From IMG/VR virus record IMGVR_UViG_3300044643_000527, positions 1 to 62,905 of that record: a DNA stretch of 62,905 bases; one strand, given 5' to 3'. The position numbers were made by a program, and so were the translations under genes. This DNA comes from a virus. Below, piece after piece: positions 1 through 62,905 of the stretch; the stretch's first letter is position 1; each line of letters opens with the position of its first letter. Below the pieces are notes generated by a model. It was given only the letters and a program-made list of their open reading frames with translations. It did no database searches and was not told the DNA's origin.

Positions 1-3000
1 TTAAACATTTGGTATCCTGTTTCTAGATCTACATTTTCATAGTATACTTTATTAAATAAATCTGAATCCTGACTCATCTCTGTCATGTCATATAAATTAG
101 ATTTATTTAATATCCAACTTACAGACTCTGGCATACCTTGCTGTAGGCCATTATAGAATGCTGAGAACTTAGTTTCTCTAGTTCTAAATTTATTAGGCTT
201 AATACCATTAGATGATATTAAATATCTCTTAAATGCTTTAACATCTTCATCTAAAATAAGTTTCTGACCTTGTTTAAATTCTGAAGGAACCATTTGTGAA
301 GCTTCATCTAATTCAAACTCTTCTATTCCATCTTCTCTTTTTTTGTCAAGTTCCTTTGCTATAGCTTCTATGTCTGCATTTGTATATTCATTCTTAGTAC
401 CTAGCATTATTTTAAACCTCTGTCTAGAAACAGTTTGTTGATATACGGCATTTAATAATGCTTGTATTTCTTCACTAGGAGCTTTGCTTGGATTAATGTA
501 ATTACCCATAAATGCTTCTGTAGAAGGCATGATAATATCTTTAAACTGAGATGAATCTAAAGCACTATTAAAGCTTGTTCCTGATTTGCCTACACCATGC
601 TGATAGTACATCATGATTGAGAACAAATTAAATATCTCACTTATTCTTTTATCCTTAGATGCAATTACAGGATTGTTACTTGGGTTATCTAATTTTTGGA
701 TAGAGATATCTCCAAGCTGTCTAATCTGATTGTAGTAGTCTTGAGCTAGTGCTCCTTTTACATCTGATCTATTATTCAATCTAATTATTCTAAATCCTTC
801 TCTGTTTCTTTGTGGAGAAATTTGAGTAAGGATTGGGAATCTATCAAATAGTGCCGGGTAATTTTCTAATGAATCAATTAACTCTAATACATTATTGGTA
901 TAACTATATTTAGTTCTACCCATAATATAATATGGGTTATAACTATTTGATAGTGCTCTCTCAGATATATATTGAATATATGCTTGATCTATATTACCAT
1001 CATTTTTTGCAACTATTTGTCCAAAATAATCACTATCTGCTAATGTGTCTATTGAATTAGTTTCTTCTAATAGAGCTAACTCAATATGATATCTGTAGAA
1101 AGATCTTAGATTTTTAAATGGATCTTGACCTACTTTAAAAGTATCATAATTTCTGTTTACATAAGCTGCGTCAGTATCATTATTTTCCAAGAAAGATTTA
1201 TTTGCAAAATCAAATTCAATAATTCTAGTGTTTATAAGAACTTTATCTTCTTCAATTTTTACAAGAATATCCATAGTATTATCTACCACTACTTCTTTAC
1301 CATTGATTGCTTCTGGGTAATTTACTAACTTACCAGTTGCATCAGAAGAATATGATAAATAGTTTTGATATATAAAGTTTACTAAAGTATTTCCATACTG
1401 TCTTATGAACTCAGCTCTTCCATCAGCACCTACACCAAAAGCATTAGAAATTTCTCCTCTATTTTCTTTTAGTGCCTCATCTATATAATTAACAATACCA
1501 TCATCAAGTTTAGTTTGAAATAATGGTTTTAATAAATCAATTGTTAAATCATCAAATATTAATGAAGATACAACAGATTCATTCATTAATTTATTTAAGA
1601 AATCTTGATCTATTTCTTCTGATTGTTTTAAATATTCTGGAACATTAGTTTGTTTTGCACTAAAGAAAGTTTTATATTTTTTCTTTCTGATTATTGCTTC
1701 TTGAGTAGTAGAAACTTTTGCAGTATCCGGAGTAAATGATTTTTCAAGATCATTCATTCTTGAATACTGTCTCTCTAATTCAACATAATGTGCAAAGATC
1801 ATCAGTGCTTTTAAGCTAGATGAATCTTGTTTCTTCATTATATCTACCAAATCAGATGTTTGAATTTCATCTTTATTAGCAAGTGTGTTTTTTGCAATAT
1901 AATCAATTAAGAAATATGCATTTTCTTTACTCAATAAATATCCAGCTTTATCAAAAGTAGGAACAACATAACTATAAATTTCTTTTTTTGTTTCATCCGG
2001 TAAGTTTATCAAAATAGATGAAATAGAATTAGGATTTATTCCTTCACCGGTTTTTACAAAAGCATTTAATTGATTTCTTAAAGCAGCCACAGTATATACA
2101 CCACCTTTACGAGGAATAATTACTTGAAGTTCTAAGTCTTCAGGTAATGATTTCATTATAGCCGCAAGTTTATTTTTATTTACCTCAAGAACCAACCTTT
2201 TTAATTGATCTTCAGTTAAAGTCTTCTTAAGATTTTCAATAAACAAATTTTGAGAAATCATAAATTTTTTCTGCTTTCCAAACAAAGCATTGTTTATAGA
2301 AGACTCATTTATCTTTTGTAAATCAAGATACTGAGATACTAATGGTTGATTAAGCAAGTAAACTATTTGTTCTTGATCTACTCCTGCTCTTGTTAGATAA
2401 CCATAAACATCCATTGCTTCTGGAACCAACTTTAATTCAAATGGGAATGTAGCTTTAGCTCTATCCAATACTCCTTGTAATGAGTGAGAAGTTGTGTCAG
2501 AAATATTTTCACCAGCCACATTATTTTCAGCACCAATAGATATAACAGTTTCACCTTTAGAATTTACTGTAGTATTCTTATTAAATCTAACATCTAATGG
2601 AACCTTTAGTGTAAGGCCTGCATTATATGTTGCTGGCATTTTTGCACCAGCAGCTTTATACATAGGAATAGACTTAGTAAGTTTTGCTAAAATACCTAGT
2701 GATGGTTCAAGTGATAAGTTTGCATCATGTACATAAAGGTTATATCCTGCTGTAAAATGGTTTGATGTATTTGGAATCTTTGTACCTTTTGTGTTTACAT
2801 CAGATGGTCTTCCGCCAACATTTTTAAACTTATCATATCCTGTTCTAAATTCTGTTACATTTTCCTCATATCTATCTACTAGATATGTACCATTAGGCTT
2901 AGTTAATGTTACAGCATTTTCAGGAAGCATTAATATTTCTACAGATGCTTGTAAGTATCTGTTCTGTAAATACTTTTTCTGTAGTTCAATTAACTGTCTA

Positions 3001-6000
3001 GAAGTAAGTCTATCTTTAGGAAGTTTCTTTTTCTTCTCAAGTTCTTTAGTCTCTTCTAAAACTTTGTCAAAATTTTCTACTCCTTTATTAATAAAGTTTC
3101 CTTCACTGTCTATATTAGGCATGGACATAAATAACTTATCCCCATCAAAGTCAGAACCTGCTTTTGCAACAATCTCAGTTGGCGTAATGATAGTATTACC
3201 AAATGACTCTGGTAAGAAATGCCAAACGGTAGCTGCCTCAATAGTGTTATGTGCATCATTAGGGATTCTAGGTCCGAACAATGTTAATGACTTTTTATTT
3301 TTTGCAAACCACTCAGGATTCTTTATCAACTGATTTAATCTTTCAATAGTCTCAATCTTATTTCCTTCTAGATCATTAGCATTAAGTAAGTTTCTAAAGT
3401 CTCCTTGTAAGGCAATAGCAACTTTCATTTCTTCAGTTCTAGTCTCTCCATTTGCTAAATAGAAAGGAAGAGTATTAGTTCCTAAATACTTTTGTATTTC
3501 TTTTAATTCTGTAAGATCTAAATATGGTGTATCCCAAGTACCATTTGTAAATGTTGCTGGAGATTGAACTAATGGCTCACCTTTAGTTTGTTGTTTAATA
3601 ACTCCTCTTTGAATTAAACTAACAAGTAATTTTTCAATACTATCTGATTCAGGATGCAATGATAAATCCATTGCAATTTGTCCCTTAAGAGTGGTATTTA
3701 CTAGTTTAATTAAATGTGGTGGAATATCTCTTTGAGACATCTCATCCCTAATAATCTCAACAAACCTTGTAAGGTCACCAATTACTCTACCATCTATAAG
3801 CTCAATTCCTAATCCGTTTAATAAATCTTCTTTTAATACTTTAGAGTATTCACGGATTGTATTTGTGTACTCATCTACAAAAGGTTTATTGTCTGAATTT
3901 TTTAAATCTCCATCTTCAAATAAATTATCTATTGTAATAGCTCTTGTTTGTGTAGCTATTGGAAGATGTTCTTTAAAAGAGTTGTTCATTACAGTAACCT
4001 CTTTAAAGTTAGCTAAGTAGAATGGATTTTTAGTAAACTGAAATACATCATTACCTTTTTCATCTACTTCAGTATTAATATATTTATCTTCTTTATTAGT
4101 ATAAATATTATCTGTTTTACCATCTGAAGTTATATGTGACCCTTTTGAACCGGATGCAAACAAAACAAGCTGAGTATTTTGTCTCATCATTTTTTTGTGA
4201 AGCTTATCAAGCTCATTACCTGGAATTGCATTTACTCCAGGTATAATTGGCATAACCGAAAACTTAAACATACCAGTCACAGGTAGTAAATCATTTTCTA
4301 TTGTTCCAAAATAATGTAACTTGAAAATAGAATAGAACTCTTTTACATCTTTACTTGATATTTCTTCACCATTTATAATTTTCTTATAAAGTGCATCTTC
4401 ACCCAAACTCCAACCTCTTCCTACTTTCTTAAGTGTTCGGTATGCATCTAATGTGACAAATGCAATACCATCAGACTCTTTCATTTCTCTGTAGGGCTTA
4501 GCATCTGCTGCTGCTTTTTCTTTTGCAACTTCTGGACTAAATCTTTTTAGATAGTCCTTCTCCCACATTTTTTCATAATCATCAACATATATAGAACTTC
4601 TTTCAGCATCTTTTATAACTGCTGAATTCATTTTTTCACTAAACTGGAAAGTATTATAGTTTATACCTTCTTTCTCAGTTAACTTAGAAGCATATGTTTC
4701 TTTATTGAATACATCATTTATAAAGTTTTGAGTTTGATTATCAAACATAAAACCAATACCATCTGAAGTAAGTCCAGGGATTCTTTTTGACCAATCCTCT
4801 TTTCCGTGATTCCATTGAGCATGATCTCCAAACATAATAATGCTTGTCTCATATTTATGGATAAAGTCATTATATGTATAAGCTTTAAGTAAAGCATTTA
4901 CGATCTCTGGTTTTGCTAAATAAGATTTAAATACTTCTTCATCTTTAAGAGACTCCTTATCTATACCAAACTTCTCAAGTAATGATCTAGATATGTAAGG
5001 AATTTTATTAAAGTAAAGTTCTTTAATCTCATTTGTTTTTTCATTGAAGAATGTTGTTATATCATCCTTGATCATTTTACCAAGTTCTTTATCAACATTT
5101 TTAACATAGTCTAAGATTTCTATGTCTGCTTGTTGATCTGCTAATGCATATAACCTCTTTTTTGTTCCTTCACTTAGCACCCCTTTGAATGCTACAAAGG
5201 TTTGTCCGGAAAACATTTTTTGACCATCTTCAATTACAGGCTCATTATACCCAGTAAAGTTTAAATACTTTTCTTTTTCTGGACCTCTGAACTTTTTAAT
5301 TCTATCAAACTCACCTTGAATATATCCATATAAAAACCCAGCTCTTGCATATTGTTCCCCAGCTGCAGTTTTGAACATGTCAATGTCAATATATAGATTT
5401 GGATCTTTTGCAGATTCAAAATTAACATCTGGATGGTTTATACCTCCGTCTACTTTAAAGCCCCATGAGAATTTCTTTTCAGATGTTCTTGGTAGTTCAG
5501 CTACACCAGCTAAACTAAATGAATGGAATTCAAATATAAATTTAGATAATGGATCTAACTCAGTAGTTGTATTACCACTACTGTCACCTCTTTCATCTGT
5601 AATAGCAAATCCATCTTGTGCAAAGAATTTTACTGAAGTATTTTCACTTTTCTTTTCTAAATTAGGGAATAAAGAAGATATGATTTTTAAATGTCTAACA
5701 TGTGTGTTTATCTCAGGATTAAGATGTGACATGTAGTTATATCTTGGATCTTCCCAAAGCTGATTAAAATTCTCTACTTCATTTAATGCATATGCTCTTG
5801 CATGACCAGAACTCCAGTTAACTTCCTTATAACCAACGTTTTGGTTAGATCTAATTATAGCAGTACTTGAACTATCATAACCATATGTAGTTTGTAACTC
5901 TGCTAATCTTTTTAACTGAGTTAATTGTTTTACAGTTCCCTTATCACCTATTAAAGATCCACTAAAACCATCTGTTAAAACCTTAAGTGGATTTTCTTTA

Positions 6001-9000
6001 AAGTTACTTACAAGTCTAGCTTTTTCTTTAGACAAAGGTTTTTCAACAGACTCTTGCTCAATATTATTTATTGAATTTACTATTTTGAATATGTACGGTA
6101 AACCATAGTATGCAGATCTTTCAAGCTCAGACTTAACATTATCATTATTCTGAAGCTCAATGCCCAATACTTTAGCAAACTCAATTTGCTTAGCTAAGTC
6201 TAATTCACTGGTTGATTTTGATTTAAAATCTTTTACAACATCAGCTAACTTTAAACTTCTTATATTATCTCTTGATACATTGATATATTTATTTCCCTTA
6301 AGAGTTGCAAAGTTGTTTGACCATTTATTTAGTAAGTTATCTATTGCTAAGTCAGATTCTTTTACTACAAAGTTTAGGTTATATCTTTCTGCATCATTTA
6401 CAACTTCTTTGTCATAGTAACCATAGAGTTGTAAATAATCAATATGTGGTTTACCAAAATCTTGAAAGAAATTTCTGGCTATATCAAATTCAAATGTATT
6501 AACAGTAGCTCCTGACTTATTTGGATTAGGAAACTTAGTTTCAAACAATTGTTTTAGCTCTGGAAACTTTTCAGACTCCAATCTTAATTTTTCATAAGCC
6601 TTTTGTCTATCACGAATGCCTCCAATAGTTTTTGCAACTATAGCAAATGTTTTACTAAAATCCGCTCTTTCTTTAATTCCAAATCTATCTGTTGGAATAG
6701 TACCATCAGAGTTTACTTTAAACAATGTCTTTAAAACAAAGATGGTTTCTTTGCTCATTGTTTGTTGTAAAGATACATCTCCAGTACCTTCATTGCCCTT
6801 CCCTAAACCTGCGTCATTTTCTGGGTCGTTTTCTGATTCATCTTTTACCTCACCTTTACTATCTTCTTTTAATTCTTCTATCTCAGGAAGTAATTCTCCA
6901 TCAACACTGTATCTTCTTTTAGCAACTTCAAAGTCTGTATTTTGCATATGGTATTGTACAATACCACTCTTCTCATCACCCCAGTTTTTAAGAGTAGTTT
7001 CTAATACTCTTACATTATCTCTTATCTCTTCTTGAGTTTGATCTATCTTAGCTTTATCTACTATAGGTTTTTTCTCAATTCTTGTAAAGATTTTTGCACC
7101 ACCTGCATCTTGAATCCATTTCTTAGATGATTCATCCCATACATTTCCTTTTAGATAATTATCAAATTGGGTTTGTGCATCTTGAGGTCTTGTTACTAAA
7201 ACAATATCTATACTTCTTCCATCTTTCTTAATTGTTTTATGCTTATAAAAATCACCAACAATTCTAATGGTATCTTTATAGTCTTCTCCTCTTACTCTTT
7301 CTCCTTTTTTAGTTGAAGCAGATAGATTACCAAAGTTTGTAACCTGAGATGTTAAAAAGAAATATTTGTCTTTTCCAGATTTCTCCGGGATCAACTTTCC
7401 TTCTTTGTCATATACCTCATTTCTCATTATAGCAAAAGCATTGCTTTCAATATCTTCTAAAGTATCTAAGGTATTGAAATCTGCTATGCCTTCTACAGCT
7501 CTAAGTTTAGCTTGTTCTTGAGCAAGAACAGTTTCAAATCTTTTGCGTGCTCTCTTATATAACTCTTCTTTTTGTGCAGGGCTCTTTAATGCTGATAAGC
7601 CAATTTCTTTTCTGTCTTCTCCTTGAGCTTTTCTTTGTTGATATAATTTATCTATCTCTTCAGCAAAGAAATTATCAATAGAAGATACCACTGTCATACC
7701 ATCTCCAGGAGATAGTGCATCTTGTGATGGATATTCAACTTGTCTTGGTCCTCTATCCAATTGATCAAATGATCTATTAGTTATACTAGGAGAATACTTA
7801 TTAAATTCTCCTATGTATAATTCATTAAATAATCTTGCTGCCATTGGCGAGTTAAGACTATTAATTACAATTTCTTGTTTTTTAAATTTCTTTAATACTT
7901 TACCAAATAGTTGTTTTAAGAACTCAACCATTCTCCTAAAGAAACTATTTCTTTTTTGAGCACCTTGTTTTGCTTTACCTGTTTTAACATAGTTACGGAA
8001 ATCTTCTGCAAGCATCTCCTCTAATTCTCTAAGACTCATCTTTGCATAAGGAGTATTTCCTTTAGCATCTGTATAATTAAGTAGCTCATTATATAAATCT
8101 GACTTTTGTTCTTTAGTTAAGAACAACTGAGAGAATACGTGCCATGCCTCATGATAAATTGTAAGGTTTTGAAATACTGTACCTTTCTCTTTATTAACTA
8201 ATATAGTACCTAATGTACCTGTGTCAGCAAGAGTAGCTCCAGCTACAATAAATCTTGCATAACTATCTGAGTTTACAATATTAAGCATACGATCAAACTC
8301 TATGAGTTTTCTCATTGGCTCCATTTTTTTACTATTCCACCATATCTTAGCTTGTACAATTTTTAATGGATTAATAAATTCTTTTTTAATACCAGCTCTA
8401 TCAAAAAATATACTGTCATCTTCTGTAGTATCTTCATTAAATATTCTATTAACTACAGTATTGTCTTGTGGAGATTCTGCTCCTGGAACTTCTATTACAT
8501 CTACTATTTCCTCTTGAACAGTAGGCTTAGCAGTTGGTGCAGGTGCAGCAGTTTGGAAATTAGTTATATTTAATTTGTCCTGAAGAATTTTTATTTGCGC
8601 TTGACTTAAATGCAAGTAACCATATGCCGGACCCTTTAATGCATCTATAAGACCTTGCACAAAAGTTTTGCTCTGTGATTTGCTATAGACATTAGATATC
8701 TGATCTCTTAAATATCTAGTGACTAAAAAATTATCATAAGGTTTTTGTTGAGTAGGATCTTCTTCTTTAACTTTAGCCTTATATTCCTTTGATAACGCAT
8801 TTCCAATTACTCTATCTAACTCAGCGTCTATAAGTTTAGAATCTGTTTCATTCTTCTTAGCATTGATGAACTCTCCAACAGGTGTATCAAAGGTTGTAAA
8901 ATTAACTACATAATTATAGAATCCCGGGTCAGCATTAGTTAAAGAAATTTCAGTATCTGTAGTTGTAAGAAAAGTATGATAATCAGCATTTCTATTAAAT

Positions 9001-10712
9001 CCAGTACCAGCATCATTTAACCTTATGTACTTACCACTCTCTAAAGCTGCATTTTGAAATATTATATTTATTCTTCCCTCATTAGCTTTACTCCCTTCTT
9101 TAGTTAAATACTTTATAATTGTTTCTTTATACTTATCAATTTCTGATTGATCTAATGTCTTTAAATATGAAGAGTGTAAGTCAAGTTTTTCTTTTATATC
9201 TTTTGGATCTGTTTGATAAAACTTTTCAAACATGTTAAAGTAAATTGATTTACCATTTTTAGAGTATATTAAGGTAAATTTTTTACTTGAATTGTTTGTG
9301 GAGTATCCCTTTAAAAACTGATCTGTATATTCTTGTTTTGCAGCATTAGAAATATTAGGATTAGTTAAAACATCAGCAATCTCAACTGCTAAGTCTTGTG
9401 GTATTAAAGGTCTTTCAATAAAAAATTTATTACCGTTCAACTGAATAAAAGCTGAACCAGTATTAAATCCATCTTGTGCAATAGGTATTGTTCTAATTGT
9501 TTTAATTACACCAGTAGGATTTGCATTTAGTGTTGGCAAATTTAATAAGTTGCTCAAAGTTATTTTTGTAGCAGATAAATTTGCGGGTATACCATTACTA
9601 ATTCCTGTAATAGGAAGTATCATCTCTTGTCCAGAAATTACTCTTTGTTGAATGTCATATAAGTCTGACATTTCTTTTTGCATCATTTCTTTTACAGATG
9701 CTAAGTATTTATCTTTTGGACCATCTATAGCTTCATCATATGTTGCATCTGCAAAATCTTCAGGAGTAATTAGTAAGTCTTCAGTATTATATCTATTAGT
9801 AACAGAAAAAGTATTTCCCTCTTTTCTAACAGTTCTCATAAACTGATATACGGGCTTACCAGAATCTTCAGTAGTTATGTTTCCATTATTATCAAAATAA
9901 AGAACATTACCATCTATATCACTTAATAAAAGTATAGGAAGTTCAGTTATTTGAACAACATCTTTTGGAGCTGTACCTTGATCAATTATACTTGCTGATT
10001 TAGCAATTAAAGCTTTAGTATCCGCATCTAAATATTTTTGATTTTCAGGCTTATCATATGCACTAAGAGTAATAGACTTAAAGTGAAGTTTTACTCCATC
10101 ATAAACAACTCCATTAAGTGTATCAGTAGTATTTTGAATTTCTTTGATCTTATCAAAGGTTCTAACCATATAGAGTAGCTCCTGATTTATACTTTCAGGA
10201 GTAATAGACTGTTCTTTTAGATTTGGATCAATCTTAATATAAGATTGTAAAGTACCACCAAAAGGAGTTAATGTTCTAAATCTTTGTGGTAATCTTACTA
10301 CTGGTTTTGGTGCTACAGGATTTTGATTTAAATTAATCGAATTATTTTTTTTATTCTGTAAATTATCTTTTTTTTCATTAAGATTAGAAGTATCCCCTAA
10401 CTCTTTAATTACATTTGTGACACCTGTTTCTAAATTTTTAAATTTTAGATTTAATTTACTTAATGCATTTAGATTAACAGAAAGATCTTCAAAGTAATTG
10501 TTCTGTGCATCAATAATTATTTTTGGTATAGACTGTAAATATTTAGCAGCTACTTCTGGTGATGATTGCTTAGAAAGATCCTTAAATAACTTTTTCATAT
10601 AGTCCATATGATCAAAGTCTTTTTTAGAATCTTGAGCTTTCTTTAGAGCACCACTTACATCTGCATATAATGCTTTTACAATTTCAATATTATTAATGCT
10701 ACACGTTATCAT
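1..10712 (-). CDS. Giant virion RNA polymerase polyprotein with zincin domain (3' end outside window)
   Basis: One uninterrupted minus-strand reading frame runs from ATG at 10712 through the window edge, giving at least 3570 residues with no stop. The codon phase was checked at 10.7, 9.6, 8.1, 3.1 kb and at bases 1-60. Around residues 2510-2530 (3123-3185) it reads AKAGSDFDGDKLFMSM. The DFDGD (D2521, D2523, D2525) matches the metal-binding DxDGD of the double-psi beta-barrel RNA polymerase of crAss-like phages, for example Cellulophaga phage phi14:2 gp66, a virion polymerase that transcribes early genes after ejection. Around residue 854 (8139-8153) it reads TIYHEAWHVFSQLF, an HExxH-type zincin motif. 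This follows a Pro/Ala-rich linker near residue 725. The first ~700 residues are unrecognised and probably serve packaging or ejection. The start overlaps the previous stop as TAATG. The polymerase call is confident; zincin activity is inferred from the motif only. Confidence 0.9.
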   Translation of the reverse strand, partial: MITCSINNIEIVKALYADVSGALKKAQDSKKDFDHMDYMKKLFKDLSKQSSPEVAAKYLQSIPKIIIDAQNNYFEDLSVNLNALSKLNLKFKNLETGVTNVIKELGDTSNLNEKKDNLQNKKNNSINLNQNPVAPKPVVRLPQRFRTLTPFGGTLQSYIKIDPNLKEQSITPESINQELLYMVRTFDKIKEIQNTTDTLNGVVYDGVKLHFKSITLSAYDKPENQKYLDADTKALIAKSASIIDQGTAPKDVVQITELPILLLSDIDGNVLYFDNNGNITTEDSGKPVYQFMRTVRKEGNTFSVTNRYNTEDLLITPEDFADATYDEAIDGPKDKYLASVKEMMQKEMSDLYDIQQRVISGQEMILPITGISNGIPANLSATKITLSNLLNLPTLNANPTGVIKTIRTIPIAQDGFNTGSAFIQLNGNKFFIERPLIPQDLAVEIADVLTNPNISNAAKQEYTDQFLKGYSTNNSSKKFTLIYSKNGKSIYFNMFEKFYQTDPKDIKEKLDLHSSYLKTLDQSEIDKYKETIIKYLTKEGSKANEGRINIIFQNAALESGKYIRLNDAGTGFNRNADYHTFLTTTDTEISLTNADPGFYNYVVNFTTFDTPVGEFINAKKNETDSKLIDAELDRVIGNALSKEYKAKVKEEDPTQQKPYDNFLVTRYLRDQISNVYSKSQSKTFVQGLIDALKGPAYGYLHLSQAQIKILQDKLNITNFQTAAPAPTAKPTVQEEIVDVIEVPGAESPQDNTVVNRIFNEDTTEDDSIFFDRAGIKKEFINPLKIVQAKIWWNSKKMEPMRKLIEFDRMLNIVNSDSYARFIVAGATLADTGTLGTILVNKEKGTVFQNLTIYHEAWHVFSQLFLTKEQKSDLYNELLNYTDAKGNTPYAKMSLRELEEMLAEDFRNYVKTGKAKQGAQKRNSFFRRMVEFLKQLFGKVLKKFKKQEIVINSLNSPMAARLFNELYIGEFNKYSPSITNRSFDQLDRGPRQVEYPSQDALSPGDGMTVVSSIDNFFAEEIDKLYQQRKAQGEDRKEIGLSALKSPAQKEELYKRARKRFETVLAQEQAKLRAVEGIADFNTLDTLEDIESNAFAIMRNEVYDKEGKLIPEKSGKDKYFFLTSQVTNFGNLSASTKKGERVRGEDYKDTIRIVGDFYKHKTIKKDGRSIDIVLVTRPQDAQTQFDNYLKGNVWDESSKKWIQDAGGAKIFTRIEKKPIVDKAKIDQTQEEIRDNVRVLETTLKNWGDEKSGIVQYHMQNTDFEVAKRRYSVDGELLPEIEELKEDSKGEVKDESENDPENDAGLGKGNEGTGDVSLQQTMSKETIFVLKTLFKVNSDGTIPTDRFGIKERADFSKTFAIVAKTIGGIRDRQKAYEKLRLESEKFPELKQLFETKFPNPNKSGATVNTFEFDIARNFFQDFGKPHIDYLQLYGYYDKEVVNDAERYNLNFVVKESDLAIDNLLNKWSNNFATLKGNKYINVSRDNIRSLKLADVVKDFKSKSTSELDLAKQIEFAKVLGIELQNNDNVKSELERSAYYGLPYIFKIVNSINNIEQESVEKPLSKEKARLVSNFKENPLKVLTDGFSGSLIGDKGTVKQLTQLKRLAELQTTYGYDSSSTAIIRSNQNVGYKEVNWSSGHARAYALNEVENFNQLWEDPRYNYMSHLNPEINTHVRHLKIISSLFPNLEKKSENTSVKFFAQDGFAITDERGDSSGNTTTELDPLSKFIFEFHSFSLAGVAELPRTSEKKFSWGFKVDGGINHPDVNFESAKDPNLYIDIDMFKTAAGEQYARAGFLYGYIQGEFDRIKKFRGPEKEKYLNFTGYNEPVIEDGQKMFSGQTFVAFKGVLSEGTKKRLYALADQQADIEILDYVKNVDKELGKMIKDDITTFFNEKTNEIKELYFNKIPYISRSLLEKFGIDKESLKDEEVFKSYLAKPEIVNALLKAYTYNDFIHKYETSIIMFGDHAQWNHGKEDWSKRIPGLTSDGIGFMFDNQTQNFINDVFNKETYASKLTEKEGINYNTFQFSEKMNSAVIKDAERSSIYVDDYEKMWEKDYLKRFSPEVAKEKAAADAKPYREMKESDGIAFVTLDAYRTLKKVGRGWSLGEDALYKKIINGEEISSKDVKEFYSIFKLHYFGTIENDLLPVTGMFKFSVMPIIPGVNAIPGNELDKLHKKMMRQNTQLVLFASGSKGSHITSDGKTDNIYTNKEDKYINTEVDEKGNDVFQFTKNPFYLANFKEVTVMNNSFKEHLPIATQTRAITIDNLFEDGDLKNSDNKPFVDEYTNTIREYSKVLKEDLLNGLGIELIDGRVIGDLTRFVEIIRDEMSQRDIPPHLIKLVNTTLKGQIAMDLSLHPESDSIEKLLVSLIQRGVIKQQTKGEPLVQSPATFTNGTWDTPYLDLTELKEIQKYLGTNTLPFYLANGETRTEEMKVAIALQGDFRNLLNANDLEGNKIETIERLNQLIKNPEWFAKNKKSLTLFGPRIPNDAHNTIEAATVWHFLPESFGNTIITPTEIVAKAGSDFDGDKLFMSMPNIDSEGNFINKGVENFDKVLEETKELEKKKKLPKDRLTSRQLIELQKKYLQNRYLQASVEILMLPENAVTLTKPNGTYLVDRYEENVTEFRTGYDKFKNVGGRPSDVNTKGTKIPNTSNHFTAGYNLYVHDANLSLEPSLGILAKLTKSIPMYKAAGAKMPATYNAGLTLKVPLDVRFNKNTTVNSKGETVISIGAENNVAGENISDTTSHSLQGVLDRAKATFPFELKLVPEAMDVYGYLTRAGVDQEQIVYLLNQPLVSQYLDLQKINESSINNALFGKQKKFMISQNLFIENLKKTLTEDQLKRLVLEVNKNKLAAIMKSLPEDLELQVIIPRKGGVYTVAALRNQLNAFVKTGEGINPNSISSILINLPDETKKEIYSYVVPTFDKAGYLLSKENAYFLIDYIAKNTLANKDEIQTSDLVDIMKKQDSSSLKALMIFAHYVELERQYSRMNDLEKSFTPDTAKVSTTQEAIIRKKKYKTFFSAKQTNVPEYLKQSEEIDQDFLNKLMNESVVSSLIFDDLTIDLLKPLFQTKLDDGIVNYIDEALKENRGEISNAFGVGADGRAEFIRQYGNTLVNFIYQNYLSYSSDATGKLVNYPEAINGKEVVVDNTMDILVKIEEDKVLINTRIIEFDFANKSFLENNDTDAAYVNRNYDTFKVGQDPFKNLRSFYRYHIELALLEETNSIDTLADSDYFGQIVAKNDGNIDQAYIQYISERALSNSYNPYYIMGRTKYSYTNNVLELIDSLENYPALFDRFPILTQISPQRNREGFRIIRLNNRSDVKGALAQDYYNQIRQLGDISIQKLDNPSNNPVIASKDKRISEIFNLFSIMMYYQHGVGKSGTSFNSALDSSQFKDIIMPSTEAFMGNYINPSKAPSEEIQALLNAVYQQTVSRQRFKIMLGTKNEYTNADIEAIAKELDKKREDGIEEFELDEASQMVPSEFKQGQKLILDEDVKAFKRYLISSNGIKPNKFRTRETKFSAFYNGLQQGMPESVSWILNKSNLYDMTEMSQDSDLFNKVYYENVDLETGYQMF

Positions 10713-13700
10713 TATTGGCAGGATTTTATTATCTCTTCTAAATTTGTTCTATTTTGTTCAGGTGTATTGTTTACACCTTCCTGATAAGCTTTAGCCTTAT
10801 CTTCTTCAGCTTTTCTTAAGAAATCATCTACTGACATTTGGCTTTCTTGCATTACAGATTTTTCACCTTCTGTAGGATTATATTCCGGAGGTGTAGTTTC
10901 ACCAGCATTCATCTCACTTTCTGTTATATATTCTGCATCAAATTTACTAATTTCAACTGATATTTTTTTACCTTTTTCATCTTCAAGAATATAATTTTTA
11001 GGAGTAATTTCTTTTACTGTATACATAGTATCATCAAAAGAAAATCTTGAAAATACCTTATCACCTACTTTAATTACATTATCATACTCATCTACTATTA
11101 CTTCCTCCTCTTCTTCTACTATATTTTCAAATATATCTGTTGGTATTTCATAAGCAAGAGCTAGTGCTTCATTGAACCTAGTTAAATCAGCAATTTCTTT
11201 TTCAATTTTTTCTTTACGTTTTTCTTTAACATATTCACTTTCAAATTCATATTTTAAACTTTCAATTTCATTTTGAATATCTCTATAAGAATCTGTTATT
11301 AAACCTTCCTCAGCATTAAGTTGAGCTTTTTCTAACAACTGTACAAGTGACAAATTACTTCTATTTATTCTAGTAGCTGACATTAAACTAAAGATCTTGT
11401 ATTGATAATCTTTAAATTTATTTGCTGCTTCATCAGTAGTTTCAGTTTTTAAGAACTGAATTCTTTTTACTCCTTCATGAATTAATTCTGAAGCATCTGC
11501 CATACTAAGCTCATCAATTAATTCATCTTCTATGTCTTCATCTGTTAGTAATCTAGATGCTTTCATAGTTTCTATAGCCAACTGTTGATTTATTGTAGAT
11601 GGTTTTATATCTTCACTTTGAAATTCAAAATGCTTATCATAATAATTTTTAAAGTTCTTATCAGCCTCTAACTGCTCATTAATAAAATCACTATCATCCT
11701 CCAGCACTGATTTGTCTATATCATCAAATGAAACATCAGCCTTAACATTTTTTAATGCATCAGATTGTCTTTTTAAATTTGCTTCCGATTTATTTAAGTC
11801 GTCCTTATACTTTTTAATAATACTTTTAATAGTTTCTTTTCCACTGTAAGATCTTAATGCTTTTTTCTTTTGCTCAAGTAGATCTGCAATATCTTTTGGA
11901 ATAGTAATTTTATCTTTAGTAATTGAATTATTAATTAACTTTTCTATCCTTATAATTTTATCAATGTTTTCTTTAGTTTCTTCATCTGTAATTTCATTTA
12001 ACTTATCTCTAAATAATTGATATCTAAGTGATATGGCTCTCTTAGCTCCCGGAGCTAGTTTACCTTTCTTCTGAGGAAACAATTTATCCATCTCTTTTTG
12101 TACAGACTCTCTATACAAAGGAACTAAGAAATCAAACTTATATGGATTTTTAGTTTGTTCAAACTGTTTTTCATTAAATGGTTTTCCAGTTTTTGGATCT
12201 ATATCATTATTTACAATTATATTTCCATCAGCATCTCTTTTATATTTTATCTCTTTATAAATATTACCTCTTCCTGGAGCACCCGCTGCTATTACTTGAT
12301 TTGTTTCTTTATTAGATTCTCTTTCAACAGGAAGCATTGCTAGACCAGCTATCTTTCTATCTATGTTCCTTTCTAACATTGTAGCATAACCTGCAGTCTG
12401 AATGGTATATTCATTTCTTTTTGAATAAACTTTTTTCTTAGTGCTTTGATTATTAAAGTTTAAGAACTTCTTATTTTCTCCAGACTTAATATCTACTACA
12501 TATATACCATCTTTATCTGCTAAGATAAGGTCAATCTCCCCAGCAATTCTATCTTTCCTACCATACTCATCTTCAATATCTGAGTCAAATACTACAAGAT
12601 CTCTACCAACTATATACAGCTCTCCAGAATCTACTCTTGCTTTAATAGTATCAAGATATGCAATGAGATTATCATAAGCTTCTTTGGTTATTATTTTTTC
12701 ATTGAACTCAGGTTTCTTTCCAGACTCTAAATAATCTTTTGCTAAGTCAAAGAAGTTACCTGCAACTCTACTATCTTCATATGAGTTCTCTGCAAAGAAA
12801 GAATTTATTATATCTTTGGTAGTATTACGTTTTGTTGCTGTATCAAAATTATCTTTAGTAGTTGGTTGAGCTGTTTTGTTTAAAGCAGATATCTCTTCAA
12901 ATTGATTTGATACAAAAGCATGTGCTTCTTCAATTTCTTTTACTAGTGTAGGATTTAATTTTTTATAGTCTTCAGCATTCATATGTGCTAAATACCCCTC
13001 ATAACCGGTAACATCAATATTACCTAATTTACTTTGCCAATCTTTTAAAATACTTGCCCCATAACTATAGTTAAGTATGTCTCCTACACCATTATTATCA
13101 AACTCAAATTCTTCAGTAGTAAAATTATCTAATAGCTCTCGGTCATTTACTTTTACTTTAGATTTAGCTTTTGAATAATTGTAATTTTTATTTAAGCTAT
13201 CAAGTATTTGTTTAATGATAGGATTATTATATCCATCTTTATATGTGTCAGCCATTCCTTTAACCAACCATTCATTAGTGTTAAAGAAGAAAGGATACCA
13301 TTTACCTTTAGTTTTACTACTAGTTCCTTGAGAGCTTCTATATATTGGTATAATGGCCCCATCAATATCAAATATAATAGCATCTCTACCACCACCTAAA
13401 TCAAACAAAGTTGCTCCATTATTCTTTTTTACCAAACCTCTTTCAAAAAGCACATCTAAAAATTCTTCTAGCTCAACATCTTTATTTTCAGCCGCAGCAT
13501 CAAGAGTATTAGTAATGATATTAGCTCTTACTTGTCTTCTTTCTATATCGGCTGTAGTATCTGTAGAAACAGGAGCTGTAGTAACACCATCAATTTTATT
13601 TTGAATCTCTACAGCTTGCTCATATAATGCTTCTTTCTTAGCAGCATCTTTTTCTTCATCTGCTTTTTCTAAGATAGCAACCTTTTGTTTTTCTAATTTA

Positions 13701-16700
13701 ATTTGTTCAGGTGTTAAGCTTGGTAATAGCTTTAACTCATCTTCTAAAGCATCAAAGAATAACTTATTAGTTCCCGGTAATGCTTCTTCATTTGACTCAG
13801 ACAAAGTTCTTAATCTAGAAACAAATTCTTTTGCAGATGTTGGATTAAGTCCATTCTTACCAATAGTTTGATCAAAAACTGTATCTACACTTTCTTGACC
13901 TTGGTATTCATATTCCTCATCTATAACATCTTGCATAGCTTGGGTCATTCTTCTGTGGAATTTCCCATTTATTCTGTATGCTTTTTGTCCTTTTCTTAAA
14001 CCTGTTACTTCATCATCTTCTGTAAGAGTAACTCCCTTTTCAACTTTATTCTGAGCTTTAAATAACTTTTGTATACTTCTGACAGATTCTTTTATTTCTT
14101 CTGGATATTTTGCAAACTGTCTTGCTGCAATAATTACATTAAGATTTTTTAAATCCAATGCTAATCCGTCTATTCTTTTTTGTGCTTCTTTTATTGCTTC
14201 TTTTTCAGAGACAGGATCTAAAAATTCTAGTTCTTCATTTTCTCTAGTAAGGCCATCTGCAACAGCATCTCTTATGTCAATAAGCTGTTCAAGAGTTCTG
14301 TTTTTAGTATCTACAGTTGCACCATTAACAGTAAGAACAGTTTCTTTTTCAGAAATAGTGGGTCTGTTTTTATCATTATACTCATCAAAGTATTTTTTAT
14401 TTTCCGGTCTAGAATACCATTGCTCAAATGTTTGTTGGTCTAAATCAGAATCTTCTACTAGTGCATTTTGTTCTTCTGCAGAAAGAGTATCAACATACTC
14501 TTCTTGATACTTTAAATATAGTTCATTCCTAAAGTCAATCAAGTCTGGAGTATCCAGATTAGTTTCTGGAGTTACTTCTTCATAAGGAATTTCTAAATCT
14601 AAAGATTCTTTATCCGCAGCATATGCTTTATATACTCCCTCTATTTGTTCATTGTAGGCATTTGTAATTCTTTCAACTTCTACCGGATCAGGTAGCATTT
14701 CAATTTTATACTTTTTACCTTCAGTAAATCTATCTTTTATTTTTCTAATATCTACAAGCTCCCCATCAGCATTGTCCATATGGATATTTCCATCCTTATC
14801 TTTGAACAATACCATTGGTTCTGAATCTTTGTCAATCTTAAGCTCTACATATTCATCATTAGCTAATTGATCTACAGCTTCAGTAATTGAAAAAGTTTTG
14901 TTACGGTCTTTACCTTTTATCTCTCCAGTTTCTGTTTTTGTAGGTTTCTTTACAAGCTTATCTATCTCAGCTTGTTTCTTTGCTTCTAAATCATCAATAT
15001 CTTTTTGATAAGCATCATCTATTATCCCTGTTTTTTTAGGGTTCTGCTTTGATTTTAATTCATTGTATTTTTCAAAATAATCTTGATAGATTTGAGCATA
15101 TTCTTTACTGCCTAGTTTATATATTTCTTTAGTAATGTTGTTAAAGATTTCTTTAGGAGGAACACCATTTTTCATATAGTTTTCCATATCCTCAAGACTC
15201 ATATATAATCCTTTGTCAGCTAGTTCATTTAACAAAGCATTGGCTCTTACTTTATCCATCTCAGATGAAATAAGATCCTCAAAGTATTTTACTCTTTTTT
15301 GATTTTGAACTCTTATCCAATCTGCATTTCTTCTTACTACATCTAAAAATGCATCTGGATCATTTAATACTTCAATATAGTTTTCTATACTTAATGCTTC
15401 ATGACCAAGTTTAGTATGATCCATTAGTAGTTCAAACATCTCATCTAAATCTTCATTAAAGATTCTAGTCCCTGTATGCTTACCAAGTGTTTGAATGTAT
15501 GTATTAAATGAACCTTTTAGTTCAGAAAGTACTTGTGTTTTAAGTTCTTCATTATCCAAGCTTCCAAGATTATCATCCATGTATTTAATGATGTCTTCAG
15601 TAGTAGCTTCTTTACCAGTTTCCTTTTGTATTTCTTCAGCAATCTCATTTGAATAACTAGCTCTATTGAAGAATGCATCAAATACTTTATATTTTTCTAA
15701 GAAGTCTTCTGTGATATTAATTTTATCTTGAATGATTTGAACTTTATTTCTATCATTTGTAGTCTCCTTTTCTGCTTGTAATTCTTTTCTTAAAATATCC
15801 AGCTCCTCAACCATATCTCCTTGGTTAATTTGACCATTTGGAGTTAGCGGTTTAAACAATAAATTTCTTTGTCTATTGCTAATATTTTTGAGTTTAGGAT
15901 TGGCATTAAACTTTGCATCTATCTCTGCTCTTCTTTTTAAAGCATCATCATATGCTTCATTAAAGAAGACCATGTTTTTATTAGCAATGTTCCAAGCATT
16001 GTGCAAGATTACTTTTTCCTCATAATTTGAATCTTCCGGATTTAAACTATTTATATCAACAGGATTTGGATTTTTCTTTTCTACTTTATCATATAGATTT
16101 TTTATCTTATCTAATCTAGCAACAGAATTATCTATACGAGTTCTATATTTAGGGACTTGTTCTAAATCAATATTTACTGCATCAGCAAACTCCTCATCAG
16201 TAAGGTCTTTTAATCCTTCAAGTTTTTCTTTAAATATACCAAAAGTACCAGTGCTTTTAAGTTTTTCAACTTGAGCTATGTATGCTTCCATTTCTGAATC
16301 AATACCAGCTTTTTTGTTTTCTCTATTCTTTACTTGACCAACTACATCTTGAGCACCAAGATTTTGCATTTCCACAGACATGAAAGTTGCAAGATCCATT
16401 TCATTTAGTTGATTAACTAAATTTTGAGCAACAGTTGTTTGAGCCTCTTTCCATTTTTGATATTGTTCTTTATGAAACATTCTATTCCAGTTAGAACTAA
16501 GAAAAGGAACTGCACTGTTTAACGGTCCCGCAAGAGTCCCCATTAAAAATCCAGATGCAAATGTTTCAGCACCCTTTGCTGTAAAAGGATTTTGTTCTGC
16601 CCATGACTCACTAAAATAATCTAACTTGTCTCTATTAATAGCACGCATTGCTGCTCTAGAGTATAGCATGTTTTGAAGAGTAGGGCTTTTATAGCTATCA

Positions 16701-18304
16701 AGAAAATATCTTTCGTTTGCTTCTGCAATTGTTTCCTGTAAGTTTTCTTGAATACCTTCTGTAAAGTTAGCCTTAAAATAACCAACAGTATTAACTGCAG
16801 ATTTATGTATAGGATTTTTTAACCAACCTTTAGCTAAGTTTTTTAAATTGTTTTTTTCAATAGCAAACTTCTTTGCCGCTCTATCATAAACAACTTTACC
16901 TATTTTACCAAAGTTCTTACTACCTTCTCTTGATGCAATATCATATATGTCATCTGTAGTAGATTTAATAAAGTTTCTTATACCACCTTTAGGTCCAGTA
17001 ATATTATGGAATGTAATACCATTACTTACATATATTAATGCTGCATTCTCTAGTAAAGTTTCATAAGAAGCATCCTTTGCTTGTTTTTCTATTTCCGCAA
17101 GCTCTTTATTATTAGGTACTTCATTATTATTTGCTATGTATGCTTCATTATAAAGTTTATCATAAACATGATTCTCCACCATACCAGCTTCTAGTCTAGC
17201 CTCAGATAGTGCCATGTTTATTTTTCTAACATCTCTATAGAATCCACCAGCAGTTTTTGATAAGATAGCAAGGTCTGTTAAGTTATCAGCTTGTTTAAAA
17301 CCTTTAAATGCATGCATTGTATTTTCCAAAGGATTCAATGCTTGAACACTTGACTTTAAAAACTCAGATGATCTTGCAGCATTCCAGAAATTTCTTGCAC
17401 CACTTGCTGTTTCCGTAAGTTTTAATGTTCTTCTTACAGCATCATAACCTTTCTTTGCTGAATTTAATCCCTTAAATAGTTTAGGGATTTTTAATAAGTT
17501 ATTTGCAGTTGTTGCAATTAAACTTGTACCACCTGTTGGTGCAGCTAATAATGCTCCGACAGCTTCTTCTGCTATTGCTTCACCAATAATACCTGCAGTA
17601 TAACCAAAGTTCATTACAGTATTATTAACAAAACCAGATACTCCTCCTTTACTAGAGTTACCTATAGCAGCTGCTTCTTCATAAAGTCTTGCATCTTCTA
17701 AATCTCCAGAGGTAAAATCCCCTTTTAACATTTTACCTAAACTCTTAGGCCCAGAAACAAAACCTCTTGTAAATAATGGAACAAAAGAATGTGTCATCAT
17801 TCTAGAGAAGTCATCCCATCTAGTTGTTCTAGCATTAAAGTTTGCTTCATTGTTTCTTAATGGAGAGAACCCTACCTCATCAAATTTCTTTTGTCCATAT
17901 GCTGCATATCTTTTATAGAATGCATTACCATCTGGTCCAGCATTATATGAATAGATTTTAGCATAGTTATTCTTATCCTGATTAGCCTGAAAGAAAGATT
18001 GAATAAATTGTCCAGTAGATTTATTATACTGATTAATATCAATAGGCTTCTTTGGAATACTAGGATTAACCGCATTAGTCTTAACAAGATTATGTTTAAT
18101 CTCTCTGTTAGGTCTATTTAGATTTTCAATGTTTGCAATAGATGGAAAAAAAGATTCATTCCTTGTGGGAATGTTAGCTTTTGGCATATCAATTAAATCT
18201 CCTTCAAATGCAGATAAACCTTTTGCATCTGGTATAGGTTGATTAATTTTTCCATACTCCGGTCCTAGTGGATCTAAAGGATCAAATAATTCTTGCTCTG
18301 CCAT
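10712..18304 (-). CDS. Giant crAss-like cargo protein (2530 aa) with PD-(D/E)XK nuclease core
   Basis: Giant protein immediately upstream of the polymerase gene (TAATG overlap), in the slot where crAss-like phages encode capsid cargo proteins that are ejected into the cell. Residues ~225-265 form an Ala/Gly-rich, membrane-compatible stretch (FGYTAGIIGEAIAEEAVGAL). Much of residues 640-1500 is acidic, helical and coiled-coil-like. Residues ~1840-2010 carry a PD-(D/E)XK nuclease signature: GEIDLIL with D1925, then VVDIKSG with D1938 and K1940, then a QTAGYATML segment that fits the RecB/Cas4 Q-x3-Y motif. Near residues 2410-2475 a segment starting VGDKVFSRF looks like a small KOW/SH3-like barrel. 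The nuclease may trim phage or host DNA during or after ejection, but that is inference. The other regions are unrecognised. Confidence 0.85.
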   Translation of the reverse strand: MAEQELFDPLDPLGPEYGKINQPIPDAKGLSAFEGDLIDMPKANIPTRNESFFPSIANIENLNRPNREIKHNLVKTNAVNPSIPKKPIDINQYNKSTGQFIQSFFQANQDKNNYAKIYSYNAGPDGNAFYKRYAAYGQKKFDEVGFSPLRNNEANFNARTTRWDDFSRMMTHSFVPLFTRGFVSGPKSLGKMLKGDFTSGDLEDARLYEEAAAIGNSSKGGVSGFVNNTVMNFGYTAGIIGEAIAEEAVGALLAAPTGGTSLIATTANNLLKIPKLFKGLNSAKKGYDAVRRTLKLTETASGARNFWNAARSSEFLKSSVQALNPLENTMHAFKGFKQADNLTDLAILSKTAGGFYRDVRKINMALSEARLEAGMVENHVYDKLYNEAYIANNNEVPNNKELAEIEKQAKDASYETLLENAALIYVSNGITFHNITGPKGGIRNFIKSTTDDIYDIASREGSKNFGKIGKVVYDRAAKKFAIEKNNLKNLAKGWLKNPIHKSAVNTVGYFKANFTEGIQENLQETIAEANERYFLDSYKSPTLQNMLYSRAAMRAINRDKLDYFSESWAEQNPFTAKGAETFASGFLMGTLAGPLNSAVPFLSSNWNRMFHKEQYQKWKEAQTTVAQNLVNQLNEMDLATFMSVEMQNLGAQDVVGQVKNRENKKAGIDSEMEAYIAQVEKLKSTGTFGIFKEKLEGLKDLTDEEFADAVNIDLEQVPKYRTRIDNSVARLDKIKNLYDKVEKKNPNPVDINSLNPEDSNYEEKVILHNAWNIANKNMVFFNEAYDDALKRRAEIDAKFNANPKLKNISNRQRNLLFKPLTPNGQINQGDMVEELDILRKELQAEKETTNDRNKVQIIQDKINITEDFLEKYKVFDAFFNRASYSNEIAEEIQKETGKEATTEDIIKYMDDNLGSLDNEELKTQVLSELKGSFNTYIQTLGKHTGTRIFNEDLDEMFELLMDHTKLGHEALSIENYIEVLNDPDAFLDVVRRNADWIRVQNQKRVKYFEDLISSEMDKVRANALLNELADKGLYMSLEDMENYMKNGVPPKEIFNNITKEIYKLGSKEYAQIYQDYFEKYNELKSKQNPKKTGIIDDAYQKDIDDLEAKKQAEIDKLVKKPTKTETGEIKGKDRNKTFSITEAVDQLANDEYVELKIDKDSEPMVLFKDKDGNIHMDNADGELVDIRKIKDRFTEGKKYKIEMLPDPVEVERITNAYNEQIEGVYKAYAADKESLDLEIPYEEVTPETNLDTPDLIDFRNELYLKYQEEYVDTLSAEEQNALVEDSDLDQQTFEQWYSRPENKKYFDEYNDKNRPTISEKETVLTVNGATVDTKNRTLEQLIDIRDAVADGLTRENEELEFLDPVSEKEAIKEAQKRIDGLALDLKNLNVIIAARQFAKYPEEIKESVRSIQKLFKAQNKVEKGVTLTEDDEVTGLRKGQKAYRINGKFHRRMTQAMQDVIDEEYEYQGQESVDTVFDQTIGKNGLNPTSAKEFVSRLRTLSESNEEALPGTNKLFFDALEDELKLLPSLTPEQIKLEKQKVAILEKADEEKDAAKKEALYEQAVEIQNKIDGVTTAPVSTDTTADIERRQVRANIITNTLDAAAENKDVELEEFLDVLFERGLVKKNNGATLFDLGGGRDAIIFDIDGAIIPIYRSSQGTSSKTKGKWYPFFFNTNEWLVKGMADTYKDGYNNPIIKQILDSLNKNYNYSKAKSKVKVNDRELLDNFTTEEFEFDNNGVGDILNYSYGASILKDWQSKLGNIDVTGYEGYLAHMNAEDYKKLNPTLVKEIEEAHAFVSNQFEEISALNKTAQPTTKDNFDTATKRNTTKDIINSFFAENSYEDSRVAGNFFDLAKDYLESGKKPEFNEKIITKEAYDNLIAYLDTIKARVDSGELYIVGRDLVVFDSDIEDEYGRKDRIAGEIDLILADKDGIYVVDIKSGENKKFLNFNNQSTKKKVYSKRNEYTIQTAGYATMLERNIDRKIAGLAMLPVERESNKETNQVIAAGAPGRGNIYKEIKYKRDADGNIIVNNDIDPKTGKPFNEKQFEQTKNPYKFDFLVPLYRESVQKEMDKLFPQKKGKLAPGAKRAISLRYQLFRDKLNEITDEETKENIDKIIRIEKLINNSITKDKITIPKDIADLLEQKKKALRSYSGKETIKSIIKKYKDDLNKSEANLKRQSDALKNVKADVSFDDIDKSVLEDDSDFINEQLEADKNFKNYYDKHFEFQSEDIKPSTINQQLAIETMKASRLLTDEDIEDELIDELSMADASELIHEGVKRIQFLKTETTDEAANKFKDYQYKIFSLMSATRINRSNLSLVQLLEKAQLNAEEGLITDSYRDIQNEIESLKYEFESEYVKEKRKEKIEKEIADLTRFNEALALAYEIPTDIFENIVEEEEEVIVDEYDNVIKVGDKVFSRFSFDDTMYTVKEITPKNYILEDEKGKKISVEISKFDAEYITESEMNAGETTPPEYNPTEGEKSVMQESQMSVDDFLRKAEEDKAKAYQEGVNNTPEQNRTNLEEIIKSCQ

Positions 18305-18306
18305 AT

Positions 18307-21300
18307 TTATTCTCCTTGATAATAGTTATTATGTAAGTAGTTAATCTGATCATCATTCTGCATTAACCAGTTTATCATTTGATCTCTATTGCTTTCTAAT
18401 AAACCACCTTGTAATCCAGTATTAACTGTTGTATGTCCTTGTTCAACTATACCAGTATTTGGATTATATTTAGGATAGTAAACTGTTGTAACATAATCTC
18501 CAGTACCATATGTATTTGGTGTTACAACATATCTCTTCATTGGATCTCCACCAATATCATTTAACTCATACTTCCTAAATGTTTCAATGTAAGATGCCAT
18601 TGGAGATGTATAGGCTTGTTTATACATTGTAACATTATTTAATTTACTGTTATCCATTATAAAAGTTAAACCATTTGTCATTGCCTTTTTATAATCACCA
18701 GCAGTAAGTAAGTTTTCTGGAGTTTTAGTATTCTTAGATAAATACTGATCTAACCATTCTTTATTAGGAATAATTGTTATTGAAGCAAATTTACTATTTC
18801 CACCTGCAATAGGTGATACTTTTAATCCAAACTGTGATAGTTTTGTCTTTCCTCCTTTTTGCTGAGCTTTTTCAAAATCTAACATTAAGTCTGAAAGAAG
18901 CTTTTGTCCTTGTGCAGCTCTTATGGATTGTATACCCTTAGCTTTATCATAATTATCTTTAGTAAGATTTCCAAATGTAAACACATCTGAACCACCCCAA
19001 TCAAAGTTTTTTAAAGCATCAATTGCTTCACCAAAGTGTGCTTTACCTGCAGACATTCCTTTTGGATTAACAGTAATTCTAGATGATCCAACTGTAAACA
19101 ATCCTGTACCTTTATCTAAAGGACCTAATGAAAGTCTAGCAGGAATAGCTTTTACAACCTTGGAGTCACTGTATTTTTTACCAGCTTTGCTAACTAGATC
19201 ATCATAGTCATAATTATCAAGTATTTTTTTAACATTTGCATTAACTTTTGGATCATATGGATTTATTTTATCTTTTGGACTCATGAAATCCATTGCTGCT
19301 GCAATTAAACCAACAGGTGTGTAACTAAGTTCTTTAGTAAGTGCATCTTTACCTATTGGTCCAACACCAGGTATAATAGCTTCTATTCCTTTTTCTAACC
19401 ATGCTAAAGGACTTACAAGGTTTGAATAGTAAATGGACTTTCTAAATGCTTCAGTATTAGCACCTGGGATCTTTTTTAATAAAGATGATATTCTTTGTAT
19501 TGCTGGAGTATCTTCTTTAAATTTTACATATTGTAAATATTTTTCATAATCTTTAGCTGCTTCAGGACCTATTTTTCTTGAAGCCATTTTAGTAAACTCT
19601 TTTTTACTTCTTAGATTACCTTGCTCATCATACAATAAATATGCAGAACTAAACCCTTCTTTCATTAAAGCTTTTTCTACAGACTTAGCTGAATCTTTTC
19701 TAAACTTTTGATCAGATTCAAGATATAACATGTAGTCATTAGCTTTTACACTACCATTAACAAAGTTTACATAATCTTGAGTTCTCTGACCGTTATCAGT
19801 AAATATGTCTAACTCACGGTTTTTAGAAACCCATTTGTTCATTCTTGTATGAATACTTTTAACACCGTCTTCTCCTACATATTTTCTTAACCAAGAATCT
19901 CCGTACTTATGGTATTTATTGATAAAATCTTGTGCTGTAATTTTTTTGTCTTTACTGTAACCAAGAATATATGCCGCAGTTTTCTGAGACATTTTTTTAT
20001 CTTGTAATGCTTTTCCAATAATAGCAAAACTAGAATTAAAGAAAGGATCGAGATATTCCTGCTTAGTCATGTTAGATATCTCTCTACTTTTTTCTTTAAA
20101 GTTTATAACATCAGTTACATTACCCTTATCATTTGATTCTGTTGTCACCATATTTTGACTTTCCACAGGAACAACATTACCATCTTCATCTTCATAGTGA
20201 GTACCTGCTTCTATCTTAGCTGCATCTAAATCATTTTTTCTTTCCAGTTTATTTTTATAGTCAGCTAATTGCAAAGCATATCTTTGTTTTTGTTCTAAGA
20301 CTGCATATGGGTCTGCCTTATATTCTTCACTAGAATTTCTAAATGCAAGTGAGTGAGCTGCTTCATCTAAATCTTTTTGCATTAACAATGAAGCCATACC
20401 ATTATCAACTTTGTATCTTAAAGAATCTACATCTCCATAAGGATTTTTAAACCCAGTACTTGTTGTAGCAGTTTTAGATTCTCCACTACTCATAGTATCA
20501 TAGTCCTTCTTTGCCCTTTCTAATACAGAGTTATTAATATCTCTACCTTCTATGTATGCATCAAGAATATTTTTAGCATTAGGACTTGCGGTACCATTTT
20601 TAATTTGAGTTTCTAAATCTTTGATCTTGCTATCATATACCCCTGCTGCAGCTTCTATATTCTTATATCTTTTTTCAGATTGAGATTTAAGTATATTAAA
20701 GTTGTTCTCAAGATACTTCATCTCAGCAGCATTCTTATCTCCATTAAATTGAGCAGCATTAGAGTAAGCATAGTCTTTTCTATTTACATATGCCTGTGTC
20801 TGATAGATTGCTTGAATCTGTGCATCATTACCAAGATTAGCTTCAAATAAATGTTGCAATGGTTCTTCTAATGGTTCACCATTTGTTTTAGTAATCATGT
20901 ATCTACCATCCTCTGACCACTTTACAGTTTTAATATCACCGTATTGTTTTGCAAGATTAAATGCTTTTTCTTGAACATTAACATATGGAGTATACATTAC
21001 ATTTTCAAAGCCCATTGCTTTGTCAGCTGTAGCTTCTTTAAACTCATCTCTTTTATATTGTAGTTGTCTAAGACCAACATCCCAAAATTCAGCTCTTCTT
21101 TTTTCATCTGCTGATCCTTGTAATGCTTGTGCTGTTCCAACTTGAGAGTTATAGTTTTTTGTCCAAGCCATATCTTTCATTAAAGCCTTATCTTCATAGA
21201 AAGGTTTAAATACTTGAGTAGCTTGAGATACATTTTGCTGTAAAGAAAGATCAAGACCCGCAAGTCTTCCCACATTAAAATTAATTTGATCTAATAAGTA

Positions 21301-21489
21301 GTCTTTCTTTTTAGCATTATCTTCTCTTGTAAGATCTGCATAGAAATACTGGCCATATATTTTATTTAATGACTTCCAATTTGAATCATACTGAGTCTGT
21401 TTATTCTGTATTAAGTTAGCATACAGATTTAGATCAGGCTGATATGGTTGTAATTGCGGTATAAATGTGGCTGCCGTATAAGTTGCCAT
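18307..21489 (-). CDS. Large virion/cargo protein, 1060 aa
   Basis: Ends two bases before the ATG of the 2530-aa gene, so the two are probably cotranscribed. The first ~150 residues (FIPQLQPYQPDLN, then QTQYDSNWKSLNKIYGQYF and DMAWTKNYN) match, from memory, the N-terminus of a large structural protein common in phages of Bacteroidota. The rest is mostly helical, with charged coiled-coil stretches near residues 260-420 and a Gly/Pro-containing middle near 690-760 that includes a short hydrophobic patch (GVGPIGKDAL, TPVGLIAAAMDF). No enzymatic motif was found. Placement between the repeat proteins and the giant nuclease/polymerase ORFs suggests capsid cargo or a component of the ejection apparatus. 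A candidate promoter motif sits 12-32 bases upstream of the start. Confidence 0.75.
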   Translation of the reverse strand: MATYTAATFIPQLQPYQPDLNLYANLIQNKQTQYDSNWKSLNKIYGQYFYADLTREDNAKKKDYLLDQINFNVGRLAGLDLSLQQNVSQATQVFKPFYEDKALMKDMAWTKNYNSQVGTAQALQGSADEKRRAEFWDVGLRQLQYKRDEFKEATADKAMGFENVMYTPYVNVQEKAFNLAKQYGDIKTVKWSEDGRYMITKTNGEPLEEPLQHLFEANLGNDAQIQAIYQTQAYVNRKDYAYSNAAQFNGDKNAAEMKYLENNFNILKSQSEKRYKNIEAAAGVYDSKIKDLETQIKNGTASPNAKNILDAYIEGRDINNSVLERAKKDYDTMSSGESKTATTSTGFKNPYGDVDSLRYKVDNGMASLLMQKDLDEAAHSLAFRNSSEEYKADPYAVLEQKQRYALQLADYKNKLERKNDLDAAKIEAGTHYEDEDGNVVPVESQNMVTTESNDKGNVTDVINFKEKSREISNMTKQEYLDPFFNSSFAIIGKALQDKKMSQKTAAYILGYSKDKKITAQDFINKYHKYGDSWLRKYVGEDGVKSIHTRMNKWVSKNRELDIFTDNGQRTQDYVNFVNGSVKANDYMLYLESDQKFRKDSAKSVEKALMKEGFSSAYLLYDEQGNLRSKKEFTKMASRKIGPEAAKDYEKYLQYVKFKEDTPAIQRISSLLKKIPGANTEAFRKSIYYSNLVSPLAWLEKGIEAIIPGVGPIGKDALTKELSYTPVGLIAAAMDFMSPKDKINPYDPKVNANVKKILDNYDYDDLVSKAGKKYSDSKVVKAIPARLSLGPLDKGTGLFTVGSSRITVNPKGMSAGKAHFGEAIDALKNFDWGGSDVFTFGNLTKDNYDKAKGIQSIRAAQGQKLLSDLMLDFEKAQQKGGKTKLSQFGLKVSPIAGGNSKFASITIIPNKEWLDQYLSKNTKTPENLLTAGDYKKAMTNGLTFIMDNSKLNNVTMYKQAYTSPMASYIETFRKYELNDIGGDPMKRYVVTPNTYGTGDYVTTVYYPKYNPNTGIVEQGHTTVNTGLQGGLLESNRDQMINWLMQNDDQINYLHNNYYQGE

Positions 21490-21500
21490 AATGTTCTATT

Positions 21501-21521
21501 CTATAGTATAAATATATTAAA
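21501..21521 (-). promoter_or_regulatory. Conserved AT-rich motif before the 1060-aa gene
   Basis: On the minus strand this 21-base block contains ATATATTTATACTATAG. It matches the block at 27491-27511 in 19 of 21 positions and lies 12 bases upstream of the ATG at 21489. The TATATTTA core differs by one base from TAnnTTTG. Probably a phage late or middle promoter; a leader of only a few bases would result. Confidence 0.5.
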
Positions 21522-21550
21522 ATTTTCTAAGTTTAATAAACCTTAAAAGT

Positions 21551-23902
21551 TTATTCATAGTAATAGAAGGGATAAACCATGTCTCCATATACCATACCAC
21601 CCATCTGTAAAACAGGACCGCCATACCTTCCAAACTGTTGTTTTAGAATTAACTCTTGAACATCTTCTGGTAAATGTGAAGCTTCTAGTTCTTTTGCATA
21701 TGCAATCATATCTTGACCTGGTTGTTCTGGTTCTAATGGTTTACCTGTTTTAAATATTTCCTTACCGCTTCTTGGGTCTATACCATACTGTTCAGTTTGT
21801 AGATTGTATATGTTTGCACCAGTAGTGTCACCTTGATTAATCATTTGAGTAGTTAATGCATCTTTTGCATTTAATTCTCCTCTATAATTATTTCTTACTG
21901 CACCAAATTGGTTCATTAATGCATTCATTATACCTTGTCTATTTAGACCTTCAGCAACATCTCCTTGGTAGTTCATAGATCTTTCTTGATTTTCTGTACC
22001 AACATTACCTGCTTGAACACCAGATATATTTTTTAATATAGCATCTGTAGCATCAGAGTCTAATGAAGCTGCACTAGCTTGTTTAGAAGTTGATGGACCA
22101 GCAGTCTTTCTCATTACATCTAGATTTGCTGCAACTTGTCCTTGAATTGCTTGATTACCAGAAAGCCATTCTTGTTTTGCAAGTTCTACTTCAGGATACT
22201 GATAAGTCATAGCTGCAGGATACTCAATACCAGTTCTAGTTCTCATAGCTGTAGCTAGATTTCTTTCATCTTGTGGTGTCCATTGCATAGGTATTTCCCA
22301 TGACTGAGAACCACCGCCTCCACCGCCACCTTCTTCCTCACATACACATTCTCCATTTGTTAAAGCTACTTCTACTTCTTGTCCTGTCTCAGGATCCACA
22401 CACATACATTTTTCCTTATCACATGGACATTTACCATTTTCATCTTTAGGCTGATATCCTGGTGCATTTGGATCCTCACATTGACATCCTGGAGTTTCAA
22501 CTGGAGCTTCTTCCATATAAATAGCTTCTTCAACATCAGCTGCTCCTTCAATTTTTTTAGAACAACTATCAATAAATGAAACATTTGATGCATCAATTAA
22601 ACCCCCTGCTAAAGCATCTGCACCTGACCAACCATAATATGAACCACCTTTTGTTTGAACCCATTTACATACATCTTCTTTAGTATAACCTGGACCACCT
22701 CTAGTAATAGGTCCTCTTTCTTCTTTTGTTCTGACTTTAGCTTTTCCAACTATTTCTCCAGTTCTTTTATTATACTTGTATTCTCCCTTTTCATCTCTTT
22801 TAGTCACCCAATCACTTTTAGAATAATCTTCTTTTGAAACTTTTTTAGTAGTGCTTGGTCTAGGAGTACCACCACCTTGGTACTCATCTATATATCCTCC
22901 ACCACTCATGATTACTGGCATACCCAACATACCACCAACAATGAGTCCTTCTTTAGCAGTCATCTCACGGTTTAAGAATGGGCCACTACCTGGGATATTT
23001 TTAGTTCTTCCCATATAGTTATTAGAGTTAACTCCCATAGCCATACCATATGCAGCAAAAGGCATATCATAACCACCCATTGACATACCATACATAGCCA
23101 TTGGTGCTTGTTGCATATCTTCTGGAGCCATCTGTGGTGGCATTTGCATTTCTTCTTCATTAGAAGGTTGAGCTACTGGTTCTCCTGATGGCATTTCTTC
23201 TGGTGCTCCTTCCATTTGTTCTTGTGGTGCACCTTGTTGTTGTTCCATCATTTGCTGTTCCTGCTGTTGTTGCTTAGCAATCTCTGGCATTAAATCAGCT
23301 TCAGTAATTTTATTAGCCTCCATGTAAGGCTTAGCAATAACTGGAATACCTTGAGGAAAACCTTTCTTAGATTCTTGTGCAATAGCTAATGCACCAAGTT
23401 TCATGACATAGTTTTTAATCATCATCTCTGCAGTCTTCTTCTCCATTTTATTGGATTCAGGATCTTGCAAAATTTTTCTGTATTTATTTATATCATATCC
23501 TTTAGATAATTCAGCTGGAGTATAACCACCTTTCTTAGGTGACTTATTAAACATCTTTAATATCTTAGGATCATTTATCTTCATAGAAGCTGTGTCACTG
23601 AAGATAAATGTGTCATCTGGCAAGTTCATTGGAACTCCACCTGCTGAGTGTCTTGGTCCTTTAATACTAAAGAAAGACGGGAATGTAGAACCATCAATAT
23701 CCCCTACTAATGTTTCTCCACCTTCAGCTTCTAGGTTAGCTTCTTCTCTAGGTACAGCCCCCATAGTTTTTCTAACTTGTGGACTAGCTTTACCCATATA
23801 GGCATTATAGTCTGCACCACCAAATGCTGGTACATCATTTGCCAAAGAACCTCTTACTTGATACCCTGTTCTAGCTTTAGGAAGTTTGTTAAGTCTTTTC
23901 AT
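21551..23902 (-). CDS. Gly/Gln/Cys-rich structural protein, 783 aa
   Basis: The N-terminal segment has KLPKARTGYQVRGS followed by NLEAEGGETLVGDIDG, GPRHSAGGVPMNLPDD and FIFSDTASMKI. This resembles a recurrent domain in virion proteins of Bacteroidota phages (recalled, not searched). Residues ~210-270 are a Gln/Met/Pro-rich low-complexity stretch. Around residues 470-530 is a dense Cys cluster (CQCEDPN, CPCDKEKCMCVDP, CVCEEE) closed by a run of seven glycines. The C-terminal third (residues ~560-760) is Gln/Ala/Asn-rich and helical, and the last residues are Tyr-rich (GGMVYGDMVYPFYYYE). It lies between the 1189-aa protein, which shares its GG/Tyr style, and the 1060-aa protein. Exact role unknown; probably virion-associated. 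The Cys cluster could bind metal or form disulfides. Confidence 0.7.
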   Translation of the reverse strand: MKRLNKLPKARTGYQVRGSLANDVPAFGGADYNAYMGKASPQVRKTMGAVPREEANLEAEGGETLVGDIDGSTFPSFFSIKGPRHSAGGVPMNLPDDTFIFSDTASMKINDPKILKMFNKSPKKGGYTPAELSKGYDINKYRKILQDPESNKMEKKTAEMMIKNYVMKLGALAIAQESKKGFPQGIPVIAKPYMEANKITEADLMPEIAKQQQQEQQMMEQQQGAPQEQMEGAPEEMPSGEPVAQPSNEEEMQMPPQMAPEDMQQAPMAMYGMSMGGYDMPFAAYGMAMGVNSNNYMGRTKNIPGSGPFLNREMTAKEGLIVGGMLGMPVIMSGGGYIDEYQGGGTPRPSTTKKVSKEDYSKSDWVTKRDEKGEYKYNKRTGEIVGKAKVRTKEERGPITRGGPGYTKEDVCKWVQTKGGSYYGWSGADALAGGLIDASNVSFIDSCSKKIEGAADVEEAIYMEEAPVETPGCQCEDPNAPGYQPKDENGKCPCDKEKCMCVDPETGQEVEVALTNGECVCEEEGGGGGGGSQSWEIPMQWTPQDERNLATAMRTRTGIEYPAAMTYQYPEVELAKQEWLSGNQAIQGQVAANLDVMRKTAGPSTSKQASAASLDSDATDAILKNISGVQAGNVGTENQERSMNYQGDVAEGLNRQGIMNALMNQFGAVRNNYRGELNAKDALTTQMINQGDTTGANIYNLQTEQYGIDPRSGKEIFKTGKPLEPEQPGQDMIAYAKELEASHLPEDVQELILKQQFGRYGGPVLQMGGMVYGDMVYPFYYYE

Positions 23903-23911
23903 GTTGTTGTA

Positions 23912-26900
23912 TTATATTAAACCAGCTAGTTTTAATAAACTTTGAAAATCATTCATGTTTATCTTATGTCCACTAGCATTTGACTTTTTACTTTTAATAG
24001 CCCCACCTTTTCTTATTATACCTTCAAAACCTTGTATGCCTTCTTTACCTGTTCTTGCATTCCATTCACCTTTATTTATTCTTTCTTCTGCAGCTTGTTT
24101 TTCACCCATTGCAAATTCAGTCATTCCCGGTATATATTTAGTTCTTCTTTCAGTAGCATAATTTTGATCATCTGCAAGATTAGCTCCAAAATCTAAAACC
24201 CCTCTAGAAGCTTTAGTATAATCTATTGGCCCCTTCTCTTCTTTAATTTTTAGTTCTGCTGTCTGTGGTCCTTGATTTGCTACACGTGGTCCTTGTCCTG
24301 CATACATAGGATCATAACAAGGACTGTTAGGATCTTTAACTTCTTCTTCAGTACATGGTCCAGTTTTACCTTGACCTATTCCACCAGGTTGTGTAATACT
24401 ATTTGGTCCATAAGATACAGAAGAAAAATTAATACCTAGATCTGCCATTGGGATATCTCCACCATAAGCCATATAGTCAGGAACATATCCTCCAAAAGCA
24501 TAACCAAATCTAGGATCTGTTTGACCTTTGCTAATATCAATATTACTTGGTATTTCCATGTCTTGCATGTTTGACATGTCTGGTCCAGTAAATTTAAGAA
24601 CATCACCAGTTCTTAAATCTCTATTTGCCATTCTATTTTCTTTTCTATCCGCTCTTCTGTCAGCTGCATTAATTCTAGCATCAGCTAATCTTGGTCTATT
24701 GTTTTCTCCTGGGAAATTTAATTTTTTATTTAATCCAAACTGATCAGTGTTTCTTGATTTATCATTGGGAGTGGTTCCTGGTGTAGTTGGATTTGTAGAA
24801 AGATTGGTATTAGTAGCTCCTGATTTAATTTGTTCTGGTGTAGCATAAGAAAGAGTTGTTACTCTATCATGCTTTAAACCTAACTTTCCAAGTAAGCCGT
24901 CTGACTTTTCTTTAGAATATCTCATTCCTGTGGGGAGCATTCCTGCGTTAGTAATTGCTGATGCAGTAGCTGCATATTGTAGTGGATTACCAACAGGGCT
25001 AAATGAACTAGGACCTCTACCAAAACCTTTAATTAAATTACCAGCAGCTCCTAAAATACCTGTGCTTGCATATGGACCAAATCCTCCATAATTACCTCTA
25101 GATCCCCATGCAGAATAACTGTCATATGGATTGTATCCACCACCATATCCTTGCATCATTTGTTGTTGACCTTGCATTTGCTGATCATATTTCTTTTGAT
25201 AATCAGTTTCCCAAGTCTTTTGTTTTTCAGCTAATAGTTTATCAAGTTCTTCTTGACTATATGTTTTACCAGTATTTGTAGGATTAGTTTCACTATCTCC
25301 AGTTCCTTGGAATCTATGTAAACCGCCATGCTTTTTAAAATATGGATCAGATGGATCTTCTGAATCTGTATAATCCAAGTCAGATTGATTAATTGGTGGT
25401 TGGAATAAATTTTCTAACATTTGATCATCTACCTGATCACCATATATAAACTTCTGAAGATTACCAAATTGATCTTGCATAGGATTATTTACAAATCCAC
25501 CAGCAGCAAAAGGTAAAACAAATTGAGTTCCAGCAGGAGCTTCTAATAATCCTTGACCTGGGTTCAATAATTTTTGACCTGGATTTAATAACTTTTGTCC
25601 AGGATTTAATAACTTTTGACCTGCTCCTAATGTTCCTTTTGCTCCTTGACCTAAAAGATTTGGACTTTTTAATGCAAAACTTATTGCTTCAGGTGCTCCT
25701 TTAAGTCCTGTTGGTGCAAAATATGATAGAACATCATCATCTGTAAAACCACCATGTAAACTTGGGTCACTTGGACCATAAACACCCAGGTAATTTAATA
25801 TTCTCTCTTTAGCAGTAGCATTTTTTTTAAAAGAATCATATTCTAAATATGGCTTTACTTTAGAACCAAATGTTTTAATAAGTTCTTTGTTTAATTTATC
25901 TTCCAGTTTATTTTTTACCTGTGTTGTTGTCTTTCCTTTATTTGGACCTTCAGTATATTTTTTCTTTTTAGGATCATAACCATACCACTTACTATCTTCA
26001 TTTCTTCCCCAAGAATCTTTTTTCATAGTAACATTACTCCATCTACTTTTCTTAGTAGGTTCTTTGTACCAATCTGGAGTTCTTCCTAATGTCCATTTTT
26101 TAGTTTTAGGATCAAAGCCATACCATTTATCACTCATTGGCCTACCCCACTTATCCTTTCTATTTCTTAATTCCATGGCCTCTCTTGCACCATTAACTTC
26201 AAAAGGACCAGTATTAGAAGTTCCCTCTTGAGTACCTTCTGTATTATTTCCTTCAGCATTTGGAGTAACTGTAGTACCAGCACCTCCACCATTATCTACT
26301 GTAACAGTTCCGTCTGCATTTGGAGTTGCAGTATCTGTTTTTGGTTCTGCAGATTTATTAGCAGCATCAGAATCAGTAGCCTTTGCTACATCTTCAGTAG
26401 ATTTGTTATTTACAGTACTTGCAATTTTTTCAGTAACAAGTCTTCCTTTTGTAGTTTTTCTATAAGGTTGATTGTATCCCCATGAAGAACCTCCACCCAT
26501 TCCTGGGAATGACATCATAGGAAACATTGAAGCCATCATCAGTGGATTAAACTGTACTTCTGCTGATCTTACTCCACCCAATGGTCCAAATGAGTATTTA
26601 GAAGATGTAACTCCTAAAGGTAGGTTTGGTGAACCAAACATTTTTCTATTAGCTCTTCTCATTCTCCATCCTCCACGTTGAGCATAATCCATATCTCCTT
26701 GTGGTTGTTGCATACCTGGCTGTGGCATTCCTTGAGCAAACTGATTATTATACATTTCCTCAGCTTGTTTTTTAAGGAAATGATCTTGAGCTTGTCCTTT
26801 TACTCCAGCAACAAACATGGTTTTATTTCCTGTAGTTCCAGTAGGATTATCTTCAGTACCTCTTACATTAGCTGTGTTAGCTTCTTCTACTTGATCACCC

Positions 26901-27481
26901 TTTGCAGCTTTTCTAAGTTTTCTTACTAGCTTATTTACATAAGATCTTTTATTTGGTACTCCACCATATCTTGCTTCTTGATCCTCATCATCATAAATAA
27001 TATCATTGATCATTTGATCATAGTTATTATCTTCTTCTGAGGTATCTTGCATGCTAGTATCTTCTACAATATCTGCAATAGGTTCATTGGTTACTTCTTG
27101 TTCTTCTTCCTCTGGTGCAGATTTTTCAAATACAGCTGATACAAATTCTAAAATTTGTGGCTCATATTGAGCATACTCTTGTGAAGCTTTATCAAACCCA
27201 TAGATGTTTTGTAAAAGATAATCTTTTATTTCATCTTGCCCATATCCTTGTTGAGCTAATGCGACAACAGTTTGTAAAATTTGTTCTTGAGGATCTTGCT
27301 CAGGTTGTTGTTGCATTGCTTGCTGTGGTTGACCACTTTGCATTTGTTGCATAATACCTTGAGTAACCGGAGTAGCTCCAGTTTCAGCTCCATCTTGAGC
27401 CTTTCTTAACCACTGAGCAGTTTTGTTTATGTAACCCCCATTTCCAAATGGGTCTTTATAAATTCTTACTTTTCTTTTCAT
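23912..27481 (-). CDS. Low-complexity repeat protein, 1189 aa, with GG tags and WYGFDP modules
   Basis: Unrecognised as a whole. It starts with a short basic leader (MKRKVRIYKDPFGNGGY) and the tag WLRKAQDGAETG, followed by Gln-rich and acidic stretches. A second basic tag, KLRKAAKGDQ, appears near residue 190. Two copies of a module with core SDKWYGFDPKTKKWT and SKWYGYDPKKKKYTEGPNKG lie near residues 440-520. A short tandem repeat (LLNPGQK, about four copies) lies near residues 625-645. Several Gly/Tyr/Met segments follow (YGGGYNPYDSYSAWG; FGGYVPDYMAYGG), and a C-terminal RKGGAIKSKK tag ends the protein. The modules recur in the small basic capsid-block proteins, linking this gene to them. 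The composition argues for a disordered, multi-tagged virion or scaffold-type protein rather than an enzyme. A candidate promoter precedes the start. Confidence 0.7.
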   Translation of the reverse strand: MKRKVRIYKDPFGNGGYINKTAQWLRKAQDGAETGATPVTQGIMQQMQSGQPQQAMQQQPEQDPQEQILQTVVALAQQGYGQDEIKDYLLQNIYGFDKASQEYAQYEPQILEFVSAVFEKSAPEEEEQEVTNEPIADIVEDTSMQDTSEEDNNYDQMINDIIYDDEDQEARYGGVPNKRSYVNKLVRKLRKAAKGDQVEEANTANVRGTEDNPTGTTGNKTMFVAGVKGQAQDHFLKKQAEEMYNNQFAQGMPQPGMQQPQGDMDYAQRGGWRMRRANRKMFGSPNLPLGVTSSKYSFGPLGGVRSAEVQFNPLMMASMFPMMSFPGMGGGSSWGYNQPYRKTTKGRLVTEKIASTVNNKSTEDVAKATDSDAANKSAEPKTDTATPNADGTVTVDNGGGAGTTVTPNAEGNNTEGTQEGTSNTGPFEVNGAREAMELRNRKDKWGRPMSDKWYGFDPKTKKWTLGRTPDWYKEPTKKSRWSNVTMKKDSWGRNEDSKWYGYDPKKKKYTEGPNKGKTTTQVKNKLEDKLNKELIKTFGSKVKPYLEYDSFKKNATAKERILNYLGVYGPSDPSLHGGFTDDDVLSYFAPTGLKGAPEAISFALKSPNLLGQGAKGTLGAGQKLLNPGQKLLNPGQKLLNPGQGLLEAPAGTQFVLPFAAGGFVNNPMQDQFGNLQKFIYGDQVDDQMLENLFQPPINQSDLDYTDSEDPSDPYFKKHGGLHRFQGTGDSETNPTNTGKTYSQEELDKLLAEKQKTWETDYQKKYDQQMQGQQQMMQGYGGGYNPYDSYSAWGSRGNYGGFGPYASTGILGAAGNLIKGFGRGPSSFSPVGNPLQYAATASAITNAGMLPTGMRYSKEKSDGLLGKLGLKHDRVTTLSYATPEQIKSGATNTNLSTNPTTPGTTPNDKSRNTDQFGLNKKLNFPGENNRPRLADARINAADRRADRKENRMANRDLRTGDVLKFTGPDMSNMQDMEIPSNIDISKGQTDPRFGYAFGGYVPDYMAYGGDIPMADLGINFSSVSYGPNSITQPGGIGQGKTGPCTEEEVKDPNSPCYDPMYAGQGPRVANQGPQTAELKIKEEKGPIDYTKASRGVLDFGANLADDQNYATERRTKYIPGMTEFAMGEKQAAEERINKGEWNARTGKEGIQGFEGIIRKGGAIKSKKSNASGHKINMNDFQSLLKLAGLI
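25551..25623 (-). repeat. 21-bp tandem repeat inside the 1189-aa gene
   Basis: About 3.5 copies of a 21-base unit encoding GQKLLNP repeats. Copies differ by one or two bases (GACCTGG versus GTCCAGG), so the repeat is old enough to have diverged while keeping the peptide. It preserves the reading frame. Confidence 0.8.
25925..26160 (-). repeat. Two diverged copies of the WYGFDP protein module
   Basis: Within the 1189-aa gene, segments encoding SDKWYGFDPKTKKWT and SKWYGYDPKKKKYTEGPNKG lie one after the other, each preceded by a KDxWGR element. A third copy is encoded at 45844-45951 in the 223-aa gene. Similarity is mainly at protein level, suggesting duplication followed by drift under selection on the peptide. 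Confidence 0.75.
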
Positions 27482-27490
27482 TATAACGCG

Positions 27491-27511
27491 CTATAATATA
27501 AATATAATAAA
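27491..27511 (-). promoter_or_regulatory. Conserved AT-rich motif before the 1189-aa gene
   Basis: Partner of the 21501-21521 block: on the minus strand it contains TTATATTTATATTATAG, 10 bases upstream of the ATG at 27481. Just upstream is a TAAACTTA/TAAGTTTA inverted repeat. The paired occurrence at two gene starts is stronger than either match alone. Confidence 0.5.
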
Positions 27512-27540
27512 TAAAAACATAGTAACTAAACTTAATAAGT

Positions 27541-29361
27541 TTAATCAAGTTCCTCTATAATAAATCCTCCTTTTCTGTATCTTTCTATTTCTTTATCTGT
27601 TAATTCCATAATGAATCCACCATCTTTCATTTGACCTTGAATATTAGCATTGTATTGTTCAAATACATTTTGACTACTTGGTTCCATTATTTTAGAATAC
27701 TGATCTAGTATCTGTTGTCTAGGATCTACTACTTCTGTCTTAGCTGGTTTCCAATTACTATAATCATCATCATGTAATTTTCTTTCTCTTTCAGCTAACT
27801 CCTTTTGTTTTAATTCAAACTCAAGGTTTTTATCTTCAACCATTTTGTCATACTCTTCCTGAGTAGTTGGTTTAGGTTGATCTCCAAATGTACCAACTTC
27901 ATCATCATGCTCATGGTCATGCTCATTTTCTTTATCAGAGTTTGATTTAGTTTTTTCTATAGGTTCAATATGCCAAGGCTCATGACCCATTCTAAAATGT
28001 AAACCATACTTCTTAGCATTAGCATGTGCCCATTCTGTAGCCTTACTATTTGCATCTTTTCCTAAGAACTGACCATTTGCATTTAAGTCTACTGCAAGAC
28101 CTTTATTATGGAATGATCCTCCCGGAGGAGCTACCCATTTTCTTGCTTTCTCTGGAGAACCATATTTCTTAAGAGCTTGTTGCCAAAGCTTCTCTTGTTT
28201 CTCATATGATCTATATCCTGAACCAACTCCTAAGTCTACTCCTTGTGCTCTAGCATCTAAAATCATTTGAGTAAGTCTCTGTGAGAAATCAGCTGTTAAA
28301 CCTTGAGTACCACTAACAGAACCTCCGTCATCTTTTCTAATAAGATTACCTACAGAGTGTCCATAACTAGCTTTAGTTAATGAAGGTACAGAAATATCTT
28401 CTACTATGTATCCACCTCTTCTGTATTCTTCTATCTCACTATCATCAAGTTCTACATCCATGAATCCACCTTCTTGTCTAAATCCAATACCTCCAGGTCT
28501 ACCTCTTGTTTGACTTAAATACTCAGCTTCTCCTTCCATTGTATTTGCATCTTCATACATAAGAGGTTCAACTGCTCTATCATACTTTATTTGATCTGGT
28601 ATGAATCTATCAAGATCTTCTGTCCAAATATTACCTGTCATTTCAGGATAAATGTTTTTTAGATTACTTATATACTGGTCTACTTCATCACCCTTTCTTG
28701 TATAGTATGATGCTGCTTGTTCATCTGATGCGACAATTGGAGGTCTTTGTTGTGGAAGATTGGGATTACTTCTTAATCTTCCAGTTCTATTTTGCCAAGC
28801 ATGAACTAACTCATGATTAAGTTCAGCATCATTTGCATTAGGATTTAAATTAATTGTATCTGATAATGGATCATAATATGATCTACCATCTTCTGGTAAA
28901 TAAGCTATACCTACATTTTGTGGTAAATCAATTTCTCCTCCTGGTTGAAAATATGGAGAGTATGGATCATAGATCTTATTCTTTGCAGACTTTATTTTTT
29001 TAAGTAAAGGGTTCTTTGAAAACAATCTATTCTTAGCCATCAGGCTTCTTGAATATTTCTTAGATGGTTTTTTACTTCCTCCCTTCTTTGCTTGTGGTAT
29101 TTCATATACCATGTCTCCCTCAAACTGATATTCATTACCAGGAGTCATGTATTGTGTGTTACCTAAGTTATCTATACCTAGTAGATCATCTTCTACTCCT
29201 TCCATAGTTATTCTACCACTAGGTGTTGGTACTGCTGTAGGTTGTCCAGGATAATCCCATTGTCCTCTCTCAGAAATAATAAACCCATTAGTAAATTTTT
29301 TTAATTCATTGGGTCCTCCTGGCAAACCTAAAGTTTCATAGTCTTCAAAAAAATCTTCCAT
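27541..29361 (-). CDS. Two-domain peptidase: HExxH zincin plus M15 (VanY-like) peptidase
   Basis: The 606-aa protein holds two apparent peptidase domains. Residues ~140-290 contain LNHELVHAWQNRTGR (H183, E184, H187) and a downstream EGEAEYLS near residue 277 that could supply a third zinc ligand, as in gluzincin-like phage metallopeptidases. Residues ~355-470 match the M15 D,D-/L,D-carboxypeptidase family: GSGYRSYEKQ, FHNKGLAVDL (H418, D425) and GHEPWHIEP (H464), all zinc ligands or catalytic positions. The domains are separated and followed by two copies of a GGF/Y module (GGFMDVELDDSEIEEYRRGG; GGFIMELTDKEIERYRKGG). A basic KKGGSKKPSKK stretch lies near residue 95 and a His/Asp-rich segment (HDHEHDDE) near 482. 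The M15 domain probably cuts peptidoglycan peptides during entry. The zincin could process virion proteins. It overlaps the muzzle-like gene by TAATG. Confidence 0.82.
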   Translation of the reverse strand: MEDFFEDYETLGLPGGPNELKKFTNGFIISERGQWDYPGQPTAVPTPSGRITMEGVEDDLLGIDNLGNTQYMTPGNEYQFEGDMVYEIPQAKKGGSKKPSKKYSRSLMAKNRLFSKNPLLKKIKSAKNKIYDPYSPYFQPGGEIDLPQNVGIAYLPEDGRSYYDPLSDTINLNPNANDAELNHELVHAWQNRTGRLRSNPNLPQQRPPIVASDEQAASYYTRKGDEVDQYISNLKNIYPEMTGNIWTEDLDRFIPDQIKYDRAVEPLMYEDANTMEGEAEYLSQTRGRPGGIGFRQEGGFMDVELDDSEIEEYRRGGYIVEDISVPSLTKASYGHSVGNLIRKDDGGSVSGTQGLTADFSQRLTQMILDARAQGVDLGVGSGYRSYEKQEKLWQQALKKYGSPEKARKWVAPPGGSFHNKGLAVDLNANGQFLGKDANSKATEWAHANAKKYGLHFRMGHEPWHIEPIEKTKSNSDKENEHDHEHDDEVGTFGDQPKPTTQEEYDKMVEDKNLEFELKQKELAERERKLHDDDYSNWKPAKTEVVDPRQQILDQYSKIMEPSSQNVFEQYNANIQGQMKDGGFIMELTDKEIERYRKGGFIIEELD

Positions 29362-32300
29362 TATCTAAGTGATGCTTGGTTCTTACTATTTACTATCTTA
29401 AGTATAAAGTTAATATCTCTTTCTTCTTGAGTTGCAAGTTTTGACAAGAACAGATAGTTTAAGTAATGTCTGAATCTTTTTCTTTGTAACTCAGGTTTTG
29501 CATAGTTTAAGTTATTTGCATTTAGAGTTTTGATATATCCATTTGGTTGTGTATTCCAAATAACTTGATCTGAATAATTACCAAGAAGCTGAGTTGTTCC
29601 TGGAACTAAAGGTCCTGTTGGAGGATAATCTGATCCTATTGGAAACTCTCCTCTGTCTTTTGTAATATCCCAGAACTGGTTGAATCTATATTTGTTTTCT
29701 TCTTTTGAGAATAATATATCAAATGAAGCTAAGTTAGATTGATTTAGTTTAGGATAATCAAGTGAAAGAGTAATGTTGTTCTTAGGGAATATATTTAAGT
29801 TTAAGTAACCAGATACTTGCTCTGTGTTAGATACCACAGCTTGATTAAAGTTTGCATCTAGAACATGGAACTGATCTACACAGTTAAACTGTGAGTATCT
29901 GTATGCCTCAAGAATATATTCAAATGATTTAACTACTGTAGGTGATTGCCCAGTAACTATAGGATATTCAATCTCAAATGGATATTGAGTTCCATAAAAA
30001 TTACAAAAGTCATCACATGAATTATTATGTTTCCATATTGTATTTCCTTTAACAGTAAATACATTTGATTTTGCTGAGAATGCTAAGTCTGGATGCCAGT
30101 CATGATAACTAAGGAATACATTCATCTTAGGGTCATAACTTACTGTCCAAGATGCATTATCAAATATAGCTGGATCTCCCAATGGATAATTAACTCCTAG
30201 ATAATTAAATGTATTTTTATCAGAATTATATGATATCTTACCTAGTCCAGATTTTAGTTTATAATCTTTCTTTGTAAAATATAATATAGAGTCTTTATTA
30301 TCATACATTGCTTGTACACCAATACCTGCAACTGGATTATCTATATATGGGAAATCTGGAAAATCATCTGTAAGTTTATATGGTAAAAATAAATTAAACC
30401 ACCACTTAAGACCATTTTGAGAAATCTCTTTTAATCCTTCACCGTAAGAAAAGATTTTTCCTTGGTTCATAGATACATAGTAAAGACCTGCAGGAGCATA
30501 TATAACTGATCTAATATTTTGTGATGAACCATATTCAAAAGATGGGTCAGCATTAGATGAAGATTGAGGAGGTGTAGAAAATAAACCTCCGTCACCTATA
30601 GTAACTTTCTTACCTAAGTTTGTAGTCAACTGATCTATACCTTGATAGAATAATGGTCCAGTAGTAGGGAATGTAAATATCATACCCGTCATACCTGTAG
30701 GCTTAACTGTAGTTATCCTATCTCTAAATTGTACATAGTTAAGTGGTAAATAAATTAACCAGTTATTTTCATAAGACTGATCATCTTGATACAATGAATA
30801 TAATGATCTATTAGGATAGTATGTAAAACATAAATCTGCCACATAAGGATTGTAATTAATTCCCTGTAAAGAACCGGCAGATATATATTGCGTAAAGAAC
30901 TTAGTAACACTTAATGAGTAATCATAGTTATAGAAGTTACCTTTAGTAATTACCTCTGGATCCATATCAAATAACTCCCGCATATCTGTATACTGATATG
31001 GAATATAAGGTTGTTGATATTGGAAAGTTCCCTGTGATCTAAAATCTACAAGTACATTGCTCTCTACAAAGAAATCTCTTACACCTGAATTAGCTAGATA
31101 GAAGTATGAATTCTTTATTGACAAGAAACCATCATAACCTAAAGGTCCACCTATCTCATTATCATCAGATCTTCTATATGCATCATTATCTAAATTATAA
31201 TAATCTATAGGCATTGGTCCTGTACCAAAAGTTGGTTGTGCTGTAATTAAAGATTGTATTGTAGATATAACACTTAGAACACCACCAGCAAGAGGATTCT
31301 CATCTTTGCTATAAGGTTGTGTATTCATCCAATATCTTGCAGTTGGGATATTATTATATAAAGCATAATTCCAAGGAGTGCCATCTGGAAGATTATATAA
31401 CCAGTTATAAAAGAACAACATTGTATTCTTTTCAGTAAATCTATTTATATAAGTATCTCCACCAAAAATTGTTTGTGTAGGTAACAATACTGTATGTTTA
31501 ACTTGTATTGGGTTTGGAGTTTGTGTATTACAAAAAGATGATGTAGTTACAATTGAAACATCTCCACCTGGATTTGTTGCTGGATCATAAACATTGTTAG
31601 GATCAAATCTTACTTCACATGATGTAGCAACAACTTGTTTAATACTTTCTAATTGCCCATATTGATTTTGAACATTATATTTTAATCCAACATAGTGACT
31701 AGCAATGTTTGACAAGAAACTATTAAATCTTGTTTCATTATCAAATGACATTCCAAAACTTGAAGTAGCAACAGCCTTACCAAGATTAATTAAACTATTA
31801 TCTTCTTGGTTACCTGGAACTATAACACCACCCGCATAAGTACCAATTAAGTTAGGTCCTTCAATTGGAGCAGTAAGTGGGTTTAAATTATTAGGTGCAG
31901 CAGTTCTTAAAAATGCTGTCTTAGTTCTATTAAGATTGTTTATACTATATCTCTGAAATGCACCAGTACCATCAAGAAAATCTGGGACCTCTTGATTACT
32001 ATCAGTAAGATAAAAACCTTCCTCTAAACTAAATCTTTGTAATAAGCTTCTTACTGGCGGTACAAATCTTGCATAGAAACCATGTGCAAGAGATTGTAAT
32101 GCGTATTGTCTAAATGGTAAAAATGCTTGTATTACTCTAATTGTAGTATTAAATCCTTCTGAGAAATAATAAGGTATCATTACTGAAGGATATAAGAACG
32201 TAGGAGCACCAGGAATATTCTGAAGAACTGATGCAGCAGTTTGTTCGTATAATAATGTTGGTGTTGTATATAATCCTGCATCATTAAACTTATCTGAATA

Positions 32301-34880
32301 AAATTCAAATATTTGTTGCAATGTAGGATTAGCAGGCAAAATTCCTGGAACAGGAGAAGGTCCACCAGCATTTGGTGCAAACACTGATCCTAATTGACCA
32401 CCTAAATCAAAGTAATCATCTAAATCTTGTTTGTATGCTTGGTATATTAAATTTGCTTGTTGCACATTTAAAGGTGCCAGATCAAAACTAACACCAGTTG
32501 TATTATTACCAGCTATAACTGGAGCTTTTTGATAAGGAACTTGAAAATCTGGTATTGCTGGAAATTGAGTTTGTTGCTTACCTAATAGATTTAAAAATGC
32601 ATTTCCTAAACCAACAAGAACTGATAAGTAGAATGCTTCATTACTCATCAACTGATTCTCAGGATGTTTATTTGGAATACTAAACTGATGAACACCATTA
32701 CCTTCTAAACTTCCATAAATCTTTAACTCAGTTTGGTTTAAGAATGGATTTCTAAAACTCGTATCTGGAGATGTAAATGAAAGTAAGTTTCTAGGTATAT
32801 TTTGATTTACAAAAGTTTCTTGACCTTGACTGTTTATGTTTATAGTTTTAATAAATGGATCATTATATCTATAATCATGATCTGCAGGATTAAGTGTATT
32901 ACCTAAAGGTATAGTGCAGTTAAATGGATAGTTAGCATAAAGACCCTTTCTATTTCCTTTTGACTGACCTTGTATCTGGTAATCTCTAAAGTTATTAATC
33001 ATACCTTTAGCTATGATACTTTGGTTACCTTCTCTTGATCCTCTTAGAATTTCATAACCTACTACTCCAGGTATTGGATTTCCATCATTATCTTTTGGAT
33101 ATATAATTCCTTGGAATCTAACACCCATAATTCTAATGTATTTTTTTCCATCAGATGGGTTTACTGCAAAGTTAGCATTATCAACTCTAAAGTGATATGT
33201 CTCAGGTGACAAAGCATTATCAGGAAACTTATGATGTCTTATGGGTTTACCACATAAATCAAAATTTGGATTAGTAGTTCCAGTCCAACATTGTGAACTT
33301 GAATTCCATACTTCAGGTTGGTTAGGTGGATAAAGTTCAGAAGATTCCCAATATCCCATTTTTCCAAATGCTAAAACTTTTCCACCATCAGGTAATATTG
33401 GATTGTTACCTACATATGTACCAGTTTGAGTTGCTGTATTATATGTTTGAAATAACATTGTATCATCTGCAAAACTATTTGGATCTAAATATGGAGCATT
33501 CTGTCCATATGGTGCATCATCCAATAATGTTTGTGTACTTCCATTGGGGGCAATAAACGTATATGGTTCTGCTGGTCTTCCAGGTATATGATAAGAAGCA
33601 GATTTATCTCCTGTGTTATATACCCATCTAATAAAGAATGAATATACTTCATCTCTAAGGTATCCAGTCTTTGATCCACCTTTAATGTAATAGTCTTCAG
33701 GATACTCTACAGTCTCCCAATAAGTTTCAATTAAGTTTGCTAATGGTTGATAGTTAAAATCAAATTTAGACTTTGGAGCTATTCTTAATAAGTACTGACC
33801 AACATTAACCATTTGGTCAGAAGTTTCATATACGGGATTTTGCAAAATAACATTTCCTACTGGAACAGTCTCAAGTGATAGTGCTATATCATCTAATACT
33901 ATAACAGACTGAGAAGTTGAATAGTAACCAATTTTCCTTGCTATAACATTTTCATTTATTGATGCTACTATAACAAGCTCAAACTGATCAAAGTTATCAG
34001 TATCTAAATCTAGTTTAACTTGTAATGATCCTTGAGATAAATTTCTTTCAGTATATACTGGTTGTAAATTACTTGGAGAAAAATAGTTTGTTACTTTTTG
34101 TGTTTTAATTGTATAAGCAACAACTGCAAAGTAAGTTCCATTCTCAAGCGTACCTGTTCCTGGGGCAATTGATAACTCTACACAAGGTGTTTTTACAAGT
34201 GATGCTAATCTTATTTTATCACAGTCAAGTTGATTTATATCATTACAAATTATACATGGTCCTGCTGTACACTTTTGTTCCCAAGCTGTAATAGGCCAAA
34301 GAGATTGAGCACCTGTGCCATCTAAATAATGATTATAATTAGATCCAGCAATAGCAGCATTTGATCCTCCCCATGTTAATACTGGATCTGGCCAAGTTTT
34401 TGGATCACCAATGTTTAAATATCTATCTACATTTAAACCATCAGCCCAATATACTTCCCAAGAACAATCACCATTTTGTTTTGATGCACCTGTAATTAAA
34501 TTATACTTGCTAAAGTTTAAACAGACACCAGATACTATAGGTCTATATCTACAGAAGTCTTCTTCATATAAACCTATTTCTGAGTTTACATTTTTACCAT
34601 TAACATATGCCACAGTAAAAACTGCCCATTTGTCAGCAAACAAATGTATTAATCCAATAATGTGTTTTTCTCCCTGCATGGTCTCACCACTGGTACCACA
34701 GAGATAATTTGAATCTTCATTAGATAATGTACCTAACTTACCTTCATCTGTATTATTGACCATGTTTCTTGCATGCGTCCACAAACCAGAATCTACAAAT
34801 GAAGGGTCAGTATCTTTATTAAGACCTTTTGAGAAACTATTGGTAACTATTTGACTAGTGTTTTGAATTTCCTTACCCAT
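29361..34880 (-). CDS. Tail muzzle / P22 gp10-like stabilization protein, 1839 aa
   Basis: The start MGKEIQNTSQIVTNSFSKGL, then NKDTDPSFV and TWTHAR-like text (SGLWTHARNMVNN) around residues 20-45, is typical of the very large tail stabilization protein of crAss-like phages. That family is annotated as P22 gp10-like and described as the muzzle in the crAss001 virion. It closes the short tail below the ring proteins. The body is rich in Asn, Tyr, Pro and aromatic residues, as expected for beta-propeller-type repeats, with no catalytic motif. It follows the ring/adaptor candidates with TAATG overlaps and precedes the peptidase and cargo genes, which matches crAss-like gene order. The family call rests on the N-terminal pattern, size and neighbours. 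Exact structural equivalence is inferred. Confidence 0.8.
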   Translation of the reverse strand: MGKEIQNTSQIVTNSFSKGLNKDTDPSFVDSGLWTHARNMVNNTDEGKLGTLSNEDSNYLCGTSGETMQGEKHIIGLIHLFADKWAVFTVAYVNGKNVNSEIGLYEEDFCRYRPIVSGVCLNFSKYNLITGASKQNGDCSWEVYWADGLNVDRYLNIGDPKTWPDPVLTWGGSNAAIAGSNYNHYLDGTGAQSLWPITAWEQKCTAGPCIICNDINQLDCDKIRLASLVKTPCVELSIAPGTGTLENGTYFAVVAYTIKTQKVTNYFSPSNLQPVYTERNLSQGSLQVKLDLDTDNFDQFELVIVASINENVIARKIGYYSTSQSVIVLDDIALSLETVPVGNVILQNPVYETSDQMVNVGQYLLRIAPKSKFDFNYQPLANLIETYWETVEYPEDYYIKGGSKTGYLRDEVYSFFIRWVYNTGDKSASYHIPGRPAEPYTFIAPNGSTQTLLDDAPYGQNAPYLDPNSFADDTMLFQTYNTATQTGTYVGNNPILPDGGKVLAFGKMGYWESSELYPPNQPEVWNSSSQCWTGTTNPNFDLCGKPIRHHKFPDNALSPETYHFRVDNANFAVNPSDGKKYIRIMGVRFQGIIYPKDNDGNPIPGVVGYEILRGSREGNQSIIAKGMINNFRDYQIQGQSKGNRKGLYANYPFNCTIPLGNTLNPADHDYRYNDPFIKTININSQGQETFVNQNIPRNLLSFTSPDTSFRNPFLNQTELKIYGSLEGNGVHQFSIPNKHPENQLMSNEAFYLSVLVGLGNAFLNLLGKQQTQFPAIPDFQVPYQKAPVIAGNNTTGVSFDLAPLNVQQANLIYQAYKQDLDDYFDLGGQLGSVFAPNAGGPSPVPGILPANPTLQQIFEFYSDKFNDAGLYTTPTLLYEQTAASVLQNIPGAPTFLYPSVMIPYYFSEGFNTTIRVIQAFLPFRQYALQSLAHGFYARFVPPVRSLLQRFSLEEGFYLTDSNQEVPDFLDGTGAFQRYSINNLNRTKTAFLRTAAPNNLNPLTAPIEGPNLIGTYAGGVIVPGNQEDNSLINLGKAVATSSFGMSFDNETRFNSFLSNIASHYVGLKYNVQNQYGQLESIKQVVATSCEVRFDPNNVYDPATNPGGDVSIVTTSSFCNTQTPNPIQVKHTVLLPTQTIFGGDTYINRFTEKNTMLFFYNWLYNLPDGTPWNYALYNNIPTARYWMNTQPYSKDENPLAGGVLSVISTIQSLITAQPTFGTGPMPIDYYNLDNDAYRRSDDNEIGGPLGYDGFLSIKNSYFYLANSGVRDFFVESNVLVDFRSQGTFQYQQPYIPYQYTDMRELFDMDPEVITKGNFYNYDYSLSVTKFFTQYISAGSLQGINYNPYVADLCFTYYPNRSLYSLYQDDQSYENNWLIYLPLNYVQFRDRITTVKPTGMTGMIFTFPTTGPLFYQGIDQLTTNLGKKVTIGDGGLFSTPPQSSSNADPSFEYGSSQNIRSVIYAPAGLYYVSMNQGKIFSYGEGLKEISQNGLKWWFNLFLPYKLTDDFPDFPYIDNPVAGIGVQAMYDNKDSILYFTKKDYKLKSGLGKISYNSDKNTFNYLGVNYPLGDPAIFDNASWTVSYDPKMNVFLSYHDWHPDLAFSAKSNVFTVKGNTIWKHNNSCDDFCNFYGTQYPFEIEYPIVTGQSPTVVKSFEYILEAYRYSQFNCVDQFHVLDANFNQAVVSNTEQVSGYLNLNIFPKNNITLSLDYPKLNQSNLASFDILFSKEENKYRFNQFWDITKDRGEFPIGSDYPPTGPLVPGTTQLLGNYSDQVIWNTQPNGYIKTLNANNLNYAKPELQRKRFRHYLNYLFLSKLATQEERDINFILKIVNSKNQASLR

Positions 34881-35932
34881 TATATAATTCTATTACCAGT
34901 TACATTTCTATAATAACCTGCATTAGGTGAATAACTTTCAAACATATTGTAGTACTTACCATACATGGCTTTTCTATTTGTCCACCACATTTGCTCTAGC
35001 TCTCTAAAGTTTGGAGTATTAACTACACTCAATGCATTGTTTCTTGCAGCCTTAAGTCTTTGTTCTACAAGTTGCATTCTCTGTGCTACATCCTCACCAT
35101 TTAAATATAAGTTTTCAAAGATTCTAGCTTTCAAGGCATACTCATAGTATTCATTTAAAAGATCATGATCTGGAACCATTAGGTTTCCATTATCATCTTC
35201 CATCTGTCCTTGATAGTTTAAGTATACTCTTCCTGTTTCAAATGTGGTAAATAAAAATCCTCCTTTAATCCATCCTTGGTTTGCAGCATTCCAGTAAAGA
35301 TTTGGACAGTCACATTCTATCTCTTGACTTGCTTTCATTCTTAATGGAAGGAGATCTCTGTATACTCTAGTAGTATATGCACCAGAATTATTCATTACTT
35401 GAACAAGTTCCCATTTTTCTCCTTTACAGTTCATGAATACTCTTGGAGCAATACATGTATTACCATAAGGATTATTAGGATCATACTCTGTAGGTATTGG
35501 ATCTACTATAGGAAAGTTAAGATCACAGGCTGCAGTTTGATTGCATGGATTAGAATTACATGTTCTGCAGTTTACCGTTGCAGGAGCACATACATCTACA
35601 GTAGATGGTACTTCTTGATAAGGAACTTCCATAATATGTGTTCCTGATGCCATTGGTCCATAACCAACATGTTGCTCATAGTTACCGCAAACAAATGCAA
35701 AGTTAAATACATAAAAGTCATCCGGTAGTTTTACTCTACCATGACATACTTCTAATATAACTTCCTTAGTTTGATTTACTCTTAAACCAAGATCATAGTT
35801 TATTTTTTTAGTCAGCTTTATAAGCTGCTGAGGCTCTATCATATTTTCTAGAGCAAATGTATTTAGGTCAACTGTTACATCTTCTAACAATTGATCAAAT
35901 GTTCTATATCTAAGAGTATAATTAAAATCCAT
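34880..35932 (-). CDS. Tail tube/ring (adaptor) structural protein, 350 aa
   Basis: Starts DFNYTLRYRTFDQLLEDVTVD, then has a stretch typical of head-tail connector proteins (VKLPDDFYVFNFAFVCG), where a short helical N-terminus leads into a beta-rich region. Residues ~110-140 contain a Cys cluster (CAPATVNCRTCNSNPCNQ). A C-terminal helix holds LEQMWWTNRKAMYGKYY. It is TAATG-coupled to both neighbours, between the 221-aa structural protein and the muzzle-like gene. In crAss-like phages this slot carries ring proteins of the tail barrel. Assigned from size, context and fold impression; the specific ring number cannot be given from sequence alone. Confidence 0.65.
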   Translation of the reverse strand: MDFNYTLRYRTFDQLLEDVTVDLNTFALENMIEPQQLIKLTKKINYDLGLRVNQTKEVILEVCHGRVKLPDDFYVFNFAFVCGNYEQHVGYGPMASGTHIMEVPYQEVPSTVDVCAPATVNCRTCNSNPCNQTAACDLNFPIVDPIPTEYDPNNPYGNTCIAPRVFMNCKGEKWELVQVMNNSGAYTTRVYRDLLPLRMKASQEIECDCPNLYWNAANQGWIKGGFLFTTFETGRVYLNYQGQMEDDNGNLMVPDHDLLNEYYEYALKARIFENLYLNGEDVAQRMQLVEQRLKAARNNALSVVNTPNFRELEQMWWTNRKAMYGKYYNMFESYSPNAGYYRNVTGNRII

Positions 35933-36597
35933 TATCTAAGAGAGTTTTGACTATCATCTGCATCATCAGCAGGAACCTGCATAGACATAGATAGTTCTTT
36001 GATTACAAATTGTTCTACTTCAGAAAATAAATATTCTGGAATGGTTAATGGTTTATCTTGAGCTATTTCACATTCTTGTTTAGGATCACATGGATCTGTA
36101 ACTCCTTGGAATATAGCTTCCATTCTTACAGCATCCCAATCAATGTTAGGTGCATATAAGTAACCATTAAGATACCAGAAATATTTTCTTGTGTTATATT
36201 TAAATGTTGTTGTTCTAACCATAGAAACCCAAGTACCCGGATCTGTTCTAAACATTTCTATGCTACCATCTATTGAAGATGTAGTACGTATAATAGGGCC
36301 AAATGTTCCTTCAAGAATTGTTGGAAGTTTATCTTTAGATCTTTTAAAATAACATCCTGAGTAAACTCCTACACAACCTGCTTCTACTTTATCTACATCT
36401 ATAAGTTCAATGTAAGGAAGTACTTGGAAGATAGAACTAATCTTCATTAATTTAAACTGGTTATCCTCTCTCTTTAAAAGAGTCTGCCCATATTTAATTA
36501 ATGAGCTATAGATTACTCTATCAGTTAAGAATGGATCTTCCTTTACTGCTTTTAAAGTATTTCTAACTCTTGATATAGATTCACCAATAGTTGTCAT
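35932..36597 (-). CDS. Tail ring/connector structural protein, 221 aa
   Basis: Small structural-type protein with a helical N-terminus (TIGESISRVRNTLKAVKEDP), then beta-rich text (YIELIDVDKVEAGCVGVYSG; TFKYNTRKYFWYLNGYLYAP) and a helical C-terminus (LFSEVEQFVIKELSMSMQVP). The pattern of an N-terminal helix pair, beta-sandwich and C-terminal helix is common in crAss-like connector or ring proteins. It overlaps the 193-aa gene by ATGA and the 350-aa gene by TAATG, so it is translated from the same message. No enzymatic motif was seen. Ring-protein identity is inferred from position beside the muzzle-like gene. Confidence 0.62.
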   Translation of the reverse strand: MTTIGESISRVRNTLKAVKEDPFLTDRVIYSSLIKYGQTLLKREDNQFKLMKISSIFQVLPYIELIDVDKVEAGCVGVYSGCYFKRSKDKLPTILEGTFGPIIRTTSSIDGSIEMFRTDPGTWVSMVRTTTFKYNTRKYFWYLNGYLYAPNIDWDAVRMEAIFQGVTDPCDPKQECEIAQDKPLTIPEYLFSEVEQFVIKELSMSMQVPADDADDSQNSLR

Positions 36598-37175
36598 AGG
36601 TCAAATTCATTATAATGTTTTAAGCCCTCTGTTTCTTGTTTTTTAGCAGAGCTGGCTAAATAGTTTCTAGTACTGTTAAGTTTTATTTTTCTTGTTGGTT
36701 CAACTACTAAGTACATATTCCAGTTTTCTGGATATGTTTTGGCTACTGCTCTTTTAAATTCTCTGCAAGCAACAAAACCCCAAAACTCTCTATTCTTCAT
36801 TTTGTGTTTTAATGCATAACTTGTAAAGAATATCTTAGCAAGCTTACCATCTGTTTCCCAGTTCTTATTACTAACTGCTACTCCATATTTTTTTGACTTT
36901 ACAAAATCAATGTTTTGTTTCTTAGGACTTTGACAAGTTCCAATAAACAACCATCCAATCTGTTCAGGCAATTGAACCCCATCTCTTGTATCTATTACTG
37001 TCTGATAAAGTGTGTTGTTAAAGTATTTTACAATCTTCCTTAACTCAACATTATCTAAGTCTTTATACTTAGGATGTTTCTTTTTAAAACTTTCAAAGAA
37101 CTCTTTGTTCATAATTGTATGCACTTCTGGTCTATACCTTGGTGCTGTTAAATCAGGACTCTTAAACTCCTTCAT
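36594..37175 (-). CDS. Conserved crAss-like protein of unknown function, 193 aa
   Basis: Starts MKEFKSPDLTAPRYRPEVHT and contains ELRKIVKYFNNTLYQTVIDT, RDGVQLPEQIGWLFIGTCQS, SKKYGVAVSNKNWETDG, FWGFVACREFKRAVAKTYPE and a basic C-terminus. From memory this is one of the small conserved genes found beside the tail genes of crAss-like phages, without assigned function. It is predominantly alpha/beta with many aromatic and Lys residues. It is the first gene after the terminator at 37235-37256 and lies about 39 bases downstream of a TATATTTG promoter candidate, so it probably begins the tail/muzzle/cargo transcription unit. It shares an ATGA overlap with the next gene. Confidence 0.7.
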   Translation of the reverse strand: MKEFKSPDLTAPRYRPEVHTIMNKEFFESFKKKHPKYKDLDNVELRKIVKYFNNTLYQTVIDTRDGVQLPEQIGWLFIGTCQSPKKQNIDFVKSKKYGVAVSNKNWETDGKLAKIFFTSYALKHKMKNREFWGFVACREFKRAVAKTYPENWNMYLVVEPTRKIKLNSTRNYLASSAKKQETEGLKHYNEFDL

Positions 37176-37213
37176 ACTATACTATTTAATATACTAAAAA
37201 TAAATGACTTTAA

Positions 37214-37221
37214 CAAATATA
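37214..37221 (-). promoter_or_regulatory. Candidate Bacteroidota-type -7 element before tail/cargo operon
   Basis: Read on the minus strand the bases are TATATTTG, an exact match to the Bacteroidota -7 consensus TAnnTTTG. It lies just downstream of a hairpin terminator and 38 bases before the ATG at 37175, in a gap that would otherwise need no such motif. A convincing -33 TTTG at normal spacing is not present, which lowers confidence. Confidence 0.5.
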
Positions 37222-37234
37222 GTAATAAAAGCAA

Positions 37235-37256
37235 AACCCCCGCGAGTGCAGGGGTT
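37235..37256 (-). terminator. Intrinsic terminator after Cys-rich tail genes
   Basis: On the minus strand AACCCC pairs with GGGGTT around a 10-base loop with a further GC/GC pair inside. The stem is followed by TTGCTTTTATT. The GC stem is striking in an AT-rich background. It lies 44 bases downstream of the 81-aa gene stop and would end the message coming from 41880-37300. Confidence 0.8.
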
Positions 37257-37299
37257 CTACCCGTTGTTACAGAAACCAACAAACTGCAACTTTATATTT

Positions 37300-37545
37300 T
37301 TAACAGAAGTAAGCAACAATTAATTGAAGTGCTTCTGCCATATTTGTGTTAGTAGGTACAACTACCTCTAGACCACAAAGAATAGGATCTCCAGTATATA
37401 CTACACATTCTGCATCAAAAACTTCAGAACATGTTAAAGGTGTTGGGCATCCTGCTGGAGTAGGACATGCTGGTGGAGTAGTCAGAGCATTATCTGAGCA
37501 TCCACATTTTTTGCATCCGCAAGTTGTACAAGTATTATGAGCCAT
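37300..37545 (-). CDS. Small Cys-rich tail/appendage protein, 81 aa
   Basis: Starts with a dense Cys block (CTTCGCKKCGC), then Pro/Cys-rich text (PPACPTPAGCPTPLTC) and the segment CSEVFDAECVVYTGDPI. From memory that segment recurs in fibre-associated proteins of Bacteroidota phages. It has ten or more cysteines in 81 residues. It is the last gene of its unit, 11 bases after the fibre-like 562-aa gene and before a terminator. Possibly a small appendage component or fibre tip/chaperone, stabilised by disulfides or metal. Function not established. Confidence 0.65.
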   Translation of the reverse strand: MAHNTCTTCGCKKCGCSDNALTTPPACPTPAGCPTPLTCSEVFDAECVVYTGDPILCGLEVVVPTNTNMAEALQLIVAYFC

Positions 37546-37556
37546 GATTTAATTTA

Positions 37557-39245
37557 TTAAGGACAAACAATTGGTGTTGGTATATCAGTAGTACAAGGAT
37601 CTATATAAGCAATTAACCCGTCTAATTGAAATATAAATCCTCCAAGATTTGATTCATCATTAGCATTACAGTCAAACTGATATCTTAGATTTGCATTATA
37701 TTCCATATCTAAGCCAATAGTTCCAGATGCTGCATTACTATTTACATTAGTATTTGCATTATCAAATTTAGGAACATAGTCTCCATTGCGTACATGTGAA
37801 ATAATATAATTCAAATGTGAAGTATCATAAGCAGCTGTTCCAGAGAAAATATTTTGTTCTCCATTTTTAACTAATGCAAATGCTAATGTTTTATTACTAG
37901 CAATACTTAAACTTCCCATAGTAGTTAGTATAGTACTTGTATCAGGAGCATTATCAATTTGAGTTCTTCTGTAACCTATTGTAAAGTTCTTAGTATAACT
38001 GTCATCTAATAATTCAGCAACTCCCATTACACTTGTAGGAATAACAATATTTCCTTGATTAAATACAATTGATCCAGAAGTACTTGCAAGAACAGAGCCT
38101 GGTCCAACAGATGCGGGAGTAACTGTAGTTGATAAATAATAAGTATCAATTGGTGGAACATTTTGATATTGCCATAATAATGGTGCACCTGCTCCATCAT
38201 CAATAGGAATCATTACTTGACCTTTAAAGTGCAGTACATTACCAATTCTTCTTACTCTTGGTCTTAATGCATCTGTATCAGCACCGGTATAAAAACTAAA
38301 ACCATCTAAGTCTACCCATCCAGTATCAAGAATCTTAGAAGATATAGTATATGCTGGTCCACCAGTTACAATAGTTTGAATTGTATTTGTGGTTGCTGGA
38401 GTTATTGTAACAACAGAACCATTGTAGATATCACATAATACAATCCAAGCATTATTTAATAAATCAGCAATAGTAGCAGTTGGTTGAATCCAAGTAGGAT
38501 ATTGCATAGCATATGTAGCAGCAGGATTAACTTTTGTAAAGTCAGTACCTAGAATACATTGAGAAGCTATAGCATTAGATAAATCTGTTATTGATCCAGT
38601 AGTAGCATAAAAACCACACCAAACATTATTTATATATTCTTCAAGAATAACATCAATACCATAAGTAGATCCTGATATTAAACTATCAACATTACATGCT
38701 AATGTAAAAGATGGGATAGTAAATGTAGGAGCTGGAGTAGTTTCTAATGTAGTTACTCTAATGTCTAGATCATTAATCTGTAAATTAATGGTATTAATCT
38801 GATCTATAATATTACAGATTCTAGTTCCCATTGCTTGAGCATATTCAGCTACAGGCATTACTGTTGTTGTACCAACAACAAAACAAGAAGCAACAGTTAC
38901 TAATGTATCTGCACTTGTAGATCTTGCTTGATTTCCTGATGTAGTTGGTGTTGCGGCTGCTGCAGCATCTACTGCCTCTAATGCACAAATTCTTTCAATT
39001 AAAAATTGAATTAACTCCTGAATATTTTGAGGTTTACAACTTGCTAAGTCAAAACAAGATAAGTCATAACCATTAACATTTAAAAGATCCATGATGTTAC
39101 AAAGCTCCATACCAAGCTTGTATACAACATCAGATACTGTATCTCCTTTACAAAGTTTAATGCATGGAATATCTGGACCTTGCCAAATCACGCAATTACT
39201 TGATATTGGGCTACATGGACTGTTATCTAAATTTATAGGTTTCAT
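37557..39245 (-). CDS. Tail fibre / receptor-binding-like protein, 562 aa
   Basis: The N-terminus has regularly spaced cysteines in a pattern seen in Bacteroidota phage fibres (NCVIWQGPDIPCIKLCKGDT, then SDVVYKLGMELCNI). Short coiled-coil stretches follow (IQFLIERICALEAV; ICNIIDQINTINLQIND), which would trimerise the shaft. After residue ~290 the protein is beta-rich with Gly/Asn/Thr and aromatic residues (SFYTGADTDALRPRVRRIGN; FKGQVMIPIDDG), resembling phage tip domains. It sits with the Cys-rich 622-aa and 81-aa proteins. The fibre assignment follows from this architecture and position. The host receptor cannot be inferred. Confidence 0.65.
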   Translation of the reverse strand: MKPINLDNSPCSPISSNCVIWQGPDIPCIKLCKGDTVSDVVYKLGMELCNIMDLLNVNGYDLSCFDLASCKPQNIQELIQFLIERICALEAVDAAAAATPTTSGNQARSTSADTLVTVASCFVVGTTTVMPVAEYAQAMGTRICNIIDQINTINLQINDLDIRVTTLETTPAPTFTIPSFTLACNVDSLISGSTYGIDVILEEYINNVWCGFYATTGSITDLSNAIASQCILGTDFTKVNPAATYAMQYPTWIQPTATIADLLNNAWIVLCDIYNGSVVTITPATTNTIQTIVTGGPAYTISSKILDTGWVDLDGFSFYTGADTDALRPRVRRIGNVLHFKGQVMIPIDDGAGAPLLWQYQNVPPIDTYYLSTTVTPASVGPGSVLASTSGSIVFNQGNIVIPTSVMGVAELLDDSYTKNFTIGYRRTQIDNAPDTSTILTTMGSLSIASNKTLAFALVKNGEQNIFSGTAAYDTSHLNYIISHVRNGDYVPKFDNANTNVNSNAASGTIGLDMEYNANLRYQFDCNANDESNLGGFIFQLDGLIAYIDPCTTDIPTPIVCP

Positions 39246-39264
39246 ATCTATAATATACTAATTA

Positions 39265-41133
39265 TTATTGAGAATTACAAGGAATAAGTGCAGTACATCC
39301 ACAAGAAGATTGTCCACATGATGGTGTATTTGGACAACATGAATTTACTGCAGTACACTCATAGTTAGGATCTCTTAATGCATCCATATCTATAAGCTCT
39401 TTCTTTATAAGCCATTTATCATTTTCATCTGGACAACAATCTGTTATGCCATATCTTAAATAAAGAACTTGCTTATAATAAACCTCTGCAGATTTACATG
39501 AGATTTTTTCATACTTTGCTATAGTACAAGCTGGTGTATTATATCCTGGTTGTACACTTCTTCTTGGATAAACAATTACTGGACATTCCCAAATATCAGT
39601 TGATGTTTCCGTACAATTTCCAAAAGTTTCTATGTAGTCTGTTTCAGGATAATAATCTGCCCACACGCGCATACAGAATCTTTCAGAAGTTTCTCCTGGT
39701 GCAAGAGTAAATGTTTGCACTACTACTTCACAATCATAGTATCTATATATCTTAGATGTAGTGCTGTCATTTCTTACTGTAGTACAAACACATGGAAATG
39801 TAAGTAAACATGTTGGACAGTTTATATACTCTACTTCTGGAATTACTATACCTGCATTAGTAGGAGTATTTGTTGCAGCAACAGTCCAACAAGTTTCTGG
39901 ACAATACTGAATCTTAATTACAGAACCTAAGTATTGGCTAAGATCTGTATAAGTAATAATAGGATCTTTGTATCCTGTACAATCTGTAAGTAGGTAATAT
40001 TCTCTAGCACATTCTATACAATCTATATATGCTATAGTTACAGTTACTATTGTGTCAGATGGTATATTTTCTATTTCTTCTACATACCAACATCCTGGAC
40101 ATTCTCCTCTTATTATTACTTGCCCAACATAAGCACTTAAATTTGAACTAGTATAAACTATTGTACCTGAGTCAGCACAATTTACTAATTTATACTTACT
40201 TGGATTTTTACATGTTGGACAATCTTCATATGCTTGAAGTACAACCACATCTATAGCACACTCACAATCTATTGCTGCATTAACTATCCAACAAGTATCT
40301 GGGTATCCTTCTATAATAACTACTTGTCCTAGTATAGCATATTGTCCTAATGAATCTTTATTAGTATCAATAGGATCTTGAATACCATCACAGTCTACTA
40401 ATCTATAACAAGGTTGTGGGCATTCCCCGTCAACACAAGCTCCAATATTATTTATATAAAAAGGCTCGGGCCATGCATTACCTACTATCCAAGGTGTAGT
40501 AGAGGCACATGGTATTTCTACCATTGTACCTGTTAGTGGTCCGGTAGTTTGAAAATTACCATCACAATCTAAATAATAACAGTTTTTAGAATTTGCAATT
40601 ACTTGATAACAGTTGCAATCACAAACACAATCTTCTACATATGTTAATGGACTTGTAACTAAATCACATTGTGCATTTGGTGGTGCAATAATTACTTGCA
40701 CACATGTCTCTGGAAAATCAGAACCAACAAGAACTACTGACTGACCAACATAAGCTGACAAATCTTGATTTGTTGTAAATGGAGCTAAACTACCATCACA
40801 TGTCATAACTAAATAACATGGAGGACAATCTAAACATTCACCAAATAATACTGAACAATCTGTAAATGCATCTCCTGTGTATGATAGCCAGTTTGAACCC
40901 AATGTTGGATAAGCTGAACCATCACCAACTATTTGGGTTACTATATAACATTGACCAGACTTAAGTCCATAATAATCACCAAGTGTTGAAAAAGCATCAT
41001 ATACAAACTGATGAGGAAAAGTATAACCATTAGCTAATATTGGAGCACCAAGAGTAGTAGGTGGTTGAAAATATAATATCTCCCCTGTACAACAGGATTC
41101 TAGTCTGAAATAAAATGCTGGAGGTGCGGCCAT
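39265..41133 (-). CDS. Cys-rich tandem-repeat appendage protein, 622 aa
   Basis: Contains roughly 50 cysteines and about five tandem ~65-75-residue modules between residues ~100 and ~450. Each module starts with a Y-x-L-x-x-C-D/T-G element (CYLVMTCDG; CYRLVDCDG; YYLLTDCTG). It continues through D/N-L-S-x-Y-x-G-x-V/I (DLSAYVGQSVV; NLSAYVGQVII; DLSQYLGSVIK) and ends in a CW-V element (DTCWIV; GCWYVEE; ETCWTVA) with a following CxxC. The modules look like small disulfide-stabilised or metal-stabilised beta domains. The C-terminus ends in another Cys cluster (CCPNTPSCGQSSCGCTALIP). It sits between the fibre-like protein and a 52-aa zinc ribbon that overlaps its start. Probably an extracellular virion appendage; function otherwise unknown. 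Confidence 0.7.
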   Translation of the reverse strand: MAAPPAFYFRLESCCTGEILYFQPPTTLGAPILANGYTFPHQFVYDAFSTLGDYYGLKSGQCYIVTQIVGDGSAYPTLGSNWLSYTGDAFTDCSVLFGECLDCPPCYLVMTCDGSLAPFTTNQDLSAYVGQSVVLVGSDFPETCVQVIIAPPNAQCDLVTSPLTYVEDCVCDCNCYQVIANSKNCYYLDCDGNFQTTGPLTGTMVEIPCASTTPWIVGNAWPEPFYINNIGACVDGECPQPCYRLVDCDGIQDPIDTNKDSLGQYAILGQVVIIEGYPDTCWIVNAAIDCECAIDVVVLQAYEDCPTCKNPSKYKLVNCADSGTIVYTSSNLSAYVGQVIIRGECPGCWYVEEIENIPSDTIVTVTIAYIDCIECAREYYLLTDCTGYKDPIITYTDLSQYLGSVIKIQYCPETCWTVAATNTPTNAGIVIPEVEYINCPTCLLTFPCVCTTVRNDSTTSKIYRYYDCEVVVQTFTLAPGETSERFCMRVWADYYPETDYIETFGNCTETSTDIWECPVIVYPRRSVQPGYNTPACTIAKYEKISCKSAEVYYKQVLYLRYGITDCCPDENDKWLIKKELIDMDALRDPNYECTAVNSCCPNTPSCGQSSCGCTALIPCNSQ

Positions 41134-41291
41134 TATTTAGTAAATTTCTGTAAATTATCTTTTGGTTGAGGACCTTTTAATTTTGCTTCATAACTGGCTA
41201 TGCAATTAGAACATACTGATTGACCATTAGAAGCTGTTCTTCTTTGACATCCACAGGACAATCTTGTTTTACAATTAGAGCATGCTGACAT
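41133..41291 (-). CDS. Small zinc-ribbon protein, 52 aa
   Basis: A short ORF with ATG at 41289-41291 and TAA overlapping the next ATG (TAATG). It reads MSACSNCKTRLSCGCQRR and then NGQSVCSNCIASYEAK, with six cysteines (C4, C7, C13, C15, C27, C30) in two CxxC pairs and a CGC, the pattern of a small zinc ribbon or knuckle. It fills the 177-base gap between the 189-aa and 622-aa genes, and its stop/start overlap with the latter matches the coupling used elsewhere in this genome. Possibly a virion or assembly factor. No family name is claimed. Confidence 0.7.
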   Translation of the reverse strand: MSACSNCKTRLSCGCQRRTASNGQSVCSNCIASYEAKLKGPQPKDNLQKFTK

Positions 41292-41310
41292 AATTATTGG
41301 TTTTATTAGT

Positions 41311-41880
41311 TTAACAATTTCTACATTCCATTTTATTCAAAAGCTTAACGGCATAGTTGTATAAGCTCATACCTTTCTGTGGCTCAAGACAAAACTCTAC
41401 CTTAGACTTTGCTGCTTGAAGATACATAAAAATTAATCTTAGTTCTTCAAGTCTCTGTTTTACTTTGAATGGAGGATCACATGCTGCAACATCTATATCA
41501 CAAAGAATCTTGTAATATTTATTTAGTGCTGCTGTAACTCTTAAGTGATTATACTCCACATATACTGTCTCATTAGGAGACACGCTGTATTTTATAATAT
41601 ATATACCGTCTGGTAAATTAAAATAAGTTGTTGCGCAGTTTGTAGTTTGCAATTGCAAATCACATGCAGTTAAAGTTATGTGACCTGTATTAACAAAATT
41701 AGTCATTGCAGTTCCTGTTATCTGGTTAGAATAACCAAACCCAGGTACTGTAATATTCAATGTAGGACATACTATTGGAATAGCAGGATCTAATGTCTGA
41801 TATACACTTGTGTCAAGTATTTTAAGAATGCATTCATTCATTACTTGAGGCACCTCTAAACTTAATACATGATTTGCCAT
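41311..41880 (-). CDS. Tail-associated structural protein, 189 aa
   Basis: An N-terminal beta-rich half contains LPDGIYIIKYSVSPNETVYV, a pattern recalled from small structural proteins beside fibre genes in Bacteroidota phages. The C-terminal half is helical (KVKQRLEELRLIFMYLQAAK; LYNYAVKLLNKMECRNC) and ends in a CxxC-type element. Several cysteines fit the Cys-rich neighbourhood. It is the first gene after the strong terminator at 41894-41940. Possibly a baseplate, hub or fibre-attachment protein; specific function unknown. Confidence 0.6.
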   Translation of the reverse strand: MANHVLSLEVPQVMNECILKILDTSVYQTLDPAIPIVCPTLNITVPGFGYSNQITGTAMTNFVNTGHITLTACDLQLQTTNCATTYFNLPDGIYIIKYSVSPNETVYVEYNHLRVTAALNKYYKILCDIDVAACDPPFKVKQRLEELRLIFMYLQAAKSKVEFCLEPQKGMSLYNYAVKLLNKMECRNC

Positions 41881-41893
41881 AACTATGTTTTAA

Positions 41894-41940
41894 AAATAAA
41901 GGGGAAAGGAGCTTAAAAAACTCACTCTCCCCTTTTATTT
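41894..41940 (-). terminator. Strong intrinsic terminator after the 557-aa structural gene
   Basis: Long near-perfect inverted repeat: AAATAAA-GGGGA pairs with TCCCC-(T)TTTATTT with one bulged base. The inner arms are rich in GAG/CTC and the minus-strand read continues into T-rich sequence. The AT flanks on both sides allow termination in either direction. It isolates the 557-aa gene from the tail genes behind it. Confidence 0.85.
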
Positions 41941-41959
41941 ATTTATTAACCTTTAATTC

Positions 41960-43633
41960 TTAGATTCCACACTGAGCTGGAAGCGCAGGGAAAGCAACTG
42001 AAGAACAAGTAGATTTACAGTCATACTCACCAACCTCACAAACTGAACAAGCAGCTTGAGATAACCATGCTTTAACAGCATTCCAGAAAGTAGTTCCTGC
42101 AGTAGCATCTGTAAAGATAACTTCTAACAAGTATTGATCATTATCAAATGTACTAGATGGATTATTAAATCTAGGAACACTGTGTAAGATATGTACTTTG
42201 TAATATAATGCTTGTCTGTCAATAGCATTTACAATTTGGTTACCTTGAGTAATCTCCCGGATTCTGAAATCAGAAGAGAAGAAGTTTTGTCTGTAAGACT
42301 CAGAAAGGATCATCTCTCTAAGTACAGTTTCTCCAAGACCCATTGCTTGAGATCCTAAACACTCATTAACTACACAAAGACCAGTAAATTCACATGGATC
42401 ACCATTATAATCTACTTCACTTACATATAAGTTAACTGGTTGTTTCTCATAGAAGTCAGAAATTTGGAATGTACAATCTCCAAATCTAGTATCTACATAA
42501 GCACCATTAAGGATTAAACCTGCACATTTGTTAGCAACGTGTCCTGTAGATACATATTTATCCCAAGTACTAGCACCTTCAGCAGCTAAGAAAGTAGCAT
42601 TTGTTCCTGGAGCATACCAAATAACGCCATTCTCATCTTGAATAGCAATCTGAATAAATGGAGATACAATTGGTGATCTTAATAAATCATTAGCCCAAAG
42701 GATCATTACTTCAGTAGAATCTACTGGAGTTGGAGCAATAGTTCCTGGAAGACAACATCCTGTATAAGCAGTTGCAGTATAGTATGCATTGTGATTTAAG
42801 AATCTTAATGCTGGAGAACCTTTAACATCTAAACGAAGATTATAAGTCTCACCACATAAGAACTCTTTACAACAATCTGTTCCAGGGATAACTGTAGGTT
42901 TTGCAGGAGTAACACTATTAATAGTATATACGCAAGGTGTTGTTACAGGAAGAGTAGTATCACCATTATTTATATTTACTGTATCACCAACTTTATAACC
43001 TTTACCAAGACTTGCAATACCAACTACAGTTGGTACATTACCAGCACTAATATTAATAAATAAAGTTAAACCAGTACCTGTACCAGTAACTGTAGTTGTT
43101 CCAACTACAATATTAGTTGAAGGAGCTGGATCATAACCAGTACCACCTACAGCAGTACCAGTCAAAACACCACCACCTAAACTTGAATAAGTAGAACCTA
43201 CGTGTACTACATTATTAGATGGTTGACATGGATCAACATCATAAATAGTATTTACATATTTAGGATTAACAATTTTAGATTTGTTAGTCTCTTGGTATCC
43301 ACCTAAGAAAGGACTGATTTTGTCTTTACAATAGATAGTAGAACCTGCAAGGTAAAGTGGGCAACATCCAGTTGAACCACCAACAGCAACTGATAAATTA
43401 TCTTTAGGATCAAACCAACCAACATATCCACCAAAGTATTCACCATTTGCGGTAATACCAGTTGCAGAAAGTTGATTAAGACCATAAGTTGGTACACTAG
43501 GAGTATTTAAATATCCATAACTAGTACTTACACCTGTAATAGTAGAACCATCAGGTTTAGTAATAGTTTGACTACTTAAATTTTTTCCTGTAGCAAGGAA
43601 AGCTTTTTGAAAAGCATGATTAAAATAAGCCAT
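41960..43633 (-). CDS. Putative abundant structural protein, 557 aa, with inserted beta domain
   Basis: Starts MAYFNHAFQKAFLATGKNLS. Residues ~150-245 form an inserted Gly/Thr/Val-rich beta domain (GGTGYDPAPSTNIVVGTTTV; IASLGKGYKVGDTVNINNGD) of a type often found in surface-exposed phage proteins. The C-terminal half contains LREMILSESYRQNFFSSDFR and HSVPRFNNPSSTFDNDQY and ends in a Cys-rich tail (SQAACSVCEVGEYDC). It has its own upstream gap and a strong terminator directly behind it, like the MCP, which suggests high and separate expression. Candidate roles are head fibre/decoration or a major tail component. No exact family was recognised. Confidence 0.65.
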   Translation of the reverse strand: MAYFNHAFQKAFLATGKNLSSQTITKPDGSTITGVSTSYGYLNTPSVPTYGLNQLSATGITANGEYFGGYVGWFDPKDNLSVAVGGSTGCCPLYLAGSTIYCKDKISPFLGGYQETNKSKIVNPKYVNTIYDVDPCQPSNNVVHVGSTYSSLGGGVLTGTAVGGTGYDPAPSTNIVVGTTTVTGTGTGLTLFINISAGNVPTVVGIASLGKGYKVGDTVNINNGDTTLPVTTPCVYTINSVTPAKPTVIPGTDCCKEFLCGETYNLRLDVKGSPALRFLNHNAYYTATAYTGCCLPGTIAPTPVDSTEVMILWANDLLRSPIVSPFIQIAIQDENGVIWYAPGTNATFLAAEGASTWDKYVSTGHVANKCAGLILNGAYVDTRFGDCTFQISDFYEKQPVNLYVSEVDYNGDPCEFTGLCVVNECLGSQAMGLGETVLREMILSESYRQNFFSSDFRIREITQGNQIVNAIDRQALYYKVHILHSVPRFNNPSSTFDNDQYLLEVIFTDATAGTTFWNAVKAWLSQAACSVCEVGEYDCKSTCSSVAFPALPAQCGI

Positions 43634-43695
43634 TTTTTTAAATTTTAGTTAAACATATATATTATAATATAGTAAAAATATTCCTAACTCCAAAA

Positions 43696-44154
43696 TTATT
43701 TTAAGAAAAGTAATTTGTACTTTCCAGAGTTAATAGTATCTTTTACAGTATCTAATGAATTTACAATTTCTGAGTAAGGCATCTTAGCTTGTAATGCATT
43801 TATCATTTGATACATATCTCTTAGATAAGCAATACCTTCTTCAACTGTATTTAAAGTTCTTGGAGCAGCTTCTTTGTAGTCAAGAAGTTTTTCTGCAGCA
43901 CCTTGGTATCCTTCAGCAAGATCATCTGCATGACCAGGTAGTGCATCATATAATTCATTCAATGCTTTGTGTGCAGCATATGATCCTGTTCCTTTTACTT
44001 TTAAGTGAAGTTTGTGAATACTAGTTGCAGCATTCATTAATTCTGACACACAAGCTGCAGTCATTGTATCACAATTAGCTGATCCAGTACTTGGGGCACT
44101 TGTATAAGATGCTGATGTCATTGCATCTCTTTTTAACATTCTAGGTTTTTCCAT
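43696..44154 (-). CDS. DUF5856-like (ferritin/Dps-type helical) virion protein, 152 aa
   Basis: Residues ~45-150 form a four-helix pattern with IHKLHLKVKGTGSYAAHKAL, NELYDALPGHADDLAEGYQG and YLRDMYQMINALQAKMPY. This matches, from memory, the DUF5856 family found in phages and large viruses. The H-x2-H, later H/E/D and D-x2-AE positions (H47, H50, H62, D70, D78, E81) resemble metal-binding helices of Dps/ferritin-like proteins. The N-terminal ~30 residues are Ser/Thr-rich and disordered. It lies between the 557-aa protein and a ring-like protein. Possible roles are internal head protein, DNA protection or structural helper; a metal site is inferred from residue pattern only. Confidence 0.72.
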   Translation of the reverse strand: MEKPRMLKRDAMTSASYTSAPSTGSANCDTMTAACVSELMNAATSIHKLHLKVKGTGSYAAHKALNELYDALPGHADDLAEGYQGAAEKLLDYKEAAPRTLNTVEEGIAYLRDMYQMINALQAKMPYSEIVNSLDTVKDTINSGKYKLLFLK

Positions 44155-44157
44155 TTT

Positions 44158-44859
44158 TTAGTTGTTGCGTTCTGCAGTATCAGTACCTCTAGAGAATTGG
44201 TTTCCAGACTCAATATCTCCAGCAATAATACTTACTGCTTCATCTATTATTAATTCTATTATATCATCTTTAAACTCACATGTAACATTTACAGGAGATT
44301 GTAGAGTAGTGTAAGGGTCTACACAACCTTGGATTTCAATCTTTCTAGGTTGTCTGTAGTAAGTTAAATCAACCTCTGGTACATTAAACTCTCCATTAGT
44401 ATAGATGTTAATTGTATCATCTATAAGAGTAGCAAATGTTTCTGCCCATTCAAAGCTTGGCTTCTTTAACTTGTCTCTAAGTAATATAGATACATTACCT
44501 TCTTCAGCAAGATAGATGACCATTCTTCTTTTATCACAGCAATCTCTTTGAGCATATACATCTACTCTTTTCCACTGTAAATAATTCTGAGGAATATTTA
44601 AAAAAGAATAATCTCCCTTATCAGTTAAATTAGTTATAGTAGTTTTATTAAGAAGAACTTGCATGTCATCCTTTCTTCTGGTTGATCCTTCATCACCCTC
44701 TTTAGTTAGGTTAATACCATGCAACTGTCTTCTAGACCACTCTACTTGGGCTTTATTAAATGCCTCAACTATCTGCCAACATTCTAAGTTGTCATAGTCT
44801 TGGCTATCTAATTTATTTAGCCGTTGTTTAATCTTTACAGTTATAGTACTATTTAACAT
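44158..44859 (-). CDS. Head-tail connector / tail-tubular-like protein, 233 aa
   Basis: The N-terminal helix pair includes the LNKLDSQDYDNLECWQIVEA / FNKAQVEWSRRQL motif, characteristic (from memory) of the P22 gp4-like adaptor/ring proteins of crAss-like phages. A beta-rich segment follows (YSFLNIPQNYLQWKRVDVYA, then RRMVIYLAEEGNVSILLRD), then TYYRQPRKIEIQGCVDPYT. The C-terminal helix (DIIELIIDEAVSIIAGDIES) completes the connector-type architecture. It probably binds beneath the portal as part of the tail barrel. Its location inside the block of basic proteins, rather than beside the muzzle, is normal for this phage group. Confidence 0.72.
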   Translation of the reverse strand: MLNSTITVKIKQRLNKLDSQDYDNLECWQIVEAFNKAQVEWSRRQLHGINLTKEGDEGSTRRKDDMQVLLNKTTITNLTDKGDYSFLNIPQNYLQWKRVDVYAQRDCCDKRRMVIYLAEEGNVSILLRDKLKKPSFEWAETFATLIDDTINIYTNGEFNVPEVDLTYYRQPRKIEIQGCVDPYTTLQSPVNVTCEFKDDIIELIIDEAVSIIAGDIESGNQFSRGTDTAERNN

Positions 44860-44862
44860 TTC

Positions 44863-45396
44863 TTATTTTCTTTTTACAGAGCCACCTTTCTTTTGGTATC
44901 CCATTTTATTTCTAACCGGTGTTGGTAATTTAGAAAGACCTACCTTATCAGAAGGAACTGGTTTAAGTGATCCACCTTTAGACATTTTTTTTACAGATCC
45001 ACCTTTTTTACTCTTGCTCATTTGAAAAGCCTTATATTCATCATATGCTCCTTGTGGGGAAGTTGGTTTTGAAATTTGAACACCAGGTGTTGGGATAGTT
45101 ATATTTTTTAGTCTTTCTACTGCTTGGTTGTTACGTTCTTCCAAATCTGCCTTTTTATAAGCCTCCTCCATCAGTTTACGTGTATTAGCAAGTCCAGTAT
45201 TATATACGTTATTGCTCATATTAATTTTATTAGCACTATCACTAGCAGCAGAAGTAACTTGACTACCTGTTACATCTCCTTGAAATCTTTTTAATGATTT
45301 TTTGTAATTAGCTAATTGCCCATTACCCTTTTTAACAGCCTCAGCTTTAAGATTATTAAAGTGAGTAAGCGGATTTACTTTTTTATTATGTTTCAT
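44863..45396 (-). CDS. Basic GG-tagged protein, 177 aa
   Basis: Very Lys-rich protein without a recognised domain. The first ~110 residues are predicted helical and disordered (LKAEAVKKGNGQLANYKKSL). The C-terminal third carries repeated tags: KSKKGGSVKKMSKGGSLK and the terminal KKGGSVKRK. These tags recur in neighbouring basic genes and in the 224-aa and 1189-aa proteins. It lies four bases upstream of the connector-like gene, within a run of tightly packed basic genes. Suggested role: capsid-internal or DNA-contacting protein carrying a shared address or binding motif (inference). Confidence 0.65.
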   Translation of the reverse strand: MKHNKKVNPLTHFNNLKAEAVKKGNGQLANYKKSLKRFQGDVTGSQVTSAASDSANKINMSNNVYNTGLANTRKLMEEAYKKADLEERNNQAVERLKNITIPTPGVQISKPTSPQGAYDEYKAFQMSKSKKGGSVKKMSKGGSLKPVPSDKVGLSKLPTPVRNKMGYQKKGGSVKRK

Positions 45397-45398
45397 GA

Positions 45399-45764
45399 TT
45401 ATCTATTTTTAGCAATTTTCTTTAATGTAATAGCAAGAGCTTTTCTTTTAGGAGTACAAGTAGGTTTAGTCATTGGAGTACAATATCCTTTGTGTGCAGG
45501 ATTAATTGCCTTTTGAATCCACTTCTTATCAGTTGATCCTCCTTTTTTATATGGGTTTACTTTTGTATCTCTAGATGATCTAGATATTACATCTCCTTTT
45601 TTATTAGTTCTTGTTTTTTCAATGTGCTTTCCACCACCGGGCATTTTAAAAACTTCCTTAGATATTTTACTACCCAGTAAACCAGATCTTGTAATAAGTT
45701 TTCCCTGAACTTCTTTACCATCAAATTCTTTAGATATTGATGATACTTTTCTAAGTTTAGCCAT
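45399..45764 (-). CDS. Basic protein with virus-associated C-terminal module, 121 aa
   Basis: The N-terminal part is Ser/Lys-rich (VSSISKEFDGKEVQGKLITR; FKMPGGGKHIEKTRTNKK). Near residue 75 the GG tag NPYKKGGSTDKKW appears, leading into KWIQKAINPAHKGYCTPMTK and TCTPKRKALAITLKK. I have seen that C-terminal module in environmental phage and virus proteins (recall, not searched). Two cysteines and many Lys/Arg residues make a small metal-binding or nucleic-acid-binding element plausible. It is separated by two bases from the 177-aa gene. Confidence 0.65.
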   Translation of the reverse strand: MAKLRKVSSISKEFDGKEVQGKLITRSGLLGSKISKEVFKMPGGGKHIEKTRTNKKGDVISRSSRDTKVNPYKKGGSTDKKWIQKAINPAHKGYCTPMTKPTCTPKRKALAITLKKIAKNR

Positions 45765-45813
45765 GACCTTACTTTTTTACTTTACCTTTATTTCTACAGC
45801 TACACATGATTAA

Positions 45814-46485
45814 TTATTTTTTAGTAGTTCTTGACTTCATTACTTGACCATGAGTTTTACCCTTGTTAGGCCCCATAGTATATTTCTTAGTCTTTGGATC
45901 AAAACCATACCATTTGCTTGTAGATGATCTTCCTTCAGAGTCTTTCTTATAACCCATCTTATCATAACCAGCTTTACCTTTGTTATATTGTCTTTCTAAA
46001 TTTGCATTATTTACAATTACTTTATCAAAGTTCTTATCATTAATGCTCATATTAGACATTTCTGCAGATTTTTTTCTGTAATAGTTTGCGCTATCTCTTG
46101 CTGCTGTTGAGGTAAAAAGTTTATTGTATGCTGGTGAATTAATTCCAGGTTCTTTATAACCTTTTTCTTTAGTAAATTTATCTCTATTACTTTCTTTAGT
46201 AGGTCTATCCCCACCAGTAGAAATACCTTTCTGAGCTTTAACTAATTTTCTAACAGCACCACCTTTCTTCATGGTATTAATACCTTGAATGTTTGGTCCT
46301 GTAGGTCCTGCATTAGGAACACCATAGATTCCCATTTTAGTATTACCACCACCTTTCATAGGTTTAGTAGGTGCTTTAGGAGCATTTAGTTTATTAGTAG
46401 CTGACCCACCCATGGCCATCTTTTTTACTTTTTTGATTGTGCCTCCAGATTTCATCTTACCACAACCCATTTTACAAGTCTTCAT
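45814..46485 (-). CDS. Basic GG-tagged protein with WYGFDP module, 223 aa
   Basis: The N-terminus is a Cys/Lys/Gly cluster (MKTCKMGCGKMKSGGTIKKV) with the tag GGTIKKVKKMAMGG. A second tag near residue 75 (MKKGGAVRKLVKAQKGISTG) joins the GG element to KAQxG. The C-terminal ~45 residues hold SKWYGFDPKTKKYTMGPNKG, nearly identical to modules in the 1189-aa protein. Everything between is low-complexity and highly basic. This protein carries all three recurring peptide motifs of this genome, so it is a useful reference for them. Function unknown; probably virion-associated. Confidence 0.65.
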   Translation of the reverse strand: MKTCKMGCGKMKSGGTIKKVKKMAMGGSATNKLNAPKAPTKPMKGGGNTKMGIYGVPNAGPTGPNIQGINTMKKGGAVRKLVKAQKGISTGGDRPTKESNRDKFTKEKGYKEPGINSPAYNKLFTSTAARDSANYYRKKSAEMSNMSINDKNFDKVIVNNANLERQYNKGKAGYDKMGYKKDSEGRSSTSKWYGFDPKTKKYTMGPNKGKTHGQVMKSRTTKK

Positions 46486-46501
46486 AATTATATATAATAA
46501 A

Positions 46502-46774
46502 TTAACAATTCCACTTTCTTAAAGAAAGAGCTTTTCTAGTTGGTCTTCCTTTTTCATCTTTCATTGGCCCTGGCATTCCAGACATTCTAGCACAAAAACT
46601 TTTACGTCTTTTAGCATCCTTGCTTCCAGCTTTTAGTTTTGATGGTTTAGTAGTTACAGCTGTCTGAAGTTTACTTCCTGGATTAGCTGCTCTATAACTA
46701 GCCACACCTTTAGCATTAAGACCTCCTGTTGGGTTCTTACCTTCTTTTCTTTGCCATGCTGGTGACTTTGCCAT
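46502..46774 (-). CDS. DUF6321-like basic protein, 90 aa
   Basis: Reads MAKSPAWQRKEGKNPTGGLN, then GVASYRAANPGSKLQTAVTT, RRKSFCARMSGMPGPM and GRPTRKALSLRKWNC. The AWQRKEGKNPxGGLN start and the SFCARMSGM ... ALxLRKWNC end match the DUF6321 family as I remember it, found in phages and large DNA viruses. It is full length for that family. The start codon lies inside the end of the 96-aa gene, with a 38-base out-of-frame overlap, and the conserved first residues support that start. Function unknown; strongly basic. Confidence 0.78.
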   Translation of the reverse strand: MAKSPAWQRKEGKNPTGGLNAKGVASYRAANPGSKLQTAVTTKPSKLKAGSKDAKRRKSFCARMSGMPGPMKDEKGRPTRKALSLRKWNC

Positions 46775-47027
46775 TTCCTTTTCCTTTATATTTATAATCA
46801 GGGTTGTCCTTATGCCATTTCTTTGTAGCAGCTACACCCTGCGCAACTGTCTTGGCTCTACCTTTTGCAGTAAGATCTATTGTATCCCACTGACCTTTAT
46901 CTTTGGTAGGATGGTTAACCATTATATTGCCAACCTTTCCTTCACCTTTTTTTGTAGTCTTTTTATAGACTACATGTTTTTCTCCACCGGCAGTAACTTT
47001 TACTTTCTTTGTTTTTGCCTGTGCCAT
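46737..47027 (-). CDS. Basic virus-associated protein, 96 aa
   Basis: Contains GEKHVVYKKTTKKGEGKVGN and IMVNHPTKDKGQWDTIDLTA / KGRAKTVAQGVAATKKWHKD. This module recurs, from memory, in phages and large viruses next to DUF6321-type proteins. It ends in a short basic tail (SMAKKRR). The final 38 bases overlap the start of the DUF6321-like gene in another frame, so the two are translationally linked. Probably a nucleic-acid-associated or capsid-internal protein; no biochemical function can be given. Confidence 0.68.
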   Translation of the reverse strand: MAQAKTKKVKVTAGGEKHVVYKKTTKKGEGKVGNIMVNHPTKDKGQWDTIDLTAKGRAKTVAQGVAATKKWHKDNPDYKYKGKGNGKVTSMAKKRR

Positions 47028-47029
47028 GA

Positions 47030-47272
47030 TTAAAACTTTTTACCAGCAGCAATGCTGTTAAATTCTTTTGCTTTTTCAGCAGCAAGTCTTTTTACATCAT
47101 TCATGAGTTTAGCATTCTTCTGAATCTCAGCAGCTCTTTGTAATGTAGACATAGCAGATTCAATTTCCCACTTTCTCATGTCTGCTTTGCTACCACCTAA
47201 AATAGAAATACCAACTGAAGAAGATTTCTTAGCTGGTGTTGATTTTCTAGTTGTTGTTTTTCTAATTGCCAT
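47030..47272 (-). CDS. Small helical basic protein, 80 aa
   Basis: The first 30 residues are a Lys/Thr/Ser tail (MAIRKTTTRKSTPAKKSSSV). The rest is one helical domain, DMRKWEIESAMSTLQRAAEI followed by MNDVKRLAAEKAKEFNSIAA. The helix with W, E and regularly spaced Arg/Lys resembles small phage structural proteins with the same WxxExAxxTLxxAxEI pattern (recall). TAATG-coupled to the preceding 180-aa gene. The histone-like layout (basic tail plus helical core) is suggestive only. Confidence 0.62.
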   Translation of the reverse strand: MAIRKTTTRKSTPAKKSSSVGISILGGSKADMRKWEIESAMSTLQRAAEIQKNAKLMNDVKRLAAEKAKEFNSIAAGKKF

Positions 47273-47814
47273 TATTTTCTTTTTTTAGTTTTTACAACTC
47301 CACCTCTTTTTTGTTTACTAAAAATAGGACCTGGTTTAGAATAGTTACTTGTTCCAAAATAAGTACCATCACCTCCTGGTGCAAAACCTTTTTCTCTTTT
47401 AAATCTATTAACTTCTTTATTTTTATCAATTGCCTTACTATAGGTAGCCTCAGCTTTATCATATAAAGCATCGGCTTTTGCTTTATTTGAATTAACAACT
47501 TTTTGGGATCTTTGTAATTGATTAACAGCTTTTCTATTAGTTATATTTCTATCAATTCTTTTTCCAGCTAAAGAAACTTTATCAGAAAAAGATGGTTTAG
47601 TAGAAGATGATGTGCTTGTAGATGGTTTAGAAGTTTTTGGTTGCATTTCTTCATCATACTTATCTTTTAATTTTTTCCATCTATTCAAATTTGTATTAGG
47701 ATTAGCCATTTTTTTTGCAATCCTATCTGCTTTGTTAGATCTAGCTGGTACAGTAATACCACTTTGTGCTTTAACTAATTTTTTAACTGGTTTCTTAGCT
47801 TTCATCTTATACAT
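47272..47814 (-). CDS. Basic GG/KAQxG-tagged protein, 180 aa
   Basis: Starts MYKMKAKKPVKKLVKAQSGI, an N-terminal KAQxG tag nearly identical to that of the 223-aa protein. It ends in KRGGVVKTKKRK. The middle is Ser/Lys/Asn-rich and helical (RNITNRKAVNQLQRSQKVVN; KADALYDKAEATYSKAIDKN), a probable coiled coil. A start at the second Met (47805) would remove the eight-base overlap with the previous gene and leave the KAQ tag intact; either start is plausible. Unrecognised family. Confidence 0.62.
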   Translation of the reverse strand: MYKMKAKKPVKKLVKAQSGITVPARSNKADRIAKKMANPNTNLNRWKKLKDKYDEEMQPKTSKPSTSTSSSTKPSFSDKVSLAGKRIDRNITNRKAVNQLQRSQKVVNSNKAKADALYDKAEATYSKAIDKNKEVNRFKREKGFAPGGDGTYFGTSNYSKPGPIFSKQKRGGVVKTKKRK

Positions 47815-48145
47815 TTTTAATTCTTCTTCCCATTCCTACTCTAGACTTCTCTGCCTTTTTAGCAGCTAGTTTAGAAGGAGTTAGTTCATACTTTGTTTTT
47901 GGTGTATCTTTAGATACTCTTTTTGTAGGCCGGCAGTATTCATTTTTACCACCGGCACCACAAGCTTTTCCTGATTTAGTATCCTGCCACTTTTCTGCTT
48001 GCCATCTTTTTAGCTCTGTACCCTTCTCAGTCTTTCTTACTTGACCTTTACCTTTACGGCATTTGGCAATAGCTTGAGAAGCCCTTGCTGAAGGGAACAC
48101 GGCATACCGTGCTTTTACACTATGATAGCAAGAATCCTTTGGCAT
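47807..48145 (-). CDS. DUF5872-like basic protein, 112 aa
   Basis: Contains DSCYHSVKARYAVFPSARAS, QAIAKCRKGKGQVRK, LKRWQAEKWQDTKSGKACGA and NEYCRPTKRVSKDTPKTKYE. The W-x2-EKW-x-D/T-x-SGK ... Y-x-RP-x-K/R pattern resembles the DUF5872-type domain known from large DNA viruses and phages (memory-based). Four or more Cys residues could form a metal site. It is TAATG-linked to the upstream 57-aa ORF. It is one of a group of small basic proteins here whose closest recalled relatives are viral rather than bacterial. Confidence 0.7.
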   Translation of the reverse strand: MPKDSCYHSVKARYAVFPSARASQAIAKCRKGKGQVRKTEKGTELKRWQAEKWQDTKSGKACGAGGKNEYCRPTKRVSKDTPKTKYELTPSKLAAKKAEKSRVGMGRRIKNV

Positions 48146-48318
48146 TATGGGTTTGCTTTTTTAGGAGCTTTAGATACACCACCTGAACGTCCTTTAGCTA
48201 CTTTAGATGCAGAGACTTTAGAGTTAACTCCAGACTTTGTACCTTTTGTACCAGCAGATTTTAATGCAGAAACTTTATTGTTTAAACCAACATAAGTTCC
48301 AGTTTTTGTCTTTTTCAT
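48145..48318 (-). CDS. Small Lys/Ser/Gly-rich protein, 57 aa
   Basis: Short ORF with ATG at 48316-48318 and TAA overlapping the start of the 112-aa gene (TAATG). It reads MKKTKTGTYVGLNNKVSALK and continues with SAGTKGTKSG, VNSKVSASKVAKG and a basic end (APKKANP). About 20 percent Lys with Ser/Gly/Thr, so it belongs to the same basic family as its neighbours. It fills an otherwise empty 193-base gap. The stop/start coupling and composition support it as a real gene. Confidence 0.68.
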   Translation of the reverse strand: MKKTKTGTYVGLNNKVSALKSAGTKGTKSGVNSKVSASKVAKGRSGGVSKAPKKANP

Positions 48319-48338
48319 TTTATTTAATTTTATATAAA

Positions 48339-49457
48339 TTATTTTTTTCTTTTAACAGCAATCTTCTTACGCATCTTCTTAACTGAACCTCCTCTTCTAA
48401 ATCCTTGTTCTTCAAATTCCATATCTGCTCTTTCCATTGCACCGATTCCTGATCCAGCATATGGAGTAGGTTTAGGTGTAGGAGAAGGTGTAGGAGTTGT
48501 TGTAACTGGAGTTGGAGTAGTCTCAGTTTTTGGCTTTGACAAACTACTTTTACTTATTTCACCAGACTTTAACTTCTTCATCAAAGCAATATTAGAACTT
48601 GCTGAACCATCAGTTAATCCTTGCTTTTTAGCTTCAGACCAACTAGTACCAGTTTTTTGTTGCCACAACTGTGATACAGTTGGTTCAGATTTTTTTGGAG
48701 GCGTTACAACAACTTCAGGAATAGTTACTTTCTTTCTAATCTCTGGTCTTTTTAAAGATTCAATTTTAGATTTTACTTTTTTAGATTGTCCTTTTTTAAA
48801 ATCTTCAGTTTTTTTAATTAATTTTTTTACTCCAACTTCAGTGTTCCAATCAGGATTTTTTTCAAGTTTACCAGTCTTAGTATCTAAATAAAAAGCTTGA
48901 CCAGTTCTTGTCATCTTGTTAAGAAGATCTTTGTTAATAGGAGCTGGTTTTTTAACTTCAGGTTTTTTAGTAACCACCTTTTTAGTTTCTACTTTTTTGA
49001 CAGTAGCTTTAGGTTTTTGAACCGGAGCTACTTTTTTAGTAGGTGCAGCTGGTTTAGTTTTAACGCTATAATAATCTGCAGGCCTTGCACCAGTAGCTAC
49101 ATCAAGAAAACTATTACCTGTTACTTTAGGTTTACTAGGTGTAGTTTGTTTTTTAGTTTCTACTTTTTTAACTACTTTCTTTTTATCTGAAGTTTTAGAT
49201 GCCATGCCATATGGCTTTTTCTTAGAATCAGAAGGTTTATTAACTACTGGTTTTCCATATTGATCTTTAACTGTTGTATCATATAAAGATGGTCCAGATT
49301 TTTTATTTTCAACCTTTTTCTTAGGTTCCACCTTTTTCTTAGATGCATCAGCTTTAGGTTTTGCTTTTACATTTACTTTTGGCATACTAAAACCTTTATA
49401 AGAATTTAGTTGGCTTAATATATAAGCATTTCCGGCATTAGATTTTTTTTTGGCCAT
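48339..49457 (-). CDS. Lys/Pro/Thr-rich disordered basic protein, 372 aa
   Basis: Almost entirely low-complexity: alternating KK/VE/TK/PK segments (KKVETKKQTTPSKPKVTG; KKVETKKVVTKKPEVKKP), a Thr/Pro stretch (TTPTPVTTTPTPSPTPKP) near residue 320, and the terminal tag FRRGGSVKKMRKKIAVKRKK. The composition resembles eukaryote-like H1 tails or other DNA-condensing proteins. It is located directly after the probable capsid-associated 341-aa gene. A role in genome condensation or internal capsid packing is inferred; nothing catalytic is visible. GC-rich runs are absent, and the base composition matches its neighbours. Confidence 0.65.
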   Translation of the reverse strand: MAKKKSNAGNAYILSQLNSYKGFSMPKVNVKAKPKADASKKKVEPKKKVENKKSGPSLYDTTVKDQYGKPVVNKPSDSKKKPYGMASKTSDKKKVVKKVETKKQTTPSKPKVTGNSFLDVATGARPADYYSVKTKPAAPTKKVAPVQKPKATVKKVETKKVVTKKPEVKKPAPINKDLLNKMTRTGQAFYLDTKTGKLEKNPDWNTEVGVKKLIKKTEDFKKGQSKKVKSKIESLKRPEIRKKVTIPEVVVTPPKKSEPTVSQLWQQKTGTSWSEAKKQGLTDGSASSNIALMKKLKSGEISKSSLSKPKTETTPTPVTTTPTPSPTPKPTPYAGSGIGAMERADMEFEEQGFRRGGSVKKMRKKIAVKRKK

Positions 49458-49469
49458 TTTATTTTAATT

Positions 49470-50495
49470 TTAACTATTCCATAATTTCTCAACAGAAGCT
49501 GTAAGATCCTTAAGAACATCCTCATTAAGTGGGTTCTTTAAGTACTCTACAACATCAGCTACATTTCTACCAAGTAAGCTATTTGACTTAGCATGATAAA
49601 TATGACCATCTGCCTTATTAATAATATACTTAAAAAATACGGAATCTCTAACAACTGATTTAATTTTTAGTGTCTCCATATCCATATTTACTGCATCCAT
49701 GAAAGATTTAGCTGCTCTTTCTTTGTTGCTTTCTCCTCCTTCACCATTTATGTACATATCCATGTTCTCATAAATGACATCATTTGGTGTATGTTTTCTA
49801 TACTGTGTGCTATTAATATCTACTACTTTAGCAACATAGAATAGTTTTGTACTGTTCTTATCAAATAACTTCTGTAATTCAGAAAGTGCTTTATTACGCA
49901 TTTTCTTGTACTCAGTTCTGATCATTACAGTTTCTTCTTCTTTATCTAAATAAAACTTAGGCGGTTTAGCTTTTGATCTTGCATCTTCATAGCTCTTTGC
50001 TACAATTGAAAATCCTCCAGCTTCAATAGCATAAATTTTAATTCTATCAAAAGGATCTTTTGGATCAAGATAAACTGGCTCATTACCACATTTTAAATCT
50101 ATCTTATTCCAGAAGTCTTTATTATTTGGATTAAGTAATTTTACTTTATTCCAAAATTCTTTGTCTTCAATATCTACAACATTTGCTGCTAGTTCTCTTT
50201 CTAGCTCAGCAACTGCTGTTCTGATTTCTCTAACCTTAGCTTCTTTTTGGTCTGTAGGCAAAACTCTAATCTCAGGTGCAAATTCATTTAAACCTGTGAT
50301 ATATCTAATTACTCCATTAACCTCTAAGCAAGCTAACTGCTCATGGTGCTTAACACCATCAAATAATACCTGTTGGTAATTCTCTAATCCCATGTTAGAA
50401 GAATTACTATCAAAGAACGTTCTAATAGCTATGGCTGTTTTTCTGCTGGTGGCAGCCTTATTAATTTCCACCATTGTAAATCCTGTAGTTTCCAT
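49470..50495 (-). CDS. Capsid-associated structural protein downstream of MCP, 341 aa
   Basis: Mixed alpha/beta protein with no recognised enzyme motif (MGLENYQQVLFDGVKHHEQL; VREIRTAVAELERELAANVV; FDRIKIYAIEAGGFSIVAKS; EYKKMRNKALSELQKLFDKN). It follows the MCP and its terminator. Its leader ends AAAACCAACAAA, which is also found before the scaffold-like gene. In crAss-like phages the gene after the MCP typically encodes an auxiliary capsid or head-completion protein; that assignment here is by position only. Confidence 0.62.
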   Translation of the reverse strand: METTGFTMVEINKAATSRKTAIAIRTFFDSNSSNMGLENYQQVLFDGVKHHEQLACLEVNGVIRYITGLNEFAPEIRVLPTDQKEAKVREIRTAVAELERELAANVVDIEDKEFWNKVKLLNPNNKDFWNKIDLKCGNEPVYLDPKDPFDRIKIYAIEAGGFSIVAKSYEDARSKAKPPKFYLDKEEETVMIRTEYKKMRNKALSELQKLFDKNSTKLFYVAKVVDINSTQYRKHTPNDVIYENMDMYINGEGGESNKERAAKSFMDAVNMDMETLKIKSVVRDSVFFKYIINKADGHIYHAKSNSLLGRNVADVVEYLKNPLNEDVLKDLTASVEKLWNS

Positions 50496-50525
50496 TTTTT
50501 GTTGGTTTTAAAATTTAAAAATAAG

Positions 50526-50554
50526 TAAAAAGAGGGAGCTATTACACTCCCTCT
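50526..50554 (-). terminator. Intrinsic terminator after the major capsid gene
   Basis: Minus-strand AGAGGGAG pairs perfectly with CTCCCTCT around an eight-base loop, followed by a TTTTT run. It lies 15 bases downstream of the MCP stop and is the cleanest terminator in the window. Confidence 0.9.
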
Positions 50555-50568
50555 CATACTTTGATCTA

Positions 50569-52188
50569 TTATAGAGAGCCTCCAGTGATTGGGTTTCTCA
50601 TAACAATTTTCAAGACTTTAGTTGGATCTTTAACCCAAATAGCTGGCATTGTTTGAGACATCATCACACGGTACCCGTTGAATTGTCCAGAAGACTGGAA
50701 CCCTTGAGTTCTACCCATGTAGTCCATAGTACCATTTTGATACCACCACTTCAATTGGTTATCCCAAGAAAGTTTCAACATAAAGATGTTATCATTAGTG
50801 TTATCTGTGATATCAAAGATAATAAAGCTGTAAGAAGATAATGGGAAACCATCAATGATTGGGTTCTCAATATCATTTGTATGAACATTGTCAAATGCTG
50901 GGTTAAGAACAAACTTAACATTTGCCAAGAATGGAATTACATATGAAGTATAAGCAAATCCAAAGTTCAAGTCCATACCTTTACCAGTGATAGCACCTAT
51001 ATCAGCAGCCTGAATTAACAAACCTGAAGAGATAGCTTCTTGCTTAATGGCCTCATTAACCATACGCATACCACCCATACCAGTTTGTACAATAAGAGAT
51101 CTTTTTGGATCTGGTCCTTGGAACTCAACCTTACCATTGAAGAAGTTATAGATTTCTCCACGGAATAAGTCAAGAGTAAAGTTATTTTTGTTGTATACTC
51201 TTTTGAACGCATTGTTCAATTGTTGCCAAAGTCCAACAGATAATCTGATATCATCTGGACCATCTTGCTTAACTTTACCTCCTTGTCCCCACATTAAGTA
51301 AGTCTCAATGTCAGTTGCAATTTTAGAAAGGTGAGCTGCTTCCATGTTTGTCAAGAAAGTTCTAGACAAATCTCCGTTATCAAATGCTTTCTTAACAGCA
51401 TCTTTACCCATAACTTTAACCATATCCTCTAAAGATGTGATTGATGGGTCTAAAGTGTTTTTATCAAATGTTCTCCAGATCTCAGTTACAGGAACTGTAC
51501 CATCTGCATTCATACCACCTTTGATCATTAAGTCTGCTCTAGAAGAGATAGAATAATGTACGTGAGCTTCTGCACCACCAACAAAGTTATAGTATTCACG
51601 GAAACCTGCTTGAGTGATGATATCAGAGAATCTCTCACCATACTCACCTCTTGCAGAACCTTTTCTGAATAATCTTGTACCATTAGCCAAATACTTGTTA
51701 TCCAAATATTTAGTGTTGTCATTGTTTACAAGTTGAACAGTATAGACAAAACCATCACCTAATGGAAAGATATCCTCATCTGTAATATACATTTCCACAC
51801 CATTGTATTTGTCATAAGTGATGATATCACCATGTCCAAACTCTCTGCGGCTAATTTTAATTTTGAAGGTTGTACCATCAACACCTTTAAAAGCATTTAG
51901 TGGTTCAATATCTTCAATTACATATGGAAGATCTGTAGAGACTGGAGTCTGCCACTTGTACTCTCCACGAGCATTGTCAACCATAATTACATTTTTGCCA
52001 CCAAAGCTAGAAAGCTGGTAAAGCGGCATTTCTACTTTCTGAGCCATAGCCCATAAATCAACTGGACCTAAATCCATAGGTTCAGCATCTTTTAACATAT
52101 TCACTAAGTGATAAGAGTCTACATGCGATGAAGCTTGGTAGGCTGTATCTCTTAGGAATATCCCATTGTTTAAAATTGGAGTTGCCAT
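50569..52188 (-). CDS. Major capsid protein (HK97-fold, crAss-like), 539 aa
   Basis: Reads like crAss-like MCPs: ATPILNNGIFLRDTAYQASS near the start, MPLYQLSSFGGKNVIMVDNA, YKWQTPVSTDLPYVIEDIEP, FREYYNFVGGAEAHVHY, TDIETYLMWGQGGKVKQDGP and, near the end, RGEIYNFFNGKVEFQGPDPK and IIFDITDNTNDNIFMLKLSW. A mixed alpha/beta domain with an extended N-arm fits the HK97 fold. It lies between the scaffold-like gene and the auxiliary gene and has a strong terminator immediately behind it, consistent with high expression. Start chosen at ATG 52188, preceded by an A-rich leader (CAAATATAAAA). High confidence from order and sequence. Confidence 0.9.
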   Translation of the reverse strand: MATPILNNGIFLRDTAYQASSHVDSYHLVNMLKDAEPMDLGPVDLWAMAQKVEMPLYQLSSFGGKNVIMVDNARGEYKWQTPVSTDLPYVIEDIEPLNAFKGVDGTTFKIKISRREFGHGDIITYDKYNGVEMYITDEDIFPLGDGFVYTVQLVNNDNTKYLDNKYLANGTRLFRKGSARGEYGERFSDIITQAGFREYYNFVGGAEAHVHYSISSRADLMIKGGMNADGTVPVTEIWRTFDKNTLDPSITSLEDMVKVMGKDAVKKAFDNGDLSRTFLTNMEAAHLSKIATDIETYLMWGQGGKVKQDGPDDIRLSVGLWQQLNNAFKRVYNKNNFTLDLFRGEIYNFFNGKVEFQGPDPKRSLIVQTGMGGMRMVNEAIKQEAISSGLLIQAADIGAITGKGMDLNFGFAYTSYVIPFLANVKFVLNPAFDNVHTNDIENPIIDGFPLSSYSFIIFDITDNTNDNIFMLKLSWDNQLKWWYQNGTMDYMGRTQGFQSSGQFNGYRVMMSQTMPAIWVKDPTKVLKIVMRNPITGGSL

Positions 52189-52216
52189 TTTTATATTTGT
52201 TTTATTTGTTACTTAA

Positions 52217-53458
52217 TTAAAATCTCTTGAACATATTAGTTCTTGAGATGGTTTTTTGTGGTTTACTAGTTCTAGTCTTAGCATCATACTCTCTGTCATC
52301 ATTTACAGAAGATGTGATCTTTCTTGACTGTTCTGTCTTTAATTGTCTTACTGTTTTCTCTACAGCTTGTTTAGTTCCTTGATCCTTAATTTTAGATTTA
52401 TATCCATCTGGATCTGCAAGTAACCAAAGTGCTTCTGCAATAAGATCATGTCTTGGTTCTACAAACTGATACTTCTCTAATAAGTGTCCAAGTAAGTTAG
52501 TTTGTTTACCAGAAATAGAAGGGTAGTTAGGTTGAACTAATCCTGAGTATAACATACTTTGTACTTTTCTATCAAGTTTAATTCCACCAATTTCACCATT
52601 TGCTAAAGTTCCATATACATTATCTGTGTATTGTCTAGCAGCTTGCTCTTGTTGTTGTTTCTTTACTTCTTGCTCTGCAAGTTGTCTAGCAACAATCTCT
52701 TCTTGCATTCTATCTAACTTTGGTTTAAACTGATTAGCTTTTTGACCAAGCTTATCCATATCTTTCCAGTCATTAATTTCTTCTTCAATTTCTTCTGGAG
52801 TTCCAAAGTTTGTAGTAAACAAGTATTGTCTTGCAATTTCTTCCTGGTCATATTCATCATTTGGATCTAACTCTCTCATCTCCTCTACATGAGCAAGAGT
52901 TCTAAATAGACCCTTAAGATCTGTACCACCATCTGCTACATATTTAGCAGCATACTGAAGTTCTTCTGGTAATGCATTAAAGAACTCTTTTGGAGTATTC
53001 TCTCTAACTGCATTTTCTCTTTCTTGGAAGTTTGCTTCAAATAGTTCACGGAAATCTTTTGTAGTATACTCCTCTAATGGTTTGTCATCATCAAAAGGTA
53101 CTAAAGATCCTTCCTCAATCATTTTAGATGCTAACTCTGCTAGACCTGATTTATCAACCTTTGGTCTGCCTTTGTTACCAGCATCTTCTTCTTGAGTAAT
53201 TAAACTATCTAACTCAGCAATAGTTTCTTCTACTTCTTCTTTCTTTGCTACTTCTTCTTTAGAAGTAGGCTTGTCAAGGAACGATGTGTCTACATTCTCT
53301 TTAGAGAACATAGACTTAGGTTTTTCTTCATCTGCTGGGAGCATTACATTCTCTGCTCCTGGCATTCCAAACATCTCATCAATGTTTACATCTATCTGTT
53401 CTACCTTTGTGGTAGCTTGCACTTGGTCTTCACCAAGTACTTTGTCTAATTCTTCCAT
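52217..53458 (-). CDS. Scaffold-like head protein, 413 aa
   Basis: Strongly acidic N-terminal half (EELDKVLGEDQVQATTKVEQ; EEVAKKEEVEETIAELDSLI), a helical, Gln/Glu-rich middle (EEEINDWKDMDKLGQKANQF; RQLAEQEVKKQQQEQAARQY) and a basic C-terminus (TSKPQKTISRTNMFKRF). This charge layout, together with location between portal and MCP, is typical of capsid scaffolding proteins, which template the prohead and then leave it. No protease motif was found in it. Preceded by an AAAACCAACAAA leader. Confidence 0.72.
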   Translation of the reverse strand: MEELDKVLGEDQVQATTKVEQIDVNIDEMFGMPGAENVMLPADEEKPKSMFSKENVDTSFLDKPTSKEEVAKKEEVEETIAELDSLITQEEDAGNKGRPKVDKSGLAELASKMIEEGSLVPFDDDKPLEEYTTKDFRELFEANFQERENAVRENTPKEFFNALPEELQYAAKYVADGGTDLKGLFRTLAHVEEMRELDPNDEYDQEEIARQYLFTTNFGTPEEIEEEINDWKDMDKLGQKANQFKPKLDRMQEEIVARQLAEQEVKKQQQEQAARQYTDNVYGTLANGEIGGIKLDRKVQSMLYSGLVQPNYPSISGKQTNLLGHLLEKYQFVEPRHDLIAEALWLLADPDGYKSKIKDQGTKQAVEKTVRQLKTEQSRKITSSVNDDREYDAKTRTSKPQKTISRTNMFKRF

Positions 53459-53531
53459 GTTTGTTGGTTTTGTTTATAATTTAATATAAGCAATAAACTT
53501 GAAAAATTTATAATAAGAATATTTATTTTTT

Positions 53532-53550
53532 GCACTATATGGCTAAGTGC
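53532..53550 (-). other. Weak hairpin between portal and scaffold-like genes
   Basis: GCACT and AGTGC form a five-base stem around nine bases, in a 92-base gap that otherwise holds AT-rich sequence. There is no good T tract on the minus strand, so it may be an RNA processing site or an unimportant repeat rather than a terminator. Confidence 0.35.
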
Positions 53551-56301
53551 TTATTCTTTTTCTTTATTCTTATTCTTACTATCAAATTTATTCTTATTTT
53601 CTCTTGCTATCTGTAGCTGTTTATCTGCTATTTCTTTTTGTGCTTGAAGTTTTTCCCTTTCAATATCCATCTTTTGAGACTGTCTCATATTCTCATTAAC
53701 CTGCTTTTCTCTTTGCAAGCTAGTTTGTTCTTGATATTGTTCAGAAGATCTAATCTCTTTCATTTGATCTGCATAGTCTGACATCTCATTCTTATTAACA
53801 TCAGCCATAGATCCATATCCAGCAGCTCTAATTTCAGCAACCAAGATATCTCTTTGTCTATCTTTTTCTTTCTCAGCAGCTTGAGCATCAATCTTCATCT
53901 TCTCAATTTCTTGTTGAGATTTAGTTTGTTGTTCTTGCATTTGCTGTTGTTGTTGCATTTCTTGTTGTTTCAACTGTGTCTGTTTATCTTCAGATGACTT
54001 AAGAGCGTTATTAAGCTCAGCAATTGAATCAGACTGAACAATCTTACCTAGATCATAAATAGATGCCCCTGTGGTATTATTTTGCATTGCCATTTGTTTT
54101 AACTGTTCAAGAACAGCTCTATGGTTTGCAGTAGTACTACAGAATATATTAAGATCTCTCATCAAAAGATCTGTACCATTAATTTGAAAATTAACTTTTT
54201 CATCTGCTGATGTAGTATATGTTAATCTTGCAGATGGTTTAGTTGCATTATAATACTGTGCCAAGTCAGTTCTCATTTGGTGAACTCTTGGCATTAAGTA
54301 ATCAGCATGTTGTATAAAGAATACTTCTGTCTGTGCATATGATGAAGAAGTTGCTTGCTCAATACCGGTAGCTGTCATTTGTGATAACTGCTGACCCATT
54401 CTTTGAGCATTAACACCAATTACTTCATAAGCTTGTTGCTTAAAGTGATTAGCCAACTGAATCCTTGACATTAATCTTTCTGTCTGAGATAGATCTAGTT
54501 TTTGGAAGTGTTGGAAGTTAAGAGCATTTTCTGTATTAGCAATAGATGTATCTAATGGTAACATCTGGAAATTCTTCATTGCTACATAAGCCTTAGCATA
54601 GTTACCTTTACCCCAGTCTTCACCAAGTGAATGTTTAGGTAAAGTATTCTGGTCTAACATGATAATAGTACCAAGCTCATCTACTAAGATATCTGCTATC
54701 TGATTATTTACAATGTTATATCCAATCTGGTATGGTTTCATTAAGTCTATTAAAGCTGTAGACTTAGTATTTCTATCTGAGAATACTGCTCCTTCTACAG
54801 GAAGCTTACATCCATACAAGCTTTGATCTCCTTTGAATTGGAATCTTAATGGGCCAATTTTGTTTCTCTGGATACCAATATAGATAGGTGAGAATCCACC
54901 AGGATTATTCATACCCCAGAAAGATGGAATGTTTGGTCCAATCTTAATGCCACCCCATACTTCATTAATCCAGATCCAGTCTATGTGTTCACCAAATGCT
55001 AAATTATCTTTTGTCTTATTCTTAAATAATCTAGTATCATAGATTGGCTTATCTGTAACTTGGTAGTCTTCTGTTACTACTTCATTAGTAACTTGACCAT
55101 CTTCAGTTATTTTAGTAAGGTGACCTACTTTTCTTTGAGACTTCCAATATGCTTGGGTTACTCTAAGTAAGTATGCTGTACCTTGATCAAAGTAATCTTC
55201 TCCCTGTGATAGTATCTGATTTATAATATCACCACCATCAGTAATTGAATTTGCTCTAGCTGTAGTATATTGTCTATATGCAAGAGAAGGCATATTAACA
55301 TTCCACTCATGAGATTTTGTTCCATCATAATATGTACCGTCATTTTGATAACCACCAACTATATAACCACCTGATCTAATAGGATATACTGCTTCAAGAG
55401 CTTTTAACTGCTCCTCACTCATTATATATCCAAACTTATCTATTACATCAGATACTGTAAACATGTCTATTTTACCTACCCAGTTTCCTTGAGAAATATA
55501 TCTAGCATCTGGAGACTTGTGATAGAAAGTAACTACTGGATTCCATAGTTCTACTTCATAGTCATCTTCTAACATATTAAAATGCCAGAACTCTCTATCT
55601 GTAATAAGCATATCTCTAAATGCTCTTTCTTCAAGCTCATCCATCTTAAACTTCTCAACATCTACTCTATGTTGGTGAGAAGCCCATTGCTCTATCATTG
55701 ATCTATAATCTTTCTTAAAGAAAGCTTCTATCTCAGGAAGTGTTTTAAGATTTTCTGGAGATGTTTGTTGCTGTGCCTCTTCAGAATTTGGATCTAATCC
55801 TTGCTCTAATAATGCAGTAACAATTTTCATTTGAGCATCTGCTAGAAGAGTTTCTTCAACCATCTTTCTTTTTTCTTCTAGCATCTCATTATATGAAAAC
55901 TCATCTACTGCTCTATATGTAAGTTTGGTTGATCTCTTAGCAAATTCAGATACAAGAACATTAATAACATTTGGGATAATAGGGTAGAACTTTAACTCTA
56001 ATGCTGTAGCTTCTTCTCTTGTAAGTAATTCTACAATGTCTTTATATTCATTATTCTCTTCAATGATATAATCTGTTCTATCTATAATACCTTTTGCAAG
56101 CTTATAGTTTTTCATTAGTCTTCTAGCATTTCTTCTGATTTGCTTAAGACCATTCCATTCTAACCAGTCTAAGTTCCAAGCAGCCCATTCTTCATCTTTA
56201 TCTTTTTTAGATAAAAACTGCAAAGGCTGGGTAACACTACCCATCCTGTTTTGATCTACCTTAGCACCTTTCTTTAACTGTAATGCGTTATATACTTGCA
56301 T
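53551..56301 (-). CDS. Portal protein (crAss-like), 916 aa
   Basis: Large protein following TerL by two bases. Typical portal content includes DPNSEEAQQQTSPENL, HRVDVEKFKMDELEERAFRD, WHFNMLEDDYEVELWNPVVT, SPDARYISQGNWVGKIDMFT and FGYIMSEEQLKALEAVYP. Further on are NNPGGFSPIYIGIQRNKIGP and RQIQLANHFKQQAYEVIG-like text (LMSRIQLANHFKQQAYEVIG). The C-terminal ~150 residues are a Gln/Lys-rich coiled coil (QTQLKQQEMQQQQQMQEQQT), usual for the barrel or crown. It forms the dodecameric channel at the capsid vertex for DNA entry and exit. Gene order TerL-portal-scaffold-MCP supports this firmly. Confidence 0.87.
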   Translation of the reverse strand: MQVYNALQLKKGAKVDQNRMGSVTQPLQFLSKKDKDEEWAAWNLDWLEWNGLKQIRRNARRLMKNYKLAKGIIDRTDYIIEENNEYKDIVELLTREEATALELKFYPIIPNVINVLVSEFAKRSTKLTYRAVDEFSYNEMLEEKRKMVEETLLADAQMKIVTALLEQGLDPNSEEAQQQTSPENLKTLPEIEAFFKKDYRSMIEQWASHQHRVDVEKFKMDELEERAFRDMLITDREFWHFNMLEDDYEVELWNPVVTFYHKSPDARYISQGNWVGKIDMFTVSDVIDKFGYIMSEEQLKALEAVYPIRSGGYIVGGYQNDGTYYDGTKSHEWNVNMPSLAYRQYTTARANSITDGGDIINQILSQGEDYFDQGTAYLLRVTQAYWKSQRKVGHLTKITEDGQVTNEVVTEDYQVTDKPIYDTRLFKNKTKDNLAFGEHIDWIWINEVWGGIKIGPNIPSFWGMNNPGGFSPIYIGIQRNKIGPLRFQFKGDQSLYGCKLPVEGAVFSDRNTKSTALIDLMKPYQIGYNIVNNQIADILVDELGTIIMLDQNTLPKHSLGEDWGKGNYAKAYVAMKNFQMLPLDTSIANTENALNFQHFQKLDLSQTERLMSRIQLANHFKQQAYEVIGVNAQRMGQQLSQMTATGIEQATSSSYAQTEVFFIQHADYLMPRVHQMRTDLAQYYNATKPSARLTYTTSADEKVNFQINGTDLLMRDLNIFCSTTANHRAVLEQLKQMAMQNNTTGASIYDLGKIVQSDSIAELNNALKSSEDKQTQLKQQEMQQQQQMQEQQTKSQQEIEKMKIDAQAAEKEKDRQRDILVAEIRAAGYGSMADVNKNEMSDYADQMKEIRSSEQYQEQTSLQREKQVNENMRQSQKMDIEREKLQAQKEIADKQLQIARENKNKFDSKNKNKEKE

Positions 56302-56303
56302 AG

Positions 56304-58505
56304 TTACTTTATATTTTTAAATGGTGATTTTTTAAATACTGAACCATTTGTTAATCTACCGTTGTTACCCATATGCCTAAATGGACTACTATTTAATTTA
56401 AACAAATTTTCTGACTTTTGCAAGTTTTTAGCAGCATCATCCATAACAGTTCTCTTTGCATAACCTCTATTAGATTGTTGTATTCTCATGAATGCAACTA
56501 ATGCTGTAAATGCTACAAGTCTATCCACGTTAACTCCATCTGCATATTCTTGCATTTCTTTAATTAACATGGGGTCAGGAATTCTTTCTATTCCATACTT
56601 AGTTCTTACTATTGTACCATCAGATTTTGTTTCTACATCTAACTCTTCCTTACAGTATTCAATAGCATAACTTAATAAATGTCCTTTAAATAATGTACCG
56701 GTGTTTCTCCAACCATACTCCTGGTAAACGTTAGTGTTTGCCCCTAAGTCTTTTAAGAACATAATCTGACCTTTTGGTACAAGATATCTTTGCTTCTTTC
56801 TAGATATCATGTATTGTATAAACAAAGACACGTTACTTTCTATAAGTGCCCATGCATTATACCATTCTATTATTAGCTCTAATCTCTGGTGTGTTTTATT
56901 GATATCATCAAATCTACCACACCAAGCAGCTACTATTCTATCTTGTTCTATATATGTTTCTGTTTCAGGACCAGTAACTTTAGTTACTTCTACTGGAGCT
57001 TTCATTATATATATGGAACACAATGATTCTGAGGTAGTTGTCTTTCCTTCTGACACGGGGTCAATGGATGCATAGTATTGTCCAAAGGTTGGATCCTTAA
57101 TTGGTCTTTCCCATACAACAAGGGTTCCTGTTTTATCTTCTAGTTTCTTAGACACAGGGAATTGCATAATTGGTAACTTATTAGTTTCCTTTACTTTAGG
57201 TTTCCCATTCTCATCATAGAATATATCTAGAAATTCATAAGCATATTCTTTCTCATCTATTCTTCTTTGTTGTGCTGCAACAAGATGTGGTGGGAATATA
57301 GATACAGATCTGTGAGCAAATGCTTCTTCAATATTTCTAGGGTGCTGAGATATCCTTAACTGGTAATCTTCAGGAGATAAATCTTTCTTCCATTCTTCAA
57401 ATTGTTTATCTAATGCTTCTAATGCATTTTCTACAAGTGAATTACCATATGGATCTATATGTGGAGGCATAGACCATTGCTCAGGAATAAACAAACCTGA
57501 GAGACCTTCTGTATTATTCTTATCAATAAGATTTGTTTCTACTGCATAGATATCTTTAGATGTAGGATTTAAGATCATATCCTTAAGTGGATTACACTGA
57601 GATAAATCCCCCACAGATCCTGCAGCTATAAACATACCTGTAGTAATTAAACCAGATCTCATTGCTGGTCTCATATACTCATATGTTTGATCCATCTTTG
57701 GTGCAATACCAGCTTCCTCATGAAAGAAGAACTTTACCGGACCCCCTACACCATTTGTTGGATCTTTCTCAAATGACATACCTTGCATTGTACCTTTGAG
57801 ACCAACTTCATTCTTTCTATCCCCTTTCCTTACTTCAATCTTCTGTTGCCACATCATTACTTTATGTGGAGTCATTGGTCTATACCATGCAGTATGCTCA
57901 TTTAAGAAAGCAGCATATTCATCTAAGAACTTCCATGAACCTTTCTCATTTATATAGTCTTTTAGACTTGCTCCTATCTTCAGAGTAACCCCAGCCTCAA
58001 ACCAAATTTGATTTAATAGCTTAGCCATGTGAAAATAAGAAGAGGCTATCTGACGTTTTTTAAGAATAGCTACATGCTTAAAGTTGAGCTCTGCCAATAG
58101 TTCATAGAGGGCCATGTGATACTGGGCATCCCTGATTTTAGCAAAGTCAAAAATTTGTTGCTCCTTATCAAATATTGGTAAGAAATTAAGCCACATGTAG
58201 TAATCTCTTGTAAGATACCAAGTTCTTTCTCCTGATTTATAGATAACTCCTCTTCTACATCTAAGCTTTTGGTCATCCCAGTAATTGATGAAGTCTTTGG
58301 ACTTAAAGGGAGAGTCGCAGTAATATCCATTTTCTCTGAACTTTCTTGATTCAGAATTAAATAATAAGCTAGTTTCATCAAAATTATATTTACCGGGTTC
58401 ATCAAAAATATCTCTTACAAACTTGGCAAACTCTTCTCTTGAAGAAAAGTCTGTAACAGTCCAAGTTCCATTGTCATAGGTTGGTATGTTTTCAAATATC
58501 TCCAT
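56304..58505 (-). CDS. terL: Terminase large subunit
   Basis: 733-aa packaging ATPase/nuclease. The Walker-A-like segment is divergent, AILKKRQIASSYFHMAKL (residues ~147-164), with no classical GKS/T. The Walker-B-like element FFFHEEAGIA lies at residues 259-268. In the C-terminal RNase-H-fold nuclease, motif I is ASIDPVSEG (D482), motif II is ALIESN (E556) and motif III is VNVDRLVAF (D661). All three acidic catalytic positions are present, so the nuclease is probably active. Length and motif spacing fit crAss-like TerL. It is TAATG-coupled to the 171-aa protein upstream and sits two bases before portal. Confidence 0.92.
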   Translation of the reverse strand: MEIFENIPTYDNGTWTVTDFSSREEFAKFVRDIFDEPGKYNFDETSLLFNSESRKFRENGYYCDSPFKSKDFINYWDDQKLRCRRGVIYKSGERTWYLTRDYYMWLNFLPIFDKEQQIFDFAKIRDAQYHMALYELLAELNFKHVAILKKRQIASSYFHMAKLLNQIWFEAGVTLKIGASLKDYINEKGSWKFLDEYAAFLNEHTAWYRPMTPHKVMMWQQKIEVRKGDRKNEVGLKGTMQGMSFEKDPTNGVGGPVKFFFHEEAGIAPKMDQTYEYMRPAMRSGLITTGMFIAAGSVGDLSQCNPLKDMILNPTSKDIYAVETNLIDKNNTEGLSGLFIPEQWSMPPHIDPYGNSLVENALEALDKQFEEWKKDLSPEDYQLRISQHPRNIEEAFAHRSVSIFPPHLVAAQQRRIDEKEYAYEFLDIFYDENGKPKVKETNKLPIMQFPVSKKLEDKTGTLVVWERPIKDPTFGQYYASIDPVSEGKTTTSESLCSIYIMKAPVEVTKVTGPETETYIEQDRIVAAWCGRFDDINKTHQRLELIIEWYNAWALIESNVSLFIQYMISRKKQRYLVPKGQIMFLKDLGANTNVYQEYGWRNTGTLFKGHLLSYAIEYCKEELDVETKSDGTIVRTKYGIERIPDPMLIKEMQEYADGVNVDRLVAFTALVAFMRIQQSNRGYAKRTVMDDAAKNLQKSENLFKLNSSPFRHMGNNGRLTNGSVFKKSPFKNIK

Positions 58506-59020
58506 TACTGATCATATGCCATTCCAATACCACCTCTTACTCTACTAGATTGTTCTTCTTGTAGATCTTTATATGCACCTTTAAATGATGCTCTAATTGC
58601 CTCATAGTTCTTAGCAGCATTTACTAAAGCTGTAATATTACCATCCCGCCCGTGTGTAATAGGTGTAGTTTCCATATATCTACCTAATCTATCTAACATG
58701 GATGCAATACCTTTGTATGCTCTGGATGTAGGTGTTTCATACATTCTCTGGCAAAACTGTAATGCTATGTATATATCTTGATCTTCAGTAGAAAACTCTG
58801 CGTCTATTTGTTCTAGAATTAAAGACTCCTTATCTAAATCCGGTGTATAGAAAAATGGATTTAAGTCTGGATTAGGACATGTCATATAAAACAAGTACTG
58901 ATATATCTTGATGTAATCATCAGGATAGTTATCCATAACTACCTTAAGTGCCTTTAAGGTATAGCAATGCTCTGTTGGAATTACTTTACCATTCTGTATG
59001 TCAAATAGTTTTACAATCAT
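58505..59020 (-). CDS. Conserved protein before TerL, possible small terminase, 171 aa
   Basis: Helical protein (VDKESLILEQ-like content, LQFCQRMYETPTSRAYKGIA, SMLDRLGRYMETTPITHGRD, LVNAAKNYEAIRASFKGAYK). From memory it is one of the small conserved proteins found just before TerL in crAss-like phages. The alternating helices and upstream neighbour position suggest a small-terminase-like or packaging accessory role, but no helix-turn-helix is obvious. It overlaps the nuclease gene by ATGA and TerL by TAATG, so stoichiometric co-translation is likely. Confidence 0.65.
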   Translation of the reverse strand: MIVKLFDIQNGKVIPTEHCYTLKALKVVMDNYPDDYIKIYQYLFYMTCPNPDLNPFFYTPDLDKESLILEQIDAEFSTEDQDIYIALQFCQRMYETPTSRAYKGIASMLDRLGRYMETTPITHGRDGNITALVNAAKNYEAIRASFKGAYKDLQEEQSSRVRGGIGMAYDQ

Positions 59021-59850
59021 TTCTTTTTAATTTTATCTTTATTATCATGTATGTAATGCATAATAGCTGTTACTTCATCTTTTAGATATGGTATCTCCAT
59101 TTGTACTACATCTTTAACAATTGGATCTCCATTGTCATCATAGCTTGTTAAAGGATACCCATATCTATCTTCCCCCTCTGTCTCAAATAGTATATGATGG
59201 ATAAACATTTTCCCAGGTTGCAATTTAGGATTGTGTTTTAGTATCATATACATATAGATACTTAACTGTAAACTGTAGTGATTAAAATTACAGTCATCTA
59301 ATGTAGATACAGGAGAGAGTAGCTTTTCAGAAACTCCCTCCCAATCTTTGTAAGATTCAGTCTTAATCTCTTTATTAGTTTTGTAATCAATAATGTTCAC
59401 TTTACCATTAACTACTTCTACGAGATCTGACTGACCACAGATGCCTGCTGATTTAAGATAAACCATATGCTCTGGATACACGCCTGGTTCTAATTTTTGT
59501 AAAGGAGCTGTCTTAATTCCATTTGCTAAATCATTAGGTTTAAACACTGGAACTGTAACACCTTCTCTTTCTATTGAAGCTAAAGAACATAAGTCAGCTT
59601 CTCTTTGGTTATGATAGAATGTTCCAAGAGTAACTGCTCTTTCTGATTCTGCATTCCAAATAGATATAATATCTTTTGGTGAAAAGCCATACCACTTAGA
59701 TCTCTTATTCTTGCATACCTTCTTTGCAATCTTCTCTGCATCAAAAGGTTTTTTAAAATGAGATACTAGTGTAGTAACACTTATCCAATTAATTTCTGAC
59801 CCATCATTGCTCTTATAGCTATGATCTTTGGCATTAAATACTATACTCAT
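59017..59850 (-). CDS. PD-(D/E)XK (RecB/Cas4-like) nuclease, 277 aa
   Basis: Carries the nuclease core: GTFYH (H80), PEH (E127), GICGQSDLVEV (D142), VNIIDYKTNKE (D155, K157) and NHYSLQLSIYMYMIL (Q195, Y199), the order typical of RecB/Cas4-like exonucleases. Length is normal for a stand-alone phage enzyme. An N-terminal SKWYGFSPKD segment resembles, possibly by chance, the WYGFDP modules elsewhere in the window. It probably acts in recombination, end processing or DNA maturation before packaging. It overlaps its neighbours by four bases on both sides. A related core is fused into the 2530-aa cargo protein. Confidence 0.87.
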   Translation of the reverse strand: MSIVFNAKDHSYKSNDGSEINWISVTTLVSHFKKPFDAEKIAKKVCKNKRSKWYGFSPKDIISIWNAESERAVTLGTFYHNQREADLCSLASIEREGVTVPVFKPNDLANGIKTAPLQKLEPGVYPEHMVYLKSAGICGQSDLVEVVNGKVNIIDYKTNKEIKTESYKDWEGVSEKLLSPVSTLDDCNFNHYSLQLSIYMYMILKHNPKLQPGKMFIHHILFETEGEDRYGYPLTSYDDNGDPIVKDVVQMEIPYLKDEVTAIMHYIHDNKDKIKKK

Positions 59851-60140
59851 AGTTTCTCTAATTCTTCTTCTTGTTCTTCAGTAATTAAAGCATCCCATTT
59901 ACCCAATGGACATGAAGCTGCTAATGATCTAGTTTTAAATGTAAGTGAACACCCACATTCATTACAGCAAGGAGCTGTACCTTTTACTGCACACTTCTTA
60001 CCTTTACTAGGACACTCATCACAGATGTCATATCTAAGTCTAGATATTTCTTCTACTGTCTCATCTCTAATTACAGAGTTCTTGATACCTTCAAGAATCT
60101 GTGATCTGTTTTGCCAAATAAGATTAAGTACGTTTTTCAT
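59847..60140 (-). CDS. Zinc-ribbon protein, 97 aa
   Basis: Helical N-terminus (QNRSQILEGIKNSVIRDETV) followed by a Cys-rich ribbon: C40-x2-C43, C50, CC58-59, C62-x-C64 and C77 in CPLGKWDAL. The pattern matches a small conserved protein encoded beside the IHF-like gene in crAss-like phages (recalled). Likely binds zinc and contacts DNA or another replication/packaging factor. It overlaps the HU-like gene by 17 bases and the nuclease gene by four. Confidence 0.75.
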   Translation of the reverse strand: MKNVLNLIWQNRSQILEGIKNSVIRDETVEEISRLRYDICDECPSKGKKCAVKGTAPCCNECGCSLTFKTRSLAASCPLGKWDALITEEQEEELEKL

Positions 60141-60498
60141 TATTCTTGGTTTTTAAAAATTCTTCTTTCCTATTATTTACTTGTTCCAACTTAGAGCTTA
60201 ACTTTAGTAATAGCTCTAGTTTGTTTTCCATTGCCTTTTTATTATGGTATGCTTTGAATGTAGAAGTATCATGATTATCAAGTGATTTAGTTATCTTATC
60301 AATTGAACCTGTTACTGCTTTTGGTTTTGCTACAAACTGACCAAGACCATCTATGTTTATTCTTGGATATTCTAGATTGGTAAGTAGCTTTCTAACATCT
60401 TTATAATAAAACTCTACTAAGTCTTCAACTAAATCTTTTTTAATGTTTAGATCTTCAGATACTACATCATAGATTCTTTTAGCTTTCCTTGGATTCAT
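60124..60498 (-). CDS. HU/IHF-like DNA-bending protein, 124 aa
   Basis: Reads MNPRKAKRIYDVVSEDLNIK, then VEDLVEFYYKDVRKLLTNLE and YPRINIDGLGQFVAKPKAVT. This is the helix-helix-beta layout of HU/IHF family proteins, including the conserved I-x-x-x-GLG-F turn. It extends past the usual ~90 residues with a charged helical tail. IHF-subunit homologues are a regular part of the crAss-like structural/packaging module. It probably bends or condenses DNA around packaging. It overlaps both neighbours by 17-20 bases. Confidence 0.85.
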   Translation of the reverse strand: MNPRKAKRIYDVVSEDLNIKKDLVEDLVEFYYKDVRKLLTNLEYPRINIDGLGQFVAKPKAVTGSIDKITKSLDNHDTSTFKAYHNKKAMENKLELLLKLSSKLEQVNNRKEEFLKTKNNEKRT

Positions 60499-60856
60499 CC
60501 CCTAAAAATTTGTAATCTAAAAGAATAGTTCCTTCTGTCTGAATCTTTAAATCTGGATTTAGTTTAATTAACTTTTTGTTAGATGCATCTTTAATTACCA
60601 GATTGTTTTTCTCAGCTTTATTTACACTGTTCCTAACAGTCTGTGGAGATTTAAAGATTGGCTCTTCATCTGAAGATGCATCATAACAAAAGTCTGTTAA
60701 TTCTATTGGTTCATTGAAACTTAGTAAAGTCAAGCAATTAAGATCTGAGTCACTAAGATTAATTCTCTTAATGTAGCAGTGTGTAAGAATCTGGAATTTA
60801 ACCACATCCCATTTGGGCATTCTTACTTTTTTCTGTACTTGATTTACTATAGCCAT
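60479..60856 (-). CDS. Small wHTH-like protein, 125 aa
   Basis: Helical N-terminus KWDVVKFQILTHCYIKRINL followed by SDSDLNCLTLLSFNEPIELT and then TVRNSVNKAEKNNLVIKDAS. The latter looks like the recognition helix and wing of a winged helix-turn-helix. It sits at the start of the small DNA-binding gene series (HU-like, zinc ribbon, nuclease). It is a conserved companion in crAss-like phages as I recall. Candidate DNA-binding or regulatory protein; target unknown. Confidence 0.65.
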   Translation of the reverse strand: MAIVNQVQKKVRMPKWDVVKFQILTHCYIKRINLSDSDLNCLTLLSFNEPIELTDFCYDASSDEEPIFKSPQTVRNSVNKAEKNNLVIKDASNKKLIKLNPDLKIQTEGTILLDYKFLGDESKES

Positions 60857-60858
60857 GA

Positions 60859-61140
60859 TTACCCTCTCTTAAGCTTTCTGCCTTCAGATTTAGTTGGTTC
60901 AGAAGATTCTTCTTGATCATCACCTTCTTCTTGTGGAGGATTCATCATCATAGCAAACTGATATTGAATACTAGATCTTTTAAATCTTGTTTCATCAATT
61001 TCTAAAAGCATTTTTTCATAATCTAGTTGAGCTTTTAAATATGGCATAGAGTTTCTGTAAAACTCAAGCATCTTTTCTTTTTGCTCTTCTAATTGTTCTG
61101 GAGTCATCTCCATTTCTGGTTGTTGGTTTGTTGTTTCCAT
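60859..61140 (-). CDS. Small acidic helical protein, 93 aa
   Basis: Glu/Gln/Met-rich protein with one long helix (PEQLEEQKEKMLEFYRNSMP; LKAQLDYEKMLLEIDETRFK) and a charged, disordered C-terminus ending GRKLKRG. First gene after the terminator/promoter gap at 61141-61260, so it heads the DNA-processing/packaging message. Conserved small crAss-like gene by context; function unknown. Confidence 0.65.
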   Translation of the reverse strand: METTNQQPEMEMTPEQLEEQKEKMLEFYRNSMPYLKAQLDYEKMLLEIDETRFKRSSIQYQFAMMMNPPQEEGDDQEESSEPTKSEGRKLKRG

Positions 61141-61166
61141 AAGACGTTAATTTATATTAGTTTACA

Positions 61167-61174
61167 CAAATATA
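61167..61174 (-). promoter_or_regulatory. Candidate Bacteroidota-type promoter before packaging genes
   Basis: Minus-strand TATATTTG exactly matches TAnnTTTG, 26 bases upstream of the ATG at 61140. A TTG that could serve as the -33 element lies about 22 bases further upstream, at the edge of one of the tandem repeats. Directly downstream of a terminator, as expected for a new transcription unit. Confidence 0.6.
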
Positions 61175-61182
61175 TATAAAAT

Positions 61183-61211
61183 AAGTTTAAATAAAACAAG
61201 TTTAAATAAAA
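61183..61211 (-). repeat. 14-bp tandem repeat upstream of the promoter
   Basis: Two perfect copies of AAGTTTAAATAAAA (plus strand) at 61183-61196 and 61198-61211, with a period of 15. The second copy overlaps the T tract of the terminator. Possibly a protein-binding (operator or activator) pair next to the -7 element. Similar TTAAACTTA cores occur in the gaps at 21528-21538 and 27527-27545. Confidence 0.55.
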
Positions 61212-61237
61212 AATCCAGGCATAGTATATACCTGGAT
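61205..61237 (-). terminator. Intrinsic terminator after the 224-aa gene
   Basis: Minus-strand ATCCAGG pairs with CCTGGAT around an 11-base loop and is followed by TTTTTTATTT. It lies about 24 bases downstream of the stop at 61261 and ends the lysis/224-aa message. Confidence 0.88.
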
Positions 61238-61260
61238 CACCTTACTTACAGAAAAGTAAT

Positions 61261-61935
61261 TTATTTTTTTCTTTTTGCTACTGAACCGCCTTTAGACATG
61301 CTTGACATCCAAGTTCTACCAGGAGCTGGTCCTGTTCTAGATCTTGTAGTTTTTCCTCTTAGAGTTCTAGTCTTACCACACTTAGGTCTTCCAGGTCCAC
61401 AACTTTCTTCTGTTGACATACCTAATGCAGCTTTTTTAAGTTTTTTAATAGAACCACCATCTCTTTCTATTCCTAATTTCTCTTTAATTTTATCTTTATT
61501 CTTAAGAGCTAATCCACCAAGTACACCAGCTGCAACACCACCAATAATTTTTCCTACAGGAATTTTACTAGCGGCAGCTCTTCTATTATTAACTCTATTA
61601 GCTCTTTTATGACCACATCCTGGTTTTCCTGGCCAACAATTTTCATCTGTTGCACCACCAACTTTCTTAATTGGAGTTAATGTAGTTGTGCTTTTAAGAT
61701 TTCCAGATCTATCAAATCTTTTTTTCTCTTTCTTTAAAACTGTACTACCACCCATCATACCACCTTTTGGTGTATAATAATTTGCATAGTCAGTTGTAAC
61801 AACTTTCTTAGGTGTTACTCTATCTTTTCTGTAAACAGTTTTAGTTTCTGTTCCTAGTGTAGATTTTTTGTCAGAGCTTTTAATGTCAGTTTTTTTGACT
61901 ACTCTTTTTCTAGATGGATTAATTGGATCTGCCAT
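61261..61935 (-). CDS. Basic GG-tagged protein with TM-like segment, 224 aa
   Basis: Lys/Arg-rich, unrecognised protein. It has two copies of a Cys motif (DENCWPGKPGCGHKR; EESCGPGRPKCGKTR), each following an Ala/Gly or Met/Ser-rich stretch. One hydrophobic segment (IPVGKIIGGVAAGVLGGLAL, residues ~120-145) could cross a membrane. Tags RDGGSIKKLKKAALGMSTEE and the terminal SKGGSVAKRKK are the same style as in the capsid-block proteins, although this gene lies with the lysis cassette. The mix of a basic body, TM-like segment and Cys pairs is compatible with a membrane-inserting virion or lysis accessory protein; function unknown. Confidence 0.65.
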   Translation of the reverse strand: MADPINPSRKRVVKKTDIKSSDKKSTLGTETKTVYRKDRVTPKKVVTTDYANYYTPKGGMMGGSTVLKKEKKRFDRSGNLKSTTTLTPIKKVGGATDENCWPGKPGCGHKRANRVNNRRAAASKIPVGKIIGGVAAGVLGGLALKNKDKIKEKLGIERDGGSIKKLKKAALGMSTEESCGPGRPKCGKTRTLRGKTTRSRTGPAPGRTWMSSMSKGGSVAKRKK

Positions 61936-61937
61936 GA

Positions 61938-62096
61938 TTACCGATTTTTTATAGTTAAGTTTAATATAGTTAGTAAGTAAAAGTTTCTGGATATATCTAT
62001 CTCAAATGATAAGAAGTCTAATGAAGAGATTCTTACTCTAATCATTATTTTATCCCATTGTTTTGTGGATGATTTCCAAGAGTTTCTAAATTTCAT
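61938..62096 (-). CDS. Small ORF, 52 aa
   Basis: Short ORF with ATG at 62094-62096, one base after the amidase stop, and TAA two bases before the 224-aa start. It reads MKFRNSWKSSTKQWDKIMIR followed by an alternating hydrophobic/polar half (SSLDFLSFEIDISRNFYLL). The tight spacing on both sides supports translation, but it has no recognised motif. A non-coding spacer remains possible. Confidence 0.5.
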   Translation of the reverse strand: MKFRNSWKSSTKQWDKIMIRVRISSLDFLSFEIDISRNFYLLTILNLTIKNR

Positions 62097-62097
62097 T

Positions 62098-62745
62098 TTA
62101 TAGGTTTTTTAACATGTCTATTACTTTAGGATCTGGATACATATCACTCTTATCTTTTCTAACAGAGTTATGTGTATAGATTCCAGGAACCCCTTTAAAT
62201 GCTTCTCTATCAATTGCCCAGATTTCTGATCTATAAGTCTTAGGAATATCATATGTTTCACATAAGTATTCTACTAGTTGTCTTAGAGATTCAATCTGTG
62301 CATCTGAATATTTGTACCAATATTTAGTACCTTTAAATGGTGTCTCAAGAGTTGTTACATTCTCTGGTTTAACTACACCATTTACATAGTTATAGTATTT
62401 GCCATTGCGGAGTTTTAATGGACCCCAATTACAAACTTCTATACCTACAGAAAGTTTATTTAAGTTCTGATACTTTGCACCATTCTTAGTAAAGTCTTCT
62501 GAATCTATACCTAAATGCCAAGCCCAATGTTTAGATGAGAAACATTGTACAATGTCCCCATTCTCACCAATAACAAATGCAGTTGCTATTCTTGTATCAT
62601 TACTATTCCAGTATCTTGATACAGCTACTGCATTGCCTCCACCTGCTGTATGATGTAGGTAGATTTGTGTCTTCTTAGACTCTTCAGCATAGAACTGATC
62701 TTTGTCTAATCTTGCTTGAACAATTTTATTAATATCCAGTTTCAT
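62098..62745 (-). CDS. N-acetylmuramoyl-L-alanine amidase (endolysin)
   Basis: 215-aa amidase of the Amidase_2 type. The N-terminal strand leads into QIYLHHTAGGG (H31/H32), then WAWHLGI (H77), GIEVCNWG (E103) and GIYTHNSVRKDKSDMYPDP (H192, D201), consistent with the zinc ligands and catalytic residues of this fold. No cell-wall-binding domain is attached, usual for phages of Gram-negative Bacteroidota. It cleaves the amide bond between MurNAc and the stem peptide for lysis. TAATG-coupled to the holin-like gene at the window edge. Confidence 0.9.
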   Translation of the reverse strand: MKLDINKIVQARLDKDQFYAEESKKTQIYLHHTAGGGNAVAVSRYWNSNDTRIATAFVIGENGDIVQCFSSKHWAWHLGIDSEDFTKNGAKYQNLNKLSVGIEVCNWGPLKLRNGKYYNYVNGVVKPENVTTLETPFKGTKYWYKYSDAQIESLRQLVEYLCETYDIPKTYRSEIWAIDREAFKGVPGIYTHNSVRKDKSDMYPDPKVIDMLKNL

Positions 62746-62905
62746 TAGTTCTTGATGTCTTTGTAAGTGTCTGATGCGTCTTTTAAACCTTTTCTTAATT
62801 TCTTTACAGTATCACAAGTTTTTCTAAGTACATTGTTTCCGGTAATATCAAACCAGTTTTCATTAATAGAAGCTAGTTCTATAATTGAGAATATGCCTAG
62901 TAGGA
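62745..62905 (-). CDS. Holin-like protein, C-terminal end (5' part outside window)
   Basis: The open frame entering from the right edge ends in TAA overlapping the amidase ATG (TAATG). The visible part reads LLGIFSIIELASINENWFDI, then TGNNVLRKTCDTVKKLRK and a charged tail (DASDTYKDIKN). A hydrophobic helix followed by the S-I-x-EN pattern and a Lys-rich C-terminus resembles small phage holins of the toxin-secretion/holin type. Position directly before an endolysin supports it. Only about 53 residues are visible. Confidence 0.6.
   Translation of the reverse strand, partial: LLGIFSIIELASINENWFDITGNNVLRKTCDTVKKLRKGLKDASDTYKDIKN

Follow-up and report, generated by a model that had tools for sequence, protein, structure and literature searches.

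Mobile accessory domains are a known kind of element in phage proteins. The cell-wall-binding domains of phage lysins, such as LysM (PF01476), are small, repeated, swapped apart from the catalytic domain and found beside lysozymes, and the module described here shares these properties. It differs from them in having no LysM or consistent Pfam match, in occurring also in proteins free of hydrolases, and in that its binding is putative. The internal head proteins of T4 (IPI-IPIII and Alt) offer another comparison. IPIII needs no more than its first 10 residues to be packaged (PMC9026906; PMC3012670), with residues 4 and 7 mainly serving to target the protein and residues 8 and 10 governing its processing (PMC9026906). 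The T4-like carriers of our module have a leader that fits this rule and diverse mature parts, and a gp21-type protease is encoded in the phage; unlike the T4 proteins, they have the module as another constant part that follows the leader and is also found in non-T4 phages, and their packaging is presumed here. In crassviruses the cargo genes are gp45-gp50 (PMC10172136). P0003, the larger module-bearing protein of our phage, lies in a gene block that matches the one in PhiCrAss001, but P0003 has no sequence match in 50,697 phage records. Phage-ejected proteins are less well understood than most other parts of the virion, and those of crassviruses come with few sequence clues. The module family appears to be new, as does its occurrence in cargo-like proteins from phages that are unrelated to each other.

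The window (the whole stretch of DNA that was analyzed) is a 62.9-kb virus record whose long open reading frames lie mostly on the minus strand. We call it crAss-like because its TerL is ~24-26% identical to those of crAss-like, Flavobacterium and Cellulophaga phages, and because its portal, capsid protein and terminase were assigned, by PHROG id alone, to phrog_6547, phrog_11589 and phrog_6681. The features that bear on the module are the following.

10712-18304, minus strand: 2530-aa protein with a partial match to the crAss putative RNA-polymerase subunit, a virion cargo (7% of query, best E 3e-5)
23912-27481, minus strand: P0003, a GG-rich protein of 1189 aa that holds the module twice in tandem, by position a candidate cargo (ejection) protein
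26051-26161, minus strand: module copy 1, core only, without the GPNKGKT end (profile search E 3.7e-21)
25907-26023, minus strand: module copy 2, core plus a GPNKGKTTTQV end (profile search E 2.6e-24)
27541-29361, minus strand: 606-aa neighbor upstream of P0003, with a VanY D,D-carboxypeptidase domain (PF02557, E 3.2e-21)
29361-34880, minus strand: 1839-aa structural protein, probably the muzzle (an inferred name), matching structural proteins of csAssE-Sib and Cellulophaga phi4:1/phi17:2
45814-46485, minus strand: P0001, 223-aa Lys-rich GG-tagged protein whose C-terminus is module copy 3
45832-45948, minus strand: module copy 3, at the C-terminus of P0001

The presence of three copies in these two proteins, as first reported, was confirmed. 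Smith-Waterman comparison of copy 3 with P0003 gave a score of 146, while the maximum over 2000 shuffles was 66, and copy 1 scored 100 against copy 2, with a maximum of 61 over 5000 shuffles. A profile made from 16 rows of other phages, with the window and L027 rows excluded, was searched against 38 window proteins and recovered copy 1 at an i-E of 2.5e-14, copy 2 at 2.7e-17 and copy 3 at 1.8e-16. Within P0003 the two copies start at residues 441 and 487, a spacing of 46 residues. The core printed in the initial annotation is exact in copy 3 only; copy 1 contains KKWT and ends in GRTPDWYK instead of GPNKGKT, and copy 2 reads WYGYDPKKKKYT at the core.

Aligned over 21 copies, the core is K-D-x-W-G-R-x4-K-W-[YF]-G-[FYW]-[DN]-P-x-T-K-x-[YWF], with a tighter form of D-x-W-G-R-x4-K-W-[YF]-G-F-[DN]-P-x-T-K-x-Y. 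The D, the R, the second W and, two residues past that W, a G are invariant, three further aromatic positions are almost invariant, and Glu stands at the position of the first Trp in copy 3 alone (1/21). The module had been described as ~40 residues long and ending in GPNKGKT. It is a real unit, but its size is ~24 to 38 aa with a constant part of ~24 residues, and the GPNKG end occurs in only 9 of the 21 rows, so we regard that end as optional.

AlphaFold2, run on the 21-row alignment, gave a model with a mean pLDDT of 80, rising to 87-90 in the core. The model has short strands, of which a hairpin-like pair flanks a DPKKKK turn, and the GPNKGKT end is followed by a C-terminal helix; WYGFDPKTKKY is predicted to form a beta-hairpin within a Trp/Tyr-rich core. 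A Foldseek search of the model against PDB and BFVD returned nothing at E<0.001; an ExoX-like C-terminal domain was named in two weak BFVD rows, at E 2.9 and 5.5. Searched against PDB sequences, a single module copy gave one row (E 5.9) and the profile none. No model in Pfam, PHROGs or PDB covers the module, nor does any NCBIfam model in the carriers scanned, and known cell-wall-binding families did not match it. When the 21 rows were scanned with Pfam, LysM and WW matched none, OCRE matched one (E 0.019) and KOW one (E 0.19), with no family consistent. The module presumably resembles the WW and OCRE-type aromatic mini-domains, which we take to be short aromatic hairpins of the YxxDPxTxxY type; it differs from them in these scans and in lacking a fold match.

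A shorter stretch, SKWYGFSPKD, had been noticed in a nuclease and thought possibly due to chance.

59017-59850, minus strand: PDDEXK exonuclease (phrog_298) with SKWYGFSPKD at 59674-59712, a family motif and no module copy

It matches 13 of 39 module columns, and the KDxWGR half is absent before KWYG. The stretch recurs in the same nuclease in 10 of the 24 records searched, and also in L053. We therefore rejected it as a module copy. Its score of 53 was reached by 0 of 2000 shuffles of the nuclease, but it is read as a motif of the phrog_298/PDDEXK family itself.

We then asked where else the module occurs. Pattern and profile searches, with overlaps removed, gave full matches in 26 IMG/VR records (5/24, 21/28 at E<1e-6 and 2/7, two weak rows at E 0.002-0.004 being left uncounted), and the module occurs in both crAss-like and T4-like phages. 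These hold 22 distinct copies, one of them truncated, and several of the records are near-duplicates. An extra divergent copy with a longer first loop was read by eye at L237:1740-2645, ahead of a relative of the L226 domain, and it follows that the present searches miss divergent copies. In the pattern scan the strict module was found in 20 of 29 viral loci and in 0 of 113 bacterial and archaeal genome loci. None of 395 Bacteroidota genomes matched the profile, although with phage records the same profile reaches E values of 1e-17 to 1e-21. These counts argue that the module belongs to phages, and we rejected the possibility, raised at the outset, that it is a common host-derived repeat. Among 50,697 named phage records and 72,556 plasmids there was no convincing match, the best rows having E 6-9. 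A literature search, with subscription papers mostly outside its coverage, found no description of the module; among 5.39 million papers the motif letters matched one, a viral genome survey, and this match was taken as chance.

The proteins that carry the module (carriers) were grouped as follows, together with one window protein that shares a gene position with carrier C.

Carrier A: P0003-like proteins, in the window, G003, G024 and its near-copies, G037 and G041
Carrier B: P0001; of the 22 relatives found, 2 have the module, each of them 100% identical, and 20 lack it
Carrier C: Lys/Pro-rich proteins of 430-534 aa, in L053, L056, L057, L059, L064 and near-copies (TerL 63-75% identical)
48339-49457, minus strand: 372-aa Lys/Pro-rich protein without a module, at the gene position held by carrier C in relatives
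Carrier D: L055, Phage_lysozyme, module and LysM
Carrier E: L061, Phage_lysozyme2, module and LysM
Carrier F: L052, 1270 aa, SET, Phage_lysozyme and module
Carrier G: L054, 786 aa, module close to the N-terminus
Carrier H: L194, giant protein, module close to the N-terminus
Carrier I: L225, with two copies spaced 35 residues apart, and L226, with a single copy; a domain without assignment follows the module

With the module masked, BLASTP of carriers A to H, which left out carrier I, found nothing shared among A, B, C, G and H; D and F share a lysozyme, and D and E share the LysM part. By this comparison the module is present in at least eight unrelated protein contexts, at the N-terminus, in the middle or at the C-terminus. 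A peptidoglycan hydrolase domain lies in the same chain as the module in L055, L061 and L052 and not in P0003 or P0001, and in L055 and L061 the module is followed by LysM as a domain of its own. Two distant P0003 homologs (L028 and L029) lack the module. In the 430-534-aa carriers a transmembrane helix was too weakly indicated to be asserted, the best 19-residue hydropathy being 0.95-1.22. It had also been asked whether the module always accompanies GG-tagged proteins. The crAss-like carriers do have [KRYM]GG motifs, but six others (L055, L061, L225, L226, L237 and L194) have none, and GG tags were rejected as an obligate partner. At the level of sequence, these results establish the module as a phage-only mobile mini-domain that has moved among unrelated phage proteins.

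Several of these families vary in other ways. Members of the P0001 family (45814-46485 and L005-L024) have a fixed N-terminus, MKTCKMGCGKMKxGG, and exchangeable C-terminal tails, among them LSKLPTxVRNKMGYMKKGG, AKLAAMAAPKNKITRADIITA and a CPGG...C tail; the 20 relatives without the module, G003 among them, end in such other tails. Residues 77-182 of P0001 matched only themselves among the loci compared. At L232:9255-10157 the module is duplicated in tandem, with near-identical copies 35 residues apart, and a relative (L226/L233) has one. The C-terminal domain of the L226, L225 and L237 carriers has no Pfam match (L225 and L226 scanned) or NCBIfam match (L226 and L237 scanned), gave two PDB rows (E 0.057 and 1.7) and PHROGs rows at E 0.0057 or worse, and was modeled at a pLDDT of 46; for this model, bleomycin hydrolase came up at E 1.7. 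His89 and Cys195 are invariant in it, a hint that this domain may be a papain-like enzyme.

The P0003 gene is flanked by those of the muzzle-like structural protein and of the giant protein that resembles an RNAP subunit, and its block resembles the crassvirus cargo block (PMC10172136). P0003 had no tblastn match to gp45 or gp46 at E 0.01 (50,697 phage records), and neither P0003 nor P0001 matched anything in named phages, so it is gene position that would place both proteins in the virion. The gene upstream of P0003 (27541-29361; also L048, L052, L069 and L080) keeps its termini while its enzymatic middle changes, from a VanY peptidase in the window to SET, lysozyme and module in L052 (G024).

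The T4-like phages provided a direct view of exchange. G026, G031, G055 and G056 are syntenic at the module locus, with carriers D, E and I between the same two neighboring gene families; the loci being orthologous, the four count as one lineage. Between G026 and G031 the 400-base flanks are identical at 367/400 and 349/398 positions, the module at 88/114 and the post-module part at 120/150, while the pre-module part (483 long) is identical at 261 of 421 aligned bases. The enzyme has been exchanged, and the module and the part following it have been kept. In G055 and G056 it is the leader and module that are kept, the remainder being replaced by another domain. One locus thus holds a constant module with swapped partners: a lysozyme, another lysozyme and a domain without assignment. 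G026 encodes the T4 capsid protein Gp23 (E 1.2e-73) and a T4-type (gp21-type) prohead protease (E 2.8e-34); G031, G055 and G056, which are fragments, had no match to either.

All four carriers begin with a leader of the form M..h..hh.E. The pattern was defined after these leaders had been viewed, so the four carriers are no independent test of it; the internal-Met and crAss-like controls are independent. It was found in 17 of 109 genes of L230-L233, compared with none of 444 internal Met positions, 1 of 206 genes in crAss-like relatives and one gene of 38 in the window. The leader, which many genes besides the module carriers have, may mark internal head proteins of these uncultured phages. 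In the register of the T4 rule, the G026 and G031 leaders are hydrophobic at residues 4, 7 and 8 with Glu at 10, and G055 and G056 have Glu at 9. The fit to this rule is confined to the T4-like carriers and does not extend to the window carriers.

From the leader peptides and the gene positions, we infer that the carriers are packaged and ejected proteins. The likeliest role that we propose for the module itself is docking to the envelope or cell wall, to which its place in lysins points. It would act after ejection, since in the T4-like carriers a leader would already see to packaging and since in two lysins the module sits between lysozyme and LysM. Phages would fuse the module to a range of proteins that travel within the particle and are released at infection. 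In the window these would be the 1189-aa protein of the cargo locus and a small basic protein; in relatives the partner would be a Lys/Pro-rich protein, and in T4-like phages it would be lysozymes. In the T4-like carriers the separate leader would do the packaging, and once ejected the module would dock on the host cell wall or envelope and keep the enzyme or channel protein fused to it where entry takes place. Several points speak against docking: known cell-wall-binding families did not match the module, LysM could account for all wall binding in L055 and L061, and most carriers have no recognizable hydrolase. Other points that weigh against the reading as a whole are the lack of matches to P0003 and P0001 in named phages, the Glu at 9 in G055 and G056, the single lineage formed by the T4-like loci, with T4 capsid and protease genes in G026 only, and the lack of a fold match. 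Taken whole, a mobile mini-domain of packaged, ejected cargo that docks its carriers to the host cell wall or envelope after ejection is a reading we hold tentatively, as one that may well be right but to which we would not yet give even chances.

Rather than acting at the host surface, the module might bind a part of the prohead or portal and so recruit the proteins fused to it into the particle as cargo. Unrelated carriers with the module N-terminal, central or C-terminal, and genes that lie in virion blocks, would fit such a packaging role. However, the T4-like carriers already have a leader that fits the T4 capsid-targeting rule, and the phages that bear the module differ in their capsid proteins, which makes a single conserved docking partner hard to name. 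We consider recruitment into the particle unlikely.

Somewhat less probable still is that the module is a robust folded hairpin that links domains and has no ligand. Its place between lysozyme and LysM in two lysins, its occurrence inside low-complexity Lys/Pro-rich stretches and its optional GPNKGKT end would suit a spacer. The four invariant residues and three near-invariant aromatics would not, as such positions are rarely kept in linkers, and in G055 and G056 the module comes directly behind the leader and joins no second known domain.

The three window copies are basic, with core net charges of +2, +3 and +5, and some carriers, P0001 for one, are very rich in Lys, as would be expected if a basic aromatic patch tied internal proteins to the packaged genome. 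Over 21 copies, however, the net charge of the 26-residue core ranges from -1 to +5, with five copies at 0 or lower. Charge is therefore not a conserved property, and a DNA-binding tag is disfavored as a quite improbable account.

The initial annotation had proposed a small domain copied within the genome; the small mobile domain stands, but the rest was too narrow, as unrelated phages share the module and core DNA identity among copies 1-3 is 62-70% (69 core bases), which disfavors recent copying in the window genome. That a segment of the 1189-aa protein was simply copied within the genome, with no wider meaning, is very improbable given this divergence and the many independent carriers elsewhere, even though copy 3 is nearest to copy 2 (68% identity in A2) and the nearest relative, G003 (TerL 95% identical), has tandem copies in P0003 and none in its P0001 homolog.

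Returning to docking after ejection, the block stays while the cell-wall-cutting part is swapped, and for this reason the module is probably an adapter at cell entry. A bolder form of this reading is that virion cargo has a new adapter domain, exchanged by crAss-like and T4-like phages, which would hold injected enzymes or channel proteins to the envelope during genome entry, with T4-like phages swapping head-packed lysozymes, behind a capsid-targeting leader, onto the adapter; we offer it as a rather doubtful possibility. If true, a sequence mark that recurs in cargo across phage groups would help in recognizing cargo from sequence. The swap locus suggests exchangeable lysozymes inside the head of some T4-like phages.

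Two further protein families were noted near P0001. A DUF6321 protein (46502-46774) belongs to a family that is also seen at the C-terminus of phage proteins of far greater length, and DUF6321 may for that reason be another mobile end-domain. The second is listed here.

47807-48145, minus strand: DUF5872 protein near P0001, of a family that adjoins the module gene in T4-like relatives and in L064

DUF5872-type proteins lie at L230:10247-10660 and L064:7382-7729, and the family is present in 14 of 27 module records. Those of the T4-like phages also carry the leader.
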